Source: Candidatus Zhuqueibacterota bacterium (GTDB taxonomy: Bacteria; Zhuqueibacterota; Zhuqueibacteria; Residuimicrobiales; Krinioviventaceae). From it: a DNA stretch of 53,455 bases. Positions 1 to 53,455 of the stretch are shown here, piece after piece (within the stretch, counting starts at the first letter, position 1; the number at the start of each line of letters is the position of its first letter). Below the pieces are notes generated by a model. That model was not told where the DNA came from, ran no database searches, and saw nothing but the letters and a program-made list of their open reading frames with translations. The stretch spans positions 1 through 53,455 of the forward strand of contig JAFGSB010000115.1 of assembly GCA_016934825.1 (NCBI GenBank), in the 5' to 3' direction. The translations under genes and the position numbers were made by a program.

Positions 1-130
1 ACGACACTCTAAACATTTTATATTATTAATGTTTTCGAATATGAAATTAATAAATGATTTGTTTGTGAAAAATAAATTTTCATAATTATTTAACTTGATT
101 TTATTGAACTTGTAAGCCGGATCAGATAGC

Positions 131-151
131 GGTGTCCGTTAACCGGACACC
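131..151. repeat. GTGTCC palindrome, copy 1 of 3
   Basis: A perfect 8-bp inverted repeat, GGTGTCCG / CGGACACC, with loop TTAAC, followed by AGTGACC. Related palindromes occur at 11502-11530 and 22581-22601, all between genes. There is no adjacent U-tract, so it is not a classical terminator. Its function is unknown; it is most likely a dispersed intergenic hairpin repeat. Confidence 0.6.
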
Positions 152-343
152 AGTGACCGTTGATATAAAAAATAAATTAAAGTGATCCCGGAACAGTCGA
201 GATCACGGTGCTGGTCGGCATGTAACTCTGTTTTGGCATTATTTATGCAATAGGTGATGTGATATGAAATCTTTTTATCATCAATATTGTTAAGGTTAAA
301 ATGTTTGGAATGGAACCCCAAAACAATTAATGAGGGATAAGAC

Positions 344-1177
344 ATGAAAAAATTTATATTCAACTTTACACCTACCGGAATGATCCCTACAAAAGAAATG
401 ACCCGGCATGTACCAGTCCAACCCGATGAAATAATAAAAGAAATCATCGAAGCCTGTGAACTGGGAGTCAATATGGTTCATGTTCACGCCCGGGACCTGG
501 AAACGGGAAAACCGACTTTCAGTAAAGATATATATGCCGAGATCATAAAAGGAGTCCGGAAGGAGTGCAAAGAGCTTGTCATTACGGTATCGACAAGCGG
601 CCGCGACTGGCCGGAGTTCGAGAAGCGGTCCGAAGTCCTGGAACTGGAAGGAGAATTAAAACCGGATTTTGGCAGTTTGACGCTGAGTTCGTTGAATTTC
701 AACAAGCAGGCCAGCCTCAACAGTCCGCAAATGATCCAGGCCCTGGCCGGGAAAATGAAAGAAAAAGGCATCCGGCCTGAACTGGAGGCTTTTGATCTGG
801 GTATGATCAATTACGGCAAATATCTGATCAAAAAAGGGCTTGTCGATCCGCCTTATTACTTTAACCTGATCCTGGGAAATATCGCCTGTGCGCAGGCTGA
901 TATGCTGAGTTTGGGATTGATGGTGCGGGAACTGCCGGAGGGTTCCCTGTGGTCCGCCGGGGGTGTCGGTAATCCTCAACTCAAAGTCAATGTTATGGCG
1001 CTTCTCTCCGGAGGCGGCGTACGCACCGGCCTTGAAGACAATATCTGGTTTGATGAAGAACGAACACACCTGGCATCCAACAAAGAGTTACTGCAACGCC
1101 TGGTTTATGTGGCAAAGACACTGGATCTCGAACCGTACACGCATAAAGAAGCTCGTCAAGTTCTGGGGTTACAATAA
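344..1177 (+). CDS. BKACE-family (DUF849) beta-keto acid cleavage enzyme
   Basis: Members of this Zn-dependent TIM-barrel family condense a beta-keto acid with acetyl-CoA to give acetoacetate and a CoA ester; the founding member is 3-keto-5-aminohexanoate cleavage enzyme of lysine fermentation. Visible family marks are PTGMIPT (residues 10-16), the metal-binding VHVHARD with His46 and His48, FDLGM (150-154), and a C-terminal GGVGNPQ then GVRTGLEDN, where Glu231 corresponds to the third metal ligand. The length of 277 aa is normal. The start is supported by GAGGG 7-8 nt upstream. The stop overlaps the next gene's ATG (TAATG), implying translational coupling to an acetyltransferase. Substrate specificity varies widely within BKACE and cannot be read here, so no gene symbol is given. 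Confidence 0.9.
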   Translation: MKKFIFNFTPTGMIPTKEMTRHVPVQPDEIIKEIIEACELGVNMVHVHARDLETGKPTFSKDIYAEIIKGVRKECKELVITVSTSGRDWPEFEKRSEVLELEGELKPDFGSLTLSSLNFNKQASLNSPQMIQALAGKMKEKGIRPELEAFDLGMINYGKYLIKKGLVDPPYYFNLILGNIACAQADMLSLGLMVRELPEGSLWSAGGVGNPQLKVNVMALLSGGGVRTGLEDNIWFDEERTHLASNKELLQRLVYVAKTLDLEPYTHKEARQVLGLQ

Positions 1178-1830
1178 TGATGTCGAAACGGATAAAATAC
1201 TATATCAGCAAATTTAAATATGATACTTTTCCCCAGTTTTTACTGGATATACTCAAAGCATTACATATCTGGATCGATCCATTTTATATTTTTCGTGAGG
1301 GAACCGAGTTTGCCCCGTCCGAGTTGAAAAGCAGAAAAATTGACGAAATCAACATCGGATTCGCAAAACGGGAACATTTACCCTTGTTTCTCCATTTTAC
1401 AGACAGACCCGCTTTACGGAAAAAACTCAATGAACGATTTGACAACGGCGATATCTGCCTTGCCGCATGGGAGGATGGAAAAATAATCGGTTTTACCTGG
1501 GCGGACCTGAAAGAGTTTTCGTTCAAGACATATCGGTTCCCGCTACAGGAAAACGAAGCTTATCTTTACGACGCGTACACCTCACCGGAATACCGCGGCA
1601 AACGGATCGCCGACTATTTGCGTTATCAGCTTTATCTTGTGCTGGCGGAGCAGGGCCGGAACACCCTGTACAGTATGACCATGCGTTTTAATCCGCCCGC
1701 GCTTCGCTTTAAACGTTATCTGGGAGCGCCCGTTGTAGATTCCGGTATATTATTCAATGTGTTTGGCCTGTTGAAATTCGGGACTTCCGCTCATCCTGAC
1801 AAACTGCGCGCCCCGGTTCCTCGGCGGTAA
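1177..1830 (+). CDS. GNAT-family N-acetyltransferase
   Basis: The C-terminal half has the GNAT core: a strand with GKIIGFTWADL (about residues 97-107), then EAYLYDAYTSPEYRGKRIA, whose RGKRIA loop matches the acetyl-CoA pyrophosphate-binding motif A (R/Q-x-x-G-x-G/A), followed by an amphipathic helix and a YSMTMRFNPPALRF segment typical of motif B. The roughly 60-residue N-terminal extension is basic and aromatic-rich and has no recognised domain. The ATG shares one base with the stop of the upstream BKACE gene, so the two are probably co-translated. That suggests, by inference only, that the substrate is linked to the amino or CoA compound handled by the BKACE enzyme. Confidence 0.8.
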   Translation: MMSKRIKYYISKFKYDTFPQFLLDILKALHIWIDPFYIFREGTEFAPSELKSRKIDEINIGFAKREHLPLFLHFTDRPALRKKLNERFDNGDICLAAWEDGKIIGFTWADLKEFSFKTYRFPLQENEAYLYDAYTSPEYRGKRIADYLRYQLYLVLAEQGRNTLYSMTMRFNPPALRFKRYLGAPVVDSGILFNVFGLLKFGTSAHPDKLRAPVPRR

Positions 1831-2237
1831 TATTTGCTCTTTCTGTGGATGAACAGTTATTAATTGGATTTTAAATTATAATTACATTTCATAAAAGTTC
1901 CTGATTTTTCAAAAATGCGGGAGAGATTTTTTAAAATGAATCCGGCGATGAGGGATAAACCCCGGAACGAAAGGCGTGTATTCTCAAGATTAACGGGGAT
2001 TTTAAAGCAGCCGTACTATTGACGGTAAATGAGGGCCATGTATACGATCCGGTTAAAGAGCGCGTAAGATGATTAATAAACCCGGTCACGCAAAAGGGAG
2101 TATATGTTTGCCGGGCGCGTAAAACAGCCCGCTTTTTACCGGGGACAATAACAACACGCCGGTCTGGCTGTTCCTGGCAAGTTGTCTGCCGGGAATCATT
2201 AATCCGCAGGTTTGTAAATGTAAAAAATTCAAGAATT
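1831..2237. other. intergenic stretch, no supported gene
   Basis: About 400 bases separate the GNAT gene from the next methyltransferase. The longest ATG-initiated frame I see here (from 1936) is only about 28 codons and lacks a ribosome-binding site. The sequence is moderately GC-rich in its second half, which could be decayed coding DNA, but I can assign nothing. Confidence 0.4.
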
Positions 2238-3110
2238 ATGGGAAGACTTGAAAAGAAAACATCGAGAACTGCGGGTTATACATGTATGAACCGGGCAGCC
2301 GCTTTTTATGATAAAAATCCTTTTTATCATATTGATGATGATATCGCGGCACAACTGCTTCCAAAGATCCTGAATTTCCTGCTTCGATTTCATATTTTGT
2401 CTTTAAAGGGTAAGATGAGTCCGAAAGGAATCTATGAGTATGTAATCGCCAGAACTAAATATATTGATGAAATCGTCCGGCAGGTAATCAAAAATAAATT
2501 CGATCAAATCCTGATATTCGGGGCGGGTTTCGATTCACGGGGTATCCGGTTTATTAAGAATAATCAAACCAAATTGTTTGAATTGGATTCTTCCTTGACT
2601 CAACAGGCAAAAATAAATAAACTGAAAAAACGCGGGATCAGTGTCACCGGATCAGTAATTTATATTCCCATAGATTTTAATAAAGATTCCGTCAGTGAAA
2701 AACTGGACCAAAGTGGATTCCAAAAACACAAAAAGTGCCTTTATATTTTAGAGGGACTCTTGATGTATCTGGACAAAAATTCCGTAGACAGTACATTTCA
2801 GATCATTAAAGAATACTCGGAAAGAGGGAGTCTGGTCGTATTTGATTATCTCTATTCATCCGTGTTAAGAAAAGAGAACAAATATTATGGTGAAGCGGAA
2901 ATATATAACAAAGTCAATAAAACAAGAGAAGCATGGACTTTTGGGATAGAGGAAGGCAAAATCGGGGAATTCCTGGATAGTCAAAATTTGCAACTATTGG
3001 AACATTATGATGCAGCCGCCCTGGAAGAAAAATATTTTAAAGCAAAAAACGGGGAAAGGATCGGCCGCGTGAACGGAACGCATAATATAGTCCTGGCGGA
3101 AATACGATAG
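2238..3110 (+). CDS. LCM-family SAM-dependent methyltransferase
   Basis: This resembles the leucine carboxyl methyltransferase (Ppm1/TcmP-like) family of class I methyltransferases. The N-terminal SRTAGYTCMNRAAAF segment is the family's characteristic opening. It is followed by the SAM-binding loop IFGAGFDSRGIRF, the acidic end of strand beta2 in LFELD, PIDFN, and the family motif YILEGLLMYL. The 290-aa length fits. Bacterial members methylate carboxyl or hydroxyl groups of small molecules, often in secondary metabolism, and the substrate is unknown here. The chosen ATG keeps the SRTA motif at its usual distance from the N-terminus; no strong Shine-Dalgarno is present. It stands alone, with about 180 nt to the next gene. 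Confidence 0.8.
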   Translation: MGRLEKKTSRTAGYTCMNRAAAFYDKNPFYHIDDDIAAQLLPKILNFLLRFHILSLKGKMSPKGIYEYVIARTKYIDEIVRQVIKNKFDQILIFGAGFDSRGIRFIKNNQTKLFELDSSLTQQAKINKLKKRGISVTGSVIYIPIDFNKDSVSEKLDQSGFQKHKKCLYILEGLLMYLDKNSVDSTFQIIKEYSERGSLVVFDYLYSSVLRKENKYYGEAEIYNKVNKTREAWTFGIEEGKIGEFLDSQNLQLLEHYDAAALEEKYFKAKNGERIGRVNGTHNIVLAEIR

Positions 3111-3291
3111 CTGTCGCCCATCGTCTGTTTTGGTAAAGGGAGTTTGTTAAAGTCGAATCCTTTGCGAGACATAAAGTTGTGCGGTGAGAAATAATTTCGA
3201 GTATCCGTTCCGCCCGGAGTTTCGGAGGAACGTTTGCGCTTGACATTATGGCTTCTTTTTGTTAGTATTATATAATATTACGGGAGGCAAA

Positions 3292-3687
3292 ATGGGCAAA
3301 AAGTATAAAATTCTGTTATTGATCGATGCAATAGTAAATCTTGTTTTGGGATTCCTTCTTATCCTGTTTCCGGTCGGTATTGCCGAAAAACTGGGTGTGC
3401 CGCAGGCCGATATCAATTTTTATCCGACAATCCTGGGCGGCGTTATTTTCGGGATCGGGATTGCTTTGCTTGTCGAAAGACTTGGTTTGAATCACAATAT
3501 CCGGGGGCTCGGTTTGGGCGGGGCTATTGTCATTAATCTGTGCGGCGCGGGCGTATTACTTGTCTGGCTGATTTCAACGCCTCTTGGTATTCCTTTGCAC
3601 GGATATATAATTCTCTGGAGCATTGCGGTTATTGTCCTGCTGATCGGAATTATAGAGATATTTGCCGGAACATGGATTTATAAATAA
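3292..3687 (+). CDS. small four-helix integral membrane protein
   Basis: A 131-aa protein with four hydrophobic segments of about 20 residues: LLLIDAIVNLVLGFLLILFP, the YPTILGGVIFGIGIALLV segment, LGGAIVINLCGAGVLLVWLI, and a C-terminal ILWSIAVIVLLIGIIEIFAG. The layout resembles the loose DoxX/DUF4345-like group of inner-membrane proteins, but no diagnostic residue is present. I chose the internal ATG at 3292 over an upstream one at 3259 because it is preceded by GGGAGG at 7 nt. It is convergent with the flavoprotein operon downstream. Function unknown. Confidence 0.7.
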   Translation: MGKKYKILLLIDAIVNLVLGFLLILFPVGIAEKLGVPQADINFYPTILGGVIFGIGIALLVERLGLNHNIRGLGLGGAIVINLCGAGVLLVWLISTPLGIPLHGYIILWSIAVIVLLIGIIEIFAGTWIYK

Positions 3688-3785
3688 TACTTGGTTCGAA
3701 AAGATTTTATTGGGGATAAAAAGGATTAAGGGAGTTTTTGAGAGCGCCGCGATTCCGCCCTGTGCCGCGAGCTGCACACTGTATG

Positions 3786-5075
3786 TTAATTTCTATTATT
3801 GATGTTTTTACTCACCCGTTTGGCCAACGCGATAATTGTGAAAATCGGCGGATTGCCGAGTGATTTTGGAATCAGCGTTGCATCCGCGACCCAGACGTTT
3901 TCTGGCAGGACAGCAGGATGCAAGCTGTCCCTCTCGTTTTCCGTCAGGGGCAGCATTCCCCCCGGGTGGCCCGCATTCAGGGTACCCAGAAAAAGATTTT
4001 GTTTTTTTACCCCCAACCGGGAAAAGATTTCAGTGCATAATTCCACAGCTTGCCGTAATTGTTGTTTGTCCTGATCCGTTAATTTTTTATAAATTTTTTT
4101 GTTATTTATACTGCCAGTATTGGTATCGGCGAGTTTTATCATCAGGCTTAAAATATTACCGGCAGGGTAACGCCAGTTATTGTTAAAAAAGAAACTCAGA
4201 TAGTCAAAATACGGCGAGATCATAAAATGTTCCCGTTGAACAATAAAAGGCATGGAGACCTGTTTGTTTTGTCCGGCGTTTTGCCATTCCGCCGCCACAC
4301 ATAAGACAGGATCGACGAATAAGCCGGACTCGCAGGGGATGCCCGAATTTTGTAGGATGAGAGGTGTTCCGAATCCGCCGGCAGCGACAATGATAACATC
4401 GGCGCGAAAAATTACTTTTTTTTGTCCCATTTTTACCATTACGCCCGAGGCTTTACCGTTTTCGAATACAATATTTCTGACCGTACAATTCGTTATTAAT
4501 TGAGCGCCTTTGCTGACGGCGTCATTCAGGAATTGCCGGCTGTCCCATTTGACGCCATACGGACAGCCAAAAACACACCTGCCGCAGCCGGTGCACTTTT
4601 CGTAATGGCCCATTTTCGTCGTCGGCAACGGATTCAGTTCCATTTTTTTACATATTTCGAACAGACGTCTGGTGACCGGTTTCCAGTGCTGCTGATGTGC
4701 TGAAGAAACGGGGATTTCTTTATATATTTGTTTAAACTCGGGATCGAGATCGATCCCCATTTTTTTCAGATCATGATCCATTCGCAAGGCGTTACCCGTG
4801 CAGATCGTTGTTGTACCGCCGGTGCCAATGCCGCTCACCAGTGCCATTTTATCGGCTGCCTTTTGTATCCGCATGAAGGGAAATAACATTTTAATTTCAC
4901 GCTCGTCAAAAAACAGTCCCGTCCATTTAAATTTTTCAAAAAGGGAGATATTCCCCGTAAACGGGCGAAACGGTCTGCCCGCTTCCAATATGGTCACATC
5001 GTACGTCCCCTGTAATTCCCGGGCCGCGGTTGCACCGCCAGCACCACTGCCAATGACGATCGCTTTTTTTTTCAA
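3786..5075 (-). CDS. GMC-type FAD oxidoreductase with ferredoxin-like Cys cluster
   Basis: The N-terminus is a Rossmann FAD-binding motif (GSGAGGATAARE, residues 9-20) ending in ILEAG for the ribose. GIGTGGTTT (82-90) is the GMC substrate/FAD loop. The C-terminus has LNAGHPGG and VADATLIP typical of GMC oxidoreductases. Unusually, residues 161-171 form C-x2-C-x2-C-x3-CP, a pattern expected to hold a 4Fe-4S cluster, so electrons probably leave through an iron-sulfur relay rather than to oxygen. It is the last gene of a four-gene minus-strand operon: its ATG overlaps the preceding stop by 4 nt, and a radical SAM enzyme lies upstream. The natural substrate (alcohol, sugar or peptide-derived) cannot be deduced. 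Confidence 0.85.
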   Translation of the reverse strand: MKKKAIVIGSGAGGATAARELQGTYDVTILEAGRPFRPFTGNISLFEKFKWTGLFFDEREIKMLFPFMRIQKAADKMALVSGIGTGGTTTICTGNALRMDHDLKKMGIDLDPEFKQIYKEIPVSSAHQQHWKPVTRRLFEICKKMELNPLPTTKMGHYEKCTGCGRCVFGCPYGVKWDSRQFLNDAVSKGAQLITNCTVRNIVFENGKASGVMVKMGQKKVIFRADVIIVAAGGFGTPLILQNSGIPCESGLFVDPVLCVAAEWQNAGQNKQVSMPFIVQREHFMISPYFDYLSFFFNNNWRYPAGNILSLMIKLADTNTGSINNKKIYKKLTDQDKQQLRQAVELCTEIFSRLGVKKQNLFLGTLNAGHPGGMLPLTENERDSLHPAVLPENVWVADATLIPKSLGNPPIFTIIALAKRVSKNINNRN

Positions 5076-5617
5076 AATTTTTCCCTGAATTCAAAAGAGG
5101 CCAGGCAACATTCTTTTCCCTCGGTTATCCGGTTATGTAAAGTTAGTTTTCCACCGCCCGCGAGTCCTGCAATCACGCCTTCATCGAGCGAGGAAATGAT
5201 ACCGCATACCTGATCCGTATAAAATCCGCTGAAATAACAGCGTCTGATTTTTATTTTGCCGGATTTATCGCCCTGAAATTCTATCCCCAATATTTTATAA
5301 AGAATTTTACAAATTGTCAGAACATCCTTTTGTGTTTTAATATGAAACTTCTTCCCGAGTTGTTCACCCAATTGATATGCGTTCCGATACAGCCGTTCTT
5401 TTATACCTGCCGTATCCGTCCCGTTATTCAGGACATTCTCGGTTTTTTTTTGTGTAAACAGTGCGTACGCTTTTAAGCAATCCCGATATGACAGATTTTT
5501 TGTATCCGGAACCAGGCACAGGAATGCTTGAGCCGTCAACTCGAATAACTCGTTTAGTTTCTTTTTTTTGTAAAAGTCGGGAATGTATATTTGGGCCAAT
5601 TTCAGTAACAGATTCAT
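5072..5617 (-). CDS. ATC-hydrolase-like protein of unknown function
   Basis: A soluble 181-aa protein. Its C-terminal 60 residues (C127, C138, D145, then GGGKLTL and EGKECCLASFEF) recall the L-2-amino-thiazoline-4-carboxylate hydrolase-like family, where a Cys/Asp-rich beta domain ends in a G-x3-C-x-F strand. The assignment is by pattern only and is tentative. The gene overlaps both neighbours by 4 nt (ATGA-type junctions), so it is firmly embedded in the radical SAM/GMC operon. Four cysteines near the C-terminus could bind metal or act in catalysis. No signal peptide is seen. Confidence 0.55.
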   Translation of the reverse strand: MNLLLKLAQIYIPDFYKKKKLNELFELTAQAFLCLVPDTKNLSYRDCLKAYALFTQKKTENVLNNGTDTAGIKERLYRNAYQLGEQLGKKFHIKTQKDVLTICKILYKILGIEFQGDKSGKIKIRRCYFSGFYTDQVCGIISSLDEGVIAGLAGGGKLTLHNRITEGKECCLASFEFREKF

Positions 5618-6015
5618 TTGCCTGATTTTATTTTGGAGTAAAAGAACAGCGCCAGTAAACCGATAAGCCCGTCGACAATAAAATTAGTCAGGTTAATGAG
5701 ATACGGCTGATGAAATATAAAAAAACCAAGGGACAGCGCCGAACTGGCCAGCTTACCATTAGCCAGTAATAACGGAAAATATTGATTATCCGGTTTTTTG
5801 TACATCCAGAATGCCAGCAGTGTAACAAGATACATATATGCCGCCGCCAGAATCAGATAAAAAATATATCCCTGCATCGGCGACTGTTTCATTCCAAGAG
5901 GAGCGGATAGTTTGTTGAAAAAAGAGAGAACGCCTTCAGGGAGAAATAAAAAAACGAGACCGACAAGAGCAAAGATAACGGCTAAGGAAATACTGATCAT
6001 CCGGTAATATTTCAT
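5614..6015 (-). CDS. four-helix integral membrane protein in radical SAM operon
   Basis: A 133-aa protein with four predicted transmembrane helices: ISLAVIFALVGLVFLFLPEG near the N-terminus, YIFYLILAAAYMYLVTLLAF, the LLLANGKLASSALSLGFFIF segment, and FIVDGLIGLLALFFYSKI. It lies 15 nt downstream of the radical SAM gene and overlaps the next gene by 4 nt, so it belongs to the operon. Topology resembles the small protein at 3292-3687, though no clear sequence identity is visible. It could anchor the operon's redox enzymes to the inner membrane or exchange electrons with quinone, but that is inference. Confidence 0.7.
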   Translation of the reverse strand: MKYYRMISISLAVIFALVGLVFLFLPEGVLSFFNKLSAPLGMKQSPMQGYIFYLILAAAYMYLVTLLAFWMYKKPDNQYFPLLLANGKLASSALSLGFFIFHQPYLINLTNFIVDGLIGLLALFFYSKIKSGK

Positions 6016-6030
6016 ACAGATGCCTTTGGT

Positions 6031-7239
6031 TTAATGATAATAAAGCTGAAAGAACCGCGACAACTGTCCGAAATGAACTTCCTGCATCAGGGATAATGAA
6101 TTCTGACGGTTAACCGGTCCGTTTTTTTCGATGTATTTTTGAAATAATTTATAATTTTTGTTGATAAAACAGGTGCTTTCCGATGGGAAATGTTTTTTCA
6201 TTTCATGAAACAATGATTCTATGGAACTGTCCATTATATTGCCAAAAGTCATCGGCGTAAAAACACAGGGACTCATTTCGCCAAAGGCATCGATATATAC
6301 CATTTTATGTCCGGCATTGCAGCCAAAATGCTCACGGCCTTCAAAATGACCGAGATAATTAACGGTAATATCTCCCTGTTTGTTGTATATATCCTGCAGG
6401 CTGCTCAGGTATAAACGTTCGTCTTCGGTAATAACGAGATCTTCATCCCAGAAAGCTTCTACGGAAGGTTTGGCTTCGCTTAACCAGGCTTCGTGAATAT
6501 GCAAACTGATCAGAAATTGCAGAAAAGATTCAACCTGGCGTTGTAGGATCATTTTCTTTGAGAGTACAGCCGATACGCCGATATGCATGTCACCCGTTTC
6601 CCGGAAAATATCGATTGCTTTCAACGCGGTTTGAAACGCGCCTTTGTAGCGCCGGGTTTTATCATGTATATCCTCCTGCCAGTGATCCAGACTGACGGAT
6701 ACATATGACAGCCCGGCTTTTTTCAGGTCAAGCGCCTTTTGTTTTGTCAGTGTACAGCCGGTGGTGAACAGTTTGACCGTACAGTCGTCGCCTGCACTCT
6801 CGGTAATCCTGACAATGTCTTTATTGAGCAGAGGTTCGCCGCCCGTAAAACCGATCCAGAAAACGCCCATTTTTTTCAAGTCCTGTATCAGTTTGATGAT
6901 GGTCGCCGTATCCATCAGTTTGCCCTTGCGGTGCTTGTTATAGCAGTATTCGCAATTTTGCGGACAGGCATTGGTCAGTCCGATCTGGGCATGTGACGGG
7001 CCGGTTGATTTGCCCGTTAAATGTTCTTTGATAAAACGGGCATAGGATTTACTATTGATTGGCGGCAAATGCGAATGAAGCACCAAACGTCCCCCAACAT
7101 CGAGTATTTTAAACTTGTTCAGATATTGTAACAGGAACAGGTTCAGCGAGGGTTTTGCTTTGAGAATCTGATAATTCACGGCAAGGGATTTCATGATTTG
7201 AAACCTGCCGGCAAATTTTGTATGAGTTGTTGTATTCAT
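6031..7239 (-). CDS. radical SAM/SPASM-like enzyme
   Basis: The core cluster motif C-x3-C-x2-C (C92, C96, C99, in ACPQNCEYCYN) and GGEP (residues 133-136) identify a radical SAM enzyme that cleaves S-adenosylmethionine with a 4Fe-4S cluster. The C-terminal C307-x17-C325 in a YIDAFGEMSPC context plus C357 look like a SPASM-type auxiliary cluster region, as in enzymes that modify peptides (PqqE, MftC, anaerobic sulfatase maturases). The 90-residue N-terminal region is unassigned. It is the first gene of the operon with a membrane protein, an ATC-hydrolase-like protein and an Fe-S GMC oxidoreductase. I see no precursor-peptide gene between them, so the substrate may be a small molecule or encoded elsewhere. 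Confidence 0.9.
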   Translation of the reverse strand: MNTTTHTKFAGRFQIMKSLAVNYQILKAKPSLNLFLLQYLNKFKILDVGGRLVLHSHLPPINSKSYARFIKEHLTGKSTGPSHAQIGLTNACPQNCEYCYNKHRKGKLMDTATIIKLIQDLKKMGVFWIGFTGGEPLLNKDIVRITESAGDDCTVKLFTTGCTLTKQKALDLKKAGLSYVSVSLDHWQEDIHDKTRRYKGAFQTALKAIDIFRETGDMHIGVSAVLSKKMILQRQVESFLQFLISLHIHEAWLSEAKPSVEAFWDEDLVITEDERLYLSSLQDIYNKQGDITVNYLGHFEGREHFGCNAGHKMVYIDAFGEMSPCVFTPMTFGNIMDSSIESLFHEMKKHFPSESTCFINKNYKLFQKYIEKNGPVNRQNSLSLMQEVHFGQLSRFFQLYYH

Positions 7240-7617
7240 TTGTTAATTCGGATATTGTGTTGTAATTCTGTTAATCAAAAAATTAATATTTTTTGAAGAC
7301 AATTATACGAGGACAGTATAAATTTTGTTTCCTTTTCCGATCACTGAAATGTAATATTAAGAACAGGATCATTAAATTCTATATTAAATAATATACAATC
7401 TCATGCAGTCACATTCAAGCCGAAAATGTGATTTATTCTTGATAAAAGTTAAATACCGGTATATTTATTGATCCACGGCATAAATGCCGCAACAATGATT
7501 CTTGCCACCCGGCATAGAGTTTTATTACCGCGATCTATAGATATTAGAAATGAAATTCTTGTGAAAAGAAGGAGTAAATTCAGATTAGCAATGATTTTTG
7601 CTTTTGCGTGACTTTTA
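7240..7617. other. AT-rich intergenic region
   Basis: About 380 bases lie between the start of the radical SAM operon and the end of hepT. They should hold the operon promoter on the minus strand and any hepT terminator, but I cannot recognise either. No open frame of useful length and no strong hairpin are seen. Confidence 0.4.
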
Positions 7618-7980
7618 TTAAATCATAAAATTTTTATCATTATTGGAAATGTTGATAATTACTTTGATTTGTTCATGAAGAACCGGTATTTTATTTTTTA
7701 TTACATCCCAGACAAGCTCATGATCTATTCCAAAATAATCATGAATGAGCTTGTCCCGCATGCCCGCAATCGCTCTCCATTCTATGTCAGGATAAAGTTT
7801 TTTAAATTCTTCAGGTACTTTTTTTGGTGCCACGCCTATAATTTCCAGAGAACGAATAAATGCGCGTTTGATCGTTTCATCTTTTATAAATATATCTTTA
7901 TGTAAATTTTTGGTGTTGTTCATCAAGTATAGTGTTTCATCGAAAATGTGTTGTAAAAGTTCAAGAGGTGAAAACGGCAT
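7618..7980 (-). CDS. hepT: HepT-like toxin (DUF86)
   Basis: A 120-aa all-helical HEPN-superfamily protein. The diagnostic R-x4-H-x-Y motif is present as RDKLIHDY (R75, H80, Y82), the ribonuclease active site that the partner MntA neutralises by adding AMP to the Tyr in characterised systems. The start has an excellent AAGGAGG 6 nt upstream, inside the end of the mntA gene, with which it overlaps by 20 nt. Genes in this arrangement form type VII toxin-antitoxin modules. All key residues are present, so the toxin should be functional. Confidence 0.9.
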   Translation of the reverse strand: MPFSPLELLQHIFDETLYLMNNTKNLHKDIFIKDETIKRAFIRSLEIIGVAPKKVPEEFKKLYPDIEWRAIAGMRDKLIHDYFGIDHELVWDVIKNKIPVLHEQIKVIINISNNDKNFMI

Positions 7981-8272
7981 ATTCGACCTCCTTTAGAATA
8001 TGGGTCCCTAAATAGGGTGACAGACCTTTTTTTGTTATCAATTCCACCCGTTTTTGAAACAAGTCCTCAAGTAAAAAAGCCAGTTGAATAAAATTATCAA
8101 AATTTTTCTGTCCATCTTCAAACTCTACAAAAAAATCAATATCACTATTATCGGTTTGCTGATTTCGACCATACGAACCAAAAAGCCCCAATCGTTTAAC
8201 ACCCATGGATTTTATTTTTGTGTGATTTTTCCTGAGTAATATAAAGATATTTTCTTTTGTCTGTTGAGACAT
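7961..8272 (-). CDS. mntA: MntA-like minimal nucleotidyltransferase antitoxin
   Basis: A 103-aa minimal nucleotidyltransferase. The signature GS-x10-DxD runs from G32-S33 to D44-x-D46 (LFGSYGRNQQTDNSDIDFFV), which binds Mg-ATP. The later RVELIT strand carries the third acidic position as Glu. In the characterised MntA/HepT pair this enzyme AMPylates the toxin's tyrosine. It sits immediately upstream of hepT and overlaps it by 20 nt, as usual for the module. No promoter is evident in the AT-rich leader. Confidence 0.9.
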   Translation of the reverse strand: MSQQTKENIFILLRKNHTKIKSMGVKRLGLFGSYGRNQQTDNSDIDFFVEFEDGQKNFDNFIQLAFLLEDLFQKRVELITKKGLSPYLGTHILKEVEYAVFTS

Positions 8273-8395
8273 AATTTTTATACCTGTGTAAAATCAAAAA
8301 CAAAAGATTTGAATAAATATAATTAATTTTAAATAATTACCCACATGTTTTTTTCACTCTCACGAAAGTATTTTTTTTTTAATCTTTTTTGGTTT

Positions 8396-8467
8396 AATTC
8401 CCCGAAGCTTGCTTCGGAATACTAATAATAACGACCACTAGTTACCTCGTAGTTTGCTGCGAGGTAG
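8396..8467. repeat. pair of REP-like hairpins
   Basis: Two perfect hairpins lie in one 70-nt stretch. CCGAAGC / GCTTCGG (8402-8408, 8411-8417) has a 2-nt loop. TACCTCG / CGAGGTA (8443-8449, 8460-8466) has a loop containing AGTTTGCT. Short GC-rich hairpins with TTGCT loops in AT-rich spacers are typical of REP/RAYT-type palindromes. Other clusters in this window are at 37236-37555 and 52749-53388. No RAYT transposase is present here. Confidence 0.6.
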
Positions 8468-8493
8468 TTCATTTGTTGTTTCGCAAAGGTTTC

Positions 8494-8652
8494 TCATTTG
8501 ATTATGAAACGGTCAAGTCTGTTCAATTTAAATATGATTTGCGCACAGACAAGAACCTCAGCAAAACGATAAATCGCCCCTGGCCGCCCGTCAATTGATA
8601 AACCGGGACGTTGTAATAATGTCCGGCCCCAAGAAAAAGTTCGGCGATCCAT
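8494..8652 (-). CDS. possible 52-aa small protein
   Basis: The frame begins at an ATG preceded by AGAGGAG at a 5-nt spacing, a near-ideal ribosome-binding site, and reads 52 codons (MDRRTFSWGRTLL at the start, NRLDRFIIK at the end). It is basic and contains one hydrophobic stretch, AEVLVCAQIIF. I do not recognise it. It could be a small protein or the decayed start of a lost gene. A hairpin repeat follows 27 nt after the stop. Support is the Shine-Dalgarno alone. Confidence 0.3.
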   Translation of the reverse strand: MDRRTFSWGRTLLQRPGLSIDGRPGAIYRFAEVLVCAQIIFKLNRLDRFIIK

Positions 8653-8803
8653 ATTTACTCCTCTGATAAAAAAATAATTTTTGAAATTTTTGTTGCATGT
8701 CACATGTTAAAATTTTATAATAGTAAAAGAGAATAAATTAAGTCAATCAATATCTTAAACATTGGCTCTGTATTTTCAAAAGTCTGAAAAAAGGAGAAAA
8801 CCA

Positions 8804-9007
8804 ATGGCATATTTATACTTTGATGATGATAGTCCTTTTGCGGAGGAATTTGAAAATAATTATATTTATTTCAATGAAAAAGATCCTGAAGCTTTTCGTT
8901 TGGCAATACGGATTTTAAAAAATCCCAAACTGCGAAAATATTTTTCTCTTGGAGATGAAAGTAATAATGAGCAAAATAATCATGCCCCCGCCGATAAAGA
9001 GAAGTGA
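8804..9007 (+). CDS. small acidic protein of unknown function
   Basis: A 67-aa protein with an acidic, aromatic N-terminus (MAYLYFDDDSPFAEEF), a central amphipathic helix region (DPEAFRLAIRILKNPKLRKYF) and a polar Asn/Glu-rich tail. The start at 8804 follows AAAAGGAG closely, and a strong intrinsic terminator lies 18 nt after the stop, so this is a complete monocistronic unit. No known family is recognised. Confidence 0.65.
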   Translation: MAYLYFDDDSPFAEEFENNYIYFNEKDPEAFRLAIRILKNPKLRKYFSLGDESNNEQNNHAPADKEK

Positions 9008-9025
9008 AAATTTATAAAATAACGG

Positions 9026-9048
9026 AGCCGGTGTTTAACCGGCTTTTT
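9026..9048 (+). terminator. intrinsic terminator
   Basis: A 7-bp stem AGCCGGT / ACCGGCT (9026-9032, 9038-9044) with loop GTTTA runs straight into TTTTTAT. It terminates the small gene at 8804-9007. The flanking genes converge here. Confidence 0.85.
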
Positions 9049-9102
9049 ATATTATTTATACTGTCCCCCCGGCGTATATCCCGTTTAAACTGACGACCCT
9101 AA

Positions 9103-9597
9103 TTATTCCTCGATAGGTGAAAAGCTGTTGATGATTTCTTCCATCAAGTCCGTATTGTCTTCAAAGACATCGGTCTCCGTGAAAATATAAACGATGTAAT
9201 TGTTTTCATTGTATGTTGCGGCCATAATAACAATGCCCACAACCTGGTCGTCGATTTTTCCGGCTCCGCCGCCAAGCCAGGCCTGCATGCCGTTTATTTC
9301 AGTTTCTTCGGCGTCTCCATCCAGTTCCATGTTCAGGTTCTCAACGGCCTGATCGAACAGTTCTTCAGTTGAGAGAGTGGAATCTTTATAAGCATAGACC
9401 ATTAACGCCATATCCTCATCCGGGCTTGTTGACAACAGGGACGGAACATCCTCGTCATGATCCGTTTCGGTTGTCCAGTCTTCAGGCACTTTAAACTGGA
9501 TATTGAAATTTTTAGCCTGAAATGTTTTCCAATTTACTGCTGAAAAAACCATCCCGGTCAGAAGAAATACCATAATTATTATTTTTGCTTTTTTCAT
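9103..9597 (-). CDS. exported PsbP/DUF1795-like small protein
   Basis: A 164-aa protein with an N-terminal signal peptide (KKAKIIIMVFLLTGMVFSA). The mature part starts NFNIQFKVPEDWTTET, resembling the opening of PsbP/DcrB-like alpha-beta proteins (a phrase meaning roughly 'f.i.~P.~W'). It continues with an LSTEELFDQAVENL helix and a final EEIINSFSPIEE helix that is typical of the fold. The protein is very acidic. It lies 48 nt downstream of a methyltransferase gene on the same strand. Periplasmic or surface location is expected; the role is unknown. Confidence 0.6.
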   Translation of the reverse strand: MKKAKIIIMVFLLTGMVFSAVNWKTFQAKNFNIQFKVPEDWTTETDHDEDVPSLLSTSPDEDMALMVYAYKDSTLSTEELFDQAVENLNMELDGDAEETEINGMQAWLGGGAGKIDDQVVGIVIMAATYNENNYIVYIFTETDVFEDNTDLMEEIINSFSPIEE

Positions 9598-9645
9598 ATA
9601 TTTCTCCAGAAATAAATTAAATATCGATATGTATAATTAAAGTGA

Positions 9646-10398
9646 TTAATTATTTTGCACCACATAAAAAACATAACCATAGTAATCGGCGTACCGTTTA
9701 TAAATATCTATTTCCAGCTGGATCATTTGAACGATATCCAAAGCAGGCTTTTCGTTTTTGTACTTTTTTCGGAACTGTAAAATTTGATCCTGCAGTGGTT
9801 TGTAATAATTTTCCCACCAGGCGGAATCCGGCAAAATGAAATAATCAACAAGACTTAACCCGCATTTTTTAATGATATGCAGATTCCCCGGAATATCTGT
9901 CATTGGCGGATATTCCTTCTCCCAGAAAGAGGTTAAATTCTGCGGCGCACCGGTTTTCAGCCAGGAGACCTTGGTAACGGCAATGTATCCCCGATGTTTT
10001 AACAGTGATAAGGAGTCCCGCAATCCTTTTTCAAAACCGAGGTTATATATTGATCCTTCCGCCCATATCGCATCAAAACTTTTCGGAAAAAAGCCGGGGA
10101 AAAACATATCGGCGTTAACAGGGAAAATTTTGTTTTCCAACCCTTGCGCTATAGCCGTCTTTTTAAGGGTTTTAAGAAAAGGCAGATGATTATCCACGGC
10201 ATAAATAGCGGCATTCGACATACACGACAGATCGATTGTTTGTTTGCCCGCACCGCAGCCCCAGTCCAGAATTTTGGGTTTGTCCGGCAATTGTTCGAGT
10301 ATGGAAAATGCTCTTTGTGTAGATTCTTTGTTTCCGGGGCCCTGTCTTGGTATATTATTAAAGAGCTCGTAGAATAGTTCCATAAACCTTTCGTTCAT
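9646..10398 (-). CDS. class I SAM-dependent methyltransferase
   Basis: The 250-aa protein shows motif I as ILDWGCGAGKQTIDL (about residues 39-53), an acidic beta2 end in IYAVDNH, motif II-like FPVNADM, and FDAIWAEGSIYNLGF, followed by a GYIAVTKVSW strand. This layout matches small-molecule methyltransferases of the UbiE/Methyltransf_11/25 type. The C-terminal Tyr-rich helix region (KRYADYYGYVFYV) is typical of a substrate cap. The start is preceded by AAGGCG. Substrate unknown. It probably shares a transcript with the exported protein at 9103-9597. Confidence 0.8.
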   Translation of the reverse strand: MNERFMELFYELFNNIPRQGPGNKESTQRAFSILEQLPDKPKILDWGCGAGKQTIDLSCMSNAAIYAVDNHLPFLKTLKKTAIAQGLENKIFPVNADMFFPGFFPKSFDAIWAEGSIYNLGFEKGLRDSLSLLKHRGYIAVTKVSWLKTGAPQNLTSFWEKEYPPMTDIPGNLHIIKKCGLSLVDYFILPDSAWWENYYKPLQDQILQFRKKYKNEKPALDIVQMIQLEIDIYKRYADYYGYVFYVVQNN

Positions 10399-10546
10399 CT
10401 CAATCGCCTTAAAATCGTATTGAATAATATCCTGTAGAGAGCGTATTCTGTCTGCTTTATAAAAAATGAAAAAATATTGGGTTATTAAAATTGTTCATTA
10501 TAGATATAATTTACTTGCTGTACAAGTCAAATATTAATCAATATTT

Positions 10547-10879
10547 TTATTTTCGCATTAACTTCCGGGGGGTAAAGCGTTGAATGATATTTTTCGTTGC
10601 GGGCGGAAGCTTTTTTTCATACATAAGCTGCTCATGTTGTTCAATTTTTTCCTGTTCCTTTGCCGAATCCTGTTCGGTTTGAGCGGGTGTGGATTTATGC
10701 TCGACAACCTGTTCAACCTGCTCACGCTGCTGCAGATTAAAAAATTCGTATATCGCGCCAAACAGAACGGTTGTCAGGTTGCCGCCTCGTTTTCTGAGCC
10801 TGAGAAATGTCAGGAAAAAAATTGTCAGTGTAATGAAAATAAAAACCAGGATGATGATTATGGTTGTAATATTTTGCAT
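10547..10879 (-). CDS. membrane-anchored small protein with Gln/Glu-rich tail
   Basis: A 110-aa protein with a single N-terminal transmembrane helix (TTIIIILVFIFITLTIFF) followed by a basic LRLRKRGG stop-transfer sequence. The cytoplasmic tail is rich in Gln and Glu (QREQVEQVVEHKS, EQEKIEQHEQ) and probably forms a coiled coil, ending in a basic PRKLMRK. A GAGGT ribosome-binding site precedes the ATG. The gene sits about 30 nt after a GNAT gene. No function can be assigned. Confidence 0.6.
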   Translation of the reverse strand: MQNITTIIIILVFIFITLTIFFLTFLRLRKRGGNLTTVLFGAIYEFFNLQQREQVEQVVEHKSTPAQTEQDSAKEQEKIEQHEQLMYEKKLPPATKNIIQRFTPRKLMRK

Positions 10880-10909
10880 GTTACGTACCTCGACAAATAA
10901 TGTGATATA

Positions 10910-11368
10910 TTATAATTCTTCCTCGAATAGTCCGTAACCGGTCCGTTTCATCCCCAGGTCAAAATAGGTCTTTTGTGCGATTTCATTATCATTATCAACA
11001 TATAAACGCAAACCGCAGACAGTTTGTTCCGTTCCTGCTTTTTCATGAATGTATAGATACATGAGCCGGAAAACGCCTTTTCTACGGTATTCCGGCAGAA
11101 TATAAACGCTTTGAATCCACCAGAACAGGCCGTTGCGCCAGTCGCTCCATTCAAAAGTGATCATCAGTGAGCCGATGACCTGTTTGTCCAGTTCCGCGAC
11201 AATGTAAAAACCATATTCGGGATGTGAAAGCAGGTTTTTTACACCGCGGCCCACTAAATCCCGGTTCAGGTCTTTGGATTCCGTTTCTTTCGCCATGGCA
11301 ATATTAAATCGGATGATATTTTCAGCGTCCGCTTCCTCTGCCCGACGAATAATTATATGCTTATTCAT
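10910..11368 (-). CDS. GNAT-family N-acetyltransferase
   Basis: A 152-aa single-domain acetyltransferase. It begins IIIRRAEEADAENIIRFN (strand beta1 and helix alpha1). It has a central YIVAELDKQVIGSLMITFEW and a motif A region SVYILPEYRRKGVFRLM whose RRKGVF loop is the acetyl-CoA binding turn. The C-terminus has LRLYVDNDNEIAQKTYFDLGMKRTGY, the motif B signature in which Asn and Tyr assist catalysis. Family members acetylate amines, antibiotics or protein N-termini; the acceptor is unknown here. It has no obvious Shine-Dalgarno. Confidence 0.85.
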   Translation of the reverse strand: MNKHIIIRRAEEADAENIIRFNIAMAKETESKDLNRDLVGRGVKNLLSHPEYGFYIVAELDKQVIGSLMITFEWSDWRNGLFWWIQSVYILPEYRRKGVFRLMYLYIHEKAGTEQTVCGLRLYVDNDNEIAQKTYFDLGMKRTGYGLFEEEL

Positions 11369-11501
11369 ATATATTTATTGTATATGGTTTCATTACTTCA
11401 ATAAACCGCGTATCTATCAGGTAAATAACTTGACAGCCGTTTGGTTGTGAAAAATAATGTAAACAGATGAATAATAATCAAGATGTTTATCTGTCTAAAT
11501 A

Positions 11502-11530
11502 CACTGGCATCCTGTTAACGGACACCAGTG
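11502..11530. repeat. GTGTCC palindrome, copy 2 of 3
   Basis: A 29-nt imperfect palindrome opening CACTGG and closing CCAGTG around GTTAAC. Read on the minus strand it contains GGTGTCCGTTAAC, identical to the core of the copy at 131-151. It lies between the DUF5362-like and GNAT genes. Confidence 0.55.
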
Positions 11531-11555
11531 AAAAAAAATAATTATGATTCATATC

Positions 11556-11906
11556 TTAAAAACCGCGGGATGCCATAATACCCGCAAAAATAATGACACC
11601 GAAAAGATAAAGACCAAAGATGACGAGACCGATAATAATTAAAATTTTTTGAATGTTAAAATAACTGCCCTGCTTTTCGAAGGCAAGATACAGAGCATTT
11701 TCATCCTTTTGCGATTGAAAAGAAGTAAAGAAATCGGCAGACTCGCGCAGGCGCAACCCGGCAATTATCATTGGTATACCGATTATCGCCCCGATTATGG
11801 ATAAACAGGTAATGGCGCCATATACAATCGTAAATATTCCGACAAATTTCATATCGCCGATCATCTGCGAGGTTTTCTGGCTGGTTACTGGACTCACTGT
11901 ACTCAT
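11556..11906 (-). CDS. DUF5362-like membrane protein
   Basis: A 116-aa protein with a hydrophilic Thr/Ser-rich N-terminus, a hydrophobic hairpin (FVGIFTIVYGAITCLSIIGA and IGIPMIIAGLRL), a soluble linker (ADFFTSFQSQKDENALYLAF) and a C-terminal helix (ILIIIGLVIFGLYLFGVIIF). The GIPMIIAGLRLRESADFF stretch is characteristic of the DUF5362 family of inner-membrane proteins, whose function is unknown. A perfect AAGGAGG precedes the ATG. It is monocistronic as far as can be seen. Confidence 0.7.
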   Translation of the reverse strand: MSTVSPVTSQKTSQMIGDMKFVGIFTIVYGAITCLSIIGAIIGIPMIIAGLRLRESADFFTSFQSQKDENALYLAFEKQGSYFNIQKILIIIGLVIFGLYLFGVIIFAGIMASRGF

Positions 11907-12090
11907 TGCACCCTCCTTGAGTTAATGTAAGTAAAGAAATTTGTTGTTGTATAATATGTTTCCCGGTTTTATTTAATGTAACAAGAGATGAGGAATATGG
12001 CAAGAGATTTCAGGTTTTTTTTTATAAAATATCCGGTTTGAATATTCCAAAATAAACAGAGGTGATGAATACCGGAAATTGTTATCAATT

Positions 12091-12792
12091 TTATTTATCT
12101 TCGATTTCCACGCTCACATTATTGAAATAAACCACGGCATCGGCTTTGGTGCACAGCCCGACCTTGCCGGACAGAAAAGTACTATCCCTGATCTCGATAT
12201 ATTTTTTTTCATCAAACCAGCAGGAAATTTTATCCTTTTCATGTTCCACTTTGAGCTTTTCCCATTCATGCGCTTCTATTTTACCGGCTGATTTGCTGAT
12301 AATGAGTCTTTTTTCACCATTGATGACTTTGTATACCCGCAGTCTTTCTTTAAGCGGATCGGCGAGGCATACGTAATAATTATTTGCGTCCTGGTAACGC
12401 CATACCGGGCCGCCTGCAAGCTCTTCCTGACCGTCCATCATTTTTAAATTCATTTTTATTTCTACATCGGAAAACCAGGTATTTTCGATTACGGCCAGGT
12501 TAAAATGGTTGCCCAGGTTCCGTTTGCTGACTTGCGCCAATACATTCTCTTTTTCCTTTTTATCGTACAAAATTAACCATTTGCCGTTTTTTCCGCGACC
12601 TGTTTTTTCACTTTTCCAGTTTGGCGGCAGCCTGCCGGGTTTATATTTCTCGAATTCGAAATCAATTTTATCCGTAATTATTTCTTTTTCAATCCGGGCT
12701 GCATCGTTATTTCGGTCACAAGTCGATAAATAAAAAAGAATCATTGAGAGTAATATACACGTTAATGCCGTTTTGGTCGTGTCACGATTCAT
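12091..12792 (-). CDS. exported DUF1080/LamG-like protein, possible lipoprotein
   Basis: The N-terminus is hydrophobic and ends YLSTC (Cys25), a weak lipobox. The rest is a beta-sandwich resembling the 3-keto-disaccharide hydrolase/concanavalin-like group: LPPNWKSEKTGRGKNGKW near the start, AVIENTWFSDVEIKMNLKMM, GPVWRYQDANNYYVCLADP, HEWEKLKVEHEKDKISCWFD and GKVGLCTKADAVVYFNNVSV are all typical strands. Such domains bind glycans. It follows the TolC-like gene by 89 nt on the same strand, so it may share its transcript. Confidence 0.65.
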   Translation of the reverse strand: MNRDTTKTALTCILLSMILFYLSTCDRNNDAARIEKEIITDKIDFEFEKYKPGRLPPNWKSEKTGRGKNGKWLILYDKKEKENVLAQVSKRNLGNHFNLAVIENTWFSDVEIKMNLKMMDGQEELAGGPVWRYQDANNYYVCLADPLKERLRVYKVINGEKRLIISKSAGKIEAHEWEKLKVEHEKDKISCWFDEKKYIEIRDSTFLSGKVGLCTKADAVVYFNNVSVEIEDK

Positions 12793-12881
12793 TACAGTAT
12801 TGGCCTCAAATTTTATATTATTTCGGCTAAAGAAATAAAAATTATATAGTTACGATTTGCAGGCACCATGCAGAATTATAG

Positions 12882-14387
12882 TCAAAATTTGTCATTGAAT
12901 TGTTCATCCACAAGGGATATCGATTTTTCATAATCATAATGTGTATTGACCATTAAATTGAGCAGTGACCTGCGGTAACCCATATATGTTTCGAGGAAAT
13001 TTCTTTCGGTAGATTTGTGCCGCTCCACAATTTGTAACAGGCTTTGGAGGGATAATTCACCGGCTGAGTATTTATCAATACTGATTTGGACAAATTCACC
13101 GGATATTTTCCGGCTGTTATCCAGATTCAGGCAGCGTTCCTCGTATTCCTTTAAATTCGTGTAAGAGTTAATAATATTTTTTTTAATGTTATCTTTTTGT
13201 TCTTCAATCTGCAGTTCACGCCGATTAACATCTATCTGTTCTGATTGGATAAGGGCTCTGCGTTCACCCCAGTCCCATAATGGAATATAGGCGTTTATAG
13301 TCGCAGAGTTACTGTTATCATATTCATCCCAGATCGATTTGAAACTGCTTTCTTTTTTTTCCAGTCCGTATGTAAATTCCAGGTTGACATGGAACGAGTT
13401 CTCGCCTTTAACTCTCTCCACATCCAGTTCCGCCTCGCGTTTGCTGAGATATAATGATCTGAGCCACGGATTATTTTTCAAACCAAGATCAATCGCCTCT
13501 TCTAATTTTATATAAACCGGTGTAATTTTTATTTTCGGAACTATAAATAAGGAATCATCCGCATTTAACCGTAACCGTTGTTTCATATTCGACGTTTCCC
13601 GGCGCATGTTGCTCCTGTTATCCAGCAAAAATTCTTTTTCATTGGTTATTTCCAACTGTATTTGAATTTCATCAGAAGAATGGGTTGAATCTTGCGCGAT
13701 AAGAGATTCGGCAATATTCATAATATGGTCTAAAATATCAAGCTGGTTGCTGAAAATGATTTTTTCGTACGCCAGTTCAAACAGTTCATAATAATCGTAA
13801 CCGATATCCCTGATGATATCCACCTTGTCGGCTATAAAGTCAAGTTGACTGTCCCTTAGATCGAGTTCGGCTCTTTCCAGGTCATTTTTCAGATTATTAG
13901 GAGTGAACAGCGGCTGTTCATATTTAAAATAAAAACGGTTATAATAATCGATTCCCCGGTCGCCGTCATCCTTTTGCTGGTAACGGTATACTTTATAATT
14001 GAGTGAGACATATCCATTGGTTGGATATCCGAAAAAGATGACCGGCTGTTTTATAGAGAGGTCCGATTGCCATCGCTGGGTGTTCTGCCGGACGATCTCA
14101 TCGCGGTACAGCGTCGAGTTCCATTTGTTCTCAGATATGCGGCTTATATCCGGAGTTTGAATATCCATAAATACTTTTGATTTTAGACCGGCGCGTCTGG
14201 CTTTTAACCGGAGTAAGGTTTTATCAATCTCCATTTCCAGATTTTTGATCCGGTAACTGTTATCCATCGCGATATCTACGGCGTTTTCGAGCGTTAGTTG
14301 AATATTTTGCCCCGCTTTTGTTGATAGGAAAATTCCGGAAATAAACAGAACAATTGAGATATTTAAAAGAAATTGTTTCATTTTCAT
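12882..14387 (-). CDS. TolC-like outer membrane efflux protein
   Basis: A 501-aa protein with a signal peptide (residues 1 to about 26) and the duplicated coiled-coil/beta architecture of outer membrane efflux proteins. The first repeat opens LTLENAVDIAMDNSYRIKNL and the second LEEAIDLGLKNNPWLRSLYL, each the characteristic 'ea..~al~~np~l' helix. Long heptad helices and AYIPLWDWGERRALI (the conserved repeat-2 motif) follow. It should form the trimeric outer-membrane duct of an efflux or type I secretion system. No inner-membrane pump or membrane-fusion gene is adjacent. It lies 104 nt downstream of an OmpR-type two-component system, which probably regulates it. Confidence 0.85.
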   Translation of the reverse strand: MKMKQFLLNISIVLFISGIFLSTKAGQNIQLTLENAVDIAMDNSYRIKNLEMEIDKTLLRLKARRAGLKSKVFMDIQTPDISRISENKWNSTLYRDEIVRQNTQRWQSDLSIKQPVIFFGYPTNGYVSLNYKVYRYQQKDDGDRGIDYYNRFYFKYEQPLFTPNNLKNDLERAELDLRDSQLDFIADKVDIIRDIGYDYYELFELAYEKIIFSNQLDILDHIMNIAESLIAQDSTHSSDEIQIQLEITNEKEFLLDNRSNMRRETSNMKQRLRLNADDSLFIVPKIKITPVYIKLEEAIDLGLKNNPWLRSLYLSKREAELDVERVKGENSFHVNLEFTYGLEKKESSFKSIWDEYDNSNSATINAYIPLWDWGERRALIQSEQIDVNRRELQIEEQKDNIKKNIINSYTNLKEYEERCLNLDNSRKISGEFVQISIDKYSAGELSLQSLLQIVERHKSTERNFLETYMGYRRSLLNLMVNTHYDYEKSISLVDEQFNDKF

Positions 14388-14491
14388 GGTATTACCTGTT
14401 AAATAAAAATATCAGTTTAGCTTATTAATATAACAAAAGAAAATTAAAAAATGATTAAAGTTAAATGAAGAAAGTGTAAAAAATTGTAAAA

Positions 14492-15904
14492 TCAAAAAAC
14501 AGGTTGAAACAGGGGAAGTGAAATTTTTACGGTTGTTCCCTTATTTTCGGTACTGAAAATTACAATATCCCCCTGATGGGCTTCAATAATCCATTTACAT
14601 ATGGATAAACCCAGACCGCTGCTGTACATAGCCCGACTTCTGGCTTTATCGGCGCGGTAGAAACGGTCAAACAGGAACGGTAGATCTTTTTCGGGTATAC
14701 CTATACCGTTATCCTCGACAAAAACATAGATGTTTTTTTCATCCTGCTGTGAATATATATTTATTCTTCCTCCATTACGGGAATATTTAACGGCATTATC
14801 TAAAATATTCATAAAGACCTGGCGGATCTTGTCCGGATCTAATAATAAATTTGTATTATAAAATGGATTGTCATACTGTATTGAGATATATTTCGAGTCC
14901 GCTGAATTTTTATGATAGCGGATCGCTTCATCCATTAACAGACCGATCTGATACAAATTCCGTTGCAGAATAACCTGACCGGCATCAATGCGGGAGAGAG
15001 AGAGCAGGTCGTTAACAATTTTTTCCATAAAAATCAGTTCCTGCAAACTACTCTTTAAAATTTTTTTATACTCCGATACGTTTCGGGATTTTCGCAGCGC
15101 GACTTCAATCTCGCCGTGCATGATGGTAAGGGGAGTGCGCAGTTCATGGGACGCATCGCCGGTAAACTGCTGAATTTTTTGCACCCCGGTTCTGATCCGT
15201 TCGATCATATCGTTAAAGGTCAGAACGAGCTTGCCGAGTTCATCATCAGGATTTCGCGGCGCAGGCAACTGCATATCCAGGTTTTTAAGGGTGATATCCC
15301 GCGCGGCAGAAGTAATATTGGCGACCGGTTTCATGGAGCGCCGGGCAAGATACCAGCCTCCGGCACCTGCGGACAAAATAACCAGGGGAATCAGTAAAAA
15401 TACAATCAACCTGATACGGTTCAATACCCGTTCCACATAGATGACCGACTGTCCAACAATCATAGTGTACTTGCGGGGCTTTTTGTTGTCATCATACAAA
15501 GTTGTCCGGGTAATCAAACAATGATATGTAAAACCGGTTGATGATTTGAATTTGCGGTTTGGGTTTTTGTCGCTATCCTCTACCGTTGTTACCAGGCCGG
15601 CCGGGAAATTAATGGATCTTGTCAGTGTTTTGGCAGAATTTTTTATTTCAAAAAAAACGCCGTTTTCTTCAAACTGAAGTTCATCCCGGTGATCCTCGAT
15701 ATGCTCTATGTCCAATTTATGATCATCTATCCGCATATATTCGGCCAGCCGGTCGGTTCTTTCCATCAGCATACCGATTTGTTCATCATAAATCTTTTTT
15801 GCCACAAAGGAATATAAAAGAATGCCGAAAAGAGAAAGGGCAAGCAGTAAAACCAGGCTGTACCAGAGCGTAAGCCGTAAACTGATCGTATTTCTAATTT
15901 TCAT
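14492..15904 (-). CDS. HAMP sensor histidine kinase
   Basis: Two transmembrane helices (about residues 12-34 and 165-185 from the ATG used here) flank a periplasmic sensor of about 130 residues. They are followed by HAMP (SMKPVANITSAARDI onward), HisKA with phospho-acceptor His253 in GDASHELRTPL, and a complete HATPase: N-box MNILDNAVKYS, G1 VEDNGIGIP, F-box LFDRFYR, G2 SGLGLSI. This is the CusS/heavy-metal-sensor type of kinase. A TTG 24 nt upstream is an alternative start; I prefer the ATG preceded by CAGGGG. The gene overlaps the response regulator by 11 nt. A downstream TolC-like gene suggests envelope or efflux control. Confidence 0.9.
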   Translation of the reverse strand: MKIRNTISLRLTLWYSLVLLLALSLFGILLYSFVAKKIYDEQIGMLMERTDRLAEYMRIDDHKLDIEHIEDHRDELQFEENGVFFEIKNSAKTLTRSINFPAGLVTTVEDSDKNPNRKFKSSTGFTYHCLITRTTLYDDNKKPRKYTMIVGQSVIYVERVLNRIRLIVFLLIPLVILSAGAGGWYLARRSMKPVANITSAARDITLKNLDMQLPAPRNPDDELGKLVLTFNDMIERIRTGVQKIQQFTGDASHELRTPLTIMHGEIEVALRKSRNVSEYKKILKSSLQELIFMEKIVNDLLSLSRIDAGQVILQRNLYQIGLLMDEAIRYHKNSADSKYISIQYDNPFYNTNLLLDPDKIRQVFMNILDNAVKYSRNGGRINIYSQQDEKNIYVFVEDNGIGIPEKDLPFLFDRFYRADKARSRAMYSSGLGLSICKWIIEAHQGDIVIFSTENKGTTVKISLPLFQPVF

Positions 15905-16574
15905 CCCCTGAACCAAGTTTGTAACCAAAACCTCTTACCGTTTGAATGAGATTTTTACCGAATGGTTTATCGATTTTTTTACGCAGAAAGTTGATATAAA
16001 CATCCACTACATTGGTATCGAAGTCGGTATTACGCCCCCATATGTAATCCTCGATGGCTTCACGTGACAGCGTTTTGCCTTTATTCCGTGCCAGCAGTTC
16101 CAGCAGTCTGAATTCCAGCGGGCTGAGGTTTATTTTTTTATTGTCCCGGCTTACGACATGGCTTTCGATGTTAATGACCAGGCCGTTAATTTGTAGTGAT
16201 TCCGAGTACTCCCGGCTGTTGCGTCGCACCAGGGCGTAAAGACGCGCCAGCAGTTCCTCAAAAGCGAACGGTTTAACAAGATAATCGTCGGCCCCGGTTT
16301 TCAAACCTTTTACACGGTCCGGTATGGAATCTTTTGCGGTCAATAGCAGAACCGGAACCCGGCTGCCTCTTTCCCTGATTCGCTGCAGAAAGGAGAGACC
16401 GTCAAGGCGGGGCATCATGATATCCAGTACAATTACATCAAACTCTGTATCTTCCAGAGCGCTCAGCGCCTCGATCCCGTCACAGGCCGTGGTTACAATC
16501 CAGTTTTCTTCCTGTAATCCTTTTTTGATGAATGCTGATACTTTGATTTCGTCTTCGACTACGAGTACTTGCAT
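15894..16574 (-). CDS. OmpR/CusR-type response regulator
   Basis: The receiver domain has acidic pocket E7/D8, phospho-acceptor Asp51 (VIVLDIMMPRLDG) and Lys101 (YLVKPF). The C-terminal winged-helix DNA-binding domain includes LSPLEFRLLELLARNKG, SREAIEDYIWG, NVVDVYINFLRKKID and the final TVRGFGYKL, all hallmarks of the OmpR/PhoB family. It is 226 aa, a standard length. It is encoded directly upstream of, and overlapping, the HAMP kinase, which is its presumed partner. Target genes are probably the adjacent TolC-like gene and itself. Confidence 0.92.
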   Translation of the reverse strand: MQVLVVEDEIKVSAFIKKGLQEENWIVTTACDGIEALSALEDTEFDVIVLDIMMPRLDGLSFLQRIRERGSRVPVLLLTAKDSIPDRVKGLKTGADDYLVKPFAFEELLARLYALVRRNSREYSESLQINGLVINIESHVVSRDNKKINLSPLEFRLLELLARNKGKTLSREAIEDYIWGRNTDFDTNVVDVYINFLRKKIDKPFGKNLIQTVRGFGYKLGSGDEN

Positions 16575-16651
16575 TTTGATTTTTACGATGTAAATTTATT
16601 GAAAAAAATTAAATTCAAATTAAGAATTAATTATTAAAAACAGATTAAAAT

Positions 16652-17647
16652 TTATTTAACAATACCCCAGCTTACGGATGTTTCCGCCATGAAGGGGACA
16701 ACATAGCCATAATTCTCCGGGATTCTCCATGTTCTTTTTTCCAGGGTAATAGTTTTGGCAGGGGGTGTGATTTTGTAAATTTTGCGTGCATTGTCCGAAA
16801 TAAATGTTTGGAGATTATCGAGGGCCCCGTGTTTGGCAAACAGTTCGGCAAGCATGGGCAGAGAGACCGGCGCGGAAAATATACCGGCAGCACAACCGCT
16901 GCTTTCTTTTTTGTGAATGGGATGGGGAGCGGAATCGCTGCCAAACATAACCTTCGGATGAGCATTTAATGCCGCTTCCAGCAGGGCATCCCTGTCTTCC
17001 GGGCGTTTGGCAATCGGTTTGCAGAAAAGGTGCGGAGCAAGTAATCCTCCGGCCACATCATCCAGAGTTATGAGCAGATGATGCAGTGTGATGGTGGCAT
17101 AAAGATTTTCATGTTTGTCCAGAAATTTTACCGCTTCCCGGGTTGTAATATGCTCCATAATGATTTTGAGACGTGGAAATTTGCGCGCCAGTTTATTATA
17201 GGTGGAGAGGAAATCCTTTTCCCTGTCCAGTACAAATCCGCCGGATTCACCATGTACCAATAAAGGGATTTCCATTTCCTGCAGGATTGATAAGGTCTTT
17301 TCAGATTTTTTCAGCGATTGCATACCGTTTTCGCTGTTTGTTGTAATACCGGCGGGATAAAGTTTTACGCCGATAATATCATATTTGACTTTTGCCAGTT
17401 CCATTTCCGAATAACCGCGAAAGAACAGGGTCATATATGGCATAAAAATTTCATTCCCCACAGCATTTTTAATTTCCAGGATATACTTTTCGAGTTTTTC
17501 ACGGTTATCCACCGGGAGAACGAGGTTGGGCATGATCACGGCGCCGGCAAACATTTTTGCGCTTAAAGGCGCCACGAGTTTGAGCATTGCACCTTCACGC
17601 AGGTGCAGGTGCATATCTAAGGGTGAGGAAAGTGTTATACGGGTCAT
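16652..17647 (-). CDS. pyrC: dihydroorotase, class II (PyrC)
   Basis: Catalyses the reversible cyclisation of N-carbamoyl-L-aspartate to dihydroorotate in pyrimidine synthesis. Metal ligands are all present: His13 and His15 (DMHLHLREG), the Lys95 expected to be carbamylated (GVKLYPAG), His132 (VHGES), His166 (MEHITT) and Asp238 (FGSDSAPH). The substrate-binding Arg17 and Asn41 (MPN) are also seen. The length of 331 aa is close to the 340-350 aa of the E. coli-type enzyme. No other pyr gene is nearby. The ATG lacks a clear Shine-Dalgarno. It is 77 nt upstream of the response regulator, with which it may or may not be cotranscribed. Confidence 0.95.
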
Positions 17648-17922
17648 GATTTATACCAATAACTAATTTTTATCATTTTTAAAAAATAACTATTTTTTTA
17701 ATATGAAGCAATGAAAACCGGATATTCTTTGAGATTTTTCACTCGCCAGATCTTCCCGCATGATATGGTGAGATATTGTTACCGCTGAAATTTCCCTGAA
17801 TAAGTATATTCCCCGCCAGGCTGATTTTGTCAGCCGCATTAAAATATACATACTCCATCCCCAAAATTCAGATACACCTGCGGTAAAAATAAAAATAATA
17901 TAAAAAATATGGGAGAAAGGTA

Positions 17923-17951
17923 TTGACAAATGATTTGATATATATTATATT
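17923..17951 (+). promoter_or_regulatory. possible sigma70-type promoter
   Basis: TTGACA and TATATT are separated by exactly 17 nt, pointing toward the lipoprotein gene 460 nt downstream. If used, it gives a leader of about 450 nt. The surrounding sequence is very AT-rich, so a chance match is possible. FCB primary sigma factors can also prefer other elements. Confidence 0.35.
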
Positions 17952-18342
17952 ACAATAAAGTAATACACGGTTACTTTTTTGTAATTTATTAAATATGTCA
18001 TATCAGCAATGATCTTTCTCTTCTATCTCGTACGATTCCGATACGACATGTTAACATGCGGCGAATCTGAAGTTTGACTCGGGGAGAATTGGTTTTCTGA
18101 AAGACCATAAATACTAAATTATTTCACTGTCGGAGAATAATGCCCGGGTTTGATGTCAAAAATCAAATCCCCAAAGGCAGTTAAATAAATCATTATTTAG
18201 TTTTTTAAATTAATATTATTTTCTTATGGAACACGTGAGGTGTTCTCTATTTAAAACCGTGTAGAGTGCGAAGGGTGGTGATGTAAAGGGAAAAATCATT
18301 TCTATCTTTTTCAAACGTTAACAATTCAAATTATGTAATTGA

Positions 18343-18364
18343 AATAGAACGTTTATGTTCTATT
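18343..18364. promoter_or_regulatory. inverted repeat upstream of lipoprotein gene
   Basis: A perfect 8-bp inverted repeat AATAGAAC / GTTCTATT with a 6-nt spacer GTTTAT lies 48 nt before the lipoprotein start codon. Its spacing suits a dimeric regulator operator. No matching regulator is known here. Confidence 0.35.
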
Positions 18365-18411
18365 GATAAAAATTTTTATTACCAATTTAAAAAAGTGGGA
18401 AAGGAAAAAGT

Positions 18412-19380
18412 ATGAAAAAGCAGTCTATTCTTTTTGGAATTGTGGGCATAATAACGCTTATATTTATTATTGCCGGTTGCGGGGAACAACAGAAATTCCC
18501 GTTAAACGATAAAGAGTTAAATGTCCGTTCCGAACTAACACCGCCCCCGACACAGTGTGAGCCGGTGACCTGGGACCTTATTGCGGGACAGACTATCGAT
18601 GTCGGTTCGGTCACCGTAACCAATGATGCGGATTATATTTACATTACATATACAATAGACCATCCGGACGCTTGTTTCGGTACTTTGCAGGTTTGGGTGG
18701 GCGACGATCTGGCTGATATGCCGCAAAATAAAAAGGGCACGCCTATCCCCGGCCAGTTTTGCCAGGTAAACTCCGACTGGTGCTTTGACGCAACAGGACA
18801 GACGAGTTATACCTTTACAATTCCATTCTCGGATCTCGACAATATGGGTGTTAACACTGCATGCGAGCAGACGCTCTTTGTTGTCACTCATGCTGAAGTT
18901 GACATGGACTGCGATCCGGAAACCGATGAACACGAAACGGCATTTAGCGGCGATGAGTCCGGGAGCGGACCGCGCTGGTGGTTCTACGGTGAATACTCGA
19001 TCTGCTGTTACGAACCGCCTTCCGGATGTCAAACGGAAACGGGATGGGGTGGCAATACCGGCGTGAACGTTGGCGAACCGGGAGCCTGGTGGTACTACTT
19101 TAAAGTTGCGAATGGATCACCCCAAACAATCTATGCCGGACAGACAATTGATGTCGGCATCGTCACTTATAACAGTACACAACTGACCATTACTCTGACG
19201 GGCGGCTGGGAATTGCAGGATGTCGCTCAACCTGTAAAAATTCAGGGTTATAACGAAATTCCTGATAAAAGACCTGCCTCAGGTCAGTTTGATACTTATA
19301 AAGGAACCGATTTGATAATTACCGTTCCTTTATTTGACTATTATGCAATTCACCTGGATGTGCAAATATGCACTCCGTAA
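18412..19380 (+). CDS. Cys-rich lipoprotein with internal duplication
   Basis: A lipoprotein signal peptide ends in the lipobox IIAGC (Cys23). The mature protein contains a duplicated beta module: IAGQTIDVGSVTVTNDADYI in the first half and YAGQTIDVGIVTYNSTQLTI in the second. Each is followed by a Pro/Gly-rich KGTPIPGQF- or KRPASGQF-type segment. Several Cys pairs (for example ICCYEPPSGC) suggest disulfides, so the protein is extracytoplasmic. No enzymatic motif is seen. AAGGA precedes the ATG at 6 nt. The next gene, also Cys-rich and exported, is 470 nt away on the same strand. Confidence 0.65.
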   Translation: MKKQSILFGIVGIITLIFIIAGCGEQQKFPLNDKELNVRSELTPPPTQCEPVTWDLIAGQTIDVGSVTVTNDADYIYITYTIDHPDACFGTLQVWVGDDLADMPQNKKGTPIPGQFCQVNSDWCFDATGQTSYTFTIPFSDLDNMGVNTACEQTLFVVTHAEVDMDCDPETDEHETAFSGDESGSGPRWWFYGEYSICCYEPPSGCQTETGWGGNTGVNVGEPGAWWYYFKVANGSPQTIYAGQTIDVGIVTYNSTQLTITLTGGWELQDVAQPVKIQGYNEIPDKRPASGQFDTYKGTDLIITVPLFDYYAIHLDVQICTP

Positions 19381-19851
19381 TAATAGTATGAATGCTACAT
19401 TTTGTCTTTACGATTGAACTCGTTAATTCACTGGCAGCTCTCTCAAAGCCGACGACTTAAATTTATTGTCTGTCATTCAATAAAAAGGACAAAGGGTTGT
19501 CGGCTCTGGAGTTGCGTTATAATATAATACAATAGCGATGGAATTGTGTTTTATATTTAAACCCTCAAACGATTCAAACAAAAGGTGTTAACCGTCATAA
19601 GGTTAAAGAAGGGAGGTGTGAGAGGCATTTGTCGAATCGACTGAATAAATATGAAAACAGAAATCCGATGTAACCGCTTTTTCTCTCTCCGGCTGACCCC
19701 GTAACTGATTGGTAAACGCACACTACAAAATCAATATGTATCAACACATAACTCATTTTATAACAGGAAAGTTATAAATAAAAAACAGGGAAGTAAAATA
19801 ATTTTAACTCTGGTTTTATCGGTAGTTGCGATAAAAATTAAGGAGATAATT
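19381..19851 (+). other. intergenic leader with a hairpin
   Basis: The stretch contains an extended inverted repeat AGCCGAC / GTCGGCT (19447-19453, 19499-19505) enclosing a 45-nt loop, about 65 nt after the lipoprotein stop. No U-tract follows it. The rest is AT-rich, with a purine-rich GGGAGGTGTGAGAGG at 19613-19627 that initiates no frame of note. It probably includes the promoter and leader of the sorting-domain protein. Confidence 0.35.
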
Positions 19852-21702
19852 ATGAAAAAATGGGGAATTTTTTGGACAGTTTTATTAGCAGCCGCAATTG
19901 TTTTTAATTTGCAGCCAGCATTTAGTTTGCTTTGCACAAGCGAAGATCCGTCTTCGCCGGTGGGTATTACACCATCAGAAGTTGCGGGCAATCCTGCTTT
20001 ATGCGCGGGCGGTTTACGAATCGATCCACCAGCCTCAGGTACTTACAATCTTGATGCATTTGGTAATACTGTAACTGTAACAATCTCCTCAAATGATTGC
20101 GGACAAGTCTTTAGTTGGAGCGCTTCCGGTAATATTGTTATGGATCATGTTATCGCCAAGGGTGGTAGTGCGGCTAATGATTATGACTATACAGGCTTAA
20201 ATCCCCGGCCAACATCCGATGGTTTACTTCACTCACCTGTAAATCCAAGCGGCTTTTATGCTAATCTAAGCCACATCGATTTTTGTTTTCATTACAGACT
20301 GACAATCAGCAAGACTGCTGAAACGTCATTCACCCGGACCTTTGACTGGACTATTGAGAAAGGCTGCAATGGACCCAATCCATTAACGCTCTCTGCCGGG
20401 CAAATATACAACTATCCATTTTCCTGGACAGTAAGTGCTACTTACGAAGACAGCGACTGGAAAGTTGAAGGGGTGATCACAATTGCAAATAACACACCGT
20501 ATTCTGCCACCATAAGCAGTATGATTGATGAACTCGACGGTATCACAATAACGGATTTCGGGATAACCATTCCATTCAATCTTGCGTCCGGTGAAACTCG
20601 CACTATTTCGTATTCGGCAAATCTGTCCGGCGCCGTGGACGGAACCAATGAGGTTACGGTTATTACAAGCACTCCTCTTGTGGAGGGAGGCAAAGCAACC
20701 AAATCCTATGCTTTTGGCGCGCCGACGACTTTAATAGATGAGTGCATTACTGTTTCCGACGACTGCGAAACCGACGTGCAAGTCTGCAATGCAGATCTTA
20801 CAGATGGTTCTTTTACACATAATTATACCTGCCCCATAGGACCTTATACCGCATGCGGTAATTATACCTATACAAACACGGCCGGATTTGTGAGCAATGA
20901 CAGGGGCATAACCGGCAGTGATAACTGTGTTGTTTCAGTCAACGTACCATGTACAGGCTGTACCCTCACTCCCGGCTACTGGAAGACCCATTCCTCTCAT
21001 GGCCCGGCGCCATATGATGATACCTGGGCGTTGTTGGGTGAAAGCACTATATTCTTTCTGAGCGGACAAAGCTATTACCAGGTATTGTGGACCAATCCTT
21101 CCGGCGGCAATGCCTATTACATTCTGGTACATGCCTATATAGCAGCAGAGTTGAATTTCCTGAACGGCGCCGATCCTACTGCCGCACAGGCCGCGTTCGA
21201 TGCGGCAACTGGTCTGTTCAACACATATACACCGGCAGAAGTTGCAAATATGAAAGGCAAAACCGGAAAAGATACCCGCGATCAATTCATCGCTCTGGCA
21301 AAAACGCTTGATAAATACAATAATGGTTTGATCGGTCCCGGACACTGCGACGAATCCGGCGGCGGTTTATCCAAGCAGGATCCGGAAATAGAAAGTCCCG
21401 ATATCGACGCGACAGAAGAAAAATCTTTCATTCCGGAAAGGTATGATCTGGCGCAGAACTACCCGAATCCCTTTAACCCCTCAACCACATTCTCCTTCGA
21501 TCTGCCCAAAGAAGGCGAAGTGACTCTGACCATATACAATCTTTCCGGTCAGAAAGTGGCCACAGTGGTGAATGGATTCTTTAGCGCAGGCAGGCATCAT
21601 GTCAACTGGCAGGCTGAGCAAAACATGGCCTCCGGTATGTACTTTTATCGTCTGCAGGCTGCCGGGTACGTCAGCGTCAGGAAGATGCTGCTTCTCGAAT
21701 AA
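19852..21702 (+). CDS. secreted protein with TPGYWKTH domain and C-terminal sorting domain
   Basis: The signal peptide is about residues 1-26. An N-terminal Cys-containing region is followed by a surface beta domain (about 150-290), with SKTAETSFTRTFDWTIEKG resembling DUF11-like adhesion repeats. Next come Cys-rich strands, then a TPGYWKTHSSHG module (about 370-515) found in many extracellular proteins. The C-terminal 90 residues are a type IX-style sorting domain: QNYPNPFNPSTTFSFDLP, VTLTIYNLSGQKV, HHVNWQAEQNMASGMYFYRL, ending in RKMLLLE. The protein is expected at the cell surface or released. AAGGAG precedes the start. A strong terminator follows. Its partner may be the lipoprotein just upstream. 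Confidence 0.75.
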   Translation: MKKWGIFWTVLLAAAIVFNLQPAFSLLCTSEDPSSPVGITPSEVAGNPALCAGGLRIDPPASGTYNLDAFGNTVTVTISSNDCGQVFSWSASGNIVMDHVIAKGGSAANDYDYTGLNPRPTSDGLLHSPVNPSGFYANLSHIDFCFHYRLTISKTAETSFTRTFDWTIEKGCNGPNPLTLSAGQIYNYPFSWTVSATYEDSDWKVEGVITIANNTPYSATISSMIDELDGITITDFGITIPFNLASGETRTISYSANLSGAVDGTNEVTVITSTPLVEGGKATKSYAFGAPTTLIDECITVSDDCETDVQVCNADLTDGSFTHNYTCPIGPYTACGNYTYTNTAGFVSNDRGITGSDNCVVSVNVPCTGCTLTPGYWKTHSSHGPAPYDDTWALLGESTIFFLSGQSYYQVLWTNPSGGNAYYILVHAYIAAELNFLNGADPTAAQAAFDAATGLFNTYTPAEVANMKGKTGKDTRDQFIALAKTLDKYNNGLIGPGHCDESGGGLSKQDPEIESPDIDATEEKSFIPERYDLAQNYPNPFNPSTTFSFDLPKEGEVTLTIYNLSGQKVATVVNGFFSAGRHHVNWQAEQNMASGMYFYRLQAAGYVSVRKMLLLE

Positions 21703-21726
21703 TTTGTTAAACAGTATTAGATCAAT

Positions 21727-21757
21727 AAAAGGCGAAGGTATTACACCTTCGCCTTTT
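21727..21757 (+). terminator. strong intrinsic terminator
   Basis: A perfect 13-bp stem AAAAGGCGAAGGT / ACCTTCGCCTTTT (21727-21739, 21745-21757) with loop ATTAC, ending in a T-run. It lies 25 nt after the sorting-domain gene stop. Confidence 0.9.
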
Positions 21758-23013
21758 GATTGTGTGCCATGCATGACTGTCATCTGTAGGGTGCAAATCC
21801 CGAACGGACCGGAGCGGAATAGAAACACAACCGCCAGGCAAAACAAAGATACCGGCCGGTTTCGTCAATTGCATGACGGATTTGGACTATCATTTTTTCA
21901 ACATTTTATTATCATCGGGTTCCCGCACAGGATGATTCATTGTACCGGTCCTGATCGGACCATAACTTAGAGTGACATCCATTGATTTAACCAAGCCGGA
22001 AGAAAATTATATTCTGTGACGGATTTTATAAATTTTTGAATAATATTCAACAATCCCGGAACGAGTTCAATTCTATTTTTGCATGTTATTAAGGCTAGAT
22101 AACACAAAGTTTGTACAGGGTAATTCATTTTATTCGATTATCGCATATTTCAGTTATGTTTAATTCGTGATTTATAATGAGTGTAGATATCAATATAAAA
22201 TTGCCCGTCCAAAACCAGTTTTACCGGGACTTGTTTTGAACGGGCCGTGGGGGTGAGGGAGGGGTATTTTTTTTTATTTTTTCTGTGACTTTTTCACGGA
22301 ACAGACAATAAAGATAATCATTAAATTAATCTGCTGTTGCTGTAAAAGATGAATTTTTAATTATTAATGAGTGATCTTGACTATTGTGCGCCGTTCAATT
22401 TTGTACAGCTCCGCCCCATGGTACGGCTGATGATTATTAGGATTTTACCGTAAAATTTCAGCTTTTACAATTGAATTGATATAATTTTATTACTTTTTTC
22501 AAAATAAATTTTATTTAATTAAAAGTCAAGAGAAAATATAAATTAATAATATTTCATATTATTTTAACTGTTCAGTACACGGGTGTCCGGTACATGGACA
22601 CAAATTTGTTTGGTATAAAACATACAGTATGCAGGTTATCACACCTGTTCGGGCCCAATAGATTATACGCCGCTAAAAACTGGTTTTCTTTAAAGTAATA
22701 AAAATCCCCTGCATACCCCCCGCGTCCGGGAGATCATGGACCTCCCGGATTGGTGCTTGTAATTACCCCTTATATATGTTACGATGACTTTGGTAAATGA
22801 TTCAATATTATTCTGTGAAAGATTATATGAATATTCTGAAATATATAAAGTCTTTAATAACATTAATTACCGAAATCAACTATGACATGACTCGCTTAAA
22901 ACGTTCCGTCTCAGTTTACATTTATTAGAAGCGTACCGGTACGAGCTTATTCGAATACCGGACTTTTAAATTCCTGTTTTGTCTCTGCACTCTGATGTTT
23001 TTCCCGAATACAC
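21758..23013. other. 1.26-kb gene-poor region with hairpins
   Basis: I see no supported gene. Three structured elements stand out. One is a 13-bp hairpin with a single mismatch, starting GCCCGTCC and closing AACGGGC (22203-22245). The second is the third GTGTCC palindrome (22581-22601). The third is TCCGGGAG / CTCCCGGA (22725-22749). A T-run lies at 22267-22283. The region separates a plus-strand transcript from the end of the large minus-strand locus. Confidence 0.4.
22581..22601. repeat. GTGTCC palindrome, copy 3 of 3
   Basis: GTGTCC / GGACAC (22583-22588, 22596-22601) with a GGTACAT spacer. It is a diverged relative of the copies at 131-151 and 11502-11530. Confidence 0.45.
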
Positions 23014-25236
23014 CTAATCCCGGATTAAACGAATAGAATAGCCGAACTGCTTATGCATGTAGATGCGCCAGACAATTGTTTCCTGGTGTCTCAGCCGTCG
23101 AAGCCATACGATATTATAACCGGCCGCTGTATCAGACCAAAAGTAAGCTAATGTACCCATACCCCAGAATGTACCACCGCGCTCGGCGCGATAACCGCCG
23201 GGTAATGCGGTGAAACCGCTTTCGTTGGTGGCGCCGATATTGGGGCTTGCCCAGTGCGCCGTTCCCCTCTCTTTTATTTTCCCACCGGCAACAGCATTAC
23301 CGCCGAGGTAATCTACCAATTTCTGCCATTCTTCATCGCCAGGTACATGCCAGCCTTCGGGAGCGATATTTCGACTGTCGTTTACTGCATACCAGTTATA
23401 TAATGGCCCATAAGAAGCGGCATAGCGACTGTCATTGTTATAATAACAATAAGCAGGCGTTGTCAAATCTGCCCATTCGATATAATTTAACACAAAGGGT
23501 ATAGCGTCGCCATTTCGATAATGTGTCACTTTTAAATTTTGCGCCATCCACCACTGGTCGCCAATTTTTACTGTTTTATAGATGTTACCATCGATGTCCG
23601 TGAGGGTTCCGGTTTCACGTACAATCACACTTACTTTAGCATGGGCTATTTTGCTTTTATAAGTTGCGGTAATGGTTTCCTGTCCGGTACGAGTATCGTG
23701 TGCGGTAAACCGGCCTGTGGCGTCGATACTCCCTGCAGTACCGGGAGATATGGACCATTTGGCTAAATTAGTCACATTTTGGGCACTTTGGTCTGAAAAT
23801 ATAGCGGTGCAGGTGAATCGTCCGGTTTCCCTGTTTCTCAAGGTATCGGATACGGGTGTGATCCTGATGTTGTTTAAAGCTGTTATGGAACCATCTTTTA
23901 CACAGCGAACCGAAAATCCCACCGGCTTATCACTGCTGAAACGGTCAACACCGGCATTAAAGTGGCGCAGCATGCGTATCCACACACTGGCACTATCGAT
24001 CTCAATAGAGGACCAAAAGGTGGCGTTGTCACCCAGGGTGACGTAAGCGCCGTTTTCACAGCGGCGGTAACCGCCGGGCAGCGCGGTAAAACCGCTTTCG
24101 TTGGTAGCGCCTGCATTGGGCACATTCCAGTGAAAAGTTCCTGCTTCTTTCAGCTTTCCGCCTTCCTTCGTACCTCGACCACTAATGCTGTCCGCCTCTG
24201 AAGGTCTCATGCCTAAATATATCTCCAATTGCTTCCATTCCTCATCCATGGGTACATGCCAGCCTTCGGGAGCTATGCTGCGGCTGTCGGCAATTGCGTA
24301 CCAGTTGTACAAAGCGCCATAGACTGCGGCATAACTGCTGTCATTATCATAATAACAACATGCACCGGTATTCAGTTTTGTCCACTCGTCATTATCCTTT
24401 ACGCTTGCTAAAACATCACCATTTTGGTAATGTGTCACTTTTAAATTCTCCGCCATCCACCACTGGTCGCCGATTTTAACAGTGCGGTAGATATTACCGT
24501 CAATATCCGTTACAGTACGGTAAACAGACACATCAACAACCATATTGCCGGTTATGTGCAGATTTTGCTGCTCCCAGGTTTCAATGTCAATGCCCGACAC
24601 CCGCAACAAAAAATTGTTTGACAGTGGTTTATTCAAATTATTTCCACTGGACGCATCATGACCTGTTTTTTGAGAAATTGCGATAATTGAACGACCACAG
24701 TGACCATCGAGCAGCAGCATTTTTTTGTTGATCCGGATACCCTCAGCAGTCAAGGAATAGATATACACTCCCGCCGAAACGGCCTGACCCGAGTCGTTTG
24801 TCCCATCCCAGATAACCCGGCCAAAAAGATTGGATTGAAATCCATCGTACAATGTTTTGATCCTTTGTCCCAATACATTATATATTTCAATACGAACATC
24901 CGCGGGATGTGGCAAATCATAAGTAATAACAGTTGAGGGATTGAACGGATTGGGATAATTTTGGAACAATTGAAAAGCGCCCGGTTTTTGAACTGAGACA
25001 TCGCCGATGGCTGTTTCGGTGATCTGAATAGTATAGTGGCCCTTTTCATCGGTCGTACTTCTGAATGAACGGCTGGTATCAGCCTGGTCTATTAACTCTA
25101 CCATGGCGTTTTGTACGGGCTCCGGGTCCATTCCCGCGGAAGTGACATTGCCCTGCAAAACAATTTGAGAAAACAGGCTCAAATTGAAAATCAATAGTAA
25201 TAATGCAATCCACATAAAACATTTTTGGACGAGCAT
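23014..25236 (-). CDS. exported protein with nested sorting domain and two FISUMP domains
   Basis: The preferred ATG (25236) has AAGGAG 5 nt upstream; a more distal ATG at 25254 lacks one. After a signal peptide, residues about 28-75 start a carboxypeptidase-regulatory-like domain (LQGNVTSAG to GHYTIQI). A type IX-style sorting/FlgD-like domain (88-178) follows: FQNYPNPFNPSTVITYDLP to INKKMLLLDG. Then come apparent closing strands of the first domain (LRVSGIDIETW). Two FISUMP domains follow (TDIDGNIYRTVKIGDQWWMA and its near copy), separated by a Big2-like Ig domain (FTCTAIFSDQS). The sorting domain is thus near the N-terminus. It is the last gene of the sigma/CHAT locus. Confidence 0.75.
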   Translation of the reverse strand: MLVQKCFMWIALLLLIFNLSLFSQIVLQGNVTSAGMDPEPVQNAMVELIDQADTSRSFRSTTDEKGHYTIQITETAIGDVSVQKPGAFQLFQNYPNPFNPSTVITYDLPHPADVRIEIYNVLGQRIKTLYDGFQSNLFGRVIWDGTNDSGQAVSAGVYIYSLTAEGIRINKKMLLLDGHCGRSIIAISQKTGHDASSGNNLNKPLSNNFLLRVSGIDIETWEQQNLHITGNMVVDVSVYRTVTDIDGNIYRTVKIGDQWWMAENLKVTHYQNGDVLASVKDNDEWTKLNTGACCYYDNDSSYAAVYGALYNWYAIADSRSIAPEGWHVPMDEEWKQLEIYLGMRPSEADSISGRGTKEGGKLKEAGTFHWNVPNAGATNESGFTALPGGYRRCENGAYVTLGDNATFWSSIEIDSASVWIRMLRHFNAGVDRFSSDKPVGFSVRCVKDGSITALNNIRITPVSDTLRNRETGRFTCTAIFSDQSAQNVTNLAKWSISPGTAGSIDATGRFTAHDTRTGQETITATYKSKIAHAKVSVIVRETGTLTDIDGNIYKTVKIGDQWWMAQNLKVTHYRNGDAIPFVLNYIEWADLTTPAYCYYNNDSRYAASYGPLYNWYAVNDSRNIAPEGWHVPGDEEWQKLVDYLGGNAVAGGKIKERGTAHWASPNIGATNESGFTALPGGYRAERGGTFWGMGTLAYFWSDTAAGYNIVWLRRLRHQETIVWRIYMHKQFGYSIRLIRD

Positions 25237-25366
25237 AATTACTCCTTCGTGCATAATGAATATTTACACACTTTTGGTTTTTAAAGACCTTTTTTATGGT
25301 ACGGTGTCTTTGACAAATAACTCTAATCAGTAAAAGCTAAAAATAAACCGGATGATTTAATAATAT

Positions 25367-26383
25367 TTATTGAACGACCGTTTCCACATTAGGAAAATTA
25401 TTCGGCCACCCGCCGTCAAAATTTAACCAGGGGTTATATGAACGGTCCGCTTTTTTAACACGCAGAACGCTGAATTTTAAAGCGCCTTTTAAATTTTTTC
25501 TAAACTCCGGGCCTGATATTTCTACTTCGCCGCTGCCATTTGTGAAGACTTCGTTACACGGTGTATTACTATAGACATCGCCTTCCCATCTTCCAAAAAC
25601 ATATACGTTATCGGGTTGTTCTCCGCCGATTGTTACGGTGACGACGGGTTTTAACTTTCTCCCGGAGGGTACAATATCGATATTACTAATTGAACTGACA
25701 TGTACCGAAGGTACCGGCGCCGGATTTGTTTTTATCCAAACCGGGACATTTAATATAATTGCGGAACCACTTGCATTAACAAGTACACTCAGTAAATAAG
25801 GATCCGGCAGTGCATTGTAATCCGGGGGGCCTTCATTGACTCCGGCCAACTGGTCGTATAATAGATATGGTTCTGTATAACAGGGTTCATCAAATAAGTA
25901 GCATAATACAGTCCCATTCCAATCAAATCCGATGATCTCGGTTGAATTTTCTCCCGTAAAATCTTCGCGGATAATATCTCCCTGGACCTCGAGGGTTTCA
26001 TATATTGGCGTACCATTAAAGTAAACGATTGGGGAACCGCTGATGGCATGATCCACGGGTTGATACTTGAACCACACGGAAACCGAGTAAATACCATCCG
26101 GTTGATTAACCTCAAAATAAAATGGACATCCTCCCGGAGCAGTGACATCAACGGGGTCATTTATTGACGAGCCGGCGATGACCTCGTTATCCTGGATAAG
26201 TGTTTTACCGCCGATCGAGAATAAAACAATGTTCGGTTCCGGGGGCGTGGGCTTTTTGGTCAGGACGTTTACGTCCTCTTTGTTAATTCCCCGCGATTCG
26301 AACGGGGTATCCATTTTTTGACAGCCTGAAACAAGCAGGAATATAATCATGGCCGTCACGAAAAGATAACCTGATTTTTTCAT
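25367..26383 (-). CDS. putative lipoprotein of the CHAT/sorting-domain locus
   Basis: A 338-aa protein with a lipoprotein signal (FLLVSGC, Cys21). Predicted all-beta with Ig-like stretches: PFYFEVNQPDGIYSVSVWF, LLSVLVNASGSAIILNVPVW and KLKPVVTVTIGGE. Acidic and Gly/Pro-rich, without enzymatic motifs. GGAG precedes the start. It is placed between two large secreted proteins on the same strand (93 nt and 130 nt gaps), so it likely belongs to the same regulon. It could be an outer-membrane receptor or anchor for them; that is inference. Confidence 0.65.
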   Translation of the reverse strand: MKKSGYLFVTAMIIFLLVSGCQKMDTPFESRGINKEDVNVLTKKPTPPEPNIVLFSIGGKTLIQDNEVIAGSSINDPVDVTAPGGCPFYFEVNQPDGIYSVSVWFKYQPVDHAISGSPIVYFNGTPIYETLEVQGDIIREDFTGENSTEIIGFDWNGTVLCYLFDEPCYTEPYLLYDQLAGVNEGPPDYNALPDPYLLSVLVNASGSAIILNVPVWIKTNPAPVPSVHVSSISNIDIVPSGRKLKPVVTVTIGGEQPDNVYVFGRWEGDVYSNTPCNEVFTNGSGEVEISGPEFRKNLKGALKFSVLRVKKADRSYNPWLNFDGGWPNNFPNVETVVQ

Positions 26384-26476
26384 GGTTATTTTCTCCTTTG
26401 TTTTGGTGAATTTTTTTTATTTGAATCCGCATATTTGATAACAATTCAAGTGCTACAAATAACACGGAAAGTTGAA

Positions 26477-29356
26477 TCATTTTAAAAGAATACATTTTCT
26501 TGTCTGAACAAAATTTTCCGCCTCCAACTTTAAAAAATATATTCCGGCAGAATTTTCGGAGGCGTCCCATGTTATAGAATGATAACCTGCCTGCTTTTTC
26601 CCTGCAAAGAGCTCTGATACCAATTGACCATTTAAATTATATACTCCGATTGATACTGTGGTTGGTATTGGCAGATCATAACATATCCGCGTTGTGGGGT
26701 TAAATGGGTTCGGATAATTTTGCTTTAGACTAAAGTCCTTTGGCAGATGATCCTGGTTCATATTAATAGCACTACTTGAATAATAGCTCCCAACTTCGGC
26801 AACCTGATGAGTAATAATGATAGCCCCATTAAGCCCAATCTCTTCCGGCCCCCAAAAGGCAAATGTCGATACATCATAATACTTATTATCGTCTTCCGTA
26901 TTGGGTTCTCCCACTCCCTGGTATTTAATTCGTACAAGAATACCATCCTCATCTGTATTACTGGTCATTTCTTTTGTAGATGTAAAATTGTTCAATTTAA
27001 AATGCGCTCCGGCGTTGACAATTCCCCAATTCTTACCGGTTTTTATATCAATTTTATTTTCCCATCTTTGTGATCGTTTACAAGACTCATTTACACGGTT
27101 AGTTTTTCCCCATTCCTTTTCATAGGAAAGCATTGCTGTATTTATATTTTGTTCAAGCGTAGGAAATACTTTATCAAGATTATTATAGATAAAATATGGA
27201 TTTGAATTATTCATAAATGATACAACATTCCCATGAGTATGCAGCATAAAAGGCGACATAAAATTAACCAATGCATTTTTTTCCTCCGTTCCATATGACG
27301 CTTCGTATTCTGTTAAATAATTCTCCCAAGTCATCATCTGTAAATGTGTTCCGGCATCCCTGGGTTTGAGTATATAGAGAAATAATTCTTTGCCTTCATC
27401 AGATAAAATGGGTTCTCCTGTAAAGCTTTCTATCCTGAACGGGTAAATATCATATTTTGCTGTTGGAAAAATAACCTGAGTAACATTTTGATGACATTCC
27501 CAGTAATCAGTGTCAGAATTTCCTTCGTAATACTCTTTCTTATTCATTACGGTATCACGATAAGTCTTTTCGAATATAGTCTTTGTCCCCAGCCATTTTA
27601 CTCCCGCATTAATTTTGAAATTATAGCCATAACCGGTTTGAGTTTGAACGGAAGTAGAAGTATCATGCTCTGTGTTGAATTTAATATCAATTTGAGTAGC
27701 CGGATTTACCCCTTGCTGATAGGGCGGAGGATTTATTATTGCAACGGGTTTATTAACAAAAGGCGCAGTATTCAGGGAATCAAACATTCCAACTTTATAC
27801 CGGCACCAATAGGAATCATTATCAATGTCGACAGGAATAATTACCGGCCAGGTAAATCCATGATCGGAAGAGTCATAATTTCCCAGATATGACGATTTTT
27901 CCTCAATGGCTTTAAAGTCTTTTCTTGTCGTATCATAGACAACCGTGTACAGTTTCGGCATATCAGTGACAAAATAAATTTCACCATATTTATCGCTGTT
28001 CATATTGGTAATTGCCATGGAATGTTTCAGACCGGTATCCTCTATCTTGTCATTTAATTCTTCTTTCGCGACCAATCCTTCCATATCATCAAGTTCAAAT
28101 GTATAAAACCAATAATGCATACATGTTTTTGTCAATGTTTTATAAGTCAGACTTGCGGCGATGTCACAACACCCGTTATTATCCATATCTCCAACGTTTA
28201 GCTGCAAATTATCATAATCCGTATTTCTCTGGTCCCTTAAAGTAAAAAGTTGAGTGTTGTCCAGCAGCGAACCCTTCATGTTTTCAAATTCAATTTGATT
28301 CCATTCATCTTTTTCCGTATCATAGCTGAAAACCAGAATTTCAAAACCGCTTTTAAAATCATCCGGCGGAAAGCCCCCTTCATAATCAAGGCTTCTGAAT
28401 ACGACAACTTCATCTTTTCCATCATTATTTATATCACCCGACGAGATCCTGAACTTGTGCCTTGATCGAAAGATATCGGAAACTGATATAAAATCGTTGG
28501 CTGCTTTTTCCCATCTTTTGATGATCTGATATCCCGGCCAACCGAAAGGGAACGCGATTGAATTTTCTCCCTGTTTTGTCCAGTCAAATGCTCCGATTGA
28601 GATTTCTTCTATTGTAAATTGATTAGTCGGCGGAAAATTTCCCGTAAGGTAAGAAAAATATAATCCATGTGAAAAACAAACTTCATCGTAACCATCTCCA
28701 TCATAATCACAGACCACTGCATCTACAGGTGAAAAAAAGGTGCTGATAGGGGAAAATTGACAAGAGGATTTTTTTTCAAAAAAACGATGGATTTCTTCAT
28801 TGCCTGCTGATGAAAACCGGAAACCGTTCATCCTGATAAAGTTATCCTTATTTTTGAATTCATCCCATTGCGTGGCAATGACAACTTCTTTAAAATTTCC
28901 CTGTATTGCTTCAGGAGTAAAGTAACCGGAAACGATACAGGGATTGTATGCATCTGAAATTTTGCTGTTTAATGTCGTTACCTGCTCAATGCCGGTTTCG
29001 TTACAAATGGCATGCTGTAATGTTATTTCATTGCAGTTTTGAGATCCTATTATCAGCTCGATCGTTTCTTTGTTTGCATCGAAATTGCCGCTTGTGCCGC
29101 AAATTGCGTTGTAATCATTCAGCATACGTGTTACCATATGAGTGTTGTTTTCACAAAGATTATGGAATACAAAATTATCATTCACTAAATCCACACATTG
29201 AATATAAGGGGCGTTCCAATCGCTTTCTCCAATAAAAATAGTCAAAAGTTCATCATTTGGTAATCTAAAATCTTTAAATGGCGGCTCCTGCGAATGAGCC
29301 CAAAAGGCCAAACAGAAAAACAGGAACAAAAAAGAACAATATTCTTTCTTTTTCAT
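26477..29356 (-). CDS. secreted FG-GAP-like protein with C-terminal sorting domain
   Basis: A 959-aa protein with a signal peptide (FLFLFFCLAFWAHSQ) and a strong AGGAGG. The N-terminal half has FG-GAP/VCBS-like calcium-binding repeats: VVCDYDGDGYDEVCFSHG, SGDINNDGKDEVVVF, VGDMDNNGCCDIAASL and ITNMNSDKYGEIYFV, consistent with a beta-propeller. The middle (about 540-850) is unassigned and rich in Tyr, Asn and Thr. The last 85 residues are a canonical sorting domain: LKQNYPNPFNPTTRICYDLP, VSIGVYNLNGQLV, YHSITWDASENSAGIYFLKL and RKCILLK. It is expected to be exported across the outer membrane by a type IX-like system encoded elsewhere. Confidence 0.75.
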   Translation of the reverse strand: MKKKEYCSFLFLFFCLAFWAHSQEPPFKDFRLPNDELLTIFIGESDWNAPYIQCVDLVNDNFVFHNLCENNTHMVTRMLNDYNAICGTSGNFDANKETIELIIGSQNCNEITLQHAICNETGIEQVTTLNSKISDAYNPCIVSGYFTPEAIQGNFKEVVIATQWDEFKNKDNFIRMNGFRFSSAGNEEIHRFFEKKSSCQFSPISTFFSPVDAVVCDYDGDGYDEVCFSHGLYFSYLTGNFPPTNQFTIEEISIGAFDWTKQGENSIAFPFGWPGYQIIKRWEKAANDFISVSDIFRSRHKFRISSGDINNDGKDEVVVFRSLDYEGGFPPDDFKSGFEILVFSYDTEKDEWNQIEFENMKGSLLDNTQLFTLRDQRNTDYDNLQLNVGDMDNNGCCDIAASLTYKTLTKTCMHYWFYTFELDDMEGLVAKEELNDKIEDTGLKHSMAITNMNSDKYGEIYFVTDMPKLYTVVYDTTRKDFKAIEEKSSYLGNYDSSDHGFTWPVIIPVDIDNDSYWCRYKVGMFDSLNTAPFVNKPVAIINPPPYQQGVNPATQIDIKFNTEHDTSTSVQTQTGYGYNFKINAGVKWLGTKTIFEKTYRDTVMNKKEYYEGNSDTDYWECHQNVTQVIFPTAKYDIYPFRIESFTGEPILSDEGKELFLYILKPRDAGTHLQMMTWENYLTEYEASYGTEEKNALVNFMSPFMLHTHGNVVSFMNNSNPYFIYNNLDKVFPTLEQNINTAMLSYEKEWGKTNRVNESCKRSQRWENKIDIKTGKNWGIVNAGAHFKLNNFTSTKEMTSNTDEDGILVRIKYQGVGEPNTEDDNKYYDVSTFAFWGPEEIGLNGAIIITHQVAEVGSYYSSSAINMNQDHLPKDFSLKQNYPNPFNPTTRICYDLPIPTTVSIGVYNLNGQLVSELFAGKKQAGYHSITWDASENSAGIYFLKLEAENFVQTRKCILLK

Positions 29357-29506
29357 TGTAAACCTCCTGAAAAAAAAGTTGAGGTATAAATTAATTGAGA
29401 CAATTGTGGTCGTAAATCTGATTGAAAATTAATTCAGACATATTTATTTTTATGAGCGTTTTAAATTAAGTTATCAATTCAACGACTCCCAAAGTTATTT
29501 ACGTAA

Positions 29507-31906
29507 CTATTTAACCGTGATCTGCTCGTACCAGACCATTTCAGCGTCATTCGCCCCCGTAGCTACAATATCCATGTCGGAATCGCCATCCAAATCGATA
29601 ATCTCGACGCGGTGGGCATTATGCAATTCGTTATCGACAATATGCATGGACCAGTCGGGCGCCTTGAACCAGACGACGAAATGGGACGTTGAATCCGTCG
29701 CCACTACATCCAGCATCATGTCGTCGTTCATATCGGCGGCCTTCACATCGCAGGCATATTCCAGATTATTACTGATTACGTGTTTAGTCCAGGATGGCGC
29801 TTCATACCAGACCACATCTACTTCGCCGACGCCGGTGGCGAGCACATCCAGTTTTCCATCGGCATTGAGGTCAACAATATTCACATATTCGGCGCCGTTG
29901 AGATTATCATCGATATATATTTTATCCCAGTAAGGCGCCTTGTACCAGATCACGGCATTTGCTTCCATTCCTGTCGCAACAACATCAATATCAATGTCGC
30001 CGTCAAAATCAGTAACGCCCATATTCGCGGCGCCCGCCAGGCTGTCGTCGATGATGTGAATTGTCCAGTCCGGGTATTCATACCAGACCAGCATATCGTT
30101 GTCATGACCGGTGACCACCACATCCGGATCGCGGTCGGCATTCATGTCTGCAACACATAAATCATAGGGATTTGTTATATTTTTTTTATAATCGATATAA
30201 TGTACTCCTCGCCAATCAGGGAAAACGATTCCAAAGGCTTCATAATCATACCTTTCAACCCAGATTACGGCCCACTCTGCATAACCTGTCATAACAACAT
30301 CCAGATCATCATCCTTATCCATGTCGGCAACTTCTATATCAGAACGAGGGAATACCGGTGGTGCGGGGTACCAACTAAAAACCTCGAACCAATCAGATGC
30401 AATAAAGTAACTGAGGTAAGAACTTCTTTGATTATTCTGTTCTAATCCGGCCCTAAATACGATATCCGGATTTTCATCATTATCCCACATGACCAGTTTA
30501 AAATCATAATAATTATCCCAGCAATAACAATTAATTTCATGTTTGATCCACTGTGTCTCCAAACCCGCGTATTCCGGGCCGGTTGTAAATGTGGCCAAAA
30601 ACGGATTTTCAAGATGATTACCGTTTATATCAGCAATTTCCGTTGTGAGTTTGATCGTATAGACCGTATTCGGATCAAGCGGCTGATCCGGTGTGAAGGT
30701 AATACACGTATTGTCTTCAATGAATCCAATTGAACCGGACACATAACCGGCCGCATTGAACAGGGTAAAGCTATTAACGTTCACCGTTACGCTGTTTATC
30801 GGCTCGGTGAACCTGATAATAATAATTGAGTCGATTATGATGTCCTTGTCACCGTTTGTGGGTGCGGAGGAGGTGATTTTGGGGGGTACATTATCAACAA
30901 TATTAAACGAACTTTGTATAAATTCTCCCATATATGTAGACATTTGTACTGTTAGGCAATCGCCTGTTGCTGCTTCAAGTTCCAACAAAGGAAAACTGCC
31001 GTCATAATAAACCTGTGCGCTGGTCATTTTCCCGGTATTATTATTTAAAACAGTAATATTATCCAGCCCACAGGTCGTATCGATCACTGTTCCGGCCAAA
31101 CCGCTGACGTATACCTGTCCCGAATCACCCGGATCGGATATATGAATCAGCTCCTCATTAAATAAAGAGGTCTCTTTTTGAACGACATGAATATCAAAGT
31201 TTACGTCATTTGATGAAATAGTAATATGCTTTTTTTCAAATATGTTTATTCTTTGACCGGTTGCGCGGATGGTCACAGTCATCGTATTCGGTTTATTTAA
31301 AGTATTATTATGATTCTCCTGTTTTTGTATTTGTGTTTTGTAATGAAATGAGGCATGACCCGCACCGTACCCGTCAATCAACGTCATTTTCCGGGTTTGC
31401 ATGTAGTCACCGGCCCGTAATTGGTAAAAATAGATGCCGGCGGCCACGCCGTTACCGTTTCCATCGGTCGCGTCCCAGGCTACTGTATAATGTCCCTGTG
31501 CATATCTACCGTCAACCAGAGTTTTGATCTTTTGACCCAGGGTGTTGTAAACAACAAGCTGGATGTGTTCGGCCCTGGGAATCTGGAAATTGATGAGCGT
31601 AGAGGGATTGAAAGGATTGGGATAATTTTGTTCCAGTTTGAATTCAGCCGGTTTATGATCCTGCGGAACGGATTTGACCGCGGTCGCCAGATTGAGCACA
31701 TACCTGCCGGTTATATCAGTTTTACCGGAACATTTTTGAGCCGGATCGGCTTCGTTGATCACTTCAACCATAACATTGGCAACTCCTTTTCCATTACTCA
31801 TATCGGTTACATAACCGTGGAAACAAATTTCATTCAAATCCTGCGTGAAAAGACAGGTATTGATTATGAATAAAAAAGCCGATAGAAATAAAATTATTTT
31901 TTTCAT
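29507..31906 (-). CDS. exported FG-GAP protein with nested N-terminal sorting domain
   Basis: The signal peptide covers residues 1-21. A carboxypeptidase-regulatory-like segment (ICFHGYVTDMSNGKGVANVM to GRYVLNL) is followed by a sorting/FlgD-like domain at 89-179 (LEQNYPNPFNPSTLINFQIP to TRKMTLIDG), then VTIRATGQRINIF and VNFDIHVVQ strands. Next is a Big_5 Ig-like domain (PPKITSSAPTNGDKDI to FLATFTTG) and about six FG-GAP/VCBS repeats with DxDxDxD-type loops (VADMDKDDDLDVVMTG, VTDFDGDIDIDVVATG, IIDLDGDSDMDIVATG). The start is 20 nt after the CHAT gene, with GAGG as ribosome-binding site, so it is surely in the same operon. It is a plausible direct client of the CHAT protein. Confidence 0.8.
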   Translation of the reverse strand: MKKIILFLSAFLFIINTCLFTQDLNEICFHGYVTDMSNGKGVANVMVEVINEADPAQKCSGKTDITGRYVLNLATAVKSVPQDHKPAEFKLEQNYPNPFNPSTLINFQIPRAEHIQLVVYNTLGQKIKTLVDGRYAQGHYTVAWDATDGNGNGVAAGIYFYQLRAGDYMQTRKMTLIDGYGAGHASFHYKTQIQKQENHNNTLNKPNTMTVTIRATGQRINIFEKKHITISSNDVNFDIHVVQKETSLFNEELIHISDPGDSGQVYVSGLAGTVIDTTCGLDNITVLNNNTGKMTSAQVYYDGSFPLLELEAATGDCLTVQMSTYMGEFIQSSFNIVDNVPPKITSSAPTNGDKDIIIDSIIIIRFTEPINSVTVNVNSFTLFNAAGYVSGSIGFIEDNTCITFTPDQPLDPNTVYTIKLTTEIADINGNHLENPFLATFTTGPEYAGLETQWIKHEINCYCWDNYYDFKLVMWDNDENPDIVFRAGLEQNNQRSSYLSYFIASDWFEVFSWYPAPPVFPRSDIEVADMDKDDDLDVVMTGYAEWAVIWVERYDYEAFGIVFPDWRGVHYIDYKKNITNPYDLCVADMNADRDPDVVVTGHDNDMLVWYEYPDWTIHIIDDSLAGAANMGVTDFDGDIDIDVVATGMEANAVIWYKAPYWDKIYIDDNLNGAEYVNIVDLNADGKLDVLATGVGEVDVVWYEAPSWTKHVISNNLEYACDVKAADMNDDMMLDVVATDSTSHFVVWFKAPDWSMHIVDNELHNAHRVEIIDLDGDSDMDIVATGANDAEMVWYEQITVK

Positions 31907-31926
31907 ACATGCCTCTATTGATTAAC

Positions 31927-34900
31927 TCAAGTCCCGATTAAAACAAATGAAGCCCAAAAGTATGGGTGAGCAAAAAAATGTTTTTTATTTTTTGATAATG
32001 AATTTTTCAACATTTCTCTCTGGGTCAATGTTAACGCCTCAGCTTTATTTTTAGTTTTTAAATGCTGATAAAAATTGTTCATAAATAAAGATGTAGACTG
32101 ATCATGAATTTTCCATAAACTGGCAATAACGCAGGGGGAACCGGCGTATAAAAACGCGCTGGAAAGACTGACAAGATCATCACCCTGTGGAAAGCTGGAA
32201 AAAAAGCCGCTTCCGATTGCCGTTTGACAGGCGCTTAAGGTGACAAGAAGCGCCGTCAGGTCCAGATCAAATATCTCGTGAACCTCAAGCTGGCCGTCAT
32301 CGGATTCGGATTTGGCCAGATCAAGACTGGAAAATAAGGGATTGAACCTGTTAAAATGTGCTGTCGTGGCAAAATGTAATAAATCGTATTTTTTTCCACT
32401 CTTCTTGACCAGGGATTCGGTGGCCTGTTCATCCAGTTTATAGTCTGCGATATTTCCGTATATGTTTTTAATTTCCAGTATTTCATCTTTTGACATTGGA
32501 AGAGAGCTGCTATTCGGCGCCAGCAGGAGCAAAGAACGCATAACATCCGATCTTTTTTCTTTGCAGTATTTGAGTATACTGGCAGAAGGCGCATAAGAAA
32601 TGATGTAATCTTGGACCAAATAATGGACATTTTTCAGAACATTTTTTTCCAGTTCATATTCACTGATCAACGCCTGAAAAGGTAAATGATATAAAATTCC
32701 CTGAGGTATAATGATCAATCGTTTCATATGTGCGAGATGCCCTGCTTTTTCAACAGGGGATATAAGTGTTTCGTATAGTTCTTTTAATGGTTTCAACCAG
32801 TAAGTGTTTGTTATTTTTTCCGGATTCATGTTCCGCGTAGCTATCCCTCGGAACAGGATGATCTTGCCGTACAGGTCTTCCCTGGTTACGGGACGCCTTA
32901 ACACTTTAACATTATTTCTTGTCAATATAAAAATGAATAAATCATTTTCCGTTATAAAATACTCCAATAATGCAGAATCATTATCCAGTAATTGTCTGAT
33001 TTGTGGTGCGGCGGCGGGTTCAATATTGACAAGAGCGGCATGTTGGGGATCAGATAATTTTAAATCGAAAAGAGTTTGCCGGTATTCCTCTTGTGTTTTG
33101 TGTAATTCGGAAATAATTATTCTTTTGGCGTTATCGCGAGTTTCCAGGTTTTGAAACCTGTTATTTCCATATATCCTGTCTTTCAGGTTCGTTATTTTAG
33201 TCCGTAATTCATGTTCTTTATTTAAAAGAGACGCGTTTTTGTTGGTTTTATTTATTTTATTATTACCAATAATGTCCAACAGATTTCTTGAACGGGTATG
33301 TTCCACATATTCTAGGGCTTCTTCATATTTTCCCATATGTACGAGTAATGAAATAATGGCTTCGTAGGGTTTATATCGTTTTGACAAAACACCTGATTTT
33401 ATCTCATCCACATAAGACTTGTTACGTATTCGTTCAATTGCATCGATTGCGGCTTTGTAAGAAGTGATTGCTCTGCCGTTTTCGCCCTGTTGTTCCCAGA
33501 GTTTCCCGTTCCCATAATATAATTGCCATTTTAAGTCAAGATCATCAAATTCATCAATAATTGCCAGCCCCTGTTCATAAGCGCCTGAAGCTCTTTGAGT
33601 TTCAAAATGGTCACAGTAAAAATCCCCCAATAATTGTAAAAGCCATGCCTGAAATCTTTTTTCACCAATTTCCTCAGCAATATTCCGGGCCTCAAACCAG
33701 CAATTTATTGTTTTGCTCGAGTCTTGCATTTGATCATAAATATTTCCCAGCCTGATCAGTGTTAAACATTCATTTCTTTTTTCACCGGATTCGGTAAATA
33801 TTTTCAGTGAGTTTGTTGCGTGCTCTTTGGCATTTTTTATATCCCCCTTTGTTAAATATATCTGGCTCATTTCAAGTTGTGCGACAGCAATACCGTTTTT
33901 ATTTCCGATCTGTTTTTGTAATGCCAATGACTTTTCCAGATTTGACAACGCATTGTTATGATCGCCTATATTGGTATAAACTTCCCCGAGAGCTTCCAGC
34001 CAGTAAGCGGCTCCCCGCAAATGGCCGATCTCTTCATGCAGCCCCAGGGCTTTTTGATAATTAATGATTGCTCTGGTGTAGTCACCCCTGTATGAACAGA
34101 CTTTAGCGATTCGCGCATACTGATACGCTTCGCCCTCTTTATAGTCAAGTGTTTTGTGAATCTCCAATGCTTTATTGAAATATAAATGCGCATTGTTGAA
34201 ATCCCCCAGATTCATATATACAATACCGAGATTACCGAAATCGTTTCCCAATCCTTTTTTATCCCCGGTTTCCTGGCGTATTGATATTGTCTCTTCATAT
34301 AAGGAAATGGATTTCGCAAAATCGCCCAGATTCAAATATACATTTGCCATATTTCCAAGATTTTTACCCGAACTGCGAATATTGTTTATGCTTTTGTTGA
34401 TAACGTAAGAGGAATCGTAATGGGACAACGCTTTTCTATATTCACCCATTTCTTCATAAACCAGGCCCGAATTGTTCAGATCGGCCGCCAGCCCCCGCAT
34501 ATCATCAAGTTCTTTTCTGATCTGTATCGCTTTCTTATAATACTTTAACGCCATTGGATAATCACTTTTATCGCTGTATACGGTTGCAATATTACCCAGC
34601 CTGTTGCCGACACGTCGATTATCTCCCAGTTTTTCATGCATCATCAAAGATCTTTTATAATAATCCAGCGCTTTGTCGAACTCGCCAAGATAAAAATAAG
34701 CGGAACCAATACTACCGGTCAGAGCGGCAATTTCATCCGTATCATCAATTTCCTGAGCCAGATTATACGCCCTTTCAAATATTGACAAAGCGTTCAGAAA
34801 ATTTCCACCATAAAATTCAGATTTACCTCTTTGTTTCAAGTGGATGATTTCTGATTTTTTTTCAAGAGCTGTTCCGGTAAATTGCGTGTAACTTTTTACC

Positions 34901-35232
34901 CGGTTATGATAATATTCATCATTAAAAATTTGTGAGTAAATATCTGCAATTGTTTTGGCCATTTGTTTATCAGTGTAGGCTCCGGTAGTATTTTTGCGAG
35001 CACTTTTCACAATCGATGAATCCAGTAACGCTTCTATCAAACGGATTGCTTCAGACCTGTCCGACTGAATTATCCCGGTTAAATTTTCCGTATTATTGTT
35101 CTGTATTGATTGTTTCACCCGGTTGGGGAAATCGGCAGGTGTCTGTGATCCGGCGGGGATTAAAATACTCAAAATAATTAAAAAATAGACTGCCAAAAGG
35201 ATTTTGTTAAAAAAAGCAGTGTTTTTAAACAT
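31927..35232 (-). CDS. exported TPR-CHAT protein, putative caspase-like protease
   Basis: A hydrophobic N-terminal segment (ILLAVYFLIILSILIPAGS) is a signal peptide or anchor. About a dozen kinesin-light-chain-like TPRs of 40 residues follow (roughly 130-640, for example GEFDKALDYYKRSLMMHEKLGD). A coiled linker then leads to a C-terminal CHAT domain (about 780-1101). The catalytic Cys is Cys1002 in VTLSACQTAIGS, and GDDLVSLSSAFLYAGSPCVIASLW is the typical following helix. The usual A-T-H-G/A motif reads A-T-T-A-H-F, so the expected His position is Thr957 and a His lies at 959. The start has AGAGG, and the gene is 9 nt after the anti-sigma gene. CHAT proteins cleave protein targets when their sensor domain is triggered. 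Confidence 0.88.
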   Translation of the reverse strand: MFKNTAFFNKILLAVYFLIILSILIPAGSQTPADFPNRVKQSIQNNNTENLTGIIQSDRSEAIRLIEALLDSSIVKSARKNTTGAYTDKQMAKTIADIYSQIFNDEYYHNRVKSYTQFTGTALEKKSEIIHLKQRGKSEFYGGNFLNALSIFERAYNLAQEIDDTDEIAALTGSIGSAYFYLGEFDKALDYYKRSLMMHEKLGDNRRVGNRLGNIATVYSDKSDYPMALKYYKKAIQIRKELDDMRGLAADLNNSGLVYEEMGEYRKALSHYDSSYVINKSINNIRSSGKNLGNMANVYLNLGDFAKSISLYEETISIRQETGDKKGLGNDFGNLGIVYMNLGDFNNAHLYFNKALEIHKTLDYKEGEAYQYARIAKVCSYRGDYTRAIINYQKALGLHEEIGHLRGAAYWLEALGEVYTNIGDHNNALSNLEKSLALQKQIGNKNGIAVAQLEMSQIYLTKGDIKNAKEHATNSLKIFTESGEKRNECLTLIRLGNIYDQMQDSSKTINCWFEARNIAEEIGEKRFQAWLLQLLGDFYCDHFETQRASGAYEQGLAIIDEFDDLDLKWQLYYGNGKLWEQQGENGRAITSYKAAIDAIERIRNKSYVDEIKSGVLSKRYKPYEAIISLLVHMGKYEEALEYVEHTRSRNLLDIIGNNKINKTNKNASLLNKEHELRTKITNLKDRIYGNNRFQNLETRDNAKRIIISELHKTQEEYRQTLFDLKLSDPQHAALVNIEPAAAPQIRQLLDNDSALLEYFITENDLFIFILTRNNVKVLRRPVTREDLYGKIILFRGIATRNMNPEKITNTYWLKPLKELYETLISPVEKAGHLAHMKRLIIIPQGILYHLPFQALISEYELEKNVLKNVHYLVQDYIISYAPSASILKYCKEKRSDVMRSLLLLAPNSSSLPMSKDEILEIKNIYGNIADYKLDEQATESLVKKSGKKYDLLHFATTAHFNRFNPLFSSLDLAKSESDDGQLEVHEIFDLDLTALLVTLSACQTAIGSGFFSSFPQGDDLVSLSSAFLYAGSPCVIASLWKIHDQSTSLFMNNFYQHLKTKNKAEALTLTQREMLKNSLSKNKKHFFAHPYFWASFVLIGT

Positions 35233-35241
35233 AATATACCT

Positions 35242-36102
35242 CTATTTTTTTTCGTATTTGAAAAAAAACATATCAGAAGTAATCGTAGCGCCGTTTTTTG
35301 TTAAACCTTCAATTTGCCAAAAATAATTAGTTTTGGGAACAAGCTTTATATTTTCCGGTAGTTTTAATTTATTTTTGGATGTTTTCTGGTTCATTATAAT
35401 ATGTCCGTCTGAATCAAGCAGCAGAAAAACATAATTTTTTATATCCGGCGAATCCTGCCATTGAAATTTGAAATTATTATTTCCCACAGTACAATTATTT
35501 TTTGGCGATATTAACTTAATCTCCGGGACTATATATTGTTCCGTTGATTCGCGAGTAACGAACGGATTAAAAGTGCTGATATCCGATTGAACCAGAACCA
35601 TACATAAAACAATTATTATTACCGCAAGACCGGCCCACCTGTAACCCGGTTGCGGTTTTGTCAACCTGTCAAATAATGATTTTACACCGGTAACAAAATC
35701 CTTAGCATGTGAAGAAATGAAATCATAAATATGTTCCCTGATATCATTTTTACCAATTAATCTTTCGCTTTTCAATTCGTGCAGATATTCTTCAATGATT
35801 ATTAATTTGGACAAGCATAATTCACATTGACTGAGATGGGTAAAATATTGTTTTTTCCTTTTGCCGCTGAAATGGCCTGTTAGATATGCAATGTGATCAT
35901 TTTCATCGTAGCATTGTTTTGTTGGAGTTGAGTCCCCAATTTGCTGTGTGGAAAGTATTGAGCCATAAAACCTTTTGAACAATAAGAGTTTGTTCTTGCA
36001 TTGTTGACATTCCTGCAAATGTTTTTGAATTTCTTTGTTTTCTTTGTCAATCAATGTTCTATTACAATAATCAAATATCTGTTTTATATTTAGACATTTC
36101 AT
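35242..36102 (-). CDS. anti-sigma factor with two zinc-finger motifs
   Basis: Two ZAS-like HxxxCxxC motifs are present: H28-x3-C32-x2-C35 (HLQECQQC) and H89-x3-C93-x2-C96 (HLSQCELC). A single transmembrane helix (WAGLAVIIIVLCMVLVQS, about 156-173) precedes a periplasmic domain of about 110 residues that resembles a fibronectin-like sandwich (YIVPEIKLISPKNN, FKFQWQDSPDIKNYVFLLLD). This is the topology of membrane anti-sigma factors. I chose the internal ATG at 36102, preceded by GGAG at 9 nt, over an ATG at 36117. It lies 114 nt after the sigma factor and 9 nt before the CHAT gene. The periplasmic part could sense envelope signals or be cleaved. Confidence 0.8.
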   Translation of the reverse strand: MKCLNIKQIFDYCNRTLIDKENKEIQKHLQECQQCKNKLLLFKRFYGSILSTQQIGDSTPTKQCYDENDHIAYLTGHFSGKRKKQYFTHLSQCELCLSKLIIIEEYLHELKSERLIGKNDIREHIYDFISSHAKDFVTGVKSLFDRLTKPQPGYRWAGLAVIIIVLCMVLVQSDISTFNPFVTRESTEQYIVPEIKLISPKNNCTVGNNNFKFQWQDSPDIKNYVFLLLDSDGHIIMNQKTSKNKLKLPENIKLVPKTNYFWQIEGLTKNGATITSDMFFFKYEKK

Positions 36103-36216
36103 AATATTTATCTCCATTATTGTTATATTATATAATAACGGACACGCAATCCTCTTTTTGCATTTTTTTTGGTTTTAAATTGGATAATAAAGACCGGGTA
36201 GTCGGCTTTAAGAGAA

Positions 36217-37068
36217 TTATTTCAGAATATTTTCGATATCGGAAGAATCAATGCTATAAGATTCAAGTTCTCTTTTTATTTTGGCCAGCAGTTTCTTTAA
36301 CAGCCGATGTACTCTCCAGATATTTTTGATTTTTAATATTCTGGCGATTTGTTCCAGTGTCAGTCCCCGGTAAAAATAAAGATTAAGCAGTAAATTTTCA
36401 TTTACGGTCAGTCCGGCAATAATTTTTTTATAGATATTTTTTATATCATCCGAAATGATCAGACTGTCAGGTTGATCGGCCTGCAGTTTTTGTTCTTTAC
36501 CGGACAAGGTTCCCTGCGAAGCAGGTTTTACATCTTTATCATTTATTAAGAATATTTGAGGGTTATTATGTATTAAAGGGCTTTTTGTCTTTTTTACCAG
36601 GGTTGTAATTTTATCTATATGCGAGACTATTTCTTCCGGGGTGATAGTATGTTCATAATTTGTTGTTATGATTTCGTAGATAGTTTTATCGGAGTAATGA
36701 AACCAGAATTTGTATTTATAAATCAATTGGTCAAGCAGGGGTAGCTCTTTAATGTTTCCGCTTACCCTTTTTCTGCCATGTTGTTTTCTCAACCAGTCGA
36801 TACAGCAGTTTCTGATAGTGACAGCAAGCCACGGTTCAAATCTATATTGCCGTTTACTTTTATAATATGTGATTATTCTGGAATAATTGTCCCTTTTTAA
36901 TTTTTCCAGGATATAGGTATACATATCCATCATGGCGTCATAATCAAAAGCGTATTTTTTGATGATCGCCATGAAGAGATCATTATAACATTCAAGAAAA
37001 TGTTTCCAGCCTTTTTCGGGATTTTGTTTTAAACATTTCTCCCAATTTTGTTTAGCTTTTTGAAACAA
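36217..37068 (-). CDS. ECF-like RNA polymerase sigma factor
   Basis: Region 2 is seen at about residues 20-100 (ECYNDLFMAIIKKYAFDY, then EPWLAVTIRNCCIDWLRKQHGRKR, the sigma2.3-2.4 -10 contact helix). Region 4 is at about 225-270: LNLYFYRGLTLEQIARILKI, then WRVHRLLKKLLAKIKREL, a helix-turn-helix for -35 recognition. Between them lies about 110 residues, much longer than in typical ECF factors of 160-200 aa. The start is a TTG with AGAGGGG 4 nt upstream; the next ATG would remove part of region 2. It heads the sigma/anti-sigma/CHAT locus and probably drives it in an autoregulated way. Confidence 0.82.
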   Translation of the reverse strand: MFQKAKQNWEKCLKQNPEKGWKHFLECYNDLFMAIIKKYAFDYDAMMDMYTYILEKLKRDNYSRIITYYKSKRQYRFEPWLAVTIRNCCIDWLRKQHGRKRVSGNIKELPLLDQLIYKYKFWFHYSDKTIYEIITTNYEHTITPEEIVSHIDKITTLVKKTKSPLIHNNPQIFLINDKDVKPASQGTLSGKEQKLQADQPDSLIISDDIKNIYKKIIAGLTVNENLLLNLYFYRGLTLEQIARILKIKNIWRVHRLLKKLLAKIKRELESYSIDSSDIENILK

Positions 37069-37235
37069 AATACCCCTCTAATGGAAAAAGAAGTTTAAAT
37101 TAAGTAAAAGAAGAGCATCTATATGTATTTTAACTAATTTTAAAAAAGAAATATTTCAAAAAAAATAACCATAATGTGTAGAATGTTAAATTATTTTTAG
37201 TATTCAGTTTACCGTGACGGCTGATGCGTAAAAAT

Positions 37236-37555
37236 CCTCACAAATCACAAAAACCTGTGAGTGTTGGGTGATAGAGTTTTGGGCGCAATTGTCTTGCCAA
37301 TCGGGAGATTGGTAATGGGGGACAACAACCGGCCCCTCGATACAATCCCGTCTCGTCCTAAAAGCGGGACGAGACGGGATCACTCGGGGCCCGGGTTGTA
37401 TAACATAAAACTCTCGCAGGTTTTCAAAACCTGCGAGGGTTGATAATATAGAAATAATTCCAACAAGGTGTAATAATCCCTTGTTGCGGGTACATCAAAA
37501 TGGCGCAGAGGCATGGGCCTCTGCGCGACTATAAGGGGCATTTGCCCCTTGTTGG
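37236..37555. repeat. cluster of REP-like hairpins
   Basis: At least six palindromes lie end to end. They are CCAATC / GATTGG (37297-37312); a 14-bp stem starting ATCCCGTC, closing GACGGGAT (37345-37380), nested in an outer GGCCCC / GGGGCC arm; CTCGCAGGTTTT / AAAACCTGCGAG (37413-37437); CAACAAGG / CCTTGTTG (37461-37486); GCGCAGAGGC / GCCTCTGCGC (37503-37526); and AAGGGGCA / TGCCCCTT (37533-37550). A weak CTCACA / TGTGAG pair precedes them. The same motif families (CCAATC..GATTGG and CGCAGAGGC) recur at 52.7-53.0 kb. Confidence 0.75.
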
Positions 37556-37565
37556 AAAGAACAGT

Positions 37566-39980
37566 TTACTGTTTCTTTGGCTTTTTCGGCGCTTCCAAAA
37601 CCTGGCCGGCCTGGTGCAGGGTGAGGGAGGTCACGTTACCGTTTTCGTCTTTGTTAAAAACAACCTGCGCGTTGACAACCTTGAAGAAAAATTCGGTTTC
37701 GGAACTGGGAAACATTTCGAATTTGGGTTGTCCGGTCGCCTGGTTAAAGATTTTGTCTCCTTCTTTGGTAATTGTGAGGATAAAATCGGGCATTAGTTCG
37801 TATTCGCCGACATAGGCGTCGTAAACGGCCGGATCGACCAGCACGGCGGTTTTTCCCACATATCTGGACGCCCTGATCTCCCGACCACCCTGGTGGTGAA
37901 TGACGTTATTCACCTGTCCGTCCTCATCCCGGACAAATGTAATCTGCGCGTCCACAACTTTCCAGAAAAACTCGGTTTCGGAGCGTGGGAATATCTGTAA
38001 TTTCCCCTGGCCGGTAAATTGCGCGAACAGTTTACCATCCTGAGTGGTGATGTCCATAATACCCTGGCCGTAATCGTAACGGCCGACATAATCCTTAAAG
38101 ACGGACGGATCTACAGAGGTATCCTCCGCCAGCGTTTTTTGCTGTTCAAGCTGTTTCCAGAAATAGATTTCGGCAATCTGTCGGGCGGCGTCCTCGGTGC
38201 CGAAACCTGGCGGCAGCGGCACACTATTACACAGGACCACAACGGTGGCGTTAATATCCGGGAGACGGGTCAGATAGGAACTGAAACCATGCAGGCCGCC
38301 GCCATGTGCGATTTCCCGTAAGCCGCGAAAATCCACGAACGCCCAGCCGTAACCGTATTTGCCCATATCCTGCGGTTCCGTGCCGTCATTCAGTTTCACC
38401 GGCGTTAATGCCGCCTGCAGGGAGGATTCCTGCAATACTTTGCCGTTAAAAATGCTCTCGTTCCATTTGTACAGGTCGCCGACTGTGGAGTACAGGTTAC
38501 CCGCGCCCCCGGCCCAGGACATGTCCCAGTTCAGCGATCTTTTGTAGGCATCGTTTTCATAAGAATAGCCGATTGCTTCATGCGGCAGTTCTATGTCTTT
38601 ATAGTGTACGCCGGTGTTTGTCATGCCGAGCGGTCCGAAAAAGTTTTGCTGCAGAAAATCATTATAGGACATACCGGAAATCTGTTCAATCAGATAACCC
38701 AAAATAAAATAACCGGAATTGTTGTACAACCATTTTTCACCGGGATCAAAGTCGTATTTGTCTTTCTTAATCAATTCAATCAATTCATCCGGTTGTACGG
38801 TTTTTTCAACTTTTTTAATAAAATCGGGTGTTGACGTATAACTGTGAATCCCCGATGTGTGGGTGAGCAGATGGTGGATGGTCACCTCGTCGCCGCGCGG
38901 GAAATCCGGAATATATTTGGAGAGTTTGTCCTGAACGCTGATCTTGCCCTGTTCCTGGAGTTTCAGGATCGCGGCGGCGGTAAACTGTTTGGTTATGGAA
39001 CCGATGCGAAACTGCGTCTCGGGAGTGACCGGAATTTTCTCCTCCGTATTTTGATTGCCGTAGCCTTTTTCAAATACGATCTTTCCATCTTTTGCCACAA
39101 GCACCGCGGCGCCAGGGGTTTTATCATTAAATACGTTGGTGAAAACAAGATCTGTCAGTGTTTCATTATCGGGAAAGGGAATATATGTATCCGCGCCATG
39201 ATCCTCAAGTATTTGCAGAATTTCCGTACGCCCCTTGATTTGCGCGAATTGATAGGGGGTCAGCCCGTTTTTGCTTTTAAGGTTGACATTTGCGCCATAT
39301 TCGATCAGCATATTCACATCGTCGATTTGTCCCATTGCCGCAGCGTACATCAGTTTTTCAGATTTTGCGGTATCGCCCATAATTCGGCAGGCAAAGCCCC
39401 AGCTATATTGCATGTTCTGAATTTTGAGTAACAGCCGGTTTTTCCCTTTTTTCAGGGTAACGGGGACTATATCATCGTCAATATTCACCGCCCGGCCTAT
39501 CCAGTTTTCGTGAACCAGTTCGCCGTTGAGCCAAACTTTGAGACCATCGTCACTGCCGATGCCGAACAAAATTTTCGTGGTTTCCGGTATGTTTATTTCG
39601 GCATAGGCATAAACGACAACATATTCTTTTTCGCCGTACCTTTTTACCAGATCGACAATATTCTCTTTCGAGTTGAGAAGAGTCCAGTTCGAAACGAGGT
39701 TTTTCCCCGGTTCGGAAATATCAATCGACGCCTCTCCGCCATACGCCGACAACAGATCTTTATCGAATCTTTTTTTCTGGGCTTCATCGTCCCTTTCTTC
39801 CAATGTATCTTTAAAAACGGGGATCGGTCCAGCAACCATCCACGAGGTCATAAATTCATCCGGCTGAGGATTATTATAAATAGCCGGATTATCAGGACCG
39901 GCAAAGATCGTAATATTCAGCAGCAGCGTTAAACAGAGAACCATCAGGCGGAGTATCCGATAATTGTTTGATGTAAACAT
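37566..39980 (-). CDS. secreted class C beta-lactamase-fold hydrolase with ankyrin repeats
   Basis: Starting at the ATG preceded by AGGAG (39980; a longer frame opens at 40058), the protein has a signal peptide (LRLMVLCLTLLLNITIFA). A jelly-roll-like domain (about 40-200, with ILFGIGSDDGLKVWLNGELV, as in PA14/GH2-type modules) and two ankyrin repeats (about 206-268) follow. Next is a serine beta-lactamase/DD-peptidase domain: S328-x-x-K331 (GSITK), Y419-N-N421 (YNN), and H559-G-G (HGGGLHG). Finally there are two tandem DUF3471-like domains (YVGRYDYGQG and YVGEYELMPD). The catalytic triad motifs are intact. Likely a periplasmic or surface esterase/peptidase. No transporter or regulator is adjacent. 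Confidence 0.85.
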   Translation of the reverse strand: MFTSNNYRILRLMVLCLTLLLNITIFAGPDNPAIYNNPQPDEFMTSWMVAGPIPVFKDTLEERDDEAQKKRFDKDLLSAYGGEASIDISEPGKNLVSNWTLLNSKENIVDLVKRYGEKEYVVVYAYAEINIPETTKILFGIGSDDGLKVWLNGELVHENWIGRAVNIDDDIVPVTLKKGKNRLLLKIQNMQYSWGFACRIMGDTAKSEKLMYAAAMGQIDDVNMLIEYGANVNLKSKNGLTPYQFAQIKGRTEILQILEDHGADTYIPFPDNETLTDLVFTNVFNDKTPGAAVLVAKDGKIVFEKGYGNQNTEEKIPVTPETQFRIGSITKQFTAAAILKLQEQGKISVQDKLSKYIPDFPRGDEVTIHHLLTHTSGIHSYTSTPDFIKKVEKTVQPDELIELIKKDKYDFDPGEKWLYNNSGYFILGYLIEQISGMSYNDFLQQNFFGPLGMTNTGVHYKDIELPHEAIGYSYENDAYKRSLNWDMSWAGGAGNLYSTVGDLYKWNESIFNGKVLQESSLQAALTPVKLNDGTEPQDMGKYGYGWAFVDFRGLREIAHGGGLHGFSSYLTRLPDINATVVVLCNSVPLPPGFGTEDAARQIAEIYFWKQLEQQKTLAEDTSVDPSVFKDYVGRYDYGQGIMDITTQDGKLFAQFTGQGKLQIFPRSETEFFWKVVDAQITFVRDEDGQVNNVIHHQGGREIRASRYVGKTAVLVDPAVYDAYVGEYELMPDFILTITKEGDKIFNQATGQPKFEMFPSSETEFFFKVVNAQVVFNKDENGNVTSLTLHQAGQVLEAPKKPKKQ

Positions 39981-40133
39981 AGAGACTCCTGATTTAAATA
40001 TAATGTATATAATGGATTTAAAAGTATTTACGATAAAGACCGGAATAGGTTTCCCCAATTGTAAAAATTTTAATATTTAATACGGAACAGTCCCATTCAA
40101 ATTAGGAGTTAGGGACGAAAAAAAGCCGGGGAT

Positions 40134-41594
40134 TTAAATATTTATTATCATATTAAATCTGGTGCCGTTATCGTTATCCAGGATTAATTGACCGTTAAGT
40201 TGTTTTTCAACCAGTAAAGTGACCAGCCGCAGGCCCAGGGAATCTGTATTTCGAATATTTATATCCGAGGGCAGGCCGATACCGTTATCCTGAACAATGA
40301 GGGAGAGTTTATTAACAGCAGGTAAATTACAGGTAATATTTATTTTATTTTGTCCGTTCCTGTGTTTTACAAAGGCGTGTTTAAGTGAATTGGAAACCAG
40401 TTCGTTTAAAATCAAACCGCATGGAATAGCGATATCAATATTCAAATTAACTTTAGTAATGTCCAGTTCGAGTTGAATGGAATTTTTTTGCAAGCTGTAG
40501 GTTTGTATTAAACCGGCGACCAGGTCTTTGATATAGTCCTGTAAATTAATTTTCGCCAGATCAGCTGATTGATAGAGTTTTTCGTGCACAAGCGCCATAG
40601 AACGTATTCTGTTTCGGCTTTCATTAAAAATGTTCGCCATGTTATCGTCTTTAATGTTTTTGGTTTGCAAATAGAGGAGACTTTGAATGATTTGCATATT
40701 GTTTTTTACCCGGTGATGGATTTCCTTTAACAGGACCTCTTTTTCCCGTAATGAAGCGGTTATTTTTTTTTCGATGACCTTTTTTTCATTGATTTCCCTC
40801 CGCAGCTTTCTGGTGCGGTCAGAAACTCTTTTTTCCAGGCTATAATTCATCTGTTCCAGTTCATTTTGAGTGAGCAGCAGTTCATCAACCATTTTATTAA
40901 AGGATTTGGCCATTTGATCCACTTCGTAACTGGAAGATATTTTTACTCTTTTTGTTAAATCTCCGTTGGCGATTTGTACAAATATTTGTCCCATCAGGTT
41001 AAGCGGTTTGGTAATCAGAATACTGAAGATAAATACCGTGACCAGGCCGAGGGAAAAAATCGACAAACTCATCAGTGCGATGGTTTTTTTACTTTCCAGG
41101 ATTTCCGCCCTGATCTGCTCCAATGATAAACCGATTAATATTTTACCGATTTTACGGGAATTTGCAAAAACCGGTTTTGATACATAATAGATCAATCCAT
41201 CTTTGGAAATGGAATTGTAATTATTAATCAACAGTGATTCTGGTTCAAGAATGTTTAGCGCCGAATTTTTGTTATAGTGAGCGACGATATTCTCATATTC
41301 ATCAACCACAATAAAAAAAACAAGGTCTTTATTTTGTTTGGAACTATTGATTACTTCATTTATGTTTTCAATATCATGAAAAAAAAGGGCGGGACTTATG
41401 CTGTAAGCGGTCATTTCGGCTATAGCACGGGATTTTTCCTCATATACTTTAATTTCCTCTTTTTCGAGTTTTTGCGGGAAATAAAAATATATAAAAAGAG
41501 AAATGACCGCAATTAAAAAAGATACCACCAGGGCGAGTTTTGCGCAAATTGTATTGTACCATTTTTCAGGCAATAGGGAGAAAAATAATTTCAT
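40134..41594 (-). CDS. CHASE8-like/HAMP/HisKA_2 sensor histidine kinase
   Basis: Two transmembrane helices (about 17-40 and 171-194) enclose a 130-residue sensor. Its opening (AIAEMTAYSISPALFFHDIENINEV) and FFIVVDEYENIVAHY strand resemble the CHASE8 domain of YfiN-type proteins. HAMP follows (KPLNLMGQIFVQIANGDLTKRV), then a coiled coil, then HisKA_2 with His294 in EIHHRVKNN, and a HATPase with [14 protein letters not shown] and VQDNGIGLP. The gene is 13 nt after a YfiR-like gene, with AAGGCG as ribosome-binding site. No response regulator is in the operon; the nearest REC domain is fused at 45476-46561. Confidence 0.85.
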   Translation of the reverse strand: MKLFFSLLPEKWYNTICAKLALVVSFLIAVISLFIYFYFPQKLEKEEIKVYEEKSRAIAEMTAYSISPALFFHDIENINEVINSSKQNKDLVFFIVVDEYENIVAHYNKNSALNILEPESLLINNYNSISKDGLIYYVSKPVFANSRKIGKILIGLSLEQIRAEILESKKTIALMSLSIFSLGLVTVFIFSILITKPLNLMGQIFVQIANGDLTKRVKISSSYEVDQMAKSFNKMVDELLLTQNELEQMNYSLEKRVSDRTRKLRREINEKKVIEKKITASLREKEVLLKEIHHRVKNNMQIIQSLLYLQTKNIKDDNMANIFNESRNRIRSMALVHEKLYQSADLAKINLQDYIKDLVAGLIQTYSLQKNSIQLELDITKVNLNIDIAIPCGLILNELVSNSLKHAFVKHRNGQNKINITCNLPAVNKLSLIVQDNGIGLPSDINIRNTDSLGLRLVTLLVEKQLNGQLILDNDNGTRFNMIINI

Positions 41595-41607
41595 AATAAA
41601 ATGCGCC

Positions 41608-42192
41608 TTAATAATAGATTTGGGCCAACTTTAAGAGTTGAGAGCTGAAATCAATATTTTCCAACTTTGCAGCGTCAAGATTTATTAATATTTGCGGCTT
41701 GTTACCTTTTATACCCACTCCGACGGTTAAACCGAATTTAATATATTCCTCAACTCCCGACATTGTAATAATATGATACTTGCGACTTTTATTTTTGATT
41801 TCTTCAATTCCTTTCGCTCTCAGGGGAGTAACGTAAAAAACATCAATTTTTTCTGACAGCAGGGCGGTTTCAAGATCAGTCGTATCGATATTTATGGTTG
41901 TAAATTTAACATCCAGACCCTCTAATTTAGTTAACCCGGATTTATTTAATTCATCAACAAAATTATTTTTTGCGTTTAAAGAAGTATTAAATTTTCTTTG
42001 ATAAATAATTCCGATAACAATTTCATCGCCGACCTTATTTTTAAAATTTCGGTCAAATGTTAATATTTTTAATAAAATAGGTAAATGGATTCTTATGGGT
42101 ACTGAAATATCCTGCCCTAAAACCGGGAATATCAATGTAAAAAGTAAGATAATGGTAACATTCTTTGTGTATTTTAATGACAGTGGGTTCAT
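41608..42192 (-). CDS. YfiR-family (DUF4154) periplasmic protein
   Basis: A signal peptide (IILLFTLIFPVLG) is followed by the DUF4154/YfiR fold: LLKILTFDRNFKNKVGDEIVIGIIY near the start, DLETALLSEKIDVFYVTPL in the middle, and a diagnostic ending KPQILINLDAAKLENIDFSS with LLKLAQIYY. In Pseudomonas, YfiR is a periplasmic repressor of the membrane cyclase YfiN and is relieved by the outer membrane protein YfiB. Here the gene lies 4 nt after a TonB receptor and 13 nt before a CHASE8-like kinase. I infer that it relays state between the receptor and that kinase. Confidence 0.85.
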   Translation of the reverse strand: MNPLSLKYTKNVTIILLFTLIFPVLGQDISVPIRIHLPILLKILTFDRNFKNKVGDEIVIGIIYQRKFNTSLNAKNNFVDELNKSGLTKLEGLDVKFTTINIDTTDLETALLSEKIDVFYVTPLRAKGIEEIKNKSRKYHIITMSGVEEYIKFGLTVGVGIKGNKPQILINLDAAKLENIDFSSQLLKLAQIYY

Positions 42193-42196
42193 AAAA

Positions 42197-44164
42197 TTAA
42201 AATTTAATTCCAGATGTAAAAGTAAAATTTCTTCCGTTTTGCGTTATCATGTCGCTGTAATGTTCATAACCTCCCGGCAGTGCATACTTTTTATCAAAGA
42301 TATTTCTAACCTGCAAGGATAATTTTAAACAGTTAAATAAACGAGGTGTTGAGAAATGAATATTGGTGAGTAAATAAGGTTCTGATTTTGTCCGGTAAAC
42401 AGTAATACGTTCGTATTCGTATATAAATTCAAGACCTGTATTAAGGAATTTTGCCAAAGAGTTTGTGAAACCACATTTGATAATATAAATTGGCGAGTTG
42501 GTTAATCGATCATCATTAGAATTATTTCTGGCATCCTGATATGATGCGTTGAGATAACCCCGAAAACCCGAATCTAATCGCAGATTTAACTCCATTTCAA
42601 TACCCTGCGTCCTGACCTTGCTCAAGTTTTTATACAAAAAAAGAGAGTCCGAGGGATCGATCGTCCAGTCAATTAAATCTTTCATACTGTATTCGTAAAA
42701 AGACAAAATGCCGAATATTCTTTTTGTCAGGCGCTTCTCGAAAATGAATTCAGAGGTTTTGATTTTTTCAGGTTTTAAAAGAGGATTAATTTTATGATAT
42801 TCTTCTTCCTGATAGTACTTTTCATAAATATTGGGAGTGCGGAACGCCTGGCCGTATAATAGTTTAAATGTACAATCTTTAGAGGGAGTATAAATAATCC
42901 CGAATCTTGGCGAAACGGATGAACCGCTCAAATTATTACTATCATTTCTGATTCCAAGAGTAAAAGATAAATTATCTTTAAACTGATATTCGTTTTGCGC
43001 GTATAGAGAAAATAAATGATAAGGAAAGTTGCCCTTAAAAAAGGTCACATTCTCATCCCAAAAAGTGTAATCGGCCTTTTGATGGTCTTGATATTCCATC
43101 CCGGCAATCAATCTGAAATTCGTCAACAAATCCCATCTGAATTGAATTTCCTGACCTGTCCAATGTGCATTCACTTTATCAAAAGCCATAACATCGTATG
43201 GATAAGTTTCCTCAAAATCATATCCGTCATAGTATGTCCTGAACATTAAATATTTATCCATCCCAATATTACGGGAATATTTTAGCTCAATAAATTTTCT
43301 TGCATCACGGCTTTTTGTTTTGGGATCATTGAAATTGGTTTCCCATGATCCGGTCGGAATACCCTTTTCCCTGTCGGTGTACATTCCCTGTACAGTAAAG
43401 TTATTGAATGAGATTTTGCTCATAACGCCAGAAAATTTATCCCAGTCAAGATTTTGCGCAATGCCATAATTATTATCCGGATAATTATATTCCTTGAAAT
43501 ACAAATCCTGGCCCTTAATATCGCCCCATAAACCGGAAATACTGAACTTGAAACCATTGCCAATTTTCCTGCCGAAGGAAAAATTTGTTTGTTTTTTTCC
43601 ATAACTCCCGATTCCGGCAGAAAAGTTCATGCCGTCGATATAATCTCCGTCTTTTGTAATGATATTAATTACCGCGAGCATGGCACCGGTACCATAAATA
43701 ACCGAGCCCGGTCCCCTGACAACTTCAATATGCTCAATGGAATTGATGTCAAGACCGAGTTCCGTACCGATAAGAGCCCCTGTAAATACATTGTCGTTTA
43801 AAGTATGGCCATTAAGCAAAAGCAGTATCCTGTTGTTATAATCTGTAGGCCGACCAAATCCCCTTACTCCAACATAGCTATAGTTTCTGTCATTGGTAAT
43901 ATAAAAGCTGCGGATGCTCATAATGATTTCATCTAATGTCTGGTAACCATAGCGTTCAATATCGTCGGAGGTTATAATTGTAACCGCTGCCGGAGCTTCA
44001 TTGGTTTTTTGTTCATATTTTGAAGCTGTGCTGACAGGAATATTTAATAAGGAATCCAGTGAAATAAATTTTATATCCCGAACTAAATCCGCCGCCAGTC
44101 CGGCTTGCGAAAAAATAATGATAAAAATAAAAATAGTTGAACCGGGTAATTTGTAGATTTTCAT
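42197..44164 (-). CDS. TonB-dependent receptor
   Basis: A 655-aa outer membrane receptor. The signal peptide ends SQAGLAA. The plug domain is clear: EAPAAVTIITSDDIERYGY, YVGVRGFGRPTDYNNRILLLLNG, and IEHIEVVRGPGSVIYGTGAMLAVINI are canonical. The remaining 480 residues are amphipathic strands of the 22-strand barrel with the closing SGIKF aromatic C-terminus. The substrate is unknown; no cobalamin or heme riboswitch is seen upstream. GAGG precedes the start. It leads an operon with YfiR-like and CHASE8-like kinase genes, which suggests that ligand binding is sensed as well as imported. Confidence 0.92.
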   Translation of the reverse strand: MKIYKLPGSTIFIFIIIFSQAGLAADLVRDIKFISLDSLLNIPVSTASKYEQKTNEAPAAVTIITSDDIERYGYQTLDEIIMSIRSFYITNDRNYSYVGVRGFGRPTDYNNRILLLLNGHTLNDNVFTGALIGTELGLDINSIEHIEVVRGPGSVIYGTGAMLAVINIITKDGDYIDGMNFSAGIGSYGKKQTNFSFGRKIGNGFKFSISGLWGDIKGQDLYFKEYNYPDNNYGIAQNLDWDKFSGVMSKISFNNFTVQGMYTDREKGIPTGSWETNFNDPKTKSRDARKFIELKYSRNIGMDKYLMFRTYYDGYDFEETYPYDVMAFDKVNAHWTGQEIQFRWDLLTNFRLIAGMEYQDHQKADYTFWDENVTFFKGNFPYHLFSLYAQNEYQFKDNLSFTLGIRNDSNNLSGSSVSPRFGIIYTPSKDCTFKLLYGQAFRTPNIYEKYYQEEEYHKINPLLKPEKIKTSEFIFEKRLTKRIFGILSFYEYSMKDLIDWTIDPSDSLFLYKNLSKVRTQGIEMELNLRLDSGFRGYLNASYQDARNNSNDDRLTNSPIYIIKCGFTNSLAKFLNTGLEFIYEYERITVYRTKSEPYLLTNIHFSTPRLFNCLKLSLQVRNIFDKKYALPGGYEHYSDMITQNGRNFTFTSGIKF

Positions 44165-44893
44165 TAATTTCCTCTACATGATATTTTTTTACATAAACAA
44201 TGTAATATATCCATTATACTACCTGTTTTGGTACCTGGAAACACTCCCCCTGATTTGAATCAAGGTTTCAAAAAAAATTAGTGAGATATTGGTAAAAATT
44301 TCAATGATCTAAAAAAGCAGGAAACAATTTCATACACGAATACTTTATAATAAAGTAAGGGGTAACATGTATGGGTTTGACAATATTGTTATGTTTATTT
44401 GCAAAATGTATACCAAATAAGCAAAAGATCATGAACTATTAATTTATTACTTTATAAACAATTCAATATATTGATACATGTTAAGTAAGTAATGCAAGAT
44501 ATAGCCATTGTGTTATATATAGGAATTGTTTATCATGTAAATAAAATATTACGTTAAATTTACTGAAATAAGTAAATTTTAACTCGTTTTATACATCCCA
44601 ATGGTAAAAATATAAACCAATAGGTACATTTATGTCACATATTATTGGGAACGACTCCTGTCTATATGAAAATTTGTAGAATCCGGAACATAACCAACTT
44701 GCTATCGAAAATTTATTGAGGGGGCAAATTATCTATTTGATGTAAGGATAGAAATGTACCCAAGCTTGTACCACCACTGAAAGTTTCTTTCAGATTATTT
44801 ATCATAAAATGACAGACCGATTGCGTTCAGTTCGCAGAAAGATCAGAAGGCCGAAATCAAAAATAGTAAAAGAAGGAAAAAACCGGACAGGCT
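44165..44893. other. 730-base AT-rich intergenic region
   Basis: No gene is supported. One imperfectly placed hairpin AAATTTACT / AGTAAATTT (44556-44579) is seen. The region should hold the promoter of the TonB receptor operon on the minus strand. No B12-box, Fur-box or other recognisable element was found. Confidence 0.4.
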
Positions 44894-45271
44894 TTATTTG
44901 TTTTCTTTTTCAATCCGTAATTTATCTCCATCATTTACAGAGCGAAAAACAGCCGTGTCGCCATGAATAATACCGATGATATTCACAGCGCTCGCGGCCC
45001 TGGGTTTATCGTCAATGCTTGCGGGAGTGGGACCGAAAAAGATACAAAACGCGTTGCAGGGCGGCCAGTAACCTATTTCGCCGATCTTCAACTCTTCGCT
45101 CGCGTTCGGTTCGAGGTAGGCCTTGACTATGGTACTGCAATAGATCTCATCGCCCCAGGTGTTCACGTTAGCTGCTATCGGTAAGGCGTCATAGATTTGA
45201 TTCGCAGTTGGTGTGTCTCTTAATTCGGCGGTAAGAGATATTTTGTTTATGAGGATTTTGATTTTTTTCAT
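44894..45271 (-). CDS. cyclophilin-like fold protein (TM1367 type)
   Basis: A 125-aa protein of the DUF3830/Cyclophil_like family. Typical features are an N-terminal strand IKILINKISLTAELRDTPTA, then IYDALPIAANVNTWGDEIY, and the family signature FFGPTPASIDDKPRAASAVNIIG followed by a final strand VNDGDKLRIE. The fold resembles cyclophilin, but prolyl isomerase activity is not established for the family, whose role is unknown. It is monocistronic, about 200 nt downstream of the REC-HisKA_2 kinase gene's end on the far side and 620 nt from the TonB operon. Confidence 0.85.
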   Translation of the reverse strand: MKKIKILINKISLTAELRDTPTANQIYDALPIAANVNTWGDEIYCSTIVKAYLEPNASEELKIGEIGYWPPCNAFCIFFGPTPASIDDKPRAASAVNIIGIIHGDTAVFRSVNDGDKLRIEKENK

Positions 45272-45475
45272 AAAATTACTCTTAATTTTTAATTACGGTT
45301 AACGGACTCCGCAATCTGATGCGGTTTACACATTCTATAAAATCAATTAATGTAACAAAGTGCAATAAATAATAAGGAATTATCAGCCGGTGAAACAAGT
45401 TCAATAACGTTAAAATACAGGAATATATTAATAATCCATTTCTGTGAGTGATGGTGCAAAGTCAAACCGGATACT

Positions 45476-46561
45476 TTATTTTTTCAAGGGAATATTTATT
45501 TTAACAAAGGTTCCTTCTTTATTCTCCACATTAAGCTTGCCTGTCAATTGACCTTCGGCTAATATTGTTACAAGGCGCAATCCCAGACTGTTTGATTCCT
45601 TATAATCAAATCCGGCCGGAAATCCGATCCCGTTGTCTTTGACAATTAACTCAATATTTTTACCCAGCGTTCTCATGGATACTTCAATTTGGCCATTTTT
45701 TTTGTGAGATACCGGAAACCCGTGTTTAAGAGAATTAGAAACCAGTTCATTTACAATGAGTCCGCATGGAATGGCCTTGTTAATATCAAGTGATATATTT
45801 TCTATATTCATTTTTAACTGAATTTTTTCGGAATTCATACGATAAGTATGAAAAAGGTCCTTAATGAGGTTTTCTATATATTTTCTAAAGTCAATTTTTG
45901 CCAGATCGGGGGCCTGATACAGTCTTTCATGAATTAAAGCCATTGAATTAACCCGATGATAACTTTCCTGTAAAATATCTTTGATTTTTGTATTATTTGT
46001 CTGATTTGACTGAAGGTTCAACAAGCTGGAAATAATCATAAAATTGTTTTTGACACGGTGATGTATTTCCTTCAAGAGGACCTCTTTTTCTCTAACCAAA
46101 TTTTTTAGTTTATCTTCTGCCTTTTTTCTGTTGGTGAGCTCTTTTTTTAATTTATCATTAAGTCTTTTTAATTCCATCATGTCTTTGTGACGCGCTATGG
46201 CAATAATAACCGCCCGTTCGATCTCGATTTTTTTAGGGGGTTTGGTAATATATGCTCCGACCCCCATATAACTGGCTTTTTCAATCAGATCCAGAGACTC
46301 ATGCGCCGTTAGAATTACCACCGGGGTCGGACAGTTTTTCTGGATTTTTTGAGCGGCCTTGAGTCCGTCCATTTTGGGCATCTGTATATCCATCAGAACG
46401 ACATCAGGTTGAAGCAGGGCAGTCAATTCGACTGCTTTTTTCCCGTTCGTAGCCAAATCGATATGTTCATATCCGCTTTTTTTTAATTCACGTATAATTT
46501 CTTCGCAGACCAGAAAATCGTCTTCCGCAACCAGCACGTGAATTTTTTTAGTACTTTTCAT
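45476..46561 (-). CDS. REC-HisKA_2 hybrid histidine kinase
   Basis: An N-terminal receiver domain has acidic residues E13-D14-D15, phospho-acceptor Asp58 ([13 protein letters not shown]) and a conserved ITKPP lysine. A coiled-coil linker leads to HisKA_2 ([20 protein letters not shown]) and a HATPase ([31 protein letters not shown]). It has no transmembrane segment. The kinase half is closely similar to the kinase at 40134-41594, so the two are paralogues. The start overlaps the end of the seven-PAS kinase by 14 nt, implying they work as a pair: phosphate from the PAS kinase may reach this receiver. Confidence 0.88.
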
Positions 46562-49500
46562 TTAATAAATCCTCGTGTTGGAATTCAGTATCGTTAATAA
46601 AATGTATTTTAACCACTGCGCCGTTATCATTAAATAGTTCAAGTTTGCCGTTCAGACTATGATAAATGATTCCGTGGATCAATTCAAAACCGATATTGGA
46701 TTCATTTTTATAATCTTTTAAAATTTTGTCCGGGAAACCGGGACCGTCATCATGAAAACAGAGGATGGTATATTTTCTGCCTTCTTTGAAATAGACCCGA
46801 ATTTTTGCTGTTTCCCTGTCATGAAGAGCGTATTTCAGGGAATTGGTTGCCAATTCATTCAATACAATTGTCAGATAATGTGCCACATTGCTGTTTATTT
46901 TAATCAGCGACTCTTCAACATCAAGATTTATATTTTTATAATGCGGTAAACCCTGTACAGTATTTGAAATAACTTTTTCACACAGTTGGCTTAATTCGAC
47001 CGGTTGCCAATTTATGGAAGCGAGAATACTGTGTACGGTCAACAGCCCGTTAACCCGATTTTCCAGATTTTGTAATACAGGCAGATGATTGGCGTAACCT
47101 TTGCTTGCCGCACGGTCTTCCTCTTTATGAAGCATACTGATAATAGTAGCCAGGTTATTCTTGACCCTGTGATTAACCTCCCGCAACAGGACCTGCTGCG
47201 TTTCCGCGTAATTACGTAATTTGTCCTCGGTGAGTTTTCTTTCCGTAATGTCCTCAAAGGTAGAGTAGACCAGGAAAGGCTTTTTTGTTTCTCCGAATTG
47301 GGGTGTCGCGTTGATATTAATCCAGCGGTATGCATTATCTTTCGGATTAAAAATTCCCATAACAACATTTTTTATTTCTTTGCCCGTTTTTAGTGCGACC
47401 ATGGCCGGATGTGTATCGCCGGGAAACTCGGAACCATCTTCGTGGATGGCCTCCCAATTGGCGGTATTCGATGTAAGTCCGTACAATTGTTCCCGGGAGA
47501 GTCCCAGAATAGTTTCTGCTGCCGGGTTGGATGAAATGATTTCACCTTTATCGTTTTGATAGATAACGCCCTGTTTCATTGTTTCAAAAAGCGTCCGGTA
47601 TTTTTTTTCACTTTCGCGAAGCGCTTTTTCTGTTCTTTTCCTTTCCGATATATCCCGGCCAAATGCCCAATTATATTTTTTCCCCATGAATGCCACAAAA
47701 TTTACAGTAATTTCGACCGGGAGTAATTCACCGTTTTTCTTTTTATGAACAGTCTCTATTGTAAATGACTTTCTTTTTACAATTTCTTTCCAGTGAGGTC
47801 TCCATCTCCTGAGATTAAAACTTGGATCAATGTCAAATACCGTCATGCCCAATAATTCTTCTTTTGTATACCCTAAAAACCGGCATGCTTCTTCATTTAC
47901 ATAAATGAAATGAGCGTCCTGCCCCAATAAATAGGCTGCGTCGCCGGCATGGTCGATGGAGAATTGCATCAATCTTAATGTTTTTTCCGCCTGTATGCGG
48001 TCGGTAATATCTCGAATAATAGCTAAAATCAAATTTTGATTTTCCAGTACAAATGGTGTCAGACTGACTTCCGCCGTGAATTCGCCATTATCCGGCCTGG
48101 TGTAAACCCATTCATAAACCTGTGAGTTACCTGATTGCACCGCTTTTATATGCGCAAGCGCTTTTTCTTTTGATGATTTTCCATCGGGTTGAACGGGGGG
48201 AGACAGGTTATAAGGTTTATTACCGATGATTTGATCTTTACGACATTTAAAAATTTCCAGGATTTTGGGATTACAATCTAAAAATTCATCATTCTTCATG
48301 ATGATGATCCCGTCATGGGCATTTTCAAAAAATAAGCGATATTTATGTTCACTTTCACGTAAAGCTTTTTCCACAAATTTTCGTTCAGTGATATCAATTA
48401 CGGAAACAAATACTTTTTCCCATGTTTTTTCATATCCCGGCGCGATGATGAGATGAACCTCTGACCAGATAATTTCGCCTTTTAAATTATATTGTACTGT
48501 TTCATCAATACATTTTGTTTTCCCTCTGGTAAATGCCACCAGTTCTTTACGAAACAGAACAAATGCTTCTTCAGAAAAGAGATTTTCCAGATTTGTAAAC
48601 AATTCATTTTTGTCTTGAGATTTATAAATATTCATTGTTGCCTGGTTGACATTCAAAACAAGGATTTCCTGTAGGCATAATTTTAAAATTTCCGGTTGTT
48701 CTTCGAGATATTCATCAAGATCGGTTACTCCGTTAGCGATCAGGTTGTCGAAAATTTTTTTAACTTTTGAGAAATCAACTTCCCACAAAGAGAGAGGCGA
48801 ATTTTCGAATAAGGATCGGTAACGGGCTTCGTTTTCTTTTAGGGCTTCAACTACTTTTTTATGTTCTGTAATATCTTCATAACAACCAAGAATTCCAAAA
48901 ATATCTCCGTTTTGATCCTTCAGCGGAATTTTACTTGTCTTGAACCAGCGTATATTGCCATCCGGCATGATTCTGGGGTCCTCAAAGATCATTTTGGCCT
49001 TGCCGGTTTCGATCACCTGCCGGTCTATTTCATTGTATTTTTTCACGTCTGAACGCCAGGCCATGTGTATATCTTTTTTACCGATAATTTCTTCTGGGGA
49101 AATAAATCCGGCATCCCTGGCAAATAATAAATTGGATCCGATATACACAGAATTCAGGTCTTTCCAAAAAACTCTGACCGGAATTGTATCCAAAATACTG
49201 CGCAGCATTTTTTGCGAAGCCTGCAGCGCTTCCTGGGTTTGTTTTTCTTCCGTTACATCAAGGACCGTATAAGTAACACCGGAAGCCAGATCATTTTTAT
49301 CGATAGGTGTGGAGTTGAGTAAAACATCTATAATCTTCCCGTCTTTTCGTAACCATCGGGTCATAATTCTGCCGGTCCCGAATTTTGAAATTTGCTCATA
49401 TTTTATTTTTCCTACCCTTTCATACTCCTCCTGGTCCGGGTAGAGCATTCTGGAATTTTTATTTATCAATTCTTCACTGGTATAACCGGTCATCTCACAT

Positions 49501-50468
49501 ACCCGGTTGTTTACATTTTTAATTACCCTGTTAACAACCACACCAATACCTGTTGGCGCCACCCGAATAATACTCGATAATCTGGCCTTGCTGTCGCTGA
49601 ATGCCTTTTGTACTTTTTTGAAATCGGATATATCCCGTAAAGTTACGATCCCGGTTTCGGTTTGATTGCCGGGGTTCGGTATTTTTGAATAATTAATTTC
49701 ATAGAATTTCTGCTCACCTTTATGTTCCCAACAATATTCTGTTCTCAGGTTTGATTTTTTTTGTTTTTGCAGTTCGTTTAATGGCGTCGTAAGCCAGGGA
49801 ATGACTGTAAAAATCAGTTTGCCGGTCAGGGCAGGGGATAAAACCTTCTCTAATCCGGCCGGCGGTTCTTTTTTAATCATTTTAACAGCCGCGGTATTGA
49901 GGTTTAATATCTCATTTTTTTCATTGATCACGATAACCGGTTCGTTGTAACTATTAAAAATTTGTCGATAATGATTATTGTCAGCATGTGCGGAAATATT
50001 CACTGCCTGATTTTCGACAGGGGATTCCTCTTTATCCAGCCTTATCCATTCTTCACATAATGCGATTTCTATTCTGTCAAAACTCCGTTCGAATGTTTCT
50101 AACAAACGTGCAGTTTTTTCAGGTGAGGAAAAATCCGTTATCAGTTCAGAACATGCCAGTCTGACGTATTTGAACAGAACCAGCAATTGATCCAGTGTTA
50201 TTCCGACCGGTTTATATCTTGCAGCTTCCTGAATGCCAAAAATTTCGAATTGATTATTATCCGTATTTTTTTCAGGCCTGAAAACCGTGAGGCTTTTAGT
50301 ATTTTTCAGCCCCACAGAGAGGGAGATTATCAAACCATTTATCGACCGGCGCCAGCTTTCTTCAATGGAGGGATTTTTTTGGAAAAAATCCCGTTTTTTC
50401 ACAAGTAACAGGGTTGATTTTACCAGCCGGTCCTCATTTTCCTGAAAAAGATTTATTAATTCATTCAT
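46548..50468 (-). CDS. soluble seven-PAS histidine kinase
   Basis: A 1306-aa cytoplasmic kinase without transmembrane helices. Residues about 1-150 look like an RsbRD/globin-like sensor helix bundle ([19 protein letters not shown]). About seven PAS/PAC modules follow (near 165, 295, 420, 545, 695, 825 and 945), each closing with a PAC-type phrase such as [55 protein letters not shown] or TFEDITERK. The end has HisKA_2 ([20 protein letters not shown]) and a HATPase ([24 protein letters not shown]). Such a string of PAS domains suits redox, light or ligand sensing. It is co-expressed with the REC-HisKA_2 hybrid. Confidence 0.88.
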
Positions 50469-51262
50469 TTTGTCGTTATCAGGATTTTTAATTTATTTTT
50501 ACTTTGTCTTGTTCAAAATTAAATCGTGTTTTAAATCCGTAAATTCAAGATTTGATCTCAACAATGCCTTTTTTGCTCTTTACTTTTCACAAATTTACAT
50601 CTAAATGCTTTTAATATATTTAACCAGACAAAATAAACAATAATCATACCAGTAATAAATTTTTATGGATCCGGACAATATCTGTCTGCAAGAATACGTT
50701 AAACACTGTAATCTTTAAATATACTCCTGTACTGTTGGTAATCTGTTATTTTCATTGTATTTAATTAGCACAATTTTACCGGATTTAATTAAAAGAATAC
50801 ATTATTTCTACGGAAAAACCGGACCGTGACTTTCTCCTTTTCCCCGTTAAAAAAGGATTTGAAAATAATGAAAATTTTATCCTGCCGCCAGTCCGTTTAT
50901 CCTCCTGTTTATTATTATCCCTGTGTACAAGATTTGATCATCATTTTGTGTATTTTGTTTCATGTGAAATGTTATTATTCTTAAAGAGAATAATATCAAT
51001 GGTCTTTATTTAATACTTATAGTATAATTTTACTGAATTTGCAGAAATATAATAACACGGTGAAATCTTTTACTGATAAAAAATGTATATTTAAACGGAA
51101 TTATTTAATTCTCCGATACTGTTAATATATAATTAATTTGAAAAAATTATTTTAAACCGGTTCAAATCCCAAAATATTGATAAATATTAAGTTATTGCTT
51201 TACAATGTCAACTAAAAATATTACCTTTTCTACAAACCAAAAATTTAAGTCAGGGAATCAGT
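50469..51262. other. 790-base divergent intergenic region
   Basis: Strongly AT-rich spacer between the divergent seven-PAS kinase and UDP-glucose dehydrogenase genes. It must contain both promoters, but none can be assigned with confidence. No open frame of note and no strong hairpin are seen. A GGTTCAAATCCC at 51162-51173 is a chance tRNA-like match. Confidence 0.4.
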
Positions 51263-52645
51263 ATGAGTAAAAAATTCGCAAAAAATATACTTTGCATTGG
51301 CGCCGGTTATGTCGGCGGTCCGACAATGGCGATGATCGCGGCTAAATGTCCGCAATATAAAGTAACCGTGGTGGATATCAACAGGGAAAAAATCAAAGCT
51401 TGGGAAACGGACAAGCTGCCGATCTATGAACCGGGATTGCTGGATGTGGTGAAAATCGCGCGGGGACGAAATTTGTTCTTTTCCACGGAGATAGAAGCCG
51501 GTATCCGGGAATCGGATATTATATTCGTGTCCGTGAACACACCGACCAAAACATTCGGGGAGGGAGCCGGAAAAAGCGCGGACCTGCAGTACTGGGAAAA
51601 GACCGCACGGGACATCCTGAAAACGGCAGAGTCGGACAAGATCATTGTGGAAAAAAGTACGCTGCCTGTGCGGACAGCCAGCGCCATGGAGCGAATCCTG
51701 AACTCAAACGATAAGGGCATAACGTTCGACGTGGTCTCGAATCCCGAATTCCTGGCGGAGGGCACGGCGGTGATTGACCTGGAGTACCCGGACCGTGTGC
51801 TGATCGGCTCGCGCGAGACCGAGCGGGGCCGCAGGGCCAGGCAGGAGATCGTGGACATTTTCGCCAACTGGGTGCCGAGCGACAAGATCATCACCAGCAA
51901 TATATGGAGTTCCGAGCTGTCCAAACTGGTGTCGAACGCGTTTCTGGCGCAGCGGGTATCATCCATAAACAGTATATCCGCGCTGTGCGAAAAGACCGAA
52001 GCGGACGTGCAGGAAGTTGCGCGCGCCGTGGGTTTCGATACACGTATCGGCGGCAAGTTCCTGCAAGCCAGTGTGGGATTTGGCGGTTCCTGTTTCAAAA
52101 AGGACATTCTCAACCTGGTTTATATCAGCGAATCGTTCGGTTTAAACGAGGTGGCCGAGTACTGGGAAAATGTGGTCCGGATAAACGAATACCAGGAAAA
52201 ACGGTTTGTGAAAAAGATCATTCAAACGCTGTTCAATACCATTGCCAACAAACGGATCGCCCTGTTTGGATTCGCGTTCAAGGCCAACACCGGCGACACA
52301 CGCGAATCGCCCGCCATATATATTACAAAACAACTGCTGGAGGAACACGCGCATGTGGTGATCACAGATCCGAAAGCGCTGGACAACGCACGCATCGACC
52401 TAACAGGTGCGGAAGGTACGCTGGAATATGAAGACGATCCCTACAAGGCCGCAAAAGACGCCCACGCCGTGGCGGTGCTTACGGAATGGGATCTGTACCG
52501 TACACTGGACTATAACCGTATTTTTGAAAGTATGGAAAAACCGGCGTTCATTTTTGACGGCCGGAATATCCTGAATCATAAAAAATTATATGATATCGGG
52601 TTTAATGTATACCCGATCGGTAAACCGGAGCTGACAAGGATATGA
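51263..52645 (+). CDS. ugd: UDP-glucose 6-dehydrogenase, eukaryotic-like type
   Basis: Oxidises UDP-glucose twice to UDP-glucuronate for polysaccharide synthesis. The Rossmann motif is CIGAGYVGGPTMAMIAAKCP. Catalytic residues are Glu162 (NPEFLAEGTA), Lys221, Asn225, Cys277 (GFGGSCFKKD) and Asp281, offset by one from the human enzyme. The sequence resembles animal and plant UGDH (VTVVDIN, LPIYEPGL, FFSTE, VNTPTKT) more than the short bacterial Ugd; at 460 aa it also matches their length. AGGGAA precedes the start. The gene is visibly GC-richer than its flanks, suggesting recent acquisition or a strong codon preference. No other polysaccharide gene is adjacent. Confidence 0.95.
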   Translation: MSKKFAKNILCIGAGYVGGPTMAMIAAKCPQYKVTVVDINREKIKAWETDKLPIYEPGLLDVVKIARGRNLFFSTEIEAGIRESDIIFVSVNTPTKTFGEGAGKSADLQYWEKTARDILKTAESDKIIVEKSTLPVRTASAMERILNSNDKGITFDVVSNPEFLAEGTAVIDLEYPDRVLIGSRETERGRRARQEIVDIFANWVPSDKIITSNIWSSELSKLVSNAFLAQRVSSINSISALCEKTEADVQEVARAVGFDTRIGGKFLQASVGFGGSCFKKDILNLVYISESFGLNEVAEYWENVVRINEYQEKRFVKKIIQTLFNTIANKRIALFGFAFKANTGDTRESPAIYITKQLLEEHAHVVITDPKALDNARIDLTGAEGTLEYEDDPYKAAKDAHAVAVLTEWDLYRTLDYNRIFESMEKPAFIFDGRNILNHKKLYDIGFNVYPIGKPELTRI

Positions 52646-52697
52646 AAAGTGGTTTGCCCCCGGATTGACACTAATCGACACGGATAAGAAATAAATA
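52643..52697 (+). repeat. direct repeat, left copy
   Basis: Begins at the UDP-glucose dehydrogenase stop and includes GGATTGACACTAATCGACA then CGGATAAGAAATAAAT. It aligns, with about three quarters of positions identical by eye, with 53028-53078. Together they flank the hairpin cluster. Confidence 0.55.
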
Positions 52698-52748
52698 GAT
52701 TGTTTTTCACATATGGATATAATTATTAGTATTTGGATTATTACTTCT

Positions 52749-53016
52749 CGTTCCTAATCTCCAGATTAGGAACGCACTTGTTTAGGAATCTCTGATTCCA
52801 TTTGTAAATCATAAAAAGAGATTATTACTCGCAAATCATAGATTTGTTTCCATTCGGTTCCCAATCAGGAGATTGGGAACCAGAAGAATGGTTCATGTAC
52901 AAAAGCAAGATTTCTCGCTTCGCTCGAAATGACAGGGTGCAGAGCATACGAGGCGCAAGGTGAGGAGACCTTGTGCTATCAGAGGAGGTAACAACGCAGA
53001 GGCCGGAGCCTCCGCG
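52749..53016. repeat. cluster of REP-like hairpins
   Basis: Six hairpins occupy 270 bases. They are a 12-bp stem opening CGTTCCTAATCT (52749-52774); GGAATC / GATTCC (52785-52799); CAAATC / GATTTG (52832-52846); an 11-bp stem GGTTCCCAATC / GATTGGGAACC (52856-52881); an AAGGT / ACCTT stem (about 52957-52975); and GAGGC / GCCTC within CGCAGAGGC (about 52994-53014). TTTCTCGCTTCGCTCGAAAT at 52911-52930 is a widespread dispersed-repeat phrase. The first hairpin may also end the ugd transcript. Confidence 0.7.
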
Positions 53017-53027
53017 GGACGTTGAAT

Positions 53028-53078
53028 TGAAAAATGGTTTTGCCACGGATTAACACTGATTTTCACAGATAAATAAAG
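53028..53078 (+). repeat. direct repeat, right copy
   Basis: Starts TGAAAAATGG and contains CGGATTAACACTGATTTTCA then CAGATAAATAAA. It is the second copy of the sequence at 52643-52697, 385 bases away. Confidence 0.55.
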
Positions 53079-53321
53079 GCAGAGTCCGGAACATTCGCTG
53101 TATGTTAAGGGCAATGACCACCCGGTTTTATGCAAGTGAAATCGTCCAATATTATTGCCGGAGGACAGGATGTCTTGATTTATTGACTGACCGGAAAAAA
53201 TTTCCGCACAAGGCGGATATTCGATCCAGGGCGAGCTGATTCCGATAGTTCTGTTTAAAAGTACGGGATGGAATCTCGTTTCCAAATCTGGACCCGGATT
53301 TAATAGTTTATTATCATCTTG

Positions 53322-53388
53322 GGGTGGATCGTTGGTCCGCCCTGTAGTTGGTGCGAGATTATTTAAGCGGCGGATCGTTGATCCGCCC
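53322..53388. repeat. two GGATCGTTG-TCCGCC hairpins
   Basis: GGGTGGA / TCCGCCC (53322-53342, one G-T pair) and GGCGGATC / GATCCGCC (53369-53387) share the phrase GGATCGTTG[A/G]TCCGCCCTG. They are direct repeats of one REP-like hairpin, 45 bases apart. No gene is present from 52646 to the window end; two minus-strand open frames there run through the hairpins and are rejected. Confidence 0.65.
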
Positions 53389-53455
53389 TGTTATGTAAAA
53401 AGTCAAGGATTATTTTAAAAAAATTTAAAAAAGAATATAGCTCACCATTGTTGTA

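Follow-up and report, generated by a model that had tools for sequence, protein, structure and literature searches.

Seven open reading frames on the minus strand (37068-23014 of the window, i.e., of the whole stretch of 53,455 nucleotides that was analyzed) may together form a transmembrane sigma switch of the DdvS/DdvA type, in which the functions of DdvA are split over two genes and which feeds surface proteins; this is put forward as a serious possibility that falls somewhat short of being probable. The gene order described in an earlier note, namely sigma factor, anti-sigma factor, TPR-CHAT protein, two FG-GAP proteins, a lipoprotein and a FISUMP protein, is reproduced by the open reading frames and by the domain scan. 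Most of the distances given there also stand, with 114 nt between sigma and anti-sigma genes (99 nt with the upstream ATG at 36117), followed by 9, 20, 150 and 93 nt, but the last gap is 112 nt and becomes the 130 nt given earlier only if the FISUMP frame begins at an internal ATG. No terminator-like site was found on the minus strand inside the cluster gaps (within 37068-23014), and three such sites occur immediately before the start of the sigma gene. From the overall reading proposed earlier, a conserved unit of sigma factor, anti-sigma factor and exported CHAT protein can be retained, with sorting-domain genes behind it and a conserved promoter-like element, but not the cleavage by the CHAT protein as it was written. 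The conserved promoter-like element and a Thr-for-His change shared by two CHAT proteins are new in the present analysis.

The first gene (36217..37068, minus strand, TTG start) encodes an alternative sigma factor of 283 aa from an eight-member family in the phylum, an assignment drawing on TIGR02937 (1.6e-21, 76.6 bits against a cut-off of 42.9), on Sigma70_r4 (4e-6) and on a predicted model. The label ECF, used earlier, is apt insofar as sigma-70 regions 2 and 4 are both recognized by TIGR02937, but this is not a minimal ECF factor, the two regions being separated by an extra helical segment instead of a short linker only. In the model, the extra helices span residues 101-161 and a low-confidence linker residues 162-204; since the mean pLDDT is 69, only the order of the helices was used. 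Because a comparison of profiles gives a weak match of the extra segment to the family's own region 4 (E 4e-5, probability 71%), this segment could represent either a second domain like region 4 or one like region 3. The neighboring anti-sigma factor (35242..36117, minus strand; the start may be 36102) has two zinc-finger motifs, one TM helix at about residues 157-177 and an outer FN3-like domain. Its domain matches are weak (zf-HC2 0.0084, RsrA-like 1e-5); the Cys and His residues of both HxxxCxxC-type motifs are invariant in six homologues, and against solved structures its profile matches RsiW best, at the N-terminus (E 0.0016). Matches of the same profile to a designed FN3 (0.23) and to DdvA (0.31) are non-significant, and the FN3-like label of the outer domain comes from this weak structure match together with a pattern of conserved residues. 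The predicted topology would place the zinc fingers on the cytoplasmic side and the short FN3-like domain outside. Adjacency, conservation and domain content suggest that the two proteins are a putative functional inhibitory pair. As in SigW/RsiW and RpoE/RseA, a zinc-finger membrane anti-sigma factor adjoins its own sigma factor, although the window sigma differs from those by its extra segment; no exported TPR-CHAT gene is known to belong to either of these systems.

The sigma family occurs in 8 of 82 genomes of the phylum including the window genome (7 of 81 others), and its scores drop from about 270 to about 54 bits, the lower matches covering region 4 only. Weak sigma matches, found in most relatives, were rejected as family members, almost all being FliA-type factors in flagellar clusters. 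The family was not found in the one other genome of the window's genus, and its distribution is thus patchy. At all six other loci that reach beyond the sigma gene, an anti-sigma gene comes next, and in five of them a CHAT gene follows (one cut by a contig end, one broken). In the nearest relative (G043), sigma, anti-sigma and TPR-CHAT proteins are 36-37%, 35% and 47% identical to those of the window, and the next gene encodes a homologue (38%) of the first FG-GAP protein. The order is the same in G064, whose CHAT protein is 42% identical and cut by the contig end, the remainder of the gene not being among the matches in that assembly. Sigma, anti-sigma and CHAT genes followed by a gene with a sorting-type domain are also found in G032 and G022, where the CHAT proteins have a different N-terminal part without a TPR match and keep the catalytic His. 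The CHAT gene of G027 is broken by fusion to unrelated sequence, and the contig of G065 ends after the sigma gene. As G040 has sigma and anti-sigma genes without a CHAT gene next to them, CHAT is not obligatory. The co-occurrence predicted earlier, of sigma, anti-sigma and exported CHAT genes with sorting-domain proteins in relatives, was therefore found, with the gene order kept. A wider genome scan with the sigma factor returned records matching G043 (labeled candidate division KSB1) and G065 (labeled Bacteroidota), both metagenome assemblies, and one unrelated weak match. In G027 (L042 8981-11119), the cut CHAT sequence is joined to a dehydrogenase-like sequence, followed by an asparagine-synthase-like gene; the join is either a rearrangement or an assembly join.

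Sigma and anti-sigma genes, the latter with zinc-finger, TM and TPR parts, also adjoin other TPR-CHAT genes of the phylum. Around other TPR-CHAT loci, selected for their resemblance to the window CHAT and not at random, 14 sigma and 15 anti-sigma neighbor candidates were scanned; 11 match Sigma70_r2 and 9 zf-HC2, many with TPRs. From these sigma, zf-HC2 and TPR matches at the sampled loci, the parts of DdvA appear to be common in the phylum as separate genes.

Upstream of the anti-sigma gene lies a promoter-like element, GCAAAA-N11-TGTCCGTT (36137..36161, minus strand), which relatives have kept at the corresponding junction. TGTCC is found 39-66 nt before the anti-sigma gene at all eight loci, mostly as TGTCCGTT. 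When the gaps between sigma and anti-sigma genes are compared, the full element has identical spacing in the window, G043 and G064, while G065 shows GCAAAA-N11-TGTCC at the very end of its contig, cut after TGTCC. TGTCCGTT is present in G032, G027 and G022, and TGTCCATC in G040; in these four genomes the element stands 58-66 nt from the anti-sigma start, as against 39-42 nt in the subgroup with TPRs. Exact matches to the full element number one per genome in the window, G043 and G064, each at the sigma/anti-sigma junction. For a shuffle test, seven gaps were used (G027 was excluded as a near copy of G032, and G022, of the same genus, was retained): TGTCC is common to 7/7 and TGTCCGTT to 5/7, above all of 1000 dinucleotide shuffles, in which an 8-base word was never common to more than four gaps. 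Shared descent contributes to this likeness, as the sigma/anti-sigma gaps are homologous; the sigma proteins of element-bearing loci are just 22-38% identical to that of the window, and the remaining gap sequence shows no such likeness by eye. GTC is usual in the -10 region of ECF promoters. The element is probably a promoter, putatively recognized by the sigma factor of its own locus. With one mismatch allowed, it is no commoner in the window genome than in a reversed control (10 vs 10), and the remaining four sites that match a shorter form exactly all lie inside genes; for these reasons no wider regulon is claimed. A word search found no word common to the upstream regions of the sigma, second FG-GAP, lipoprotein and FISUMP genes, and neither in the window nor in G043 did the element turn up ahead of the surface genes further downstream, so control of these genes by the sigma factor would need read-through.

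The third gene (31927..35232, minus strand) encodes a protein of 1101 aa that is identified by domain scan and model as an exported TPR-CHAT protein, with an N-terminal signal sequence, many TPRs and a CHAT domain (PF12770, 1.5e-60, 205.6 bits against a cut-off of 24). Both its sequence and its fold, which matches Csx29 and separase, are those of the CHAT family: for the predicted model (pLDDT 83), Csx29/Craspase is the best match, followed by separase and DdvA, and in the comparison of profiles with solved structures, DdvA (E 2e-7) ranks ahead of the Csx29 chains. However, a motif survey and alignment place Thr957 (codon 32362..32364, minus strand) at the position of the catalytic His, whereas the conserved Cys1002 (codon 32227..32229, minus strand) is kept. 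All 25 aligned CHAT domains have the Cys, while the His column varies. The motif HFAT[T]AHF, with the bracketed Thr in place of His, is shared by the window protein and that of G043, the nearest relative at about 47% identity; its coding pattern HFATTAHF occurs in 2 of 82 genomes, namely these two. All other complete CHAT motifs in the phylum sample keep both His and Cys, with the exception of the degenerate first half of a giant protein that has two CHAT domains. Loss of the His is not recent decay, since the change is common to two full-length proteins with about 47% identity. With the canonical dyad missing, the window protein is filed as a CHAT-domain protein and not as a demonstrated CHAT protease, and the earlier proposal that it cleaves the anti-sigma factor or the secreted proteins is weakened by the Thr found here and in the closest relative. 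Membership of a defense system was considered for this protein and rejected, the PADLOC result consisting of TPR matches and one weak match to a candidate model in the TPR part.

A new His, His959 (codon 32356-32358, minus strand, from the same survey and alignment), stands two residues further on and could be a relocated catalytic residue. An active periplasmic protease with a dyad of Cys1002 and His959, cutting the outer domain of the anti-sigma factor in a site-1-like manner and freeing the sigma factor, is accordingly an alternative: Cys1002 is invariant, His at +2 appears exactly in the two proteins without the canonical His and in no other CHAT surveyed, the His-keeping G032 and G022 share the gene order, and Craspase offers a precedent for a TPR-CHAT protein cutting a sigma inhibitor (PMC10028731). 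Yet the canonical His is lost, and in Csx29, with its dyad H615/C658, the H615A/C658A double mutant is inactive (PMC10028731), which leaves this alternative unlikely.

A search of the available literature found no description of operons with sigma, anti-sigma and exported TPR-CHAT genes. The earlier statement that no described system has such a composition nevertheless overlooks two relevant cases, DdvS/DdvA from Myxococcus (PDB 8rot, 8rw5, 8rlz) and Craspase (PMC10028731). The title of the DdvA structure names a transmembrane anti-sigma factor, and DdvS becomes active once DdvA is inactivated, the signal being unknown (PMC4374960). As in M. xanthus, a sigma factor stands under a membrane anti-sigma factor with a zinc-type N-terminal domain, and CHAT is part of the signaling unit. 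The zinc-finger domain, with motifs invariant in six homologues, precedes the membrane helix (from about residue 157) as in a DdvA-type protein. While DdvA is one polypeptide, an anti-sigma factor fused to TPR-CHAT, zinc domain, TM helix and TPR-CHAT are distributed in the window over two genes (35242-36117 and 31927-35232). In addition, the aligned CHAT motifs of DdvA keep His and Cys whereas the window CHAT has no canonical His, and the window anti-sigma factor differs by its FN3-like outer domain, as does the locus by the surface-protein genes that follow. DdvA/DdvS governs a CRISPR-CBASS island. Craspase (Cas7-11/Csx29 TPR-CHAT, Csx30, CASP-sigma) likewise ties a TPR-CHAT protein to a sigma factor and its inhibitor, but the window CHAT, unlike Csx29, has an export signal. 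Scores also place the locus outside Craspase and type III-E, with 43.3 bits for the window CHAT against the Csx29 model NF041237 (cut-off 300) and 20 for the window sigma against the III-E sigma model (cut-off 100). In Craspase, the protein that activates Csx29 is RNA-bound Cas7-11, and the target cut by Csx29 is Csx30 (PMC10028731).

The four genes that follow, all on the minus strand, encode an exported protein with carboxypeptidase-regulatory-like, internal sorting-like, Big_5 and FG-GAP domains (29507..31906; its 38% homologue in G043 occupies the corresponding position), an FG-GAP protein with a C-terminal T9SS sorting domain (26477..29356; Por_Secre_tail 2e-10), a lipoprotein with the lipobox LVSGC and without family match (25367..26383) and a FISUMP protein with two Fib_succ_major domains (23014..25254). 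These domains are as described earlier, with one addition from the domain scan, an internal sorting-like domain in the FISUMP protein (residues 100-179). The type A sorting domain TIGR04183 is C-terminal in 26477-29356 (42.8 bits against a cut-off of 23), and above the cut-off but internal in 29507-31906 and 23014-25254, so that in two of the three window proteins the internal domain is a candidate sorting signal. The window genome contains at least 150 Por_Secre_tail matches and a homologue of SprA, a T9SS core protein; because of this abundance, one sorting gene nearby means little. At E 1e-5, G043, G032 and G022 have 112, 51 and 42 sorting domains per genome. With so many sorting domains, the unit may comprise sigma, anti-sigma and CHAT genes only, the last four being ordinary T9SS neighbors; in its favor are also the gaps of 150, 93 and 112 nt, the lack of an element before the last four genes and the conservation of the first FG-GAP gene alone in G043. 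However, the gaps are free of terminator-like sites, and the next same-strand gene after CHAT has a sorting-type domain at all four readable family loci (window, G043, G032 and G022). This narrower unit is judged rather doubtful, an estimate that is not exclusive since it is compatible with every other reading.

Outside the sigma family, sorting-domain genes are also enriched near TPR-CHAT genes (15/117 neighbors vs 2/165 genes in FliA control loci, Fisher p 6e-5), a contrast that may be inflated since the controls are mostly flagellar clusters. Together with the position of the element before the anti-sigma and CHAT genes, and with a distant similarity of the CHAT fold to that of the gingipains, the family of T9SS peptidases with a caspase fold, this would fit a CHAT protein that is an output and not a regulator, the products of a sigma-driven operon acting jointly at the surface in processing, anchoring or scaffolding T9SS proteins. 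Against it, CHAT adjoins the anti-sigma gene in most sampled loci, DdvA is a precedent for regulation and G040 keeps the switch without CHAT, all of which makes such a role distinctly unlikely.

The split DdvS/DdvA-type switch is favored instead, being consistent with the conserved triplet in G043, G032, G022, G064 (cut) and G027 (broken) and with the CHAT model, whose predicted fold matches DdvA, an anti-sigma factor with the same domain. Given its export signal, the TPR-CHAT protein is predicted to share the periplasm with the outer domain of the anti-sigma factor. It would sense an envelope or surface-protein cue and relay it to that domain through a binding interaction, without canonical Cys-His proteolysis, upon which the anti-sigma factor would release the sigma factor. 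Once freed, the latter would mainly transcribe its own operon of anti-sigma, CHAT and surface-protein genes, giving a feedback-limited local switch that deploys T9SS-type surface proteins. In the His-keeping relatives, the same relay step could be cleavage. As the usual catalytic His is replaced in the exported CHAT, what drives the switch may be a sensor and not a working protease. It is proposed, quite tentatively, that an exported caspase-like protein, either catalytically silenced or re-wired by a two-residue shift of its His, acts as the sensor arm, on the periplasmic side, of a sigma switch that deploys T9SS surface proteins. It would mark one end of a series that begins with fused DdvA, passes through split TPR-CHAT/anti-sigma pairs whose dyad is intact and ends in a pseudoprotease.

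In bacteria, caspase-like proteins of the CHAT type have mostly been discussed as defense or death proteases. A role in envelope signaling is indicated by exported TPR-CHAT genes adjoining sigma/anti-sigma pairs and surface-protein genes, both here and at many sampled loci of the phylum. Whether CHAT proteins can signal without cutting could be tested cleanly thanks to the shared loss of the His, and the unique promoter-like element lends itself to a reporter of the switch.

Several other arrangements were encountered. Many genomes of the phylum encode a giant protein, about 2,700-2,880 aa long, that combines PD40 repeats and TPRs with two CHAT domains (L045 4893-13337, on contig C106 of the window genome, and L092-L118); in the L045 protein the first CHAT has no recognizable dyad, and an AsmA-family gene lies nearby. 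In G001 (L133 1895-8861), a tandem TPR-CHAT pair is found behind a membrane protein resembling that which precedes the window genome's C9 CHAT gene (L044). Three hairpins of 10-11 pairs each (37237-37526), on the minus strand of the window and upstream of the gene for the sigma factor, are possible terminators or small repeat elements. Next to them, also on the minus strand, 37566-40058 encodes an 830-aa protein with an unusual mix of a beta-lactamase-type domain, DUF3471, ankyrin repeats and a weak PA14 match. Further on (40134-50468, minus strand), the gene for a 1306-aa multi-PAS HWE/HisKA_2 kinase overlaps that of a receiver-HisKA_2 kinase, near a TonB-dependent receptor (42197-44164) and a CHASE8-HAMP kinase (40134-41594).

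Follow-up and report, generated by a model that had tools for sequence, protein, structure and literature searches.

A sorting-type domain nested in an N-terminal carboxypeptidase-regulatory-like domain: a candidate variant of the T9SS type A tag

What does a T9SS sorting-type domain do when it lies directly behind the signal peptide of a protein, inside another domain, rather than at the C-terminus? According to passages in PMC10202324, PMC5445135 and PMC12618676, T9SS substrates are selected by their C-terminal domain, and in open-access full text we found no description of an internal or N-terminal T9SS sorting domain. Two proteins encoded in the window (the whole stretch of DNA that was analysed, 53,455 nucleotides) have such an arrangement and raise the questions (i) whether the parts on either side of the sorting-type domain belong to one interrupted domain; (ii) how widely the arrangement occurs; and (iii) whether it might serve in export, in attachment or in neither.

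The nested module of the two window proteins

P0001 (ORF 31906-29507, minus strand, 799 aa) and P0002 (ORF 25254-23014, minus strand, 746 aa, likely start 25236) are 33% identical across about 248 residues (E 2e-36) and have no significant similarity outside this region. Common to both, behind the signal peptide, is one module of about 250 residues, in which the first strands of a carboxypeptidase-regulatory-like (CpdR) domain are followed by a T9SS type A sorting domain, a linker and the closing CpdR strands. All parts described here are on the minus strand. In P0001, a signal peptide of approximately residues 1-22 (31841..31906), read from the sequence by its hydrophobic core and TQ/D end, precedes the first CpdR half (residues 27-76, 31679..31828), which corresponds to positions 3-46 of the 82 of the CarboxypepD_reg profile and forms strands in the model. 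The inserted sorting-type domain runs from NYPNPFNPST to KMTLIDG (residues 86-179, 31370..31651; assigned by TIGR04183 and a PorU-like model), and is followed by a variable linker (residues 180-206, 31289..31369) of low model confidence and poor conservation and by the CpdR closing half (residues 207-243, 31178..31288), which was delimited by structural alignment to carboxypeptidase D and by the splice test described below. In P0002 the corresponding parts are the signal peptide (25168..25236, with an LFS/Q site read from the sequence), the first CpdR half (25009..25164; profile positions 2-55 of 82), the inserted domain, from NYPNPFNPST to KMLLLDG (about residues 91-184, 24703..24984; TIGR04183 and a PorU-like model), and the closing half, from FLLRVSG to VDVSVY (24514..24618; a splice match reaching position 77 of 82 and the empty-site alignment).

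The payloads are unlike: P0001 continues with a Big_5 domain (residues 338-442) and FG-GAP repeats (29510..30895; Pfam 65.1 and 46.1 bits), while P0002 has two Fib_succ_major (FISUMP) domains (23896-24480 and 23020-23571; profile matches totalling 325 bits in two stretches) with a weak Big_2 between them, the whole payload spanning 23020..24480. Two further window proteins, at 26477-29356 and 19852-21702, carry an ordinary C-terminal sorting domain.

Both inserts exceed the curated cut-off of TIGR04183 (T9SS type A; 32.3 bits in P0001 and 29.9 in P0002, cut-off 23). PF18962 (Por_Secre_tail) stays below its cut-off of 27 in both window proteins (20.1 and 18.8 bits), and four of eight other module proteins scanned pass it. 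FlgD_ig is likewise over its cut-off of 27 in both (34.1 and 34.5 bits), while the FlgD equivalog model lies far below its cut-off of 230 (24.0 and 23.4 bits). On the intact proteins CarboxypepD_reg (PF13620) reached 25.2 and 26.6 bits, below the cut-off of 32.3, and matched the first half only. When the insert was left out, the match grew from about 45 to 72-81 of the 82 profile positions in four of five modules and scored 2.6 to 6.8 bits higher than with just the first half; one of the five spliced modules passed the PF13620 cut-off, and the fifth, from a GH30 protein, showed no extension and lost 2.5 bits.

An AlphaFold2 model of the P0001 module, made from a 19-row alignment of 7 modules and 12 C-terminal domains, has a mean pLDDT of 75 and a pTM of 0.45, with the strands of flanks and insert well predicted and the linkers weak. 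In a VIA-align comparison, residues 5..223 of this model aligned over 80 residues (rmsd 2.1, Z 9.8) with one unbroken stretch of carboxypeptidase D, in its transthyretin-like domain (1qmu), and residues 3..226 matched the N-terminal extension of a SusC (9hfj; Z 9.2). The initial annotation had proposed structure prediction as a check on whether the flanks are independent domains; since the insert is skipped in the alignments to 1qmu and 9hfj, the flanks of P0001 are best described as one domain. Within the insert, residues 74..157 of the model align with the C-terminal domain of PorU (6za2; Z 8.8) and residues 78..150 with FlgD (3osv; Z 8.7). In the P0002 model (pLDDT 73, pTM 0.45), residues 64..155 have the PorU C-terminal domain as their best match (Z 11.0, 90 aligned residues, rmsd 2.2), and the insert also matches the mirolase tag (Z 9.3); these P0002 matches bear on the insert, the structural evidence for a transthyretin-like flank coming from the P0001 model. 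A Foldseek search by itself found nothing at E 0.001.

Additional evidence comes from a relative with an empty site. L243, from genome G015, has a CpdR domain of the module subfamily that lacks the insert, followed by a FISUMP domain; in its alignment with module protein L145 (69% identity), YSIQIST and QYKLQVTG mark clean boundaries on either side of the insert. We consider it near certain that the module is one transthyretin-like CpdR domain interrupted by an Ig-like sorting-type domain. Two claims made from the DNA letters thereby held: that a sorting-type domain is nested in an N-terminal CpdR domain, which agrees with the P0001 model, four of the five spliced profile matches and L243, and that the closing CpdR strands follow the insert, which agrees with the P0001 structural alignment, the splice test and the L243 alignment.

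Unlike module proteins, L243 starts with a lipobox (LSGC). Among 82 genomes of the window's phylum, no second empty site of the L243 subfamily was found, the remaining rows of the search being partial matches, mainly the two halves of known modules. In a tree of the flanks, L243 branches within the FISUMP-module group at modest support values (80/86, not starred), a placement that disfavours the empty site as the ancestral state; because of this nesting, the sequences suggest that the insert was probably lost in the L243 lineage. A lipoprotein in another genome (L322, 4008-4967, plus strand; G062) has a seemingly uninterrupted CpdR-like stretch before a FISUMP-type end.

Spread, position and motifs of the modules

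The 5.4-Mb source genome has five whole-module matches, with scores of 309-492 bits, and the next match scores 121 bits; the other 145 of the 150 listed matches consist essentially of the sorting domain only. With 150 of 253 candidates scored, the genome has at least five modules. The initial annotation had described the module as shared by two proteins of different content; the 33% identity and differing payloads agree with this, but two was too low a number.

At E 1e-42, 21 of the 82 genomes searched in the window's phylum had matches and represent 18 of 59 genera, although two of the 21 (G060 and G064) match by the sorting domain only; the module profile gave 40 full modules in a first set of loci. 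Matches were also present in at least 13 of 199 genomes of the phylum of a Neomarinimicrobiota locus and in at least 18 of 197 genomes of the class of an Ignavibacteriales locus (Ignavibacteria), both counts being lower bounds with 14 candidates scored per genome. Altogether, the collected loci from the window's phylum, Neomarinimicrobiota and Ignavibacteria contain 73 distinct modules, an affirmative outcome for the proposed search for further proteins with this domain order. This number, spread over many genomes, and the score gap in the source genome rule out chance or an assembly artefact. FISUMP domains are the payload in 30 module proteins (census of the window's phylum) and a GH30 glycosidase in 22 (PF02055 was matched in three of eight proteins scanned); other payloads comprise Big_5 with FG-GAP or other repeats, as well as regions without assignment.

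We then classified by position all sorting domains above 25 bits in loci L006-L110, the window, L141-L175, L194-L298 and L299-L318: 229 are C-terminal, 73 lie in a full module, 8 are cut by a contig end and 3 lie elsewhere, a ratio that describes loci picked by module queries and is not a genome-wide estimate. The three remaining cases are L055, a C-terminal domain whose last loop is longer, L086, where the first ORF runs into unread bases, and L278, a frame-shifted module. No second, C-terminal sorting domain was found in any of the 67 module proteins with a complete end. A scattered ordinary Ig linker, which the initial annotation had named as the reading that would undo its proposal, is not supported, as within these query-chosen loci the sorting-type domains are either C-terminal or in the module. 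Set aside before counting were the frame-shifted L278, a 192-aa piece in L172, a second piece in L170 and the truncated L310.

When 36 inserted and 75 C-terminal domains are placed in one tree, the position label needs 8 changes, as compared with 30.5 when labels are shuffled, and none of 500 shuffles gave a number as low. This is a quick tree with few supported forks, and a single insertion and many insertions are both compatible with it. Two loci deserve separate mention. In L278 (4374-5742, minus strand; G041) a FISUMP module gene is split by a frameshift, which may be real decay or a sequencing error. L175 (3130-3771, minus strand; G066) encodes a 214-aa protein in which the first half of a module is followed by a sorting domain whose end coincides with the stop codon; this domain groups with the C-terminal domain of a neighbour (99*), as if swapped between positions.

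The motifs of the sorting domain are largely retained in the modules. The G-x-Y motif is present in all 73, and 70 of the 73 have K/R-M in the last strand. The final residue is K or R in 133 of 154 C-terminal sorting domains; in a regular-expression reading, none of the 70 readable modules has a basic counterpart of this residue, and 39 modules have D in its place, usually as D-G. According to a passage of the review PMC5445135, the motifs with the highest conservation lie within the last 22 residues, a stretch that it calls sufficient for secretion in P. gingivalis. The tag of PorZ, as described in part of PMC5121618, tolerates a C-terminal extension, yet altering its native end blocked secretion; for this reason a functional internal sorting domain is possible but not assured.

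Modules, lipid anchors and C-terminal tags

A census of 123 FISUMP ORFs comprised 30 with the module, 2 with a C-terminal sorting domain, 1 with a frame-shifted module and 90 others. Under a first, looser lipobox rule, 7 of the 30 module proteins were flagged, along with 35 others. The rule was changed after this result had been seen, and the revised version adds a polar stretch after the cysteine, a condition set because the cysteines first flagged were part of the hydrophobic core and preceded an FSQ/FAQ-type site. Under the revised rule, none of the 29 module proteins with a recognisable signal is predicted to have a lipobox, as opposed to 33 of 71 others (Fisher 8e-7). C-terminal tags are absent from all 30 FISUMP module proteins and present in 2 of the remaining 93 (p 1), so that their absence says little here.

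The GH30 proteins gave a second comparison, for which the revised rule was left unchanged. Close relatives (score above 200) include 22 module proteins, 6 lipoproteins without module (L300-L304 and L311) and 2 proteins with a C-terminal sorting domain (L306 and L309); L299, whose module is cut by a contig end, and L310, which is truncated, are incomplete. Three distant GH30 proteins (L305, L307 and L308), which were left out of the tree, are C-terminally tagged as well. A lipobox was predicted in 1 of the 22 module proteins (L313, an ambiguous case) and in 6 of the 9 others (Fisher 7e-4). No GH30 protein combines two of these devices, the exception being the L313 module protein, whose signal was flagged as a possible lipobox. 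Well-supported branches of the GH30 tree imply that presence of the C-terminal tag changed at least twice and that of the module at least three times. Genome G341 encodes a module GH30 protein and a C-terminally tagged one about 8 kb apart on one contig.

Because module, lipobox and C-terminal tag interchange in this way, the plain reading of the comparison is that the module would do the job of a lipid anchor or of a C-terminal tag.

Possible roles of the module

The source genome encodes a PorU (893 bits, cut-off 420; a second gene scores 673), a SprA and 27 PorV-family matches. SprA_N is present in 19 of 20 genomes examined, the one without a match (G014) being 84% complete, and the PorV family in all 20, with 9-44 matches per genome. 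The presence of the machinery permits, and does not prove, T9SS export of the module proteins. In F. johnsoniae, according to a passage of PMC12618676, PorV collects type A tags; the 27 PorV-family matches of the source genome, which stand beside at least 150 sorting-domain matches, represent an expansion of this shuttle or anchor family far beyond the single PorV described for type A tags in that species.

The boldest reading, to which we assign a probability of roughly 0.4, is that the nested, N-terminal and uncleavable sorting domain may represent a second conserved class of T9SS signal, which would bring proteins to the surface and keep them there with the C-terminus of the payload free, and which is traded in evolution with lipidation and C-terminal tags. 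Our main reading, which we judge to be evenly balanced, is that the module works as a T9SS tag in an N-terminal version that probably stays uncleaved and presumably serves export. A T9SS type A-like domain would have entered one loop of a CpdR domain that immediately follows a Sec signal peptide, the resulting nested unit now moving as an N-terminal module. Following Sec export, the protein would fold in the periplasm, and the T9SS translocon, together with a PorV-type shuttle, would recognise the Ig-like insert in the same way as a C-terminal tag. The insert would then remain on the surface as an uncleaved means of attachment, comparable to the tags that PorU and PorZ keep. Since both ends of the insert return into the CpdR domain, the payload cannot be released by cutting the insert off; the closed CpdR domain may form a collar, from which the FISUMP, GH30 or Ig/FG-GAP payload would face outward with its C-terminus free.

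Known systems resemble the module in part. With the T9SS type A tag (TIGR04183/PF18962) it shares a TIGR04183 score over the cut-off, the Ig-like fold and the last-strand motifs; unlike that tag, it is N-terminal and nested in a host domain, and the terminal K/R is replaced, often by D-G. We call it a variant, and not a member, because it lies away from the C-terminus and the terminal basic residue is missing. PorU and PorZ (group III, with the tag kept), according to published descriptions, retain the tag without cleavage, which is what the nested place would impose on the module, and the P0002 insert has its best structural match in the C-terminal domain of PorU; their tag, however, is C-terminal. 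Other CpdR or transthyretin-like domains (PF13620; the SusC N-terminal extension and carboxypeptidase D) have the same fold, as seen with 1qmu and 9hfj, but the copy in the module is interrupted by a whole second domain. FISUMP lipoproteins have a payload domain in common with module proteins and occur in the same genomes, with a lipid anchor where the latter have the module. The hook cap protein FlgD (FlgD_ig) has an Ig-like domain related by profile and fold, which is likewise inserted into a small beta domain; the host is Tudor-like in FlgD rather than CpdR, and the module, unlike FlgD, comes with a signal peptide and exported payloads.

The likeness to FlgD leads to the main rival, a structural adaptor, which the initial annotation had also considered and which we regard as unlikely. 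The Ig-like domain would have been recruited as a spacer or binding surface and have lost its sorting role, the proteins being periplasmic or exported by another path. Such an adaptor would fit the FlgD_ig scores, which are as good as those of the sorting models, the presence of FlgD among the structural matches and the absence of the chain end that known tags need. However, it offers no reason for the trading against lipoboxes and C-terminal tags or for confinement to one place beside the signal peptide, and the last two strands are still conserved. The interchange favours instead the second export route, also among the roles first suggested.

We think it improbable that the module is a T9SS-independent surface anchor, which would reach the surface by another outer-membrane route and dock to a PorV-family barrel or another envelope partner. 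The abundance of PorV-family matches, both in the source genome and across the 20 genomes, would suit this, and in P. gingivalis, as a passage of PMC7712824 describes, PorA, which carries such a domain and binds to PorV, gets to the surface independently of the translocon; the occurrence of SprA in nearly all genomes examined argues against it. Least probable is a cleavable lid, as named in the initial annotation, or pro-domain, in which a cut made once the protein has been exported, either within the linker or beyond the closing strands, would liberate or activate the payload. In its favour, the linker that follows the insert varies and is predicted with low confidence, and in three genomes the gene of an exported TPR-CHAT peptidase stands ahead of a P0001-type gene. 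Against it, the closing strands of the interrupted domain would still carry the payload after a cut in the linker, which makes a second cut necessary; CHAT matches were found in 3 of 41 loci scanned (L031, L160 and L184, from two genomes), and nothing supports the lid directly.

If the internal N-terminal copy works as a sorting signal, (i) recognition would read the folded domain and not the chain end; (ii) uncleaved attachment would be common rather than peculiar to PorU and PorZ; and (iii) secretome predictions that consider only the C-terminus would overlook one class of surface protein across several phyla. The empty site of L243 and the GH30 proteins with their three interchangeable localisation devices provide ready matched constructs for testing.

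The surroundings of P0001 (window 29507-37068, minus strand) encode a sigma-70-type factor, an anti-sigma-like protein, an exported TPR-CHAT protein and the module protein. This gene order recurs in two other genomes (L319/L160 in G062 and L320 in G085), with identities of about 36% for the sigma factor, 32-35% for the anti-sigma-like protein, 45-47% for the CHAT protein and 38-43% for the module protein. The PorU sortase and CHAT peptidases belong to one clan, and it is conceivable that these genes form a surface-signalling circuit. Elsewhere in the window, 37566-40058 (minus strand) encodes a serine hydrolase of the beta-lactamase family with ankyrin repeats and DUF3471.

Follow-up and report, generated by a model that had tools for sequence, protein, structure and literature searches.

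The question raised by this locus is whether three closely spaced genes, encoding an outer-membrane receptor, a periplasmic YfiR-like protein and an inner-membrane sensor kinase, could act together as a signalling relay across the cell envelope. They are found on the minus strand of a 53,455-nucleotide stretch from Candidatus Zhuqueibacterota bacterium (hereafter the window) as ORFs with the exact bounds 42197-44164, 41608-42192 and 40134-41594. The first gene encodes a TonB-dependent receptor of 655 aa (Pfam Plug, 62.7 bits; TonB barrel, 114.6 bits), with its Plug domain at residues 55-162 (43679-44002). After 4 nt follows the gene for a YfiR-like periplasmic protein of 194 aa that matches Pfam DUF4154 (PF13689) at 41623-41931 with 45.9 bits (cut-off 24.9), a match limited to residues 88-190 of the protein and 42-142 of the profile. 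A further 13 nt separate it from the gene for a 486-aa sensor histidine kinase, in which Pfam recognizes a periplasmic CHASE8 sensor domain (residues 53-154, 41133-41438; 37.1 bits, cut-off 27), a HAMP domain (residues 193-239, 40878-41018; 44 bits), a HisKA_2 dimerisation/phosphoacceptor domain carrying the motif EIHHRVKNN (residues 291-366, 40497-40724; 100 bits) and a HATPase_c catalytic domain (residues 394-482, 40149-40415; 34 bits). An earlier note on this DNA had described the same trio with the same gaps, a YfiR/DUF4154 protein and a CHASE8-like sensor; ORFs and Pfam profiles bear out the layout as well as both assignments. Promoter and terminator scans of positions 39900-45000 were no richer than shuffled sequence, so that they give no basis for delimiting a transcription unit, and Rfam gave no RNA element or riboswitch match anywhere in the window.

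Known systems provide several points of comparison. In YfiBNR of Pseudomonas aeruginosa (and also in HmsCDE and AwsXRO) a YfiR-fold periplasmic protein adjoins an inner-membrane CHASE8/PAS-HAMP protein, as it does here. However, the output of YfiBNR is a GGDEF domain (diguanylate cyclase) and its outer-membrane partner is the OmpA/Pal-like lipoprotein YfiB, whereas the window has HisKA_2 and HATPase_c domains and a TonB receptor, and a scan of its neighbourhood turned up no OmpA motif. YfiR of YfiBNR also possesses conserved disulfide cysteines, while the window protein has no cysteine. Divergent YfiR-YfiN systems with histidine kinase, GGDEF-EAL and HPT outputs have been described, most of them without YfiB (Malone et al., 2012; PMC3375315), and the discussion of the same paper also gives an MCP output. 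These systems share the YfiR-YfiN core with the window, but the word "TonB" is absent from the main text of that paper. The description of the trio as a kinase version of YfiBNR, offered in the earlier note, is right about the kinase output, but this output is not new, as it was published in 2012. The protein families have likewise already been named in NCBIfam, where the TOL_0243/TOL_0244 association (NF053591, NF053590, NF053592) comprises the same three kinds of protein and NF053592 is called "sensor histidine kinase, YfiR-like protein-associated"; the TOL_ tags come from Thalassolituus oleivorans. From the family names we infer that this set is defined by neighbourhood. The window contains the same gene set, with receptor, YfiR-like protein and CHASE8 kinase as neighbours; its proteins have diverged and all score below the respective cut-offs. 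The YfiR-like protein reaches 28.8 of 125 bits and the kinase 43.4 of 194, and the best NCBIfam match of the receptor, NF053590 (TOL_0244 family), scores 147 bits where 645 are needed. At the canonical locus L086, the YfiR-like protein (151 of 125 bits) and the kinase (210 of 194 bits) exceed them.

Used alone as a query, the window YfiR-like protein retrieved no relative from the genome contigs, and phmmer against the PDB returned a single, non-significant match; unlike this single-sequence search, profile A2 matched YfiR at 2.6e-6. The DUF4154 match contains the C-terminal segment that aligns with the aromatic pocket of YfiR, a hydrophobic pocket that, according to PMC4887326, can be occupied by L-Trp, by vitamin B6 or by residue F57 of YfiB. 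The folds closest to the AlphaFold2 model of the protein (pLDDT 94.7) are YfiR crystal structures (Z up to 15.3) and ABC_sub_bind proteins (3lkv, Z 16.8; 3lft, Z 15.6), with the next class near Z 10; a one-lobed R. marinus SBP, which has the same fold, reached Z 15.8. However, 3lft and 3lkv are two-lobed, ligand-binding proteins, whereas the window protein consists of one lobe. When the YfiR and ABC_sub_bind profiles were compared with each other, the match was not significant (probability 2.9%, E 0.015), and the kinship therefore rests on the fold, the operon slot and a published Dali result bearing on it (PMC4655355), not on sequence.

The sensor domain of the kinase retains a feature known from YfiN, whose AAVVF motif was mapped by genetics as the YfiR-binding site (PMC3375315). 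The AlphaFold2 model of the CHASE8 domain (pLDDT 93.5) has PAS/Cache sensors such as CitA among its matches, and 51 out of 53 sensors examined, that of the window among them, have Pfam CHASE8. Residue F72 of the kinase (codon at 41379-41381) is equivalent to the phenylalanine of AAVVF and aligns with it in the YfiBNR-type locus L233, a retention that strengthens the view of the trio as a kinase counterpart of YfiBNR. Phenylalanine occupies this position in 105/106 sensors that follow YfiR, the sole exception being L076 with leucine, and in 0/18 of those in whose operons an ABC_sub_bind protein stands in the place of YfiR, sensors that have Thr, Leu or Val there; this count left out L066, L070, L090, L107 and L114 before alignment and the spurious rows L255 and L257 after it. 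When the sensors were grouped, with L255 and L257 still among the groups, 80 of 81 groups were uniformly Phe, and the sensor profiles, built from YfiR-linked sensors, may slightly favour this residue. D74 and G150 are largely conserved in both kinds of sensor alike. Taken together, the alignments show that F72 depends on the presence of a YfiR partner.

The trio is not confined to the window. A search with the receptor profile only yielded 79 loci, 52 of which have the gene order receptor, YfiR, CHASE8/HAMP sensor; nine have YfiR with no CHASE8 sensor within 1.3 kb, seven have neither, and in five a two-lobed ABC_sub_bind protein takes the place of YfiR. Among relatives, the trio is present in 13 of 25 evaluable loci (window included; 28 in all), and in Proteobacteria in 29 of 68 evaluable DUF4154 loci (72 matches, two of which score below the family cut-off), the remainder in both surveys lying too near a contig end. 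CHASE8 directly follows in 53 of these 68 proteobacterial loci. In 36 the DUF4154 gene is immediately preceded by a TonB receptor gene, and another 14 have one on the same strand no more than 4.5 kb downstream (50 in total). An OmpA gene of the YfiB type was detected in three, and in 13 YfiR and CHASE8 occur with no receptor found nearby, the receptor and OmpA assignments having been made by an in-house profile and motif that will miss some. A YfiR-like subset (L254-L257) precedes kinases without Pfam CHASE8, so the YfiR-CHASE8 rule is not universal, and L253 carries a natural DUF4154-HisKA-HATPase-receiver fusion. The arrangement recurs in many bacterial phyla with differing last parts, and Geomesophilobacter sediminis (L134) is a cultured carrier. 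Recurrence was seen in all three samples, and neither observation that the earlier note named as refuting its proposal, a lack of CHASE8 relationship or of recurrence, was made.

Across 49 loci, distances of the parts are correlated (receptor-YfiR 0.83, YfiR-sensor 0.85, receptor-sensor 0.77), and 0/999 permutations gave values as high. These correlations excluded L066, L068, L070, L088, L090, L107 and L114 as well as all five ABC_sub_bind loci. A4 comprised 52/60 sensors, A5 42/65 YfiR proteins and A6 46/60, each plus the window. In 38 kinases the catalytic domain correlated with YfiR at 0.15 and with the sensor at 0.26, low values that may partly reflect poor alignment of diverse kinases. 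Receptor, YfiR and sensor co-vary, the output domain being independent of them.

Our main reading, to which we assign a probability of about 0.5, is that the three genes form a trans-envelope relay, and the YfiBNR-like envelope relay with kinase output envisaged in the earlier note is supported, its nutrient receptor as outer-membrane input being a conjecture. The TonB-dependent receptor would serve as the outer-membrane input, and the YfiR-like protein as a periplasmic messenger that binds the CHASE8 domain through an exposed F72 seated in its hydrophobic pocket, lined by L172, F182 and L187, holding the kinase in one signalling state, presumably the repressed one by analogy with YfiN. Upon contact of the receptor with TonB or with its ligand, YfiR may be drawn away or F72 displaced, whereupon the HisKA_2 kinase would change state and feed a phosphorelay. 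What sequences show here is gene order, domains, recurrence, co-variation, output independence and F72 dependence; physical contact, the sign of regulation, the receptor as input, the ligand and the response regulator are what we infer from them.

The same parts could be connected differently. The receptor might import a small, perhaps aromatic, molecule that one-lobed YfiR binds in the manner of an SBP, CHASE8 reading its loaded or empty state while the receptor never touches YfiR. The YfiR-like model being as near to ABC_sub_bind (Z 15.6-16.8) as to YfiR, the two-lobed replacement in 5/79 receptor loci and the binding of L-Trp and vitamin B6 in the P. aeruginosa YfiR pocket (PMC4887326) all favour such a scheme, which we nevertheless consider less likely than the main reading, since this binding is reported there as weak, in the ten-millimolar range, the profile comparison is not significant (2.9%), and the sensors of two-lobed partners are without F72, so that their mode of reading differs. 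More improbable is that the receptor gene belongs to the operon just as one of the genes under control, a target or mere cargo, with YfiR and kinase sensing something else, such as redox or envelope stress. Operon membership by itself gives no direction, and receptor-YfiR loci lacking a sensor (9/79) fit this explanation, as do YfiR-CHASE8 loci lacking a receptor (13/68). However, the receptor's distances track those of YfiR and sensor across many phyla, the receptor is retained while outputs change, and the cysteine-free window protein cannot, as such, work in the redox mode known for YfiR in P. aeruginosa. As for chance neighbours, or separate genes under one promoter, short gaps are in themselves common in bacteria, but the whole genome holds one DUF4154 gene and one CHASE8 gene, adjacent to each other and beside one of its 24 TonB barrel genes; together with the recurrence across many phyla, this leads us to reject an explanation to which we give hardly any credence.

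The relay reading may be widened, tentatively and with somewhat less confidence than for the window itself, to a general plug-in envelope relay of TonB-dependent receptor, adaptor descended from an ABC_sub_bind protein, CHASE8/Cache-HAMP effector and any output, of which the window would be one case. YfiR would then be the one-lobe form, its former ligand pocket now gripping the sensor Phe, two-lobed slot fillers would pair with Phe-less sensors, and YfiBNR with YfiB would be a minority offshoot. The common operon slot and fold suggest such an origin for YfiR, and the single-residue F72 rule would predict which sensors obey it. In the literature searched, mostly outside subscription journals, we found no paper on a TonB receptor-YfiR-kinase system, and nothing there seems to report that the receptor is the usual partner, that an SBP can replace YfiR or that F72 follows the rule given above. 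Since most divergent YfiR-YfiN systems are without YfiB, what feeds them was left open, and a TonB-dependent receptor is a concrete candidate for this input.

Signalling by a TonB receptor across the envelope is known from FecA-FecR-FecI. The window trio differs in having a YfiR-like protein and a kinase instead of an anti-sigma/sigma pair, and its receptor shows no FecA-type N-terminal signalling domain, only Plug and barrel being matched (Pfam, E up to 1). If the relay reading is true, an outer-membrane transporter would reach a cytoplasmic kinase or c-di-GMP enzyme while bypassing the FecR/sigma route (the Fec gene set is named in PMC9239204).

Two nearby genes, also on the minus strand, may belong to the system; in the surrounding genes that were inspected we saw no response regulator of the DNA-binding kind. 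The same-genus genome has a receptor-YfiR pair without kinase (L033). A serine hydrolase of the beta-lactamase family with ankyrin repeats (37566-40058), 75 nt past the kinase, is a possible operon member, and its relative in the same-genus genome (58% identical) also directly follows the trio. A receiver-HisKA_2-HATPase protein recognized by Pfam (45476-46561) is a possible relay partner, and its relative in the same-genus genome, 60% identical, is likewise encoded near the trio.

The trio lies on the minus strand of the window and comprises, in the order of transcription, an open reading frame for a TonB-dependent receptor (42197-44164; Pfam Plug and TonB barrel), one for a YfiR-like protein (41608-42192; Pfam DUF4154, YfiR/HmsC-like) and the gene of a sensor kinase (40134-41594; Pfam CHASE8, HAMP, HisKA_2 and HATPase_c), with intergenic gaps of 4 nt and then 13 nt. 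Every Pfam domain of the trio scores above its curated cut-off; gaps and domains thus bear out the three closely spaced genes proposed in the earlier note, and the profile search confirms its CHASE8 assignment of the kinase sensor. The source genome (5.39 Mb, 179 contigs) has 24 TonB barrels, but one DUF4154 and one CHASE8 match only, and these two sole genes adjoin each other. YfiR-YfiN cores with kinase or other outputs, lacking YfiB, have already been described (Malone et al., 2012; PMC3375315). Receptors (TOL_0244), YfiR-like proteins (TOL_0243) and YfiR-associated kinases each have an NCBIfam family as well, indicating that the association is already known to curators, although the window proteins score below the cut-offs of these families. 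No paper on the receptor-YfiR-kinase association was found in the literature searched. Judging from sequence, what may be new is the receptor as prevalent partner, the replacement of YfiR by a substrate-binding protein, and the rule for F72, the kinase residue equivalent to the phenylalanine of the AAVVF motif of YfiN.

The neighbourhood survey proposed in the earlier note shows that the trio order recurs around DUF4154 genes of other genomes. DUF4154 is present in 20 of 60 relatives, where 28 loci were inspected, the window's own included, 25 of them with sufficient flank. Here a TonB receptor stands immediately 5′ of YfiR in 15/25 loci (shortly 3′ in another three), a CHASE8/HAMP sensor immediately follows YfiR in 17/25, and the complete order is found in 13/25, counting the window. 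In 200 evenly drawn genomes of Proteobacteria (the phylum of a Thiobacillus-titled genome), DUF4154 occurs in 50 genomes with 72 matches, giving 68 evaluable loci. The receptor is directly 5′ of YfiR in 36 of these and 3′ on the same strand within 4.5 kb in 14 more; CHASE8 immediately follows YfiR in 53, the complete order is seen in 29, and YfiR with CHASE8 but no receptor found in 13. A YfiBNR-like OmpA-motif gene occurs in only 3/68 loci, so that, in these genomes, the outer-membrane protein encoded beside YfiR is usually the receptor and not YfiB.

The receptor alignment alone was also scanned against one genome per species (84,980 species), and the best 80 of 151 relatives gave 79 loci. 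One contig contributes two copies (L069 and L070), and a few of the loci belong to the relatives already surveyed. According to record titles, these loci belong to Aminicenantes, Zixibacteria, Latescibacterota, Bacteroidota, Ignavibacteriae, Gemmatimonadota, Nitrospirae, Acidobacteria, Deltaproteobacteria and others. Among these best-scoring loci, YfiR and then a CHASE8/HAMP sensor follow in 52/79; YfiR has no such sensor within 1.3 kb in nine, is preceded by additional receptors in two, and is replaced by an ABC_sub_bind protein with a sensor in five, while seven have neither protein and in four the sequence ends too early. The 53 sensors (52 plus the window's) carry CHASE8 in 51 cases, HATPase_c in 41 and GGDEF in six; one sensor (L098) has an HD domain. 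Pairwise distances over 49 loci correlate at 0.83 for receptor and YfiR, 0.85 for YfiR and sensor domain, and 0.77 for receptor and sensor domain. In 38 kinases the catalytic region reaches only 0.15 against YfiR and 0.26 against its own sensor domain, although poor alignment of diverse kinases may depress both. Receptor, YfiR and sensor domain therefore co-vary, whereas the output domain does not.

In five loci (L097, L099, L118, L121 and L127) the receptor is followed by an ABC_sub_bind protein (96-137 bits) and then by a sensor without a CHASE8 match, whose output is MCP, kinase-receiver, GGDEF-EAL (in two loci) or kinase-receiver-Hpt. Among the top PDB hits of the L127 protein are 3lft and 3lkv, both named in the Dali search of the YfiR crystal paper (PMC4655355). 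The predicted model of the window YfiR (pLDDT 94.7) matches 3lkv (Z 16.8, rmsd 5.1, 169 aligned), a one-lobed R. marinus protein (Z 15.8, rmsd 2.9, 146 aligned), 3lft (Z 15.6, rmsd 4.2, 156 aligned) and the YfiR structure (Z 15.3, rmsd 2.5, 141 aligned), with the remaining binding proteins near Z 10; as modelled, it is equally near to all four. Sequence-profile comparison alone does not prove kinship of YfiR and ABC_sub_bind. The study describing the R. marinus protein reports that genes of the one-lobed type are located close to a chemotaxis-receptor gene (PMC10805632).

P. aeruginosa genetics placed the YfiR-binding site of YfiN at AAVVF (PMC3375315). This motif is present in the YfiBNR-type locus L233, where it lines up with residues 68-72 (PALFF) of the window kinase. 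Phenylalanine occupies the F72 position in 105/106 sensors after YfiR, but in 0/18 after ABC_sub_bind (Thr 10, Leu 6, Val 2); by 50%-identity groups, the figures are 80/81 (two spurious rows included) and 0/8. D74 and G150 are largely conserved in both types. Queries with the ABC-type proteins against a further 299 Proteobacteria gave matches in 50 genomes; 30 loci were taken, of which 13 yielded alignable sensors, with a receptor visible in seven of the 13.

We propose that the trio is a relay in which YfiR would hold the kinase via F72 and the receptor would release F72, perhaps by sequestering YfiR or by delivering a ligand into its pocket. By analogy only, YfiR may act as a repressor of the kinase. 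The pocket of P. aeruginosa YfiR (L166, I169, V176, P178, L181) takes F57 of YfiB, L-Trp or vitamin B6 (PMC4887326); its window counterparts, assigned by manual counting on alignments, are the mostly hydrophobic L172, A175, F182, S184 and L187. As the window YfiR lacks cysteine, it cannot be under redox control in the form described for P. aeruginosa YfiR.

At 45476-50468 of the window, the genes of a receiver-HisKA_2 protein and of a multi-PAS HWE/HisKA_2 kinase (1306 aa) overlap by 14 nt, and relatives of both proteins (60% and 42%, respectively) are also encoded close to the trio of a same-genus genome. From this conserved vicinity we would guess the receiver-HisKA_2 protein to be a candidate relay partner of the trio's kinase. 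In both genomes the trio is also followed by a hydrolase of the beta-lactamase family that has ankyrin repeats, the two proteins being 58% identical.

Other arrangements were seen. L068, on a Poribacteria-titled contig, has several same-clade receptors in tandem (four in the gene map), then one YfiR and one CHASE8 sensor; at L058, which lacks YfiR, the gene of such a receptor is followed first by that of a stand-alone receiver and then by a kinase-like gene. At L014/L024 and L015/L023 (L052, L053), one gene with two tandem DUF4154 domains precedes a CHASE8 kinase or sensor. The proteobacterial L253:3042-5636 is a natural fusion of 864 aa, with DUF4154 (53.8 bits), HisKA, HATPase_c and receiver in this order; a long coiled region and a membrane span, read off the sequence, separate DUF4154 from HisKA. 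At L254-L257, divergent YfiR-like proteins are encoded immediately 5′ of hybrid kinases in which CHASE8 is not matched, and the two may represent a second kind of YfiR-sensor pairing. In the window, a small cyclophilin-like protein (44894-45271; PF04126, 132.6 bits) is encoded upstream of the receptor, and sigma-70-like, weak zinc-finger (anti-sigma-like) and TPR-CHAT (CHAT 205.6 bits) genes follow one another at 31927-37068 on the minus strand.
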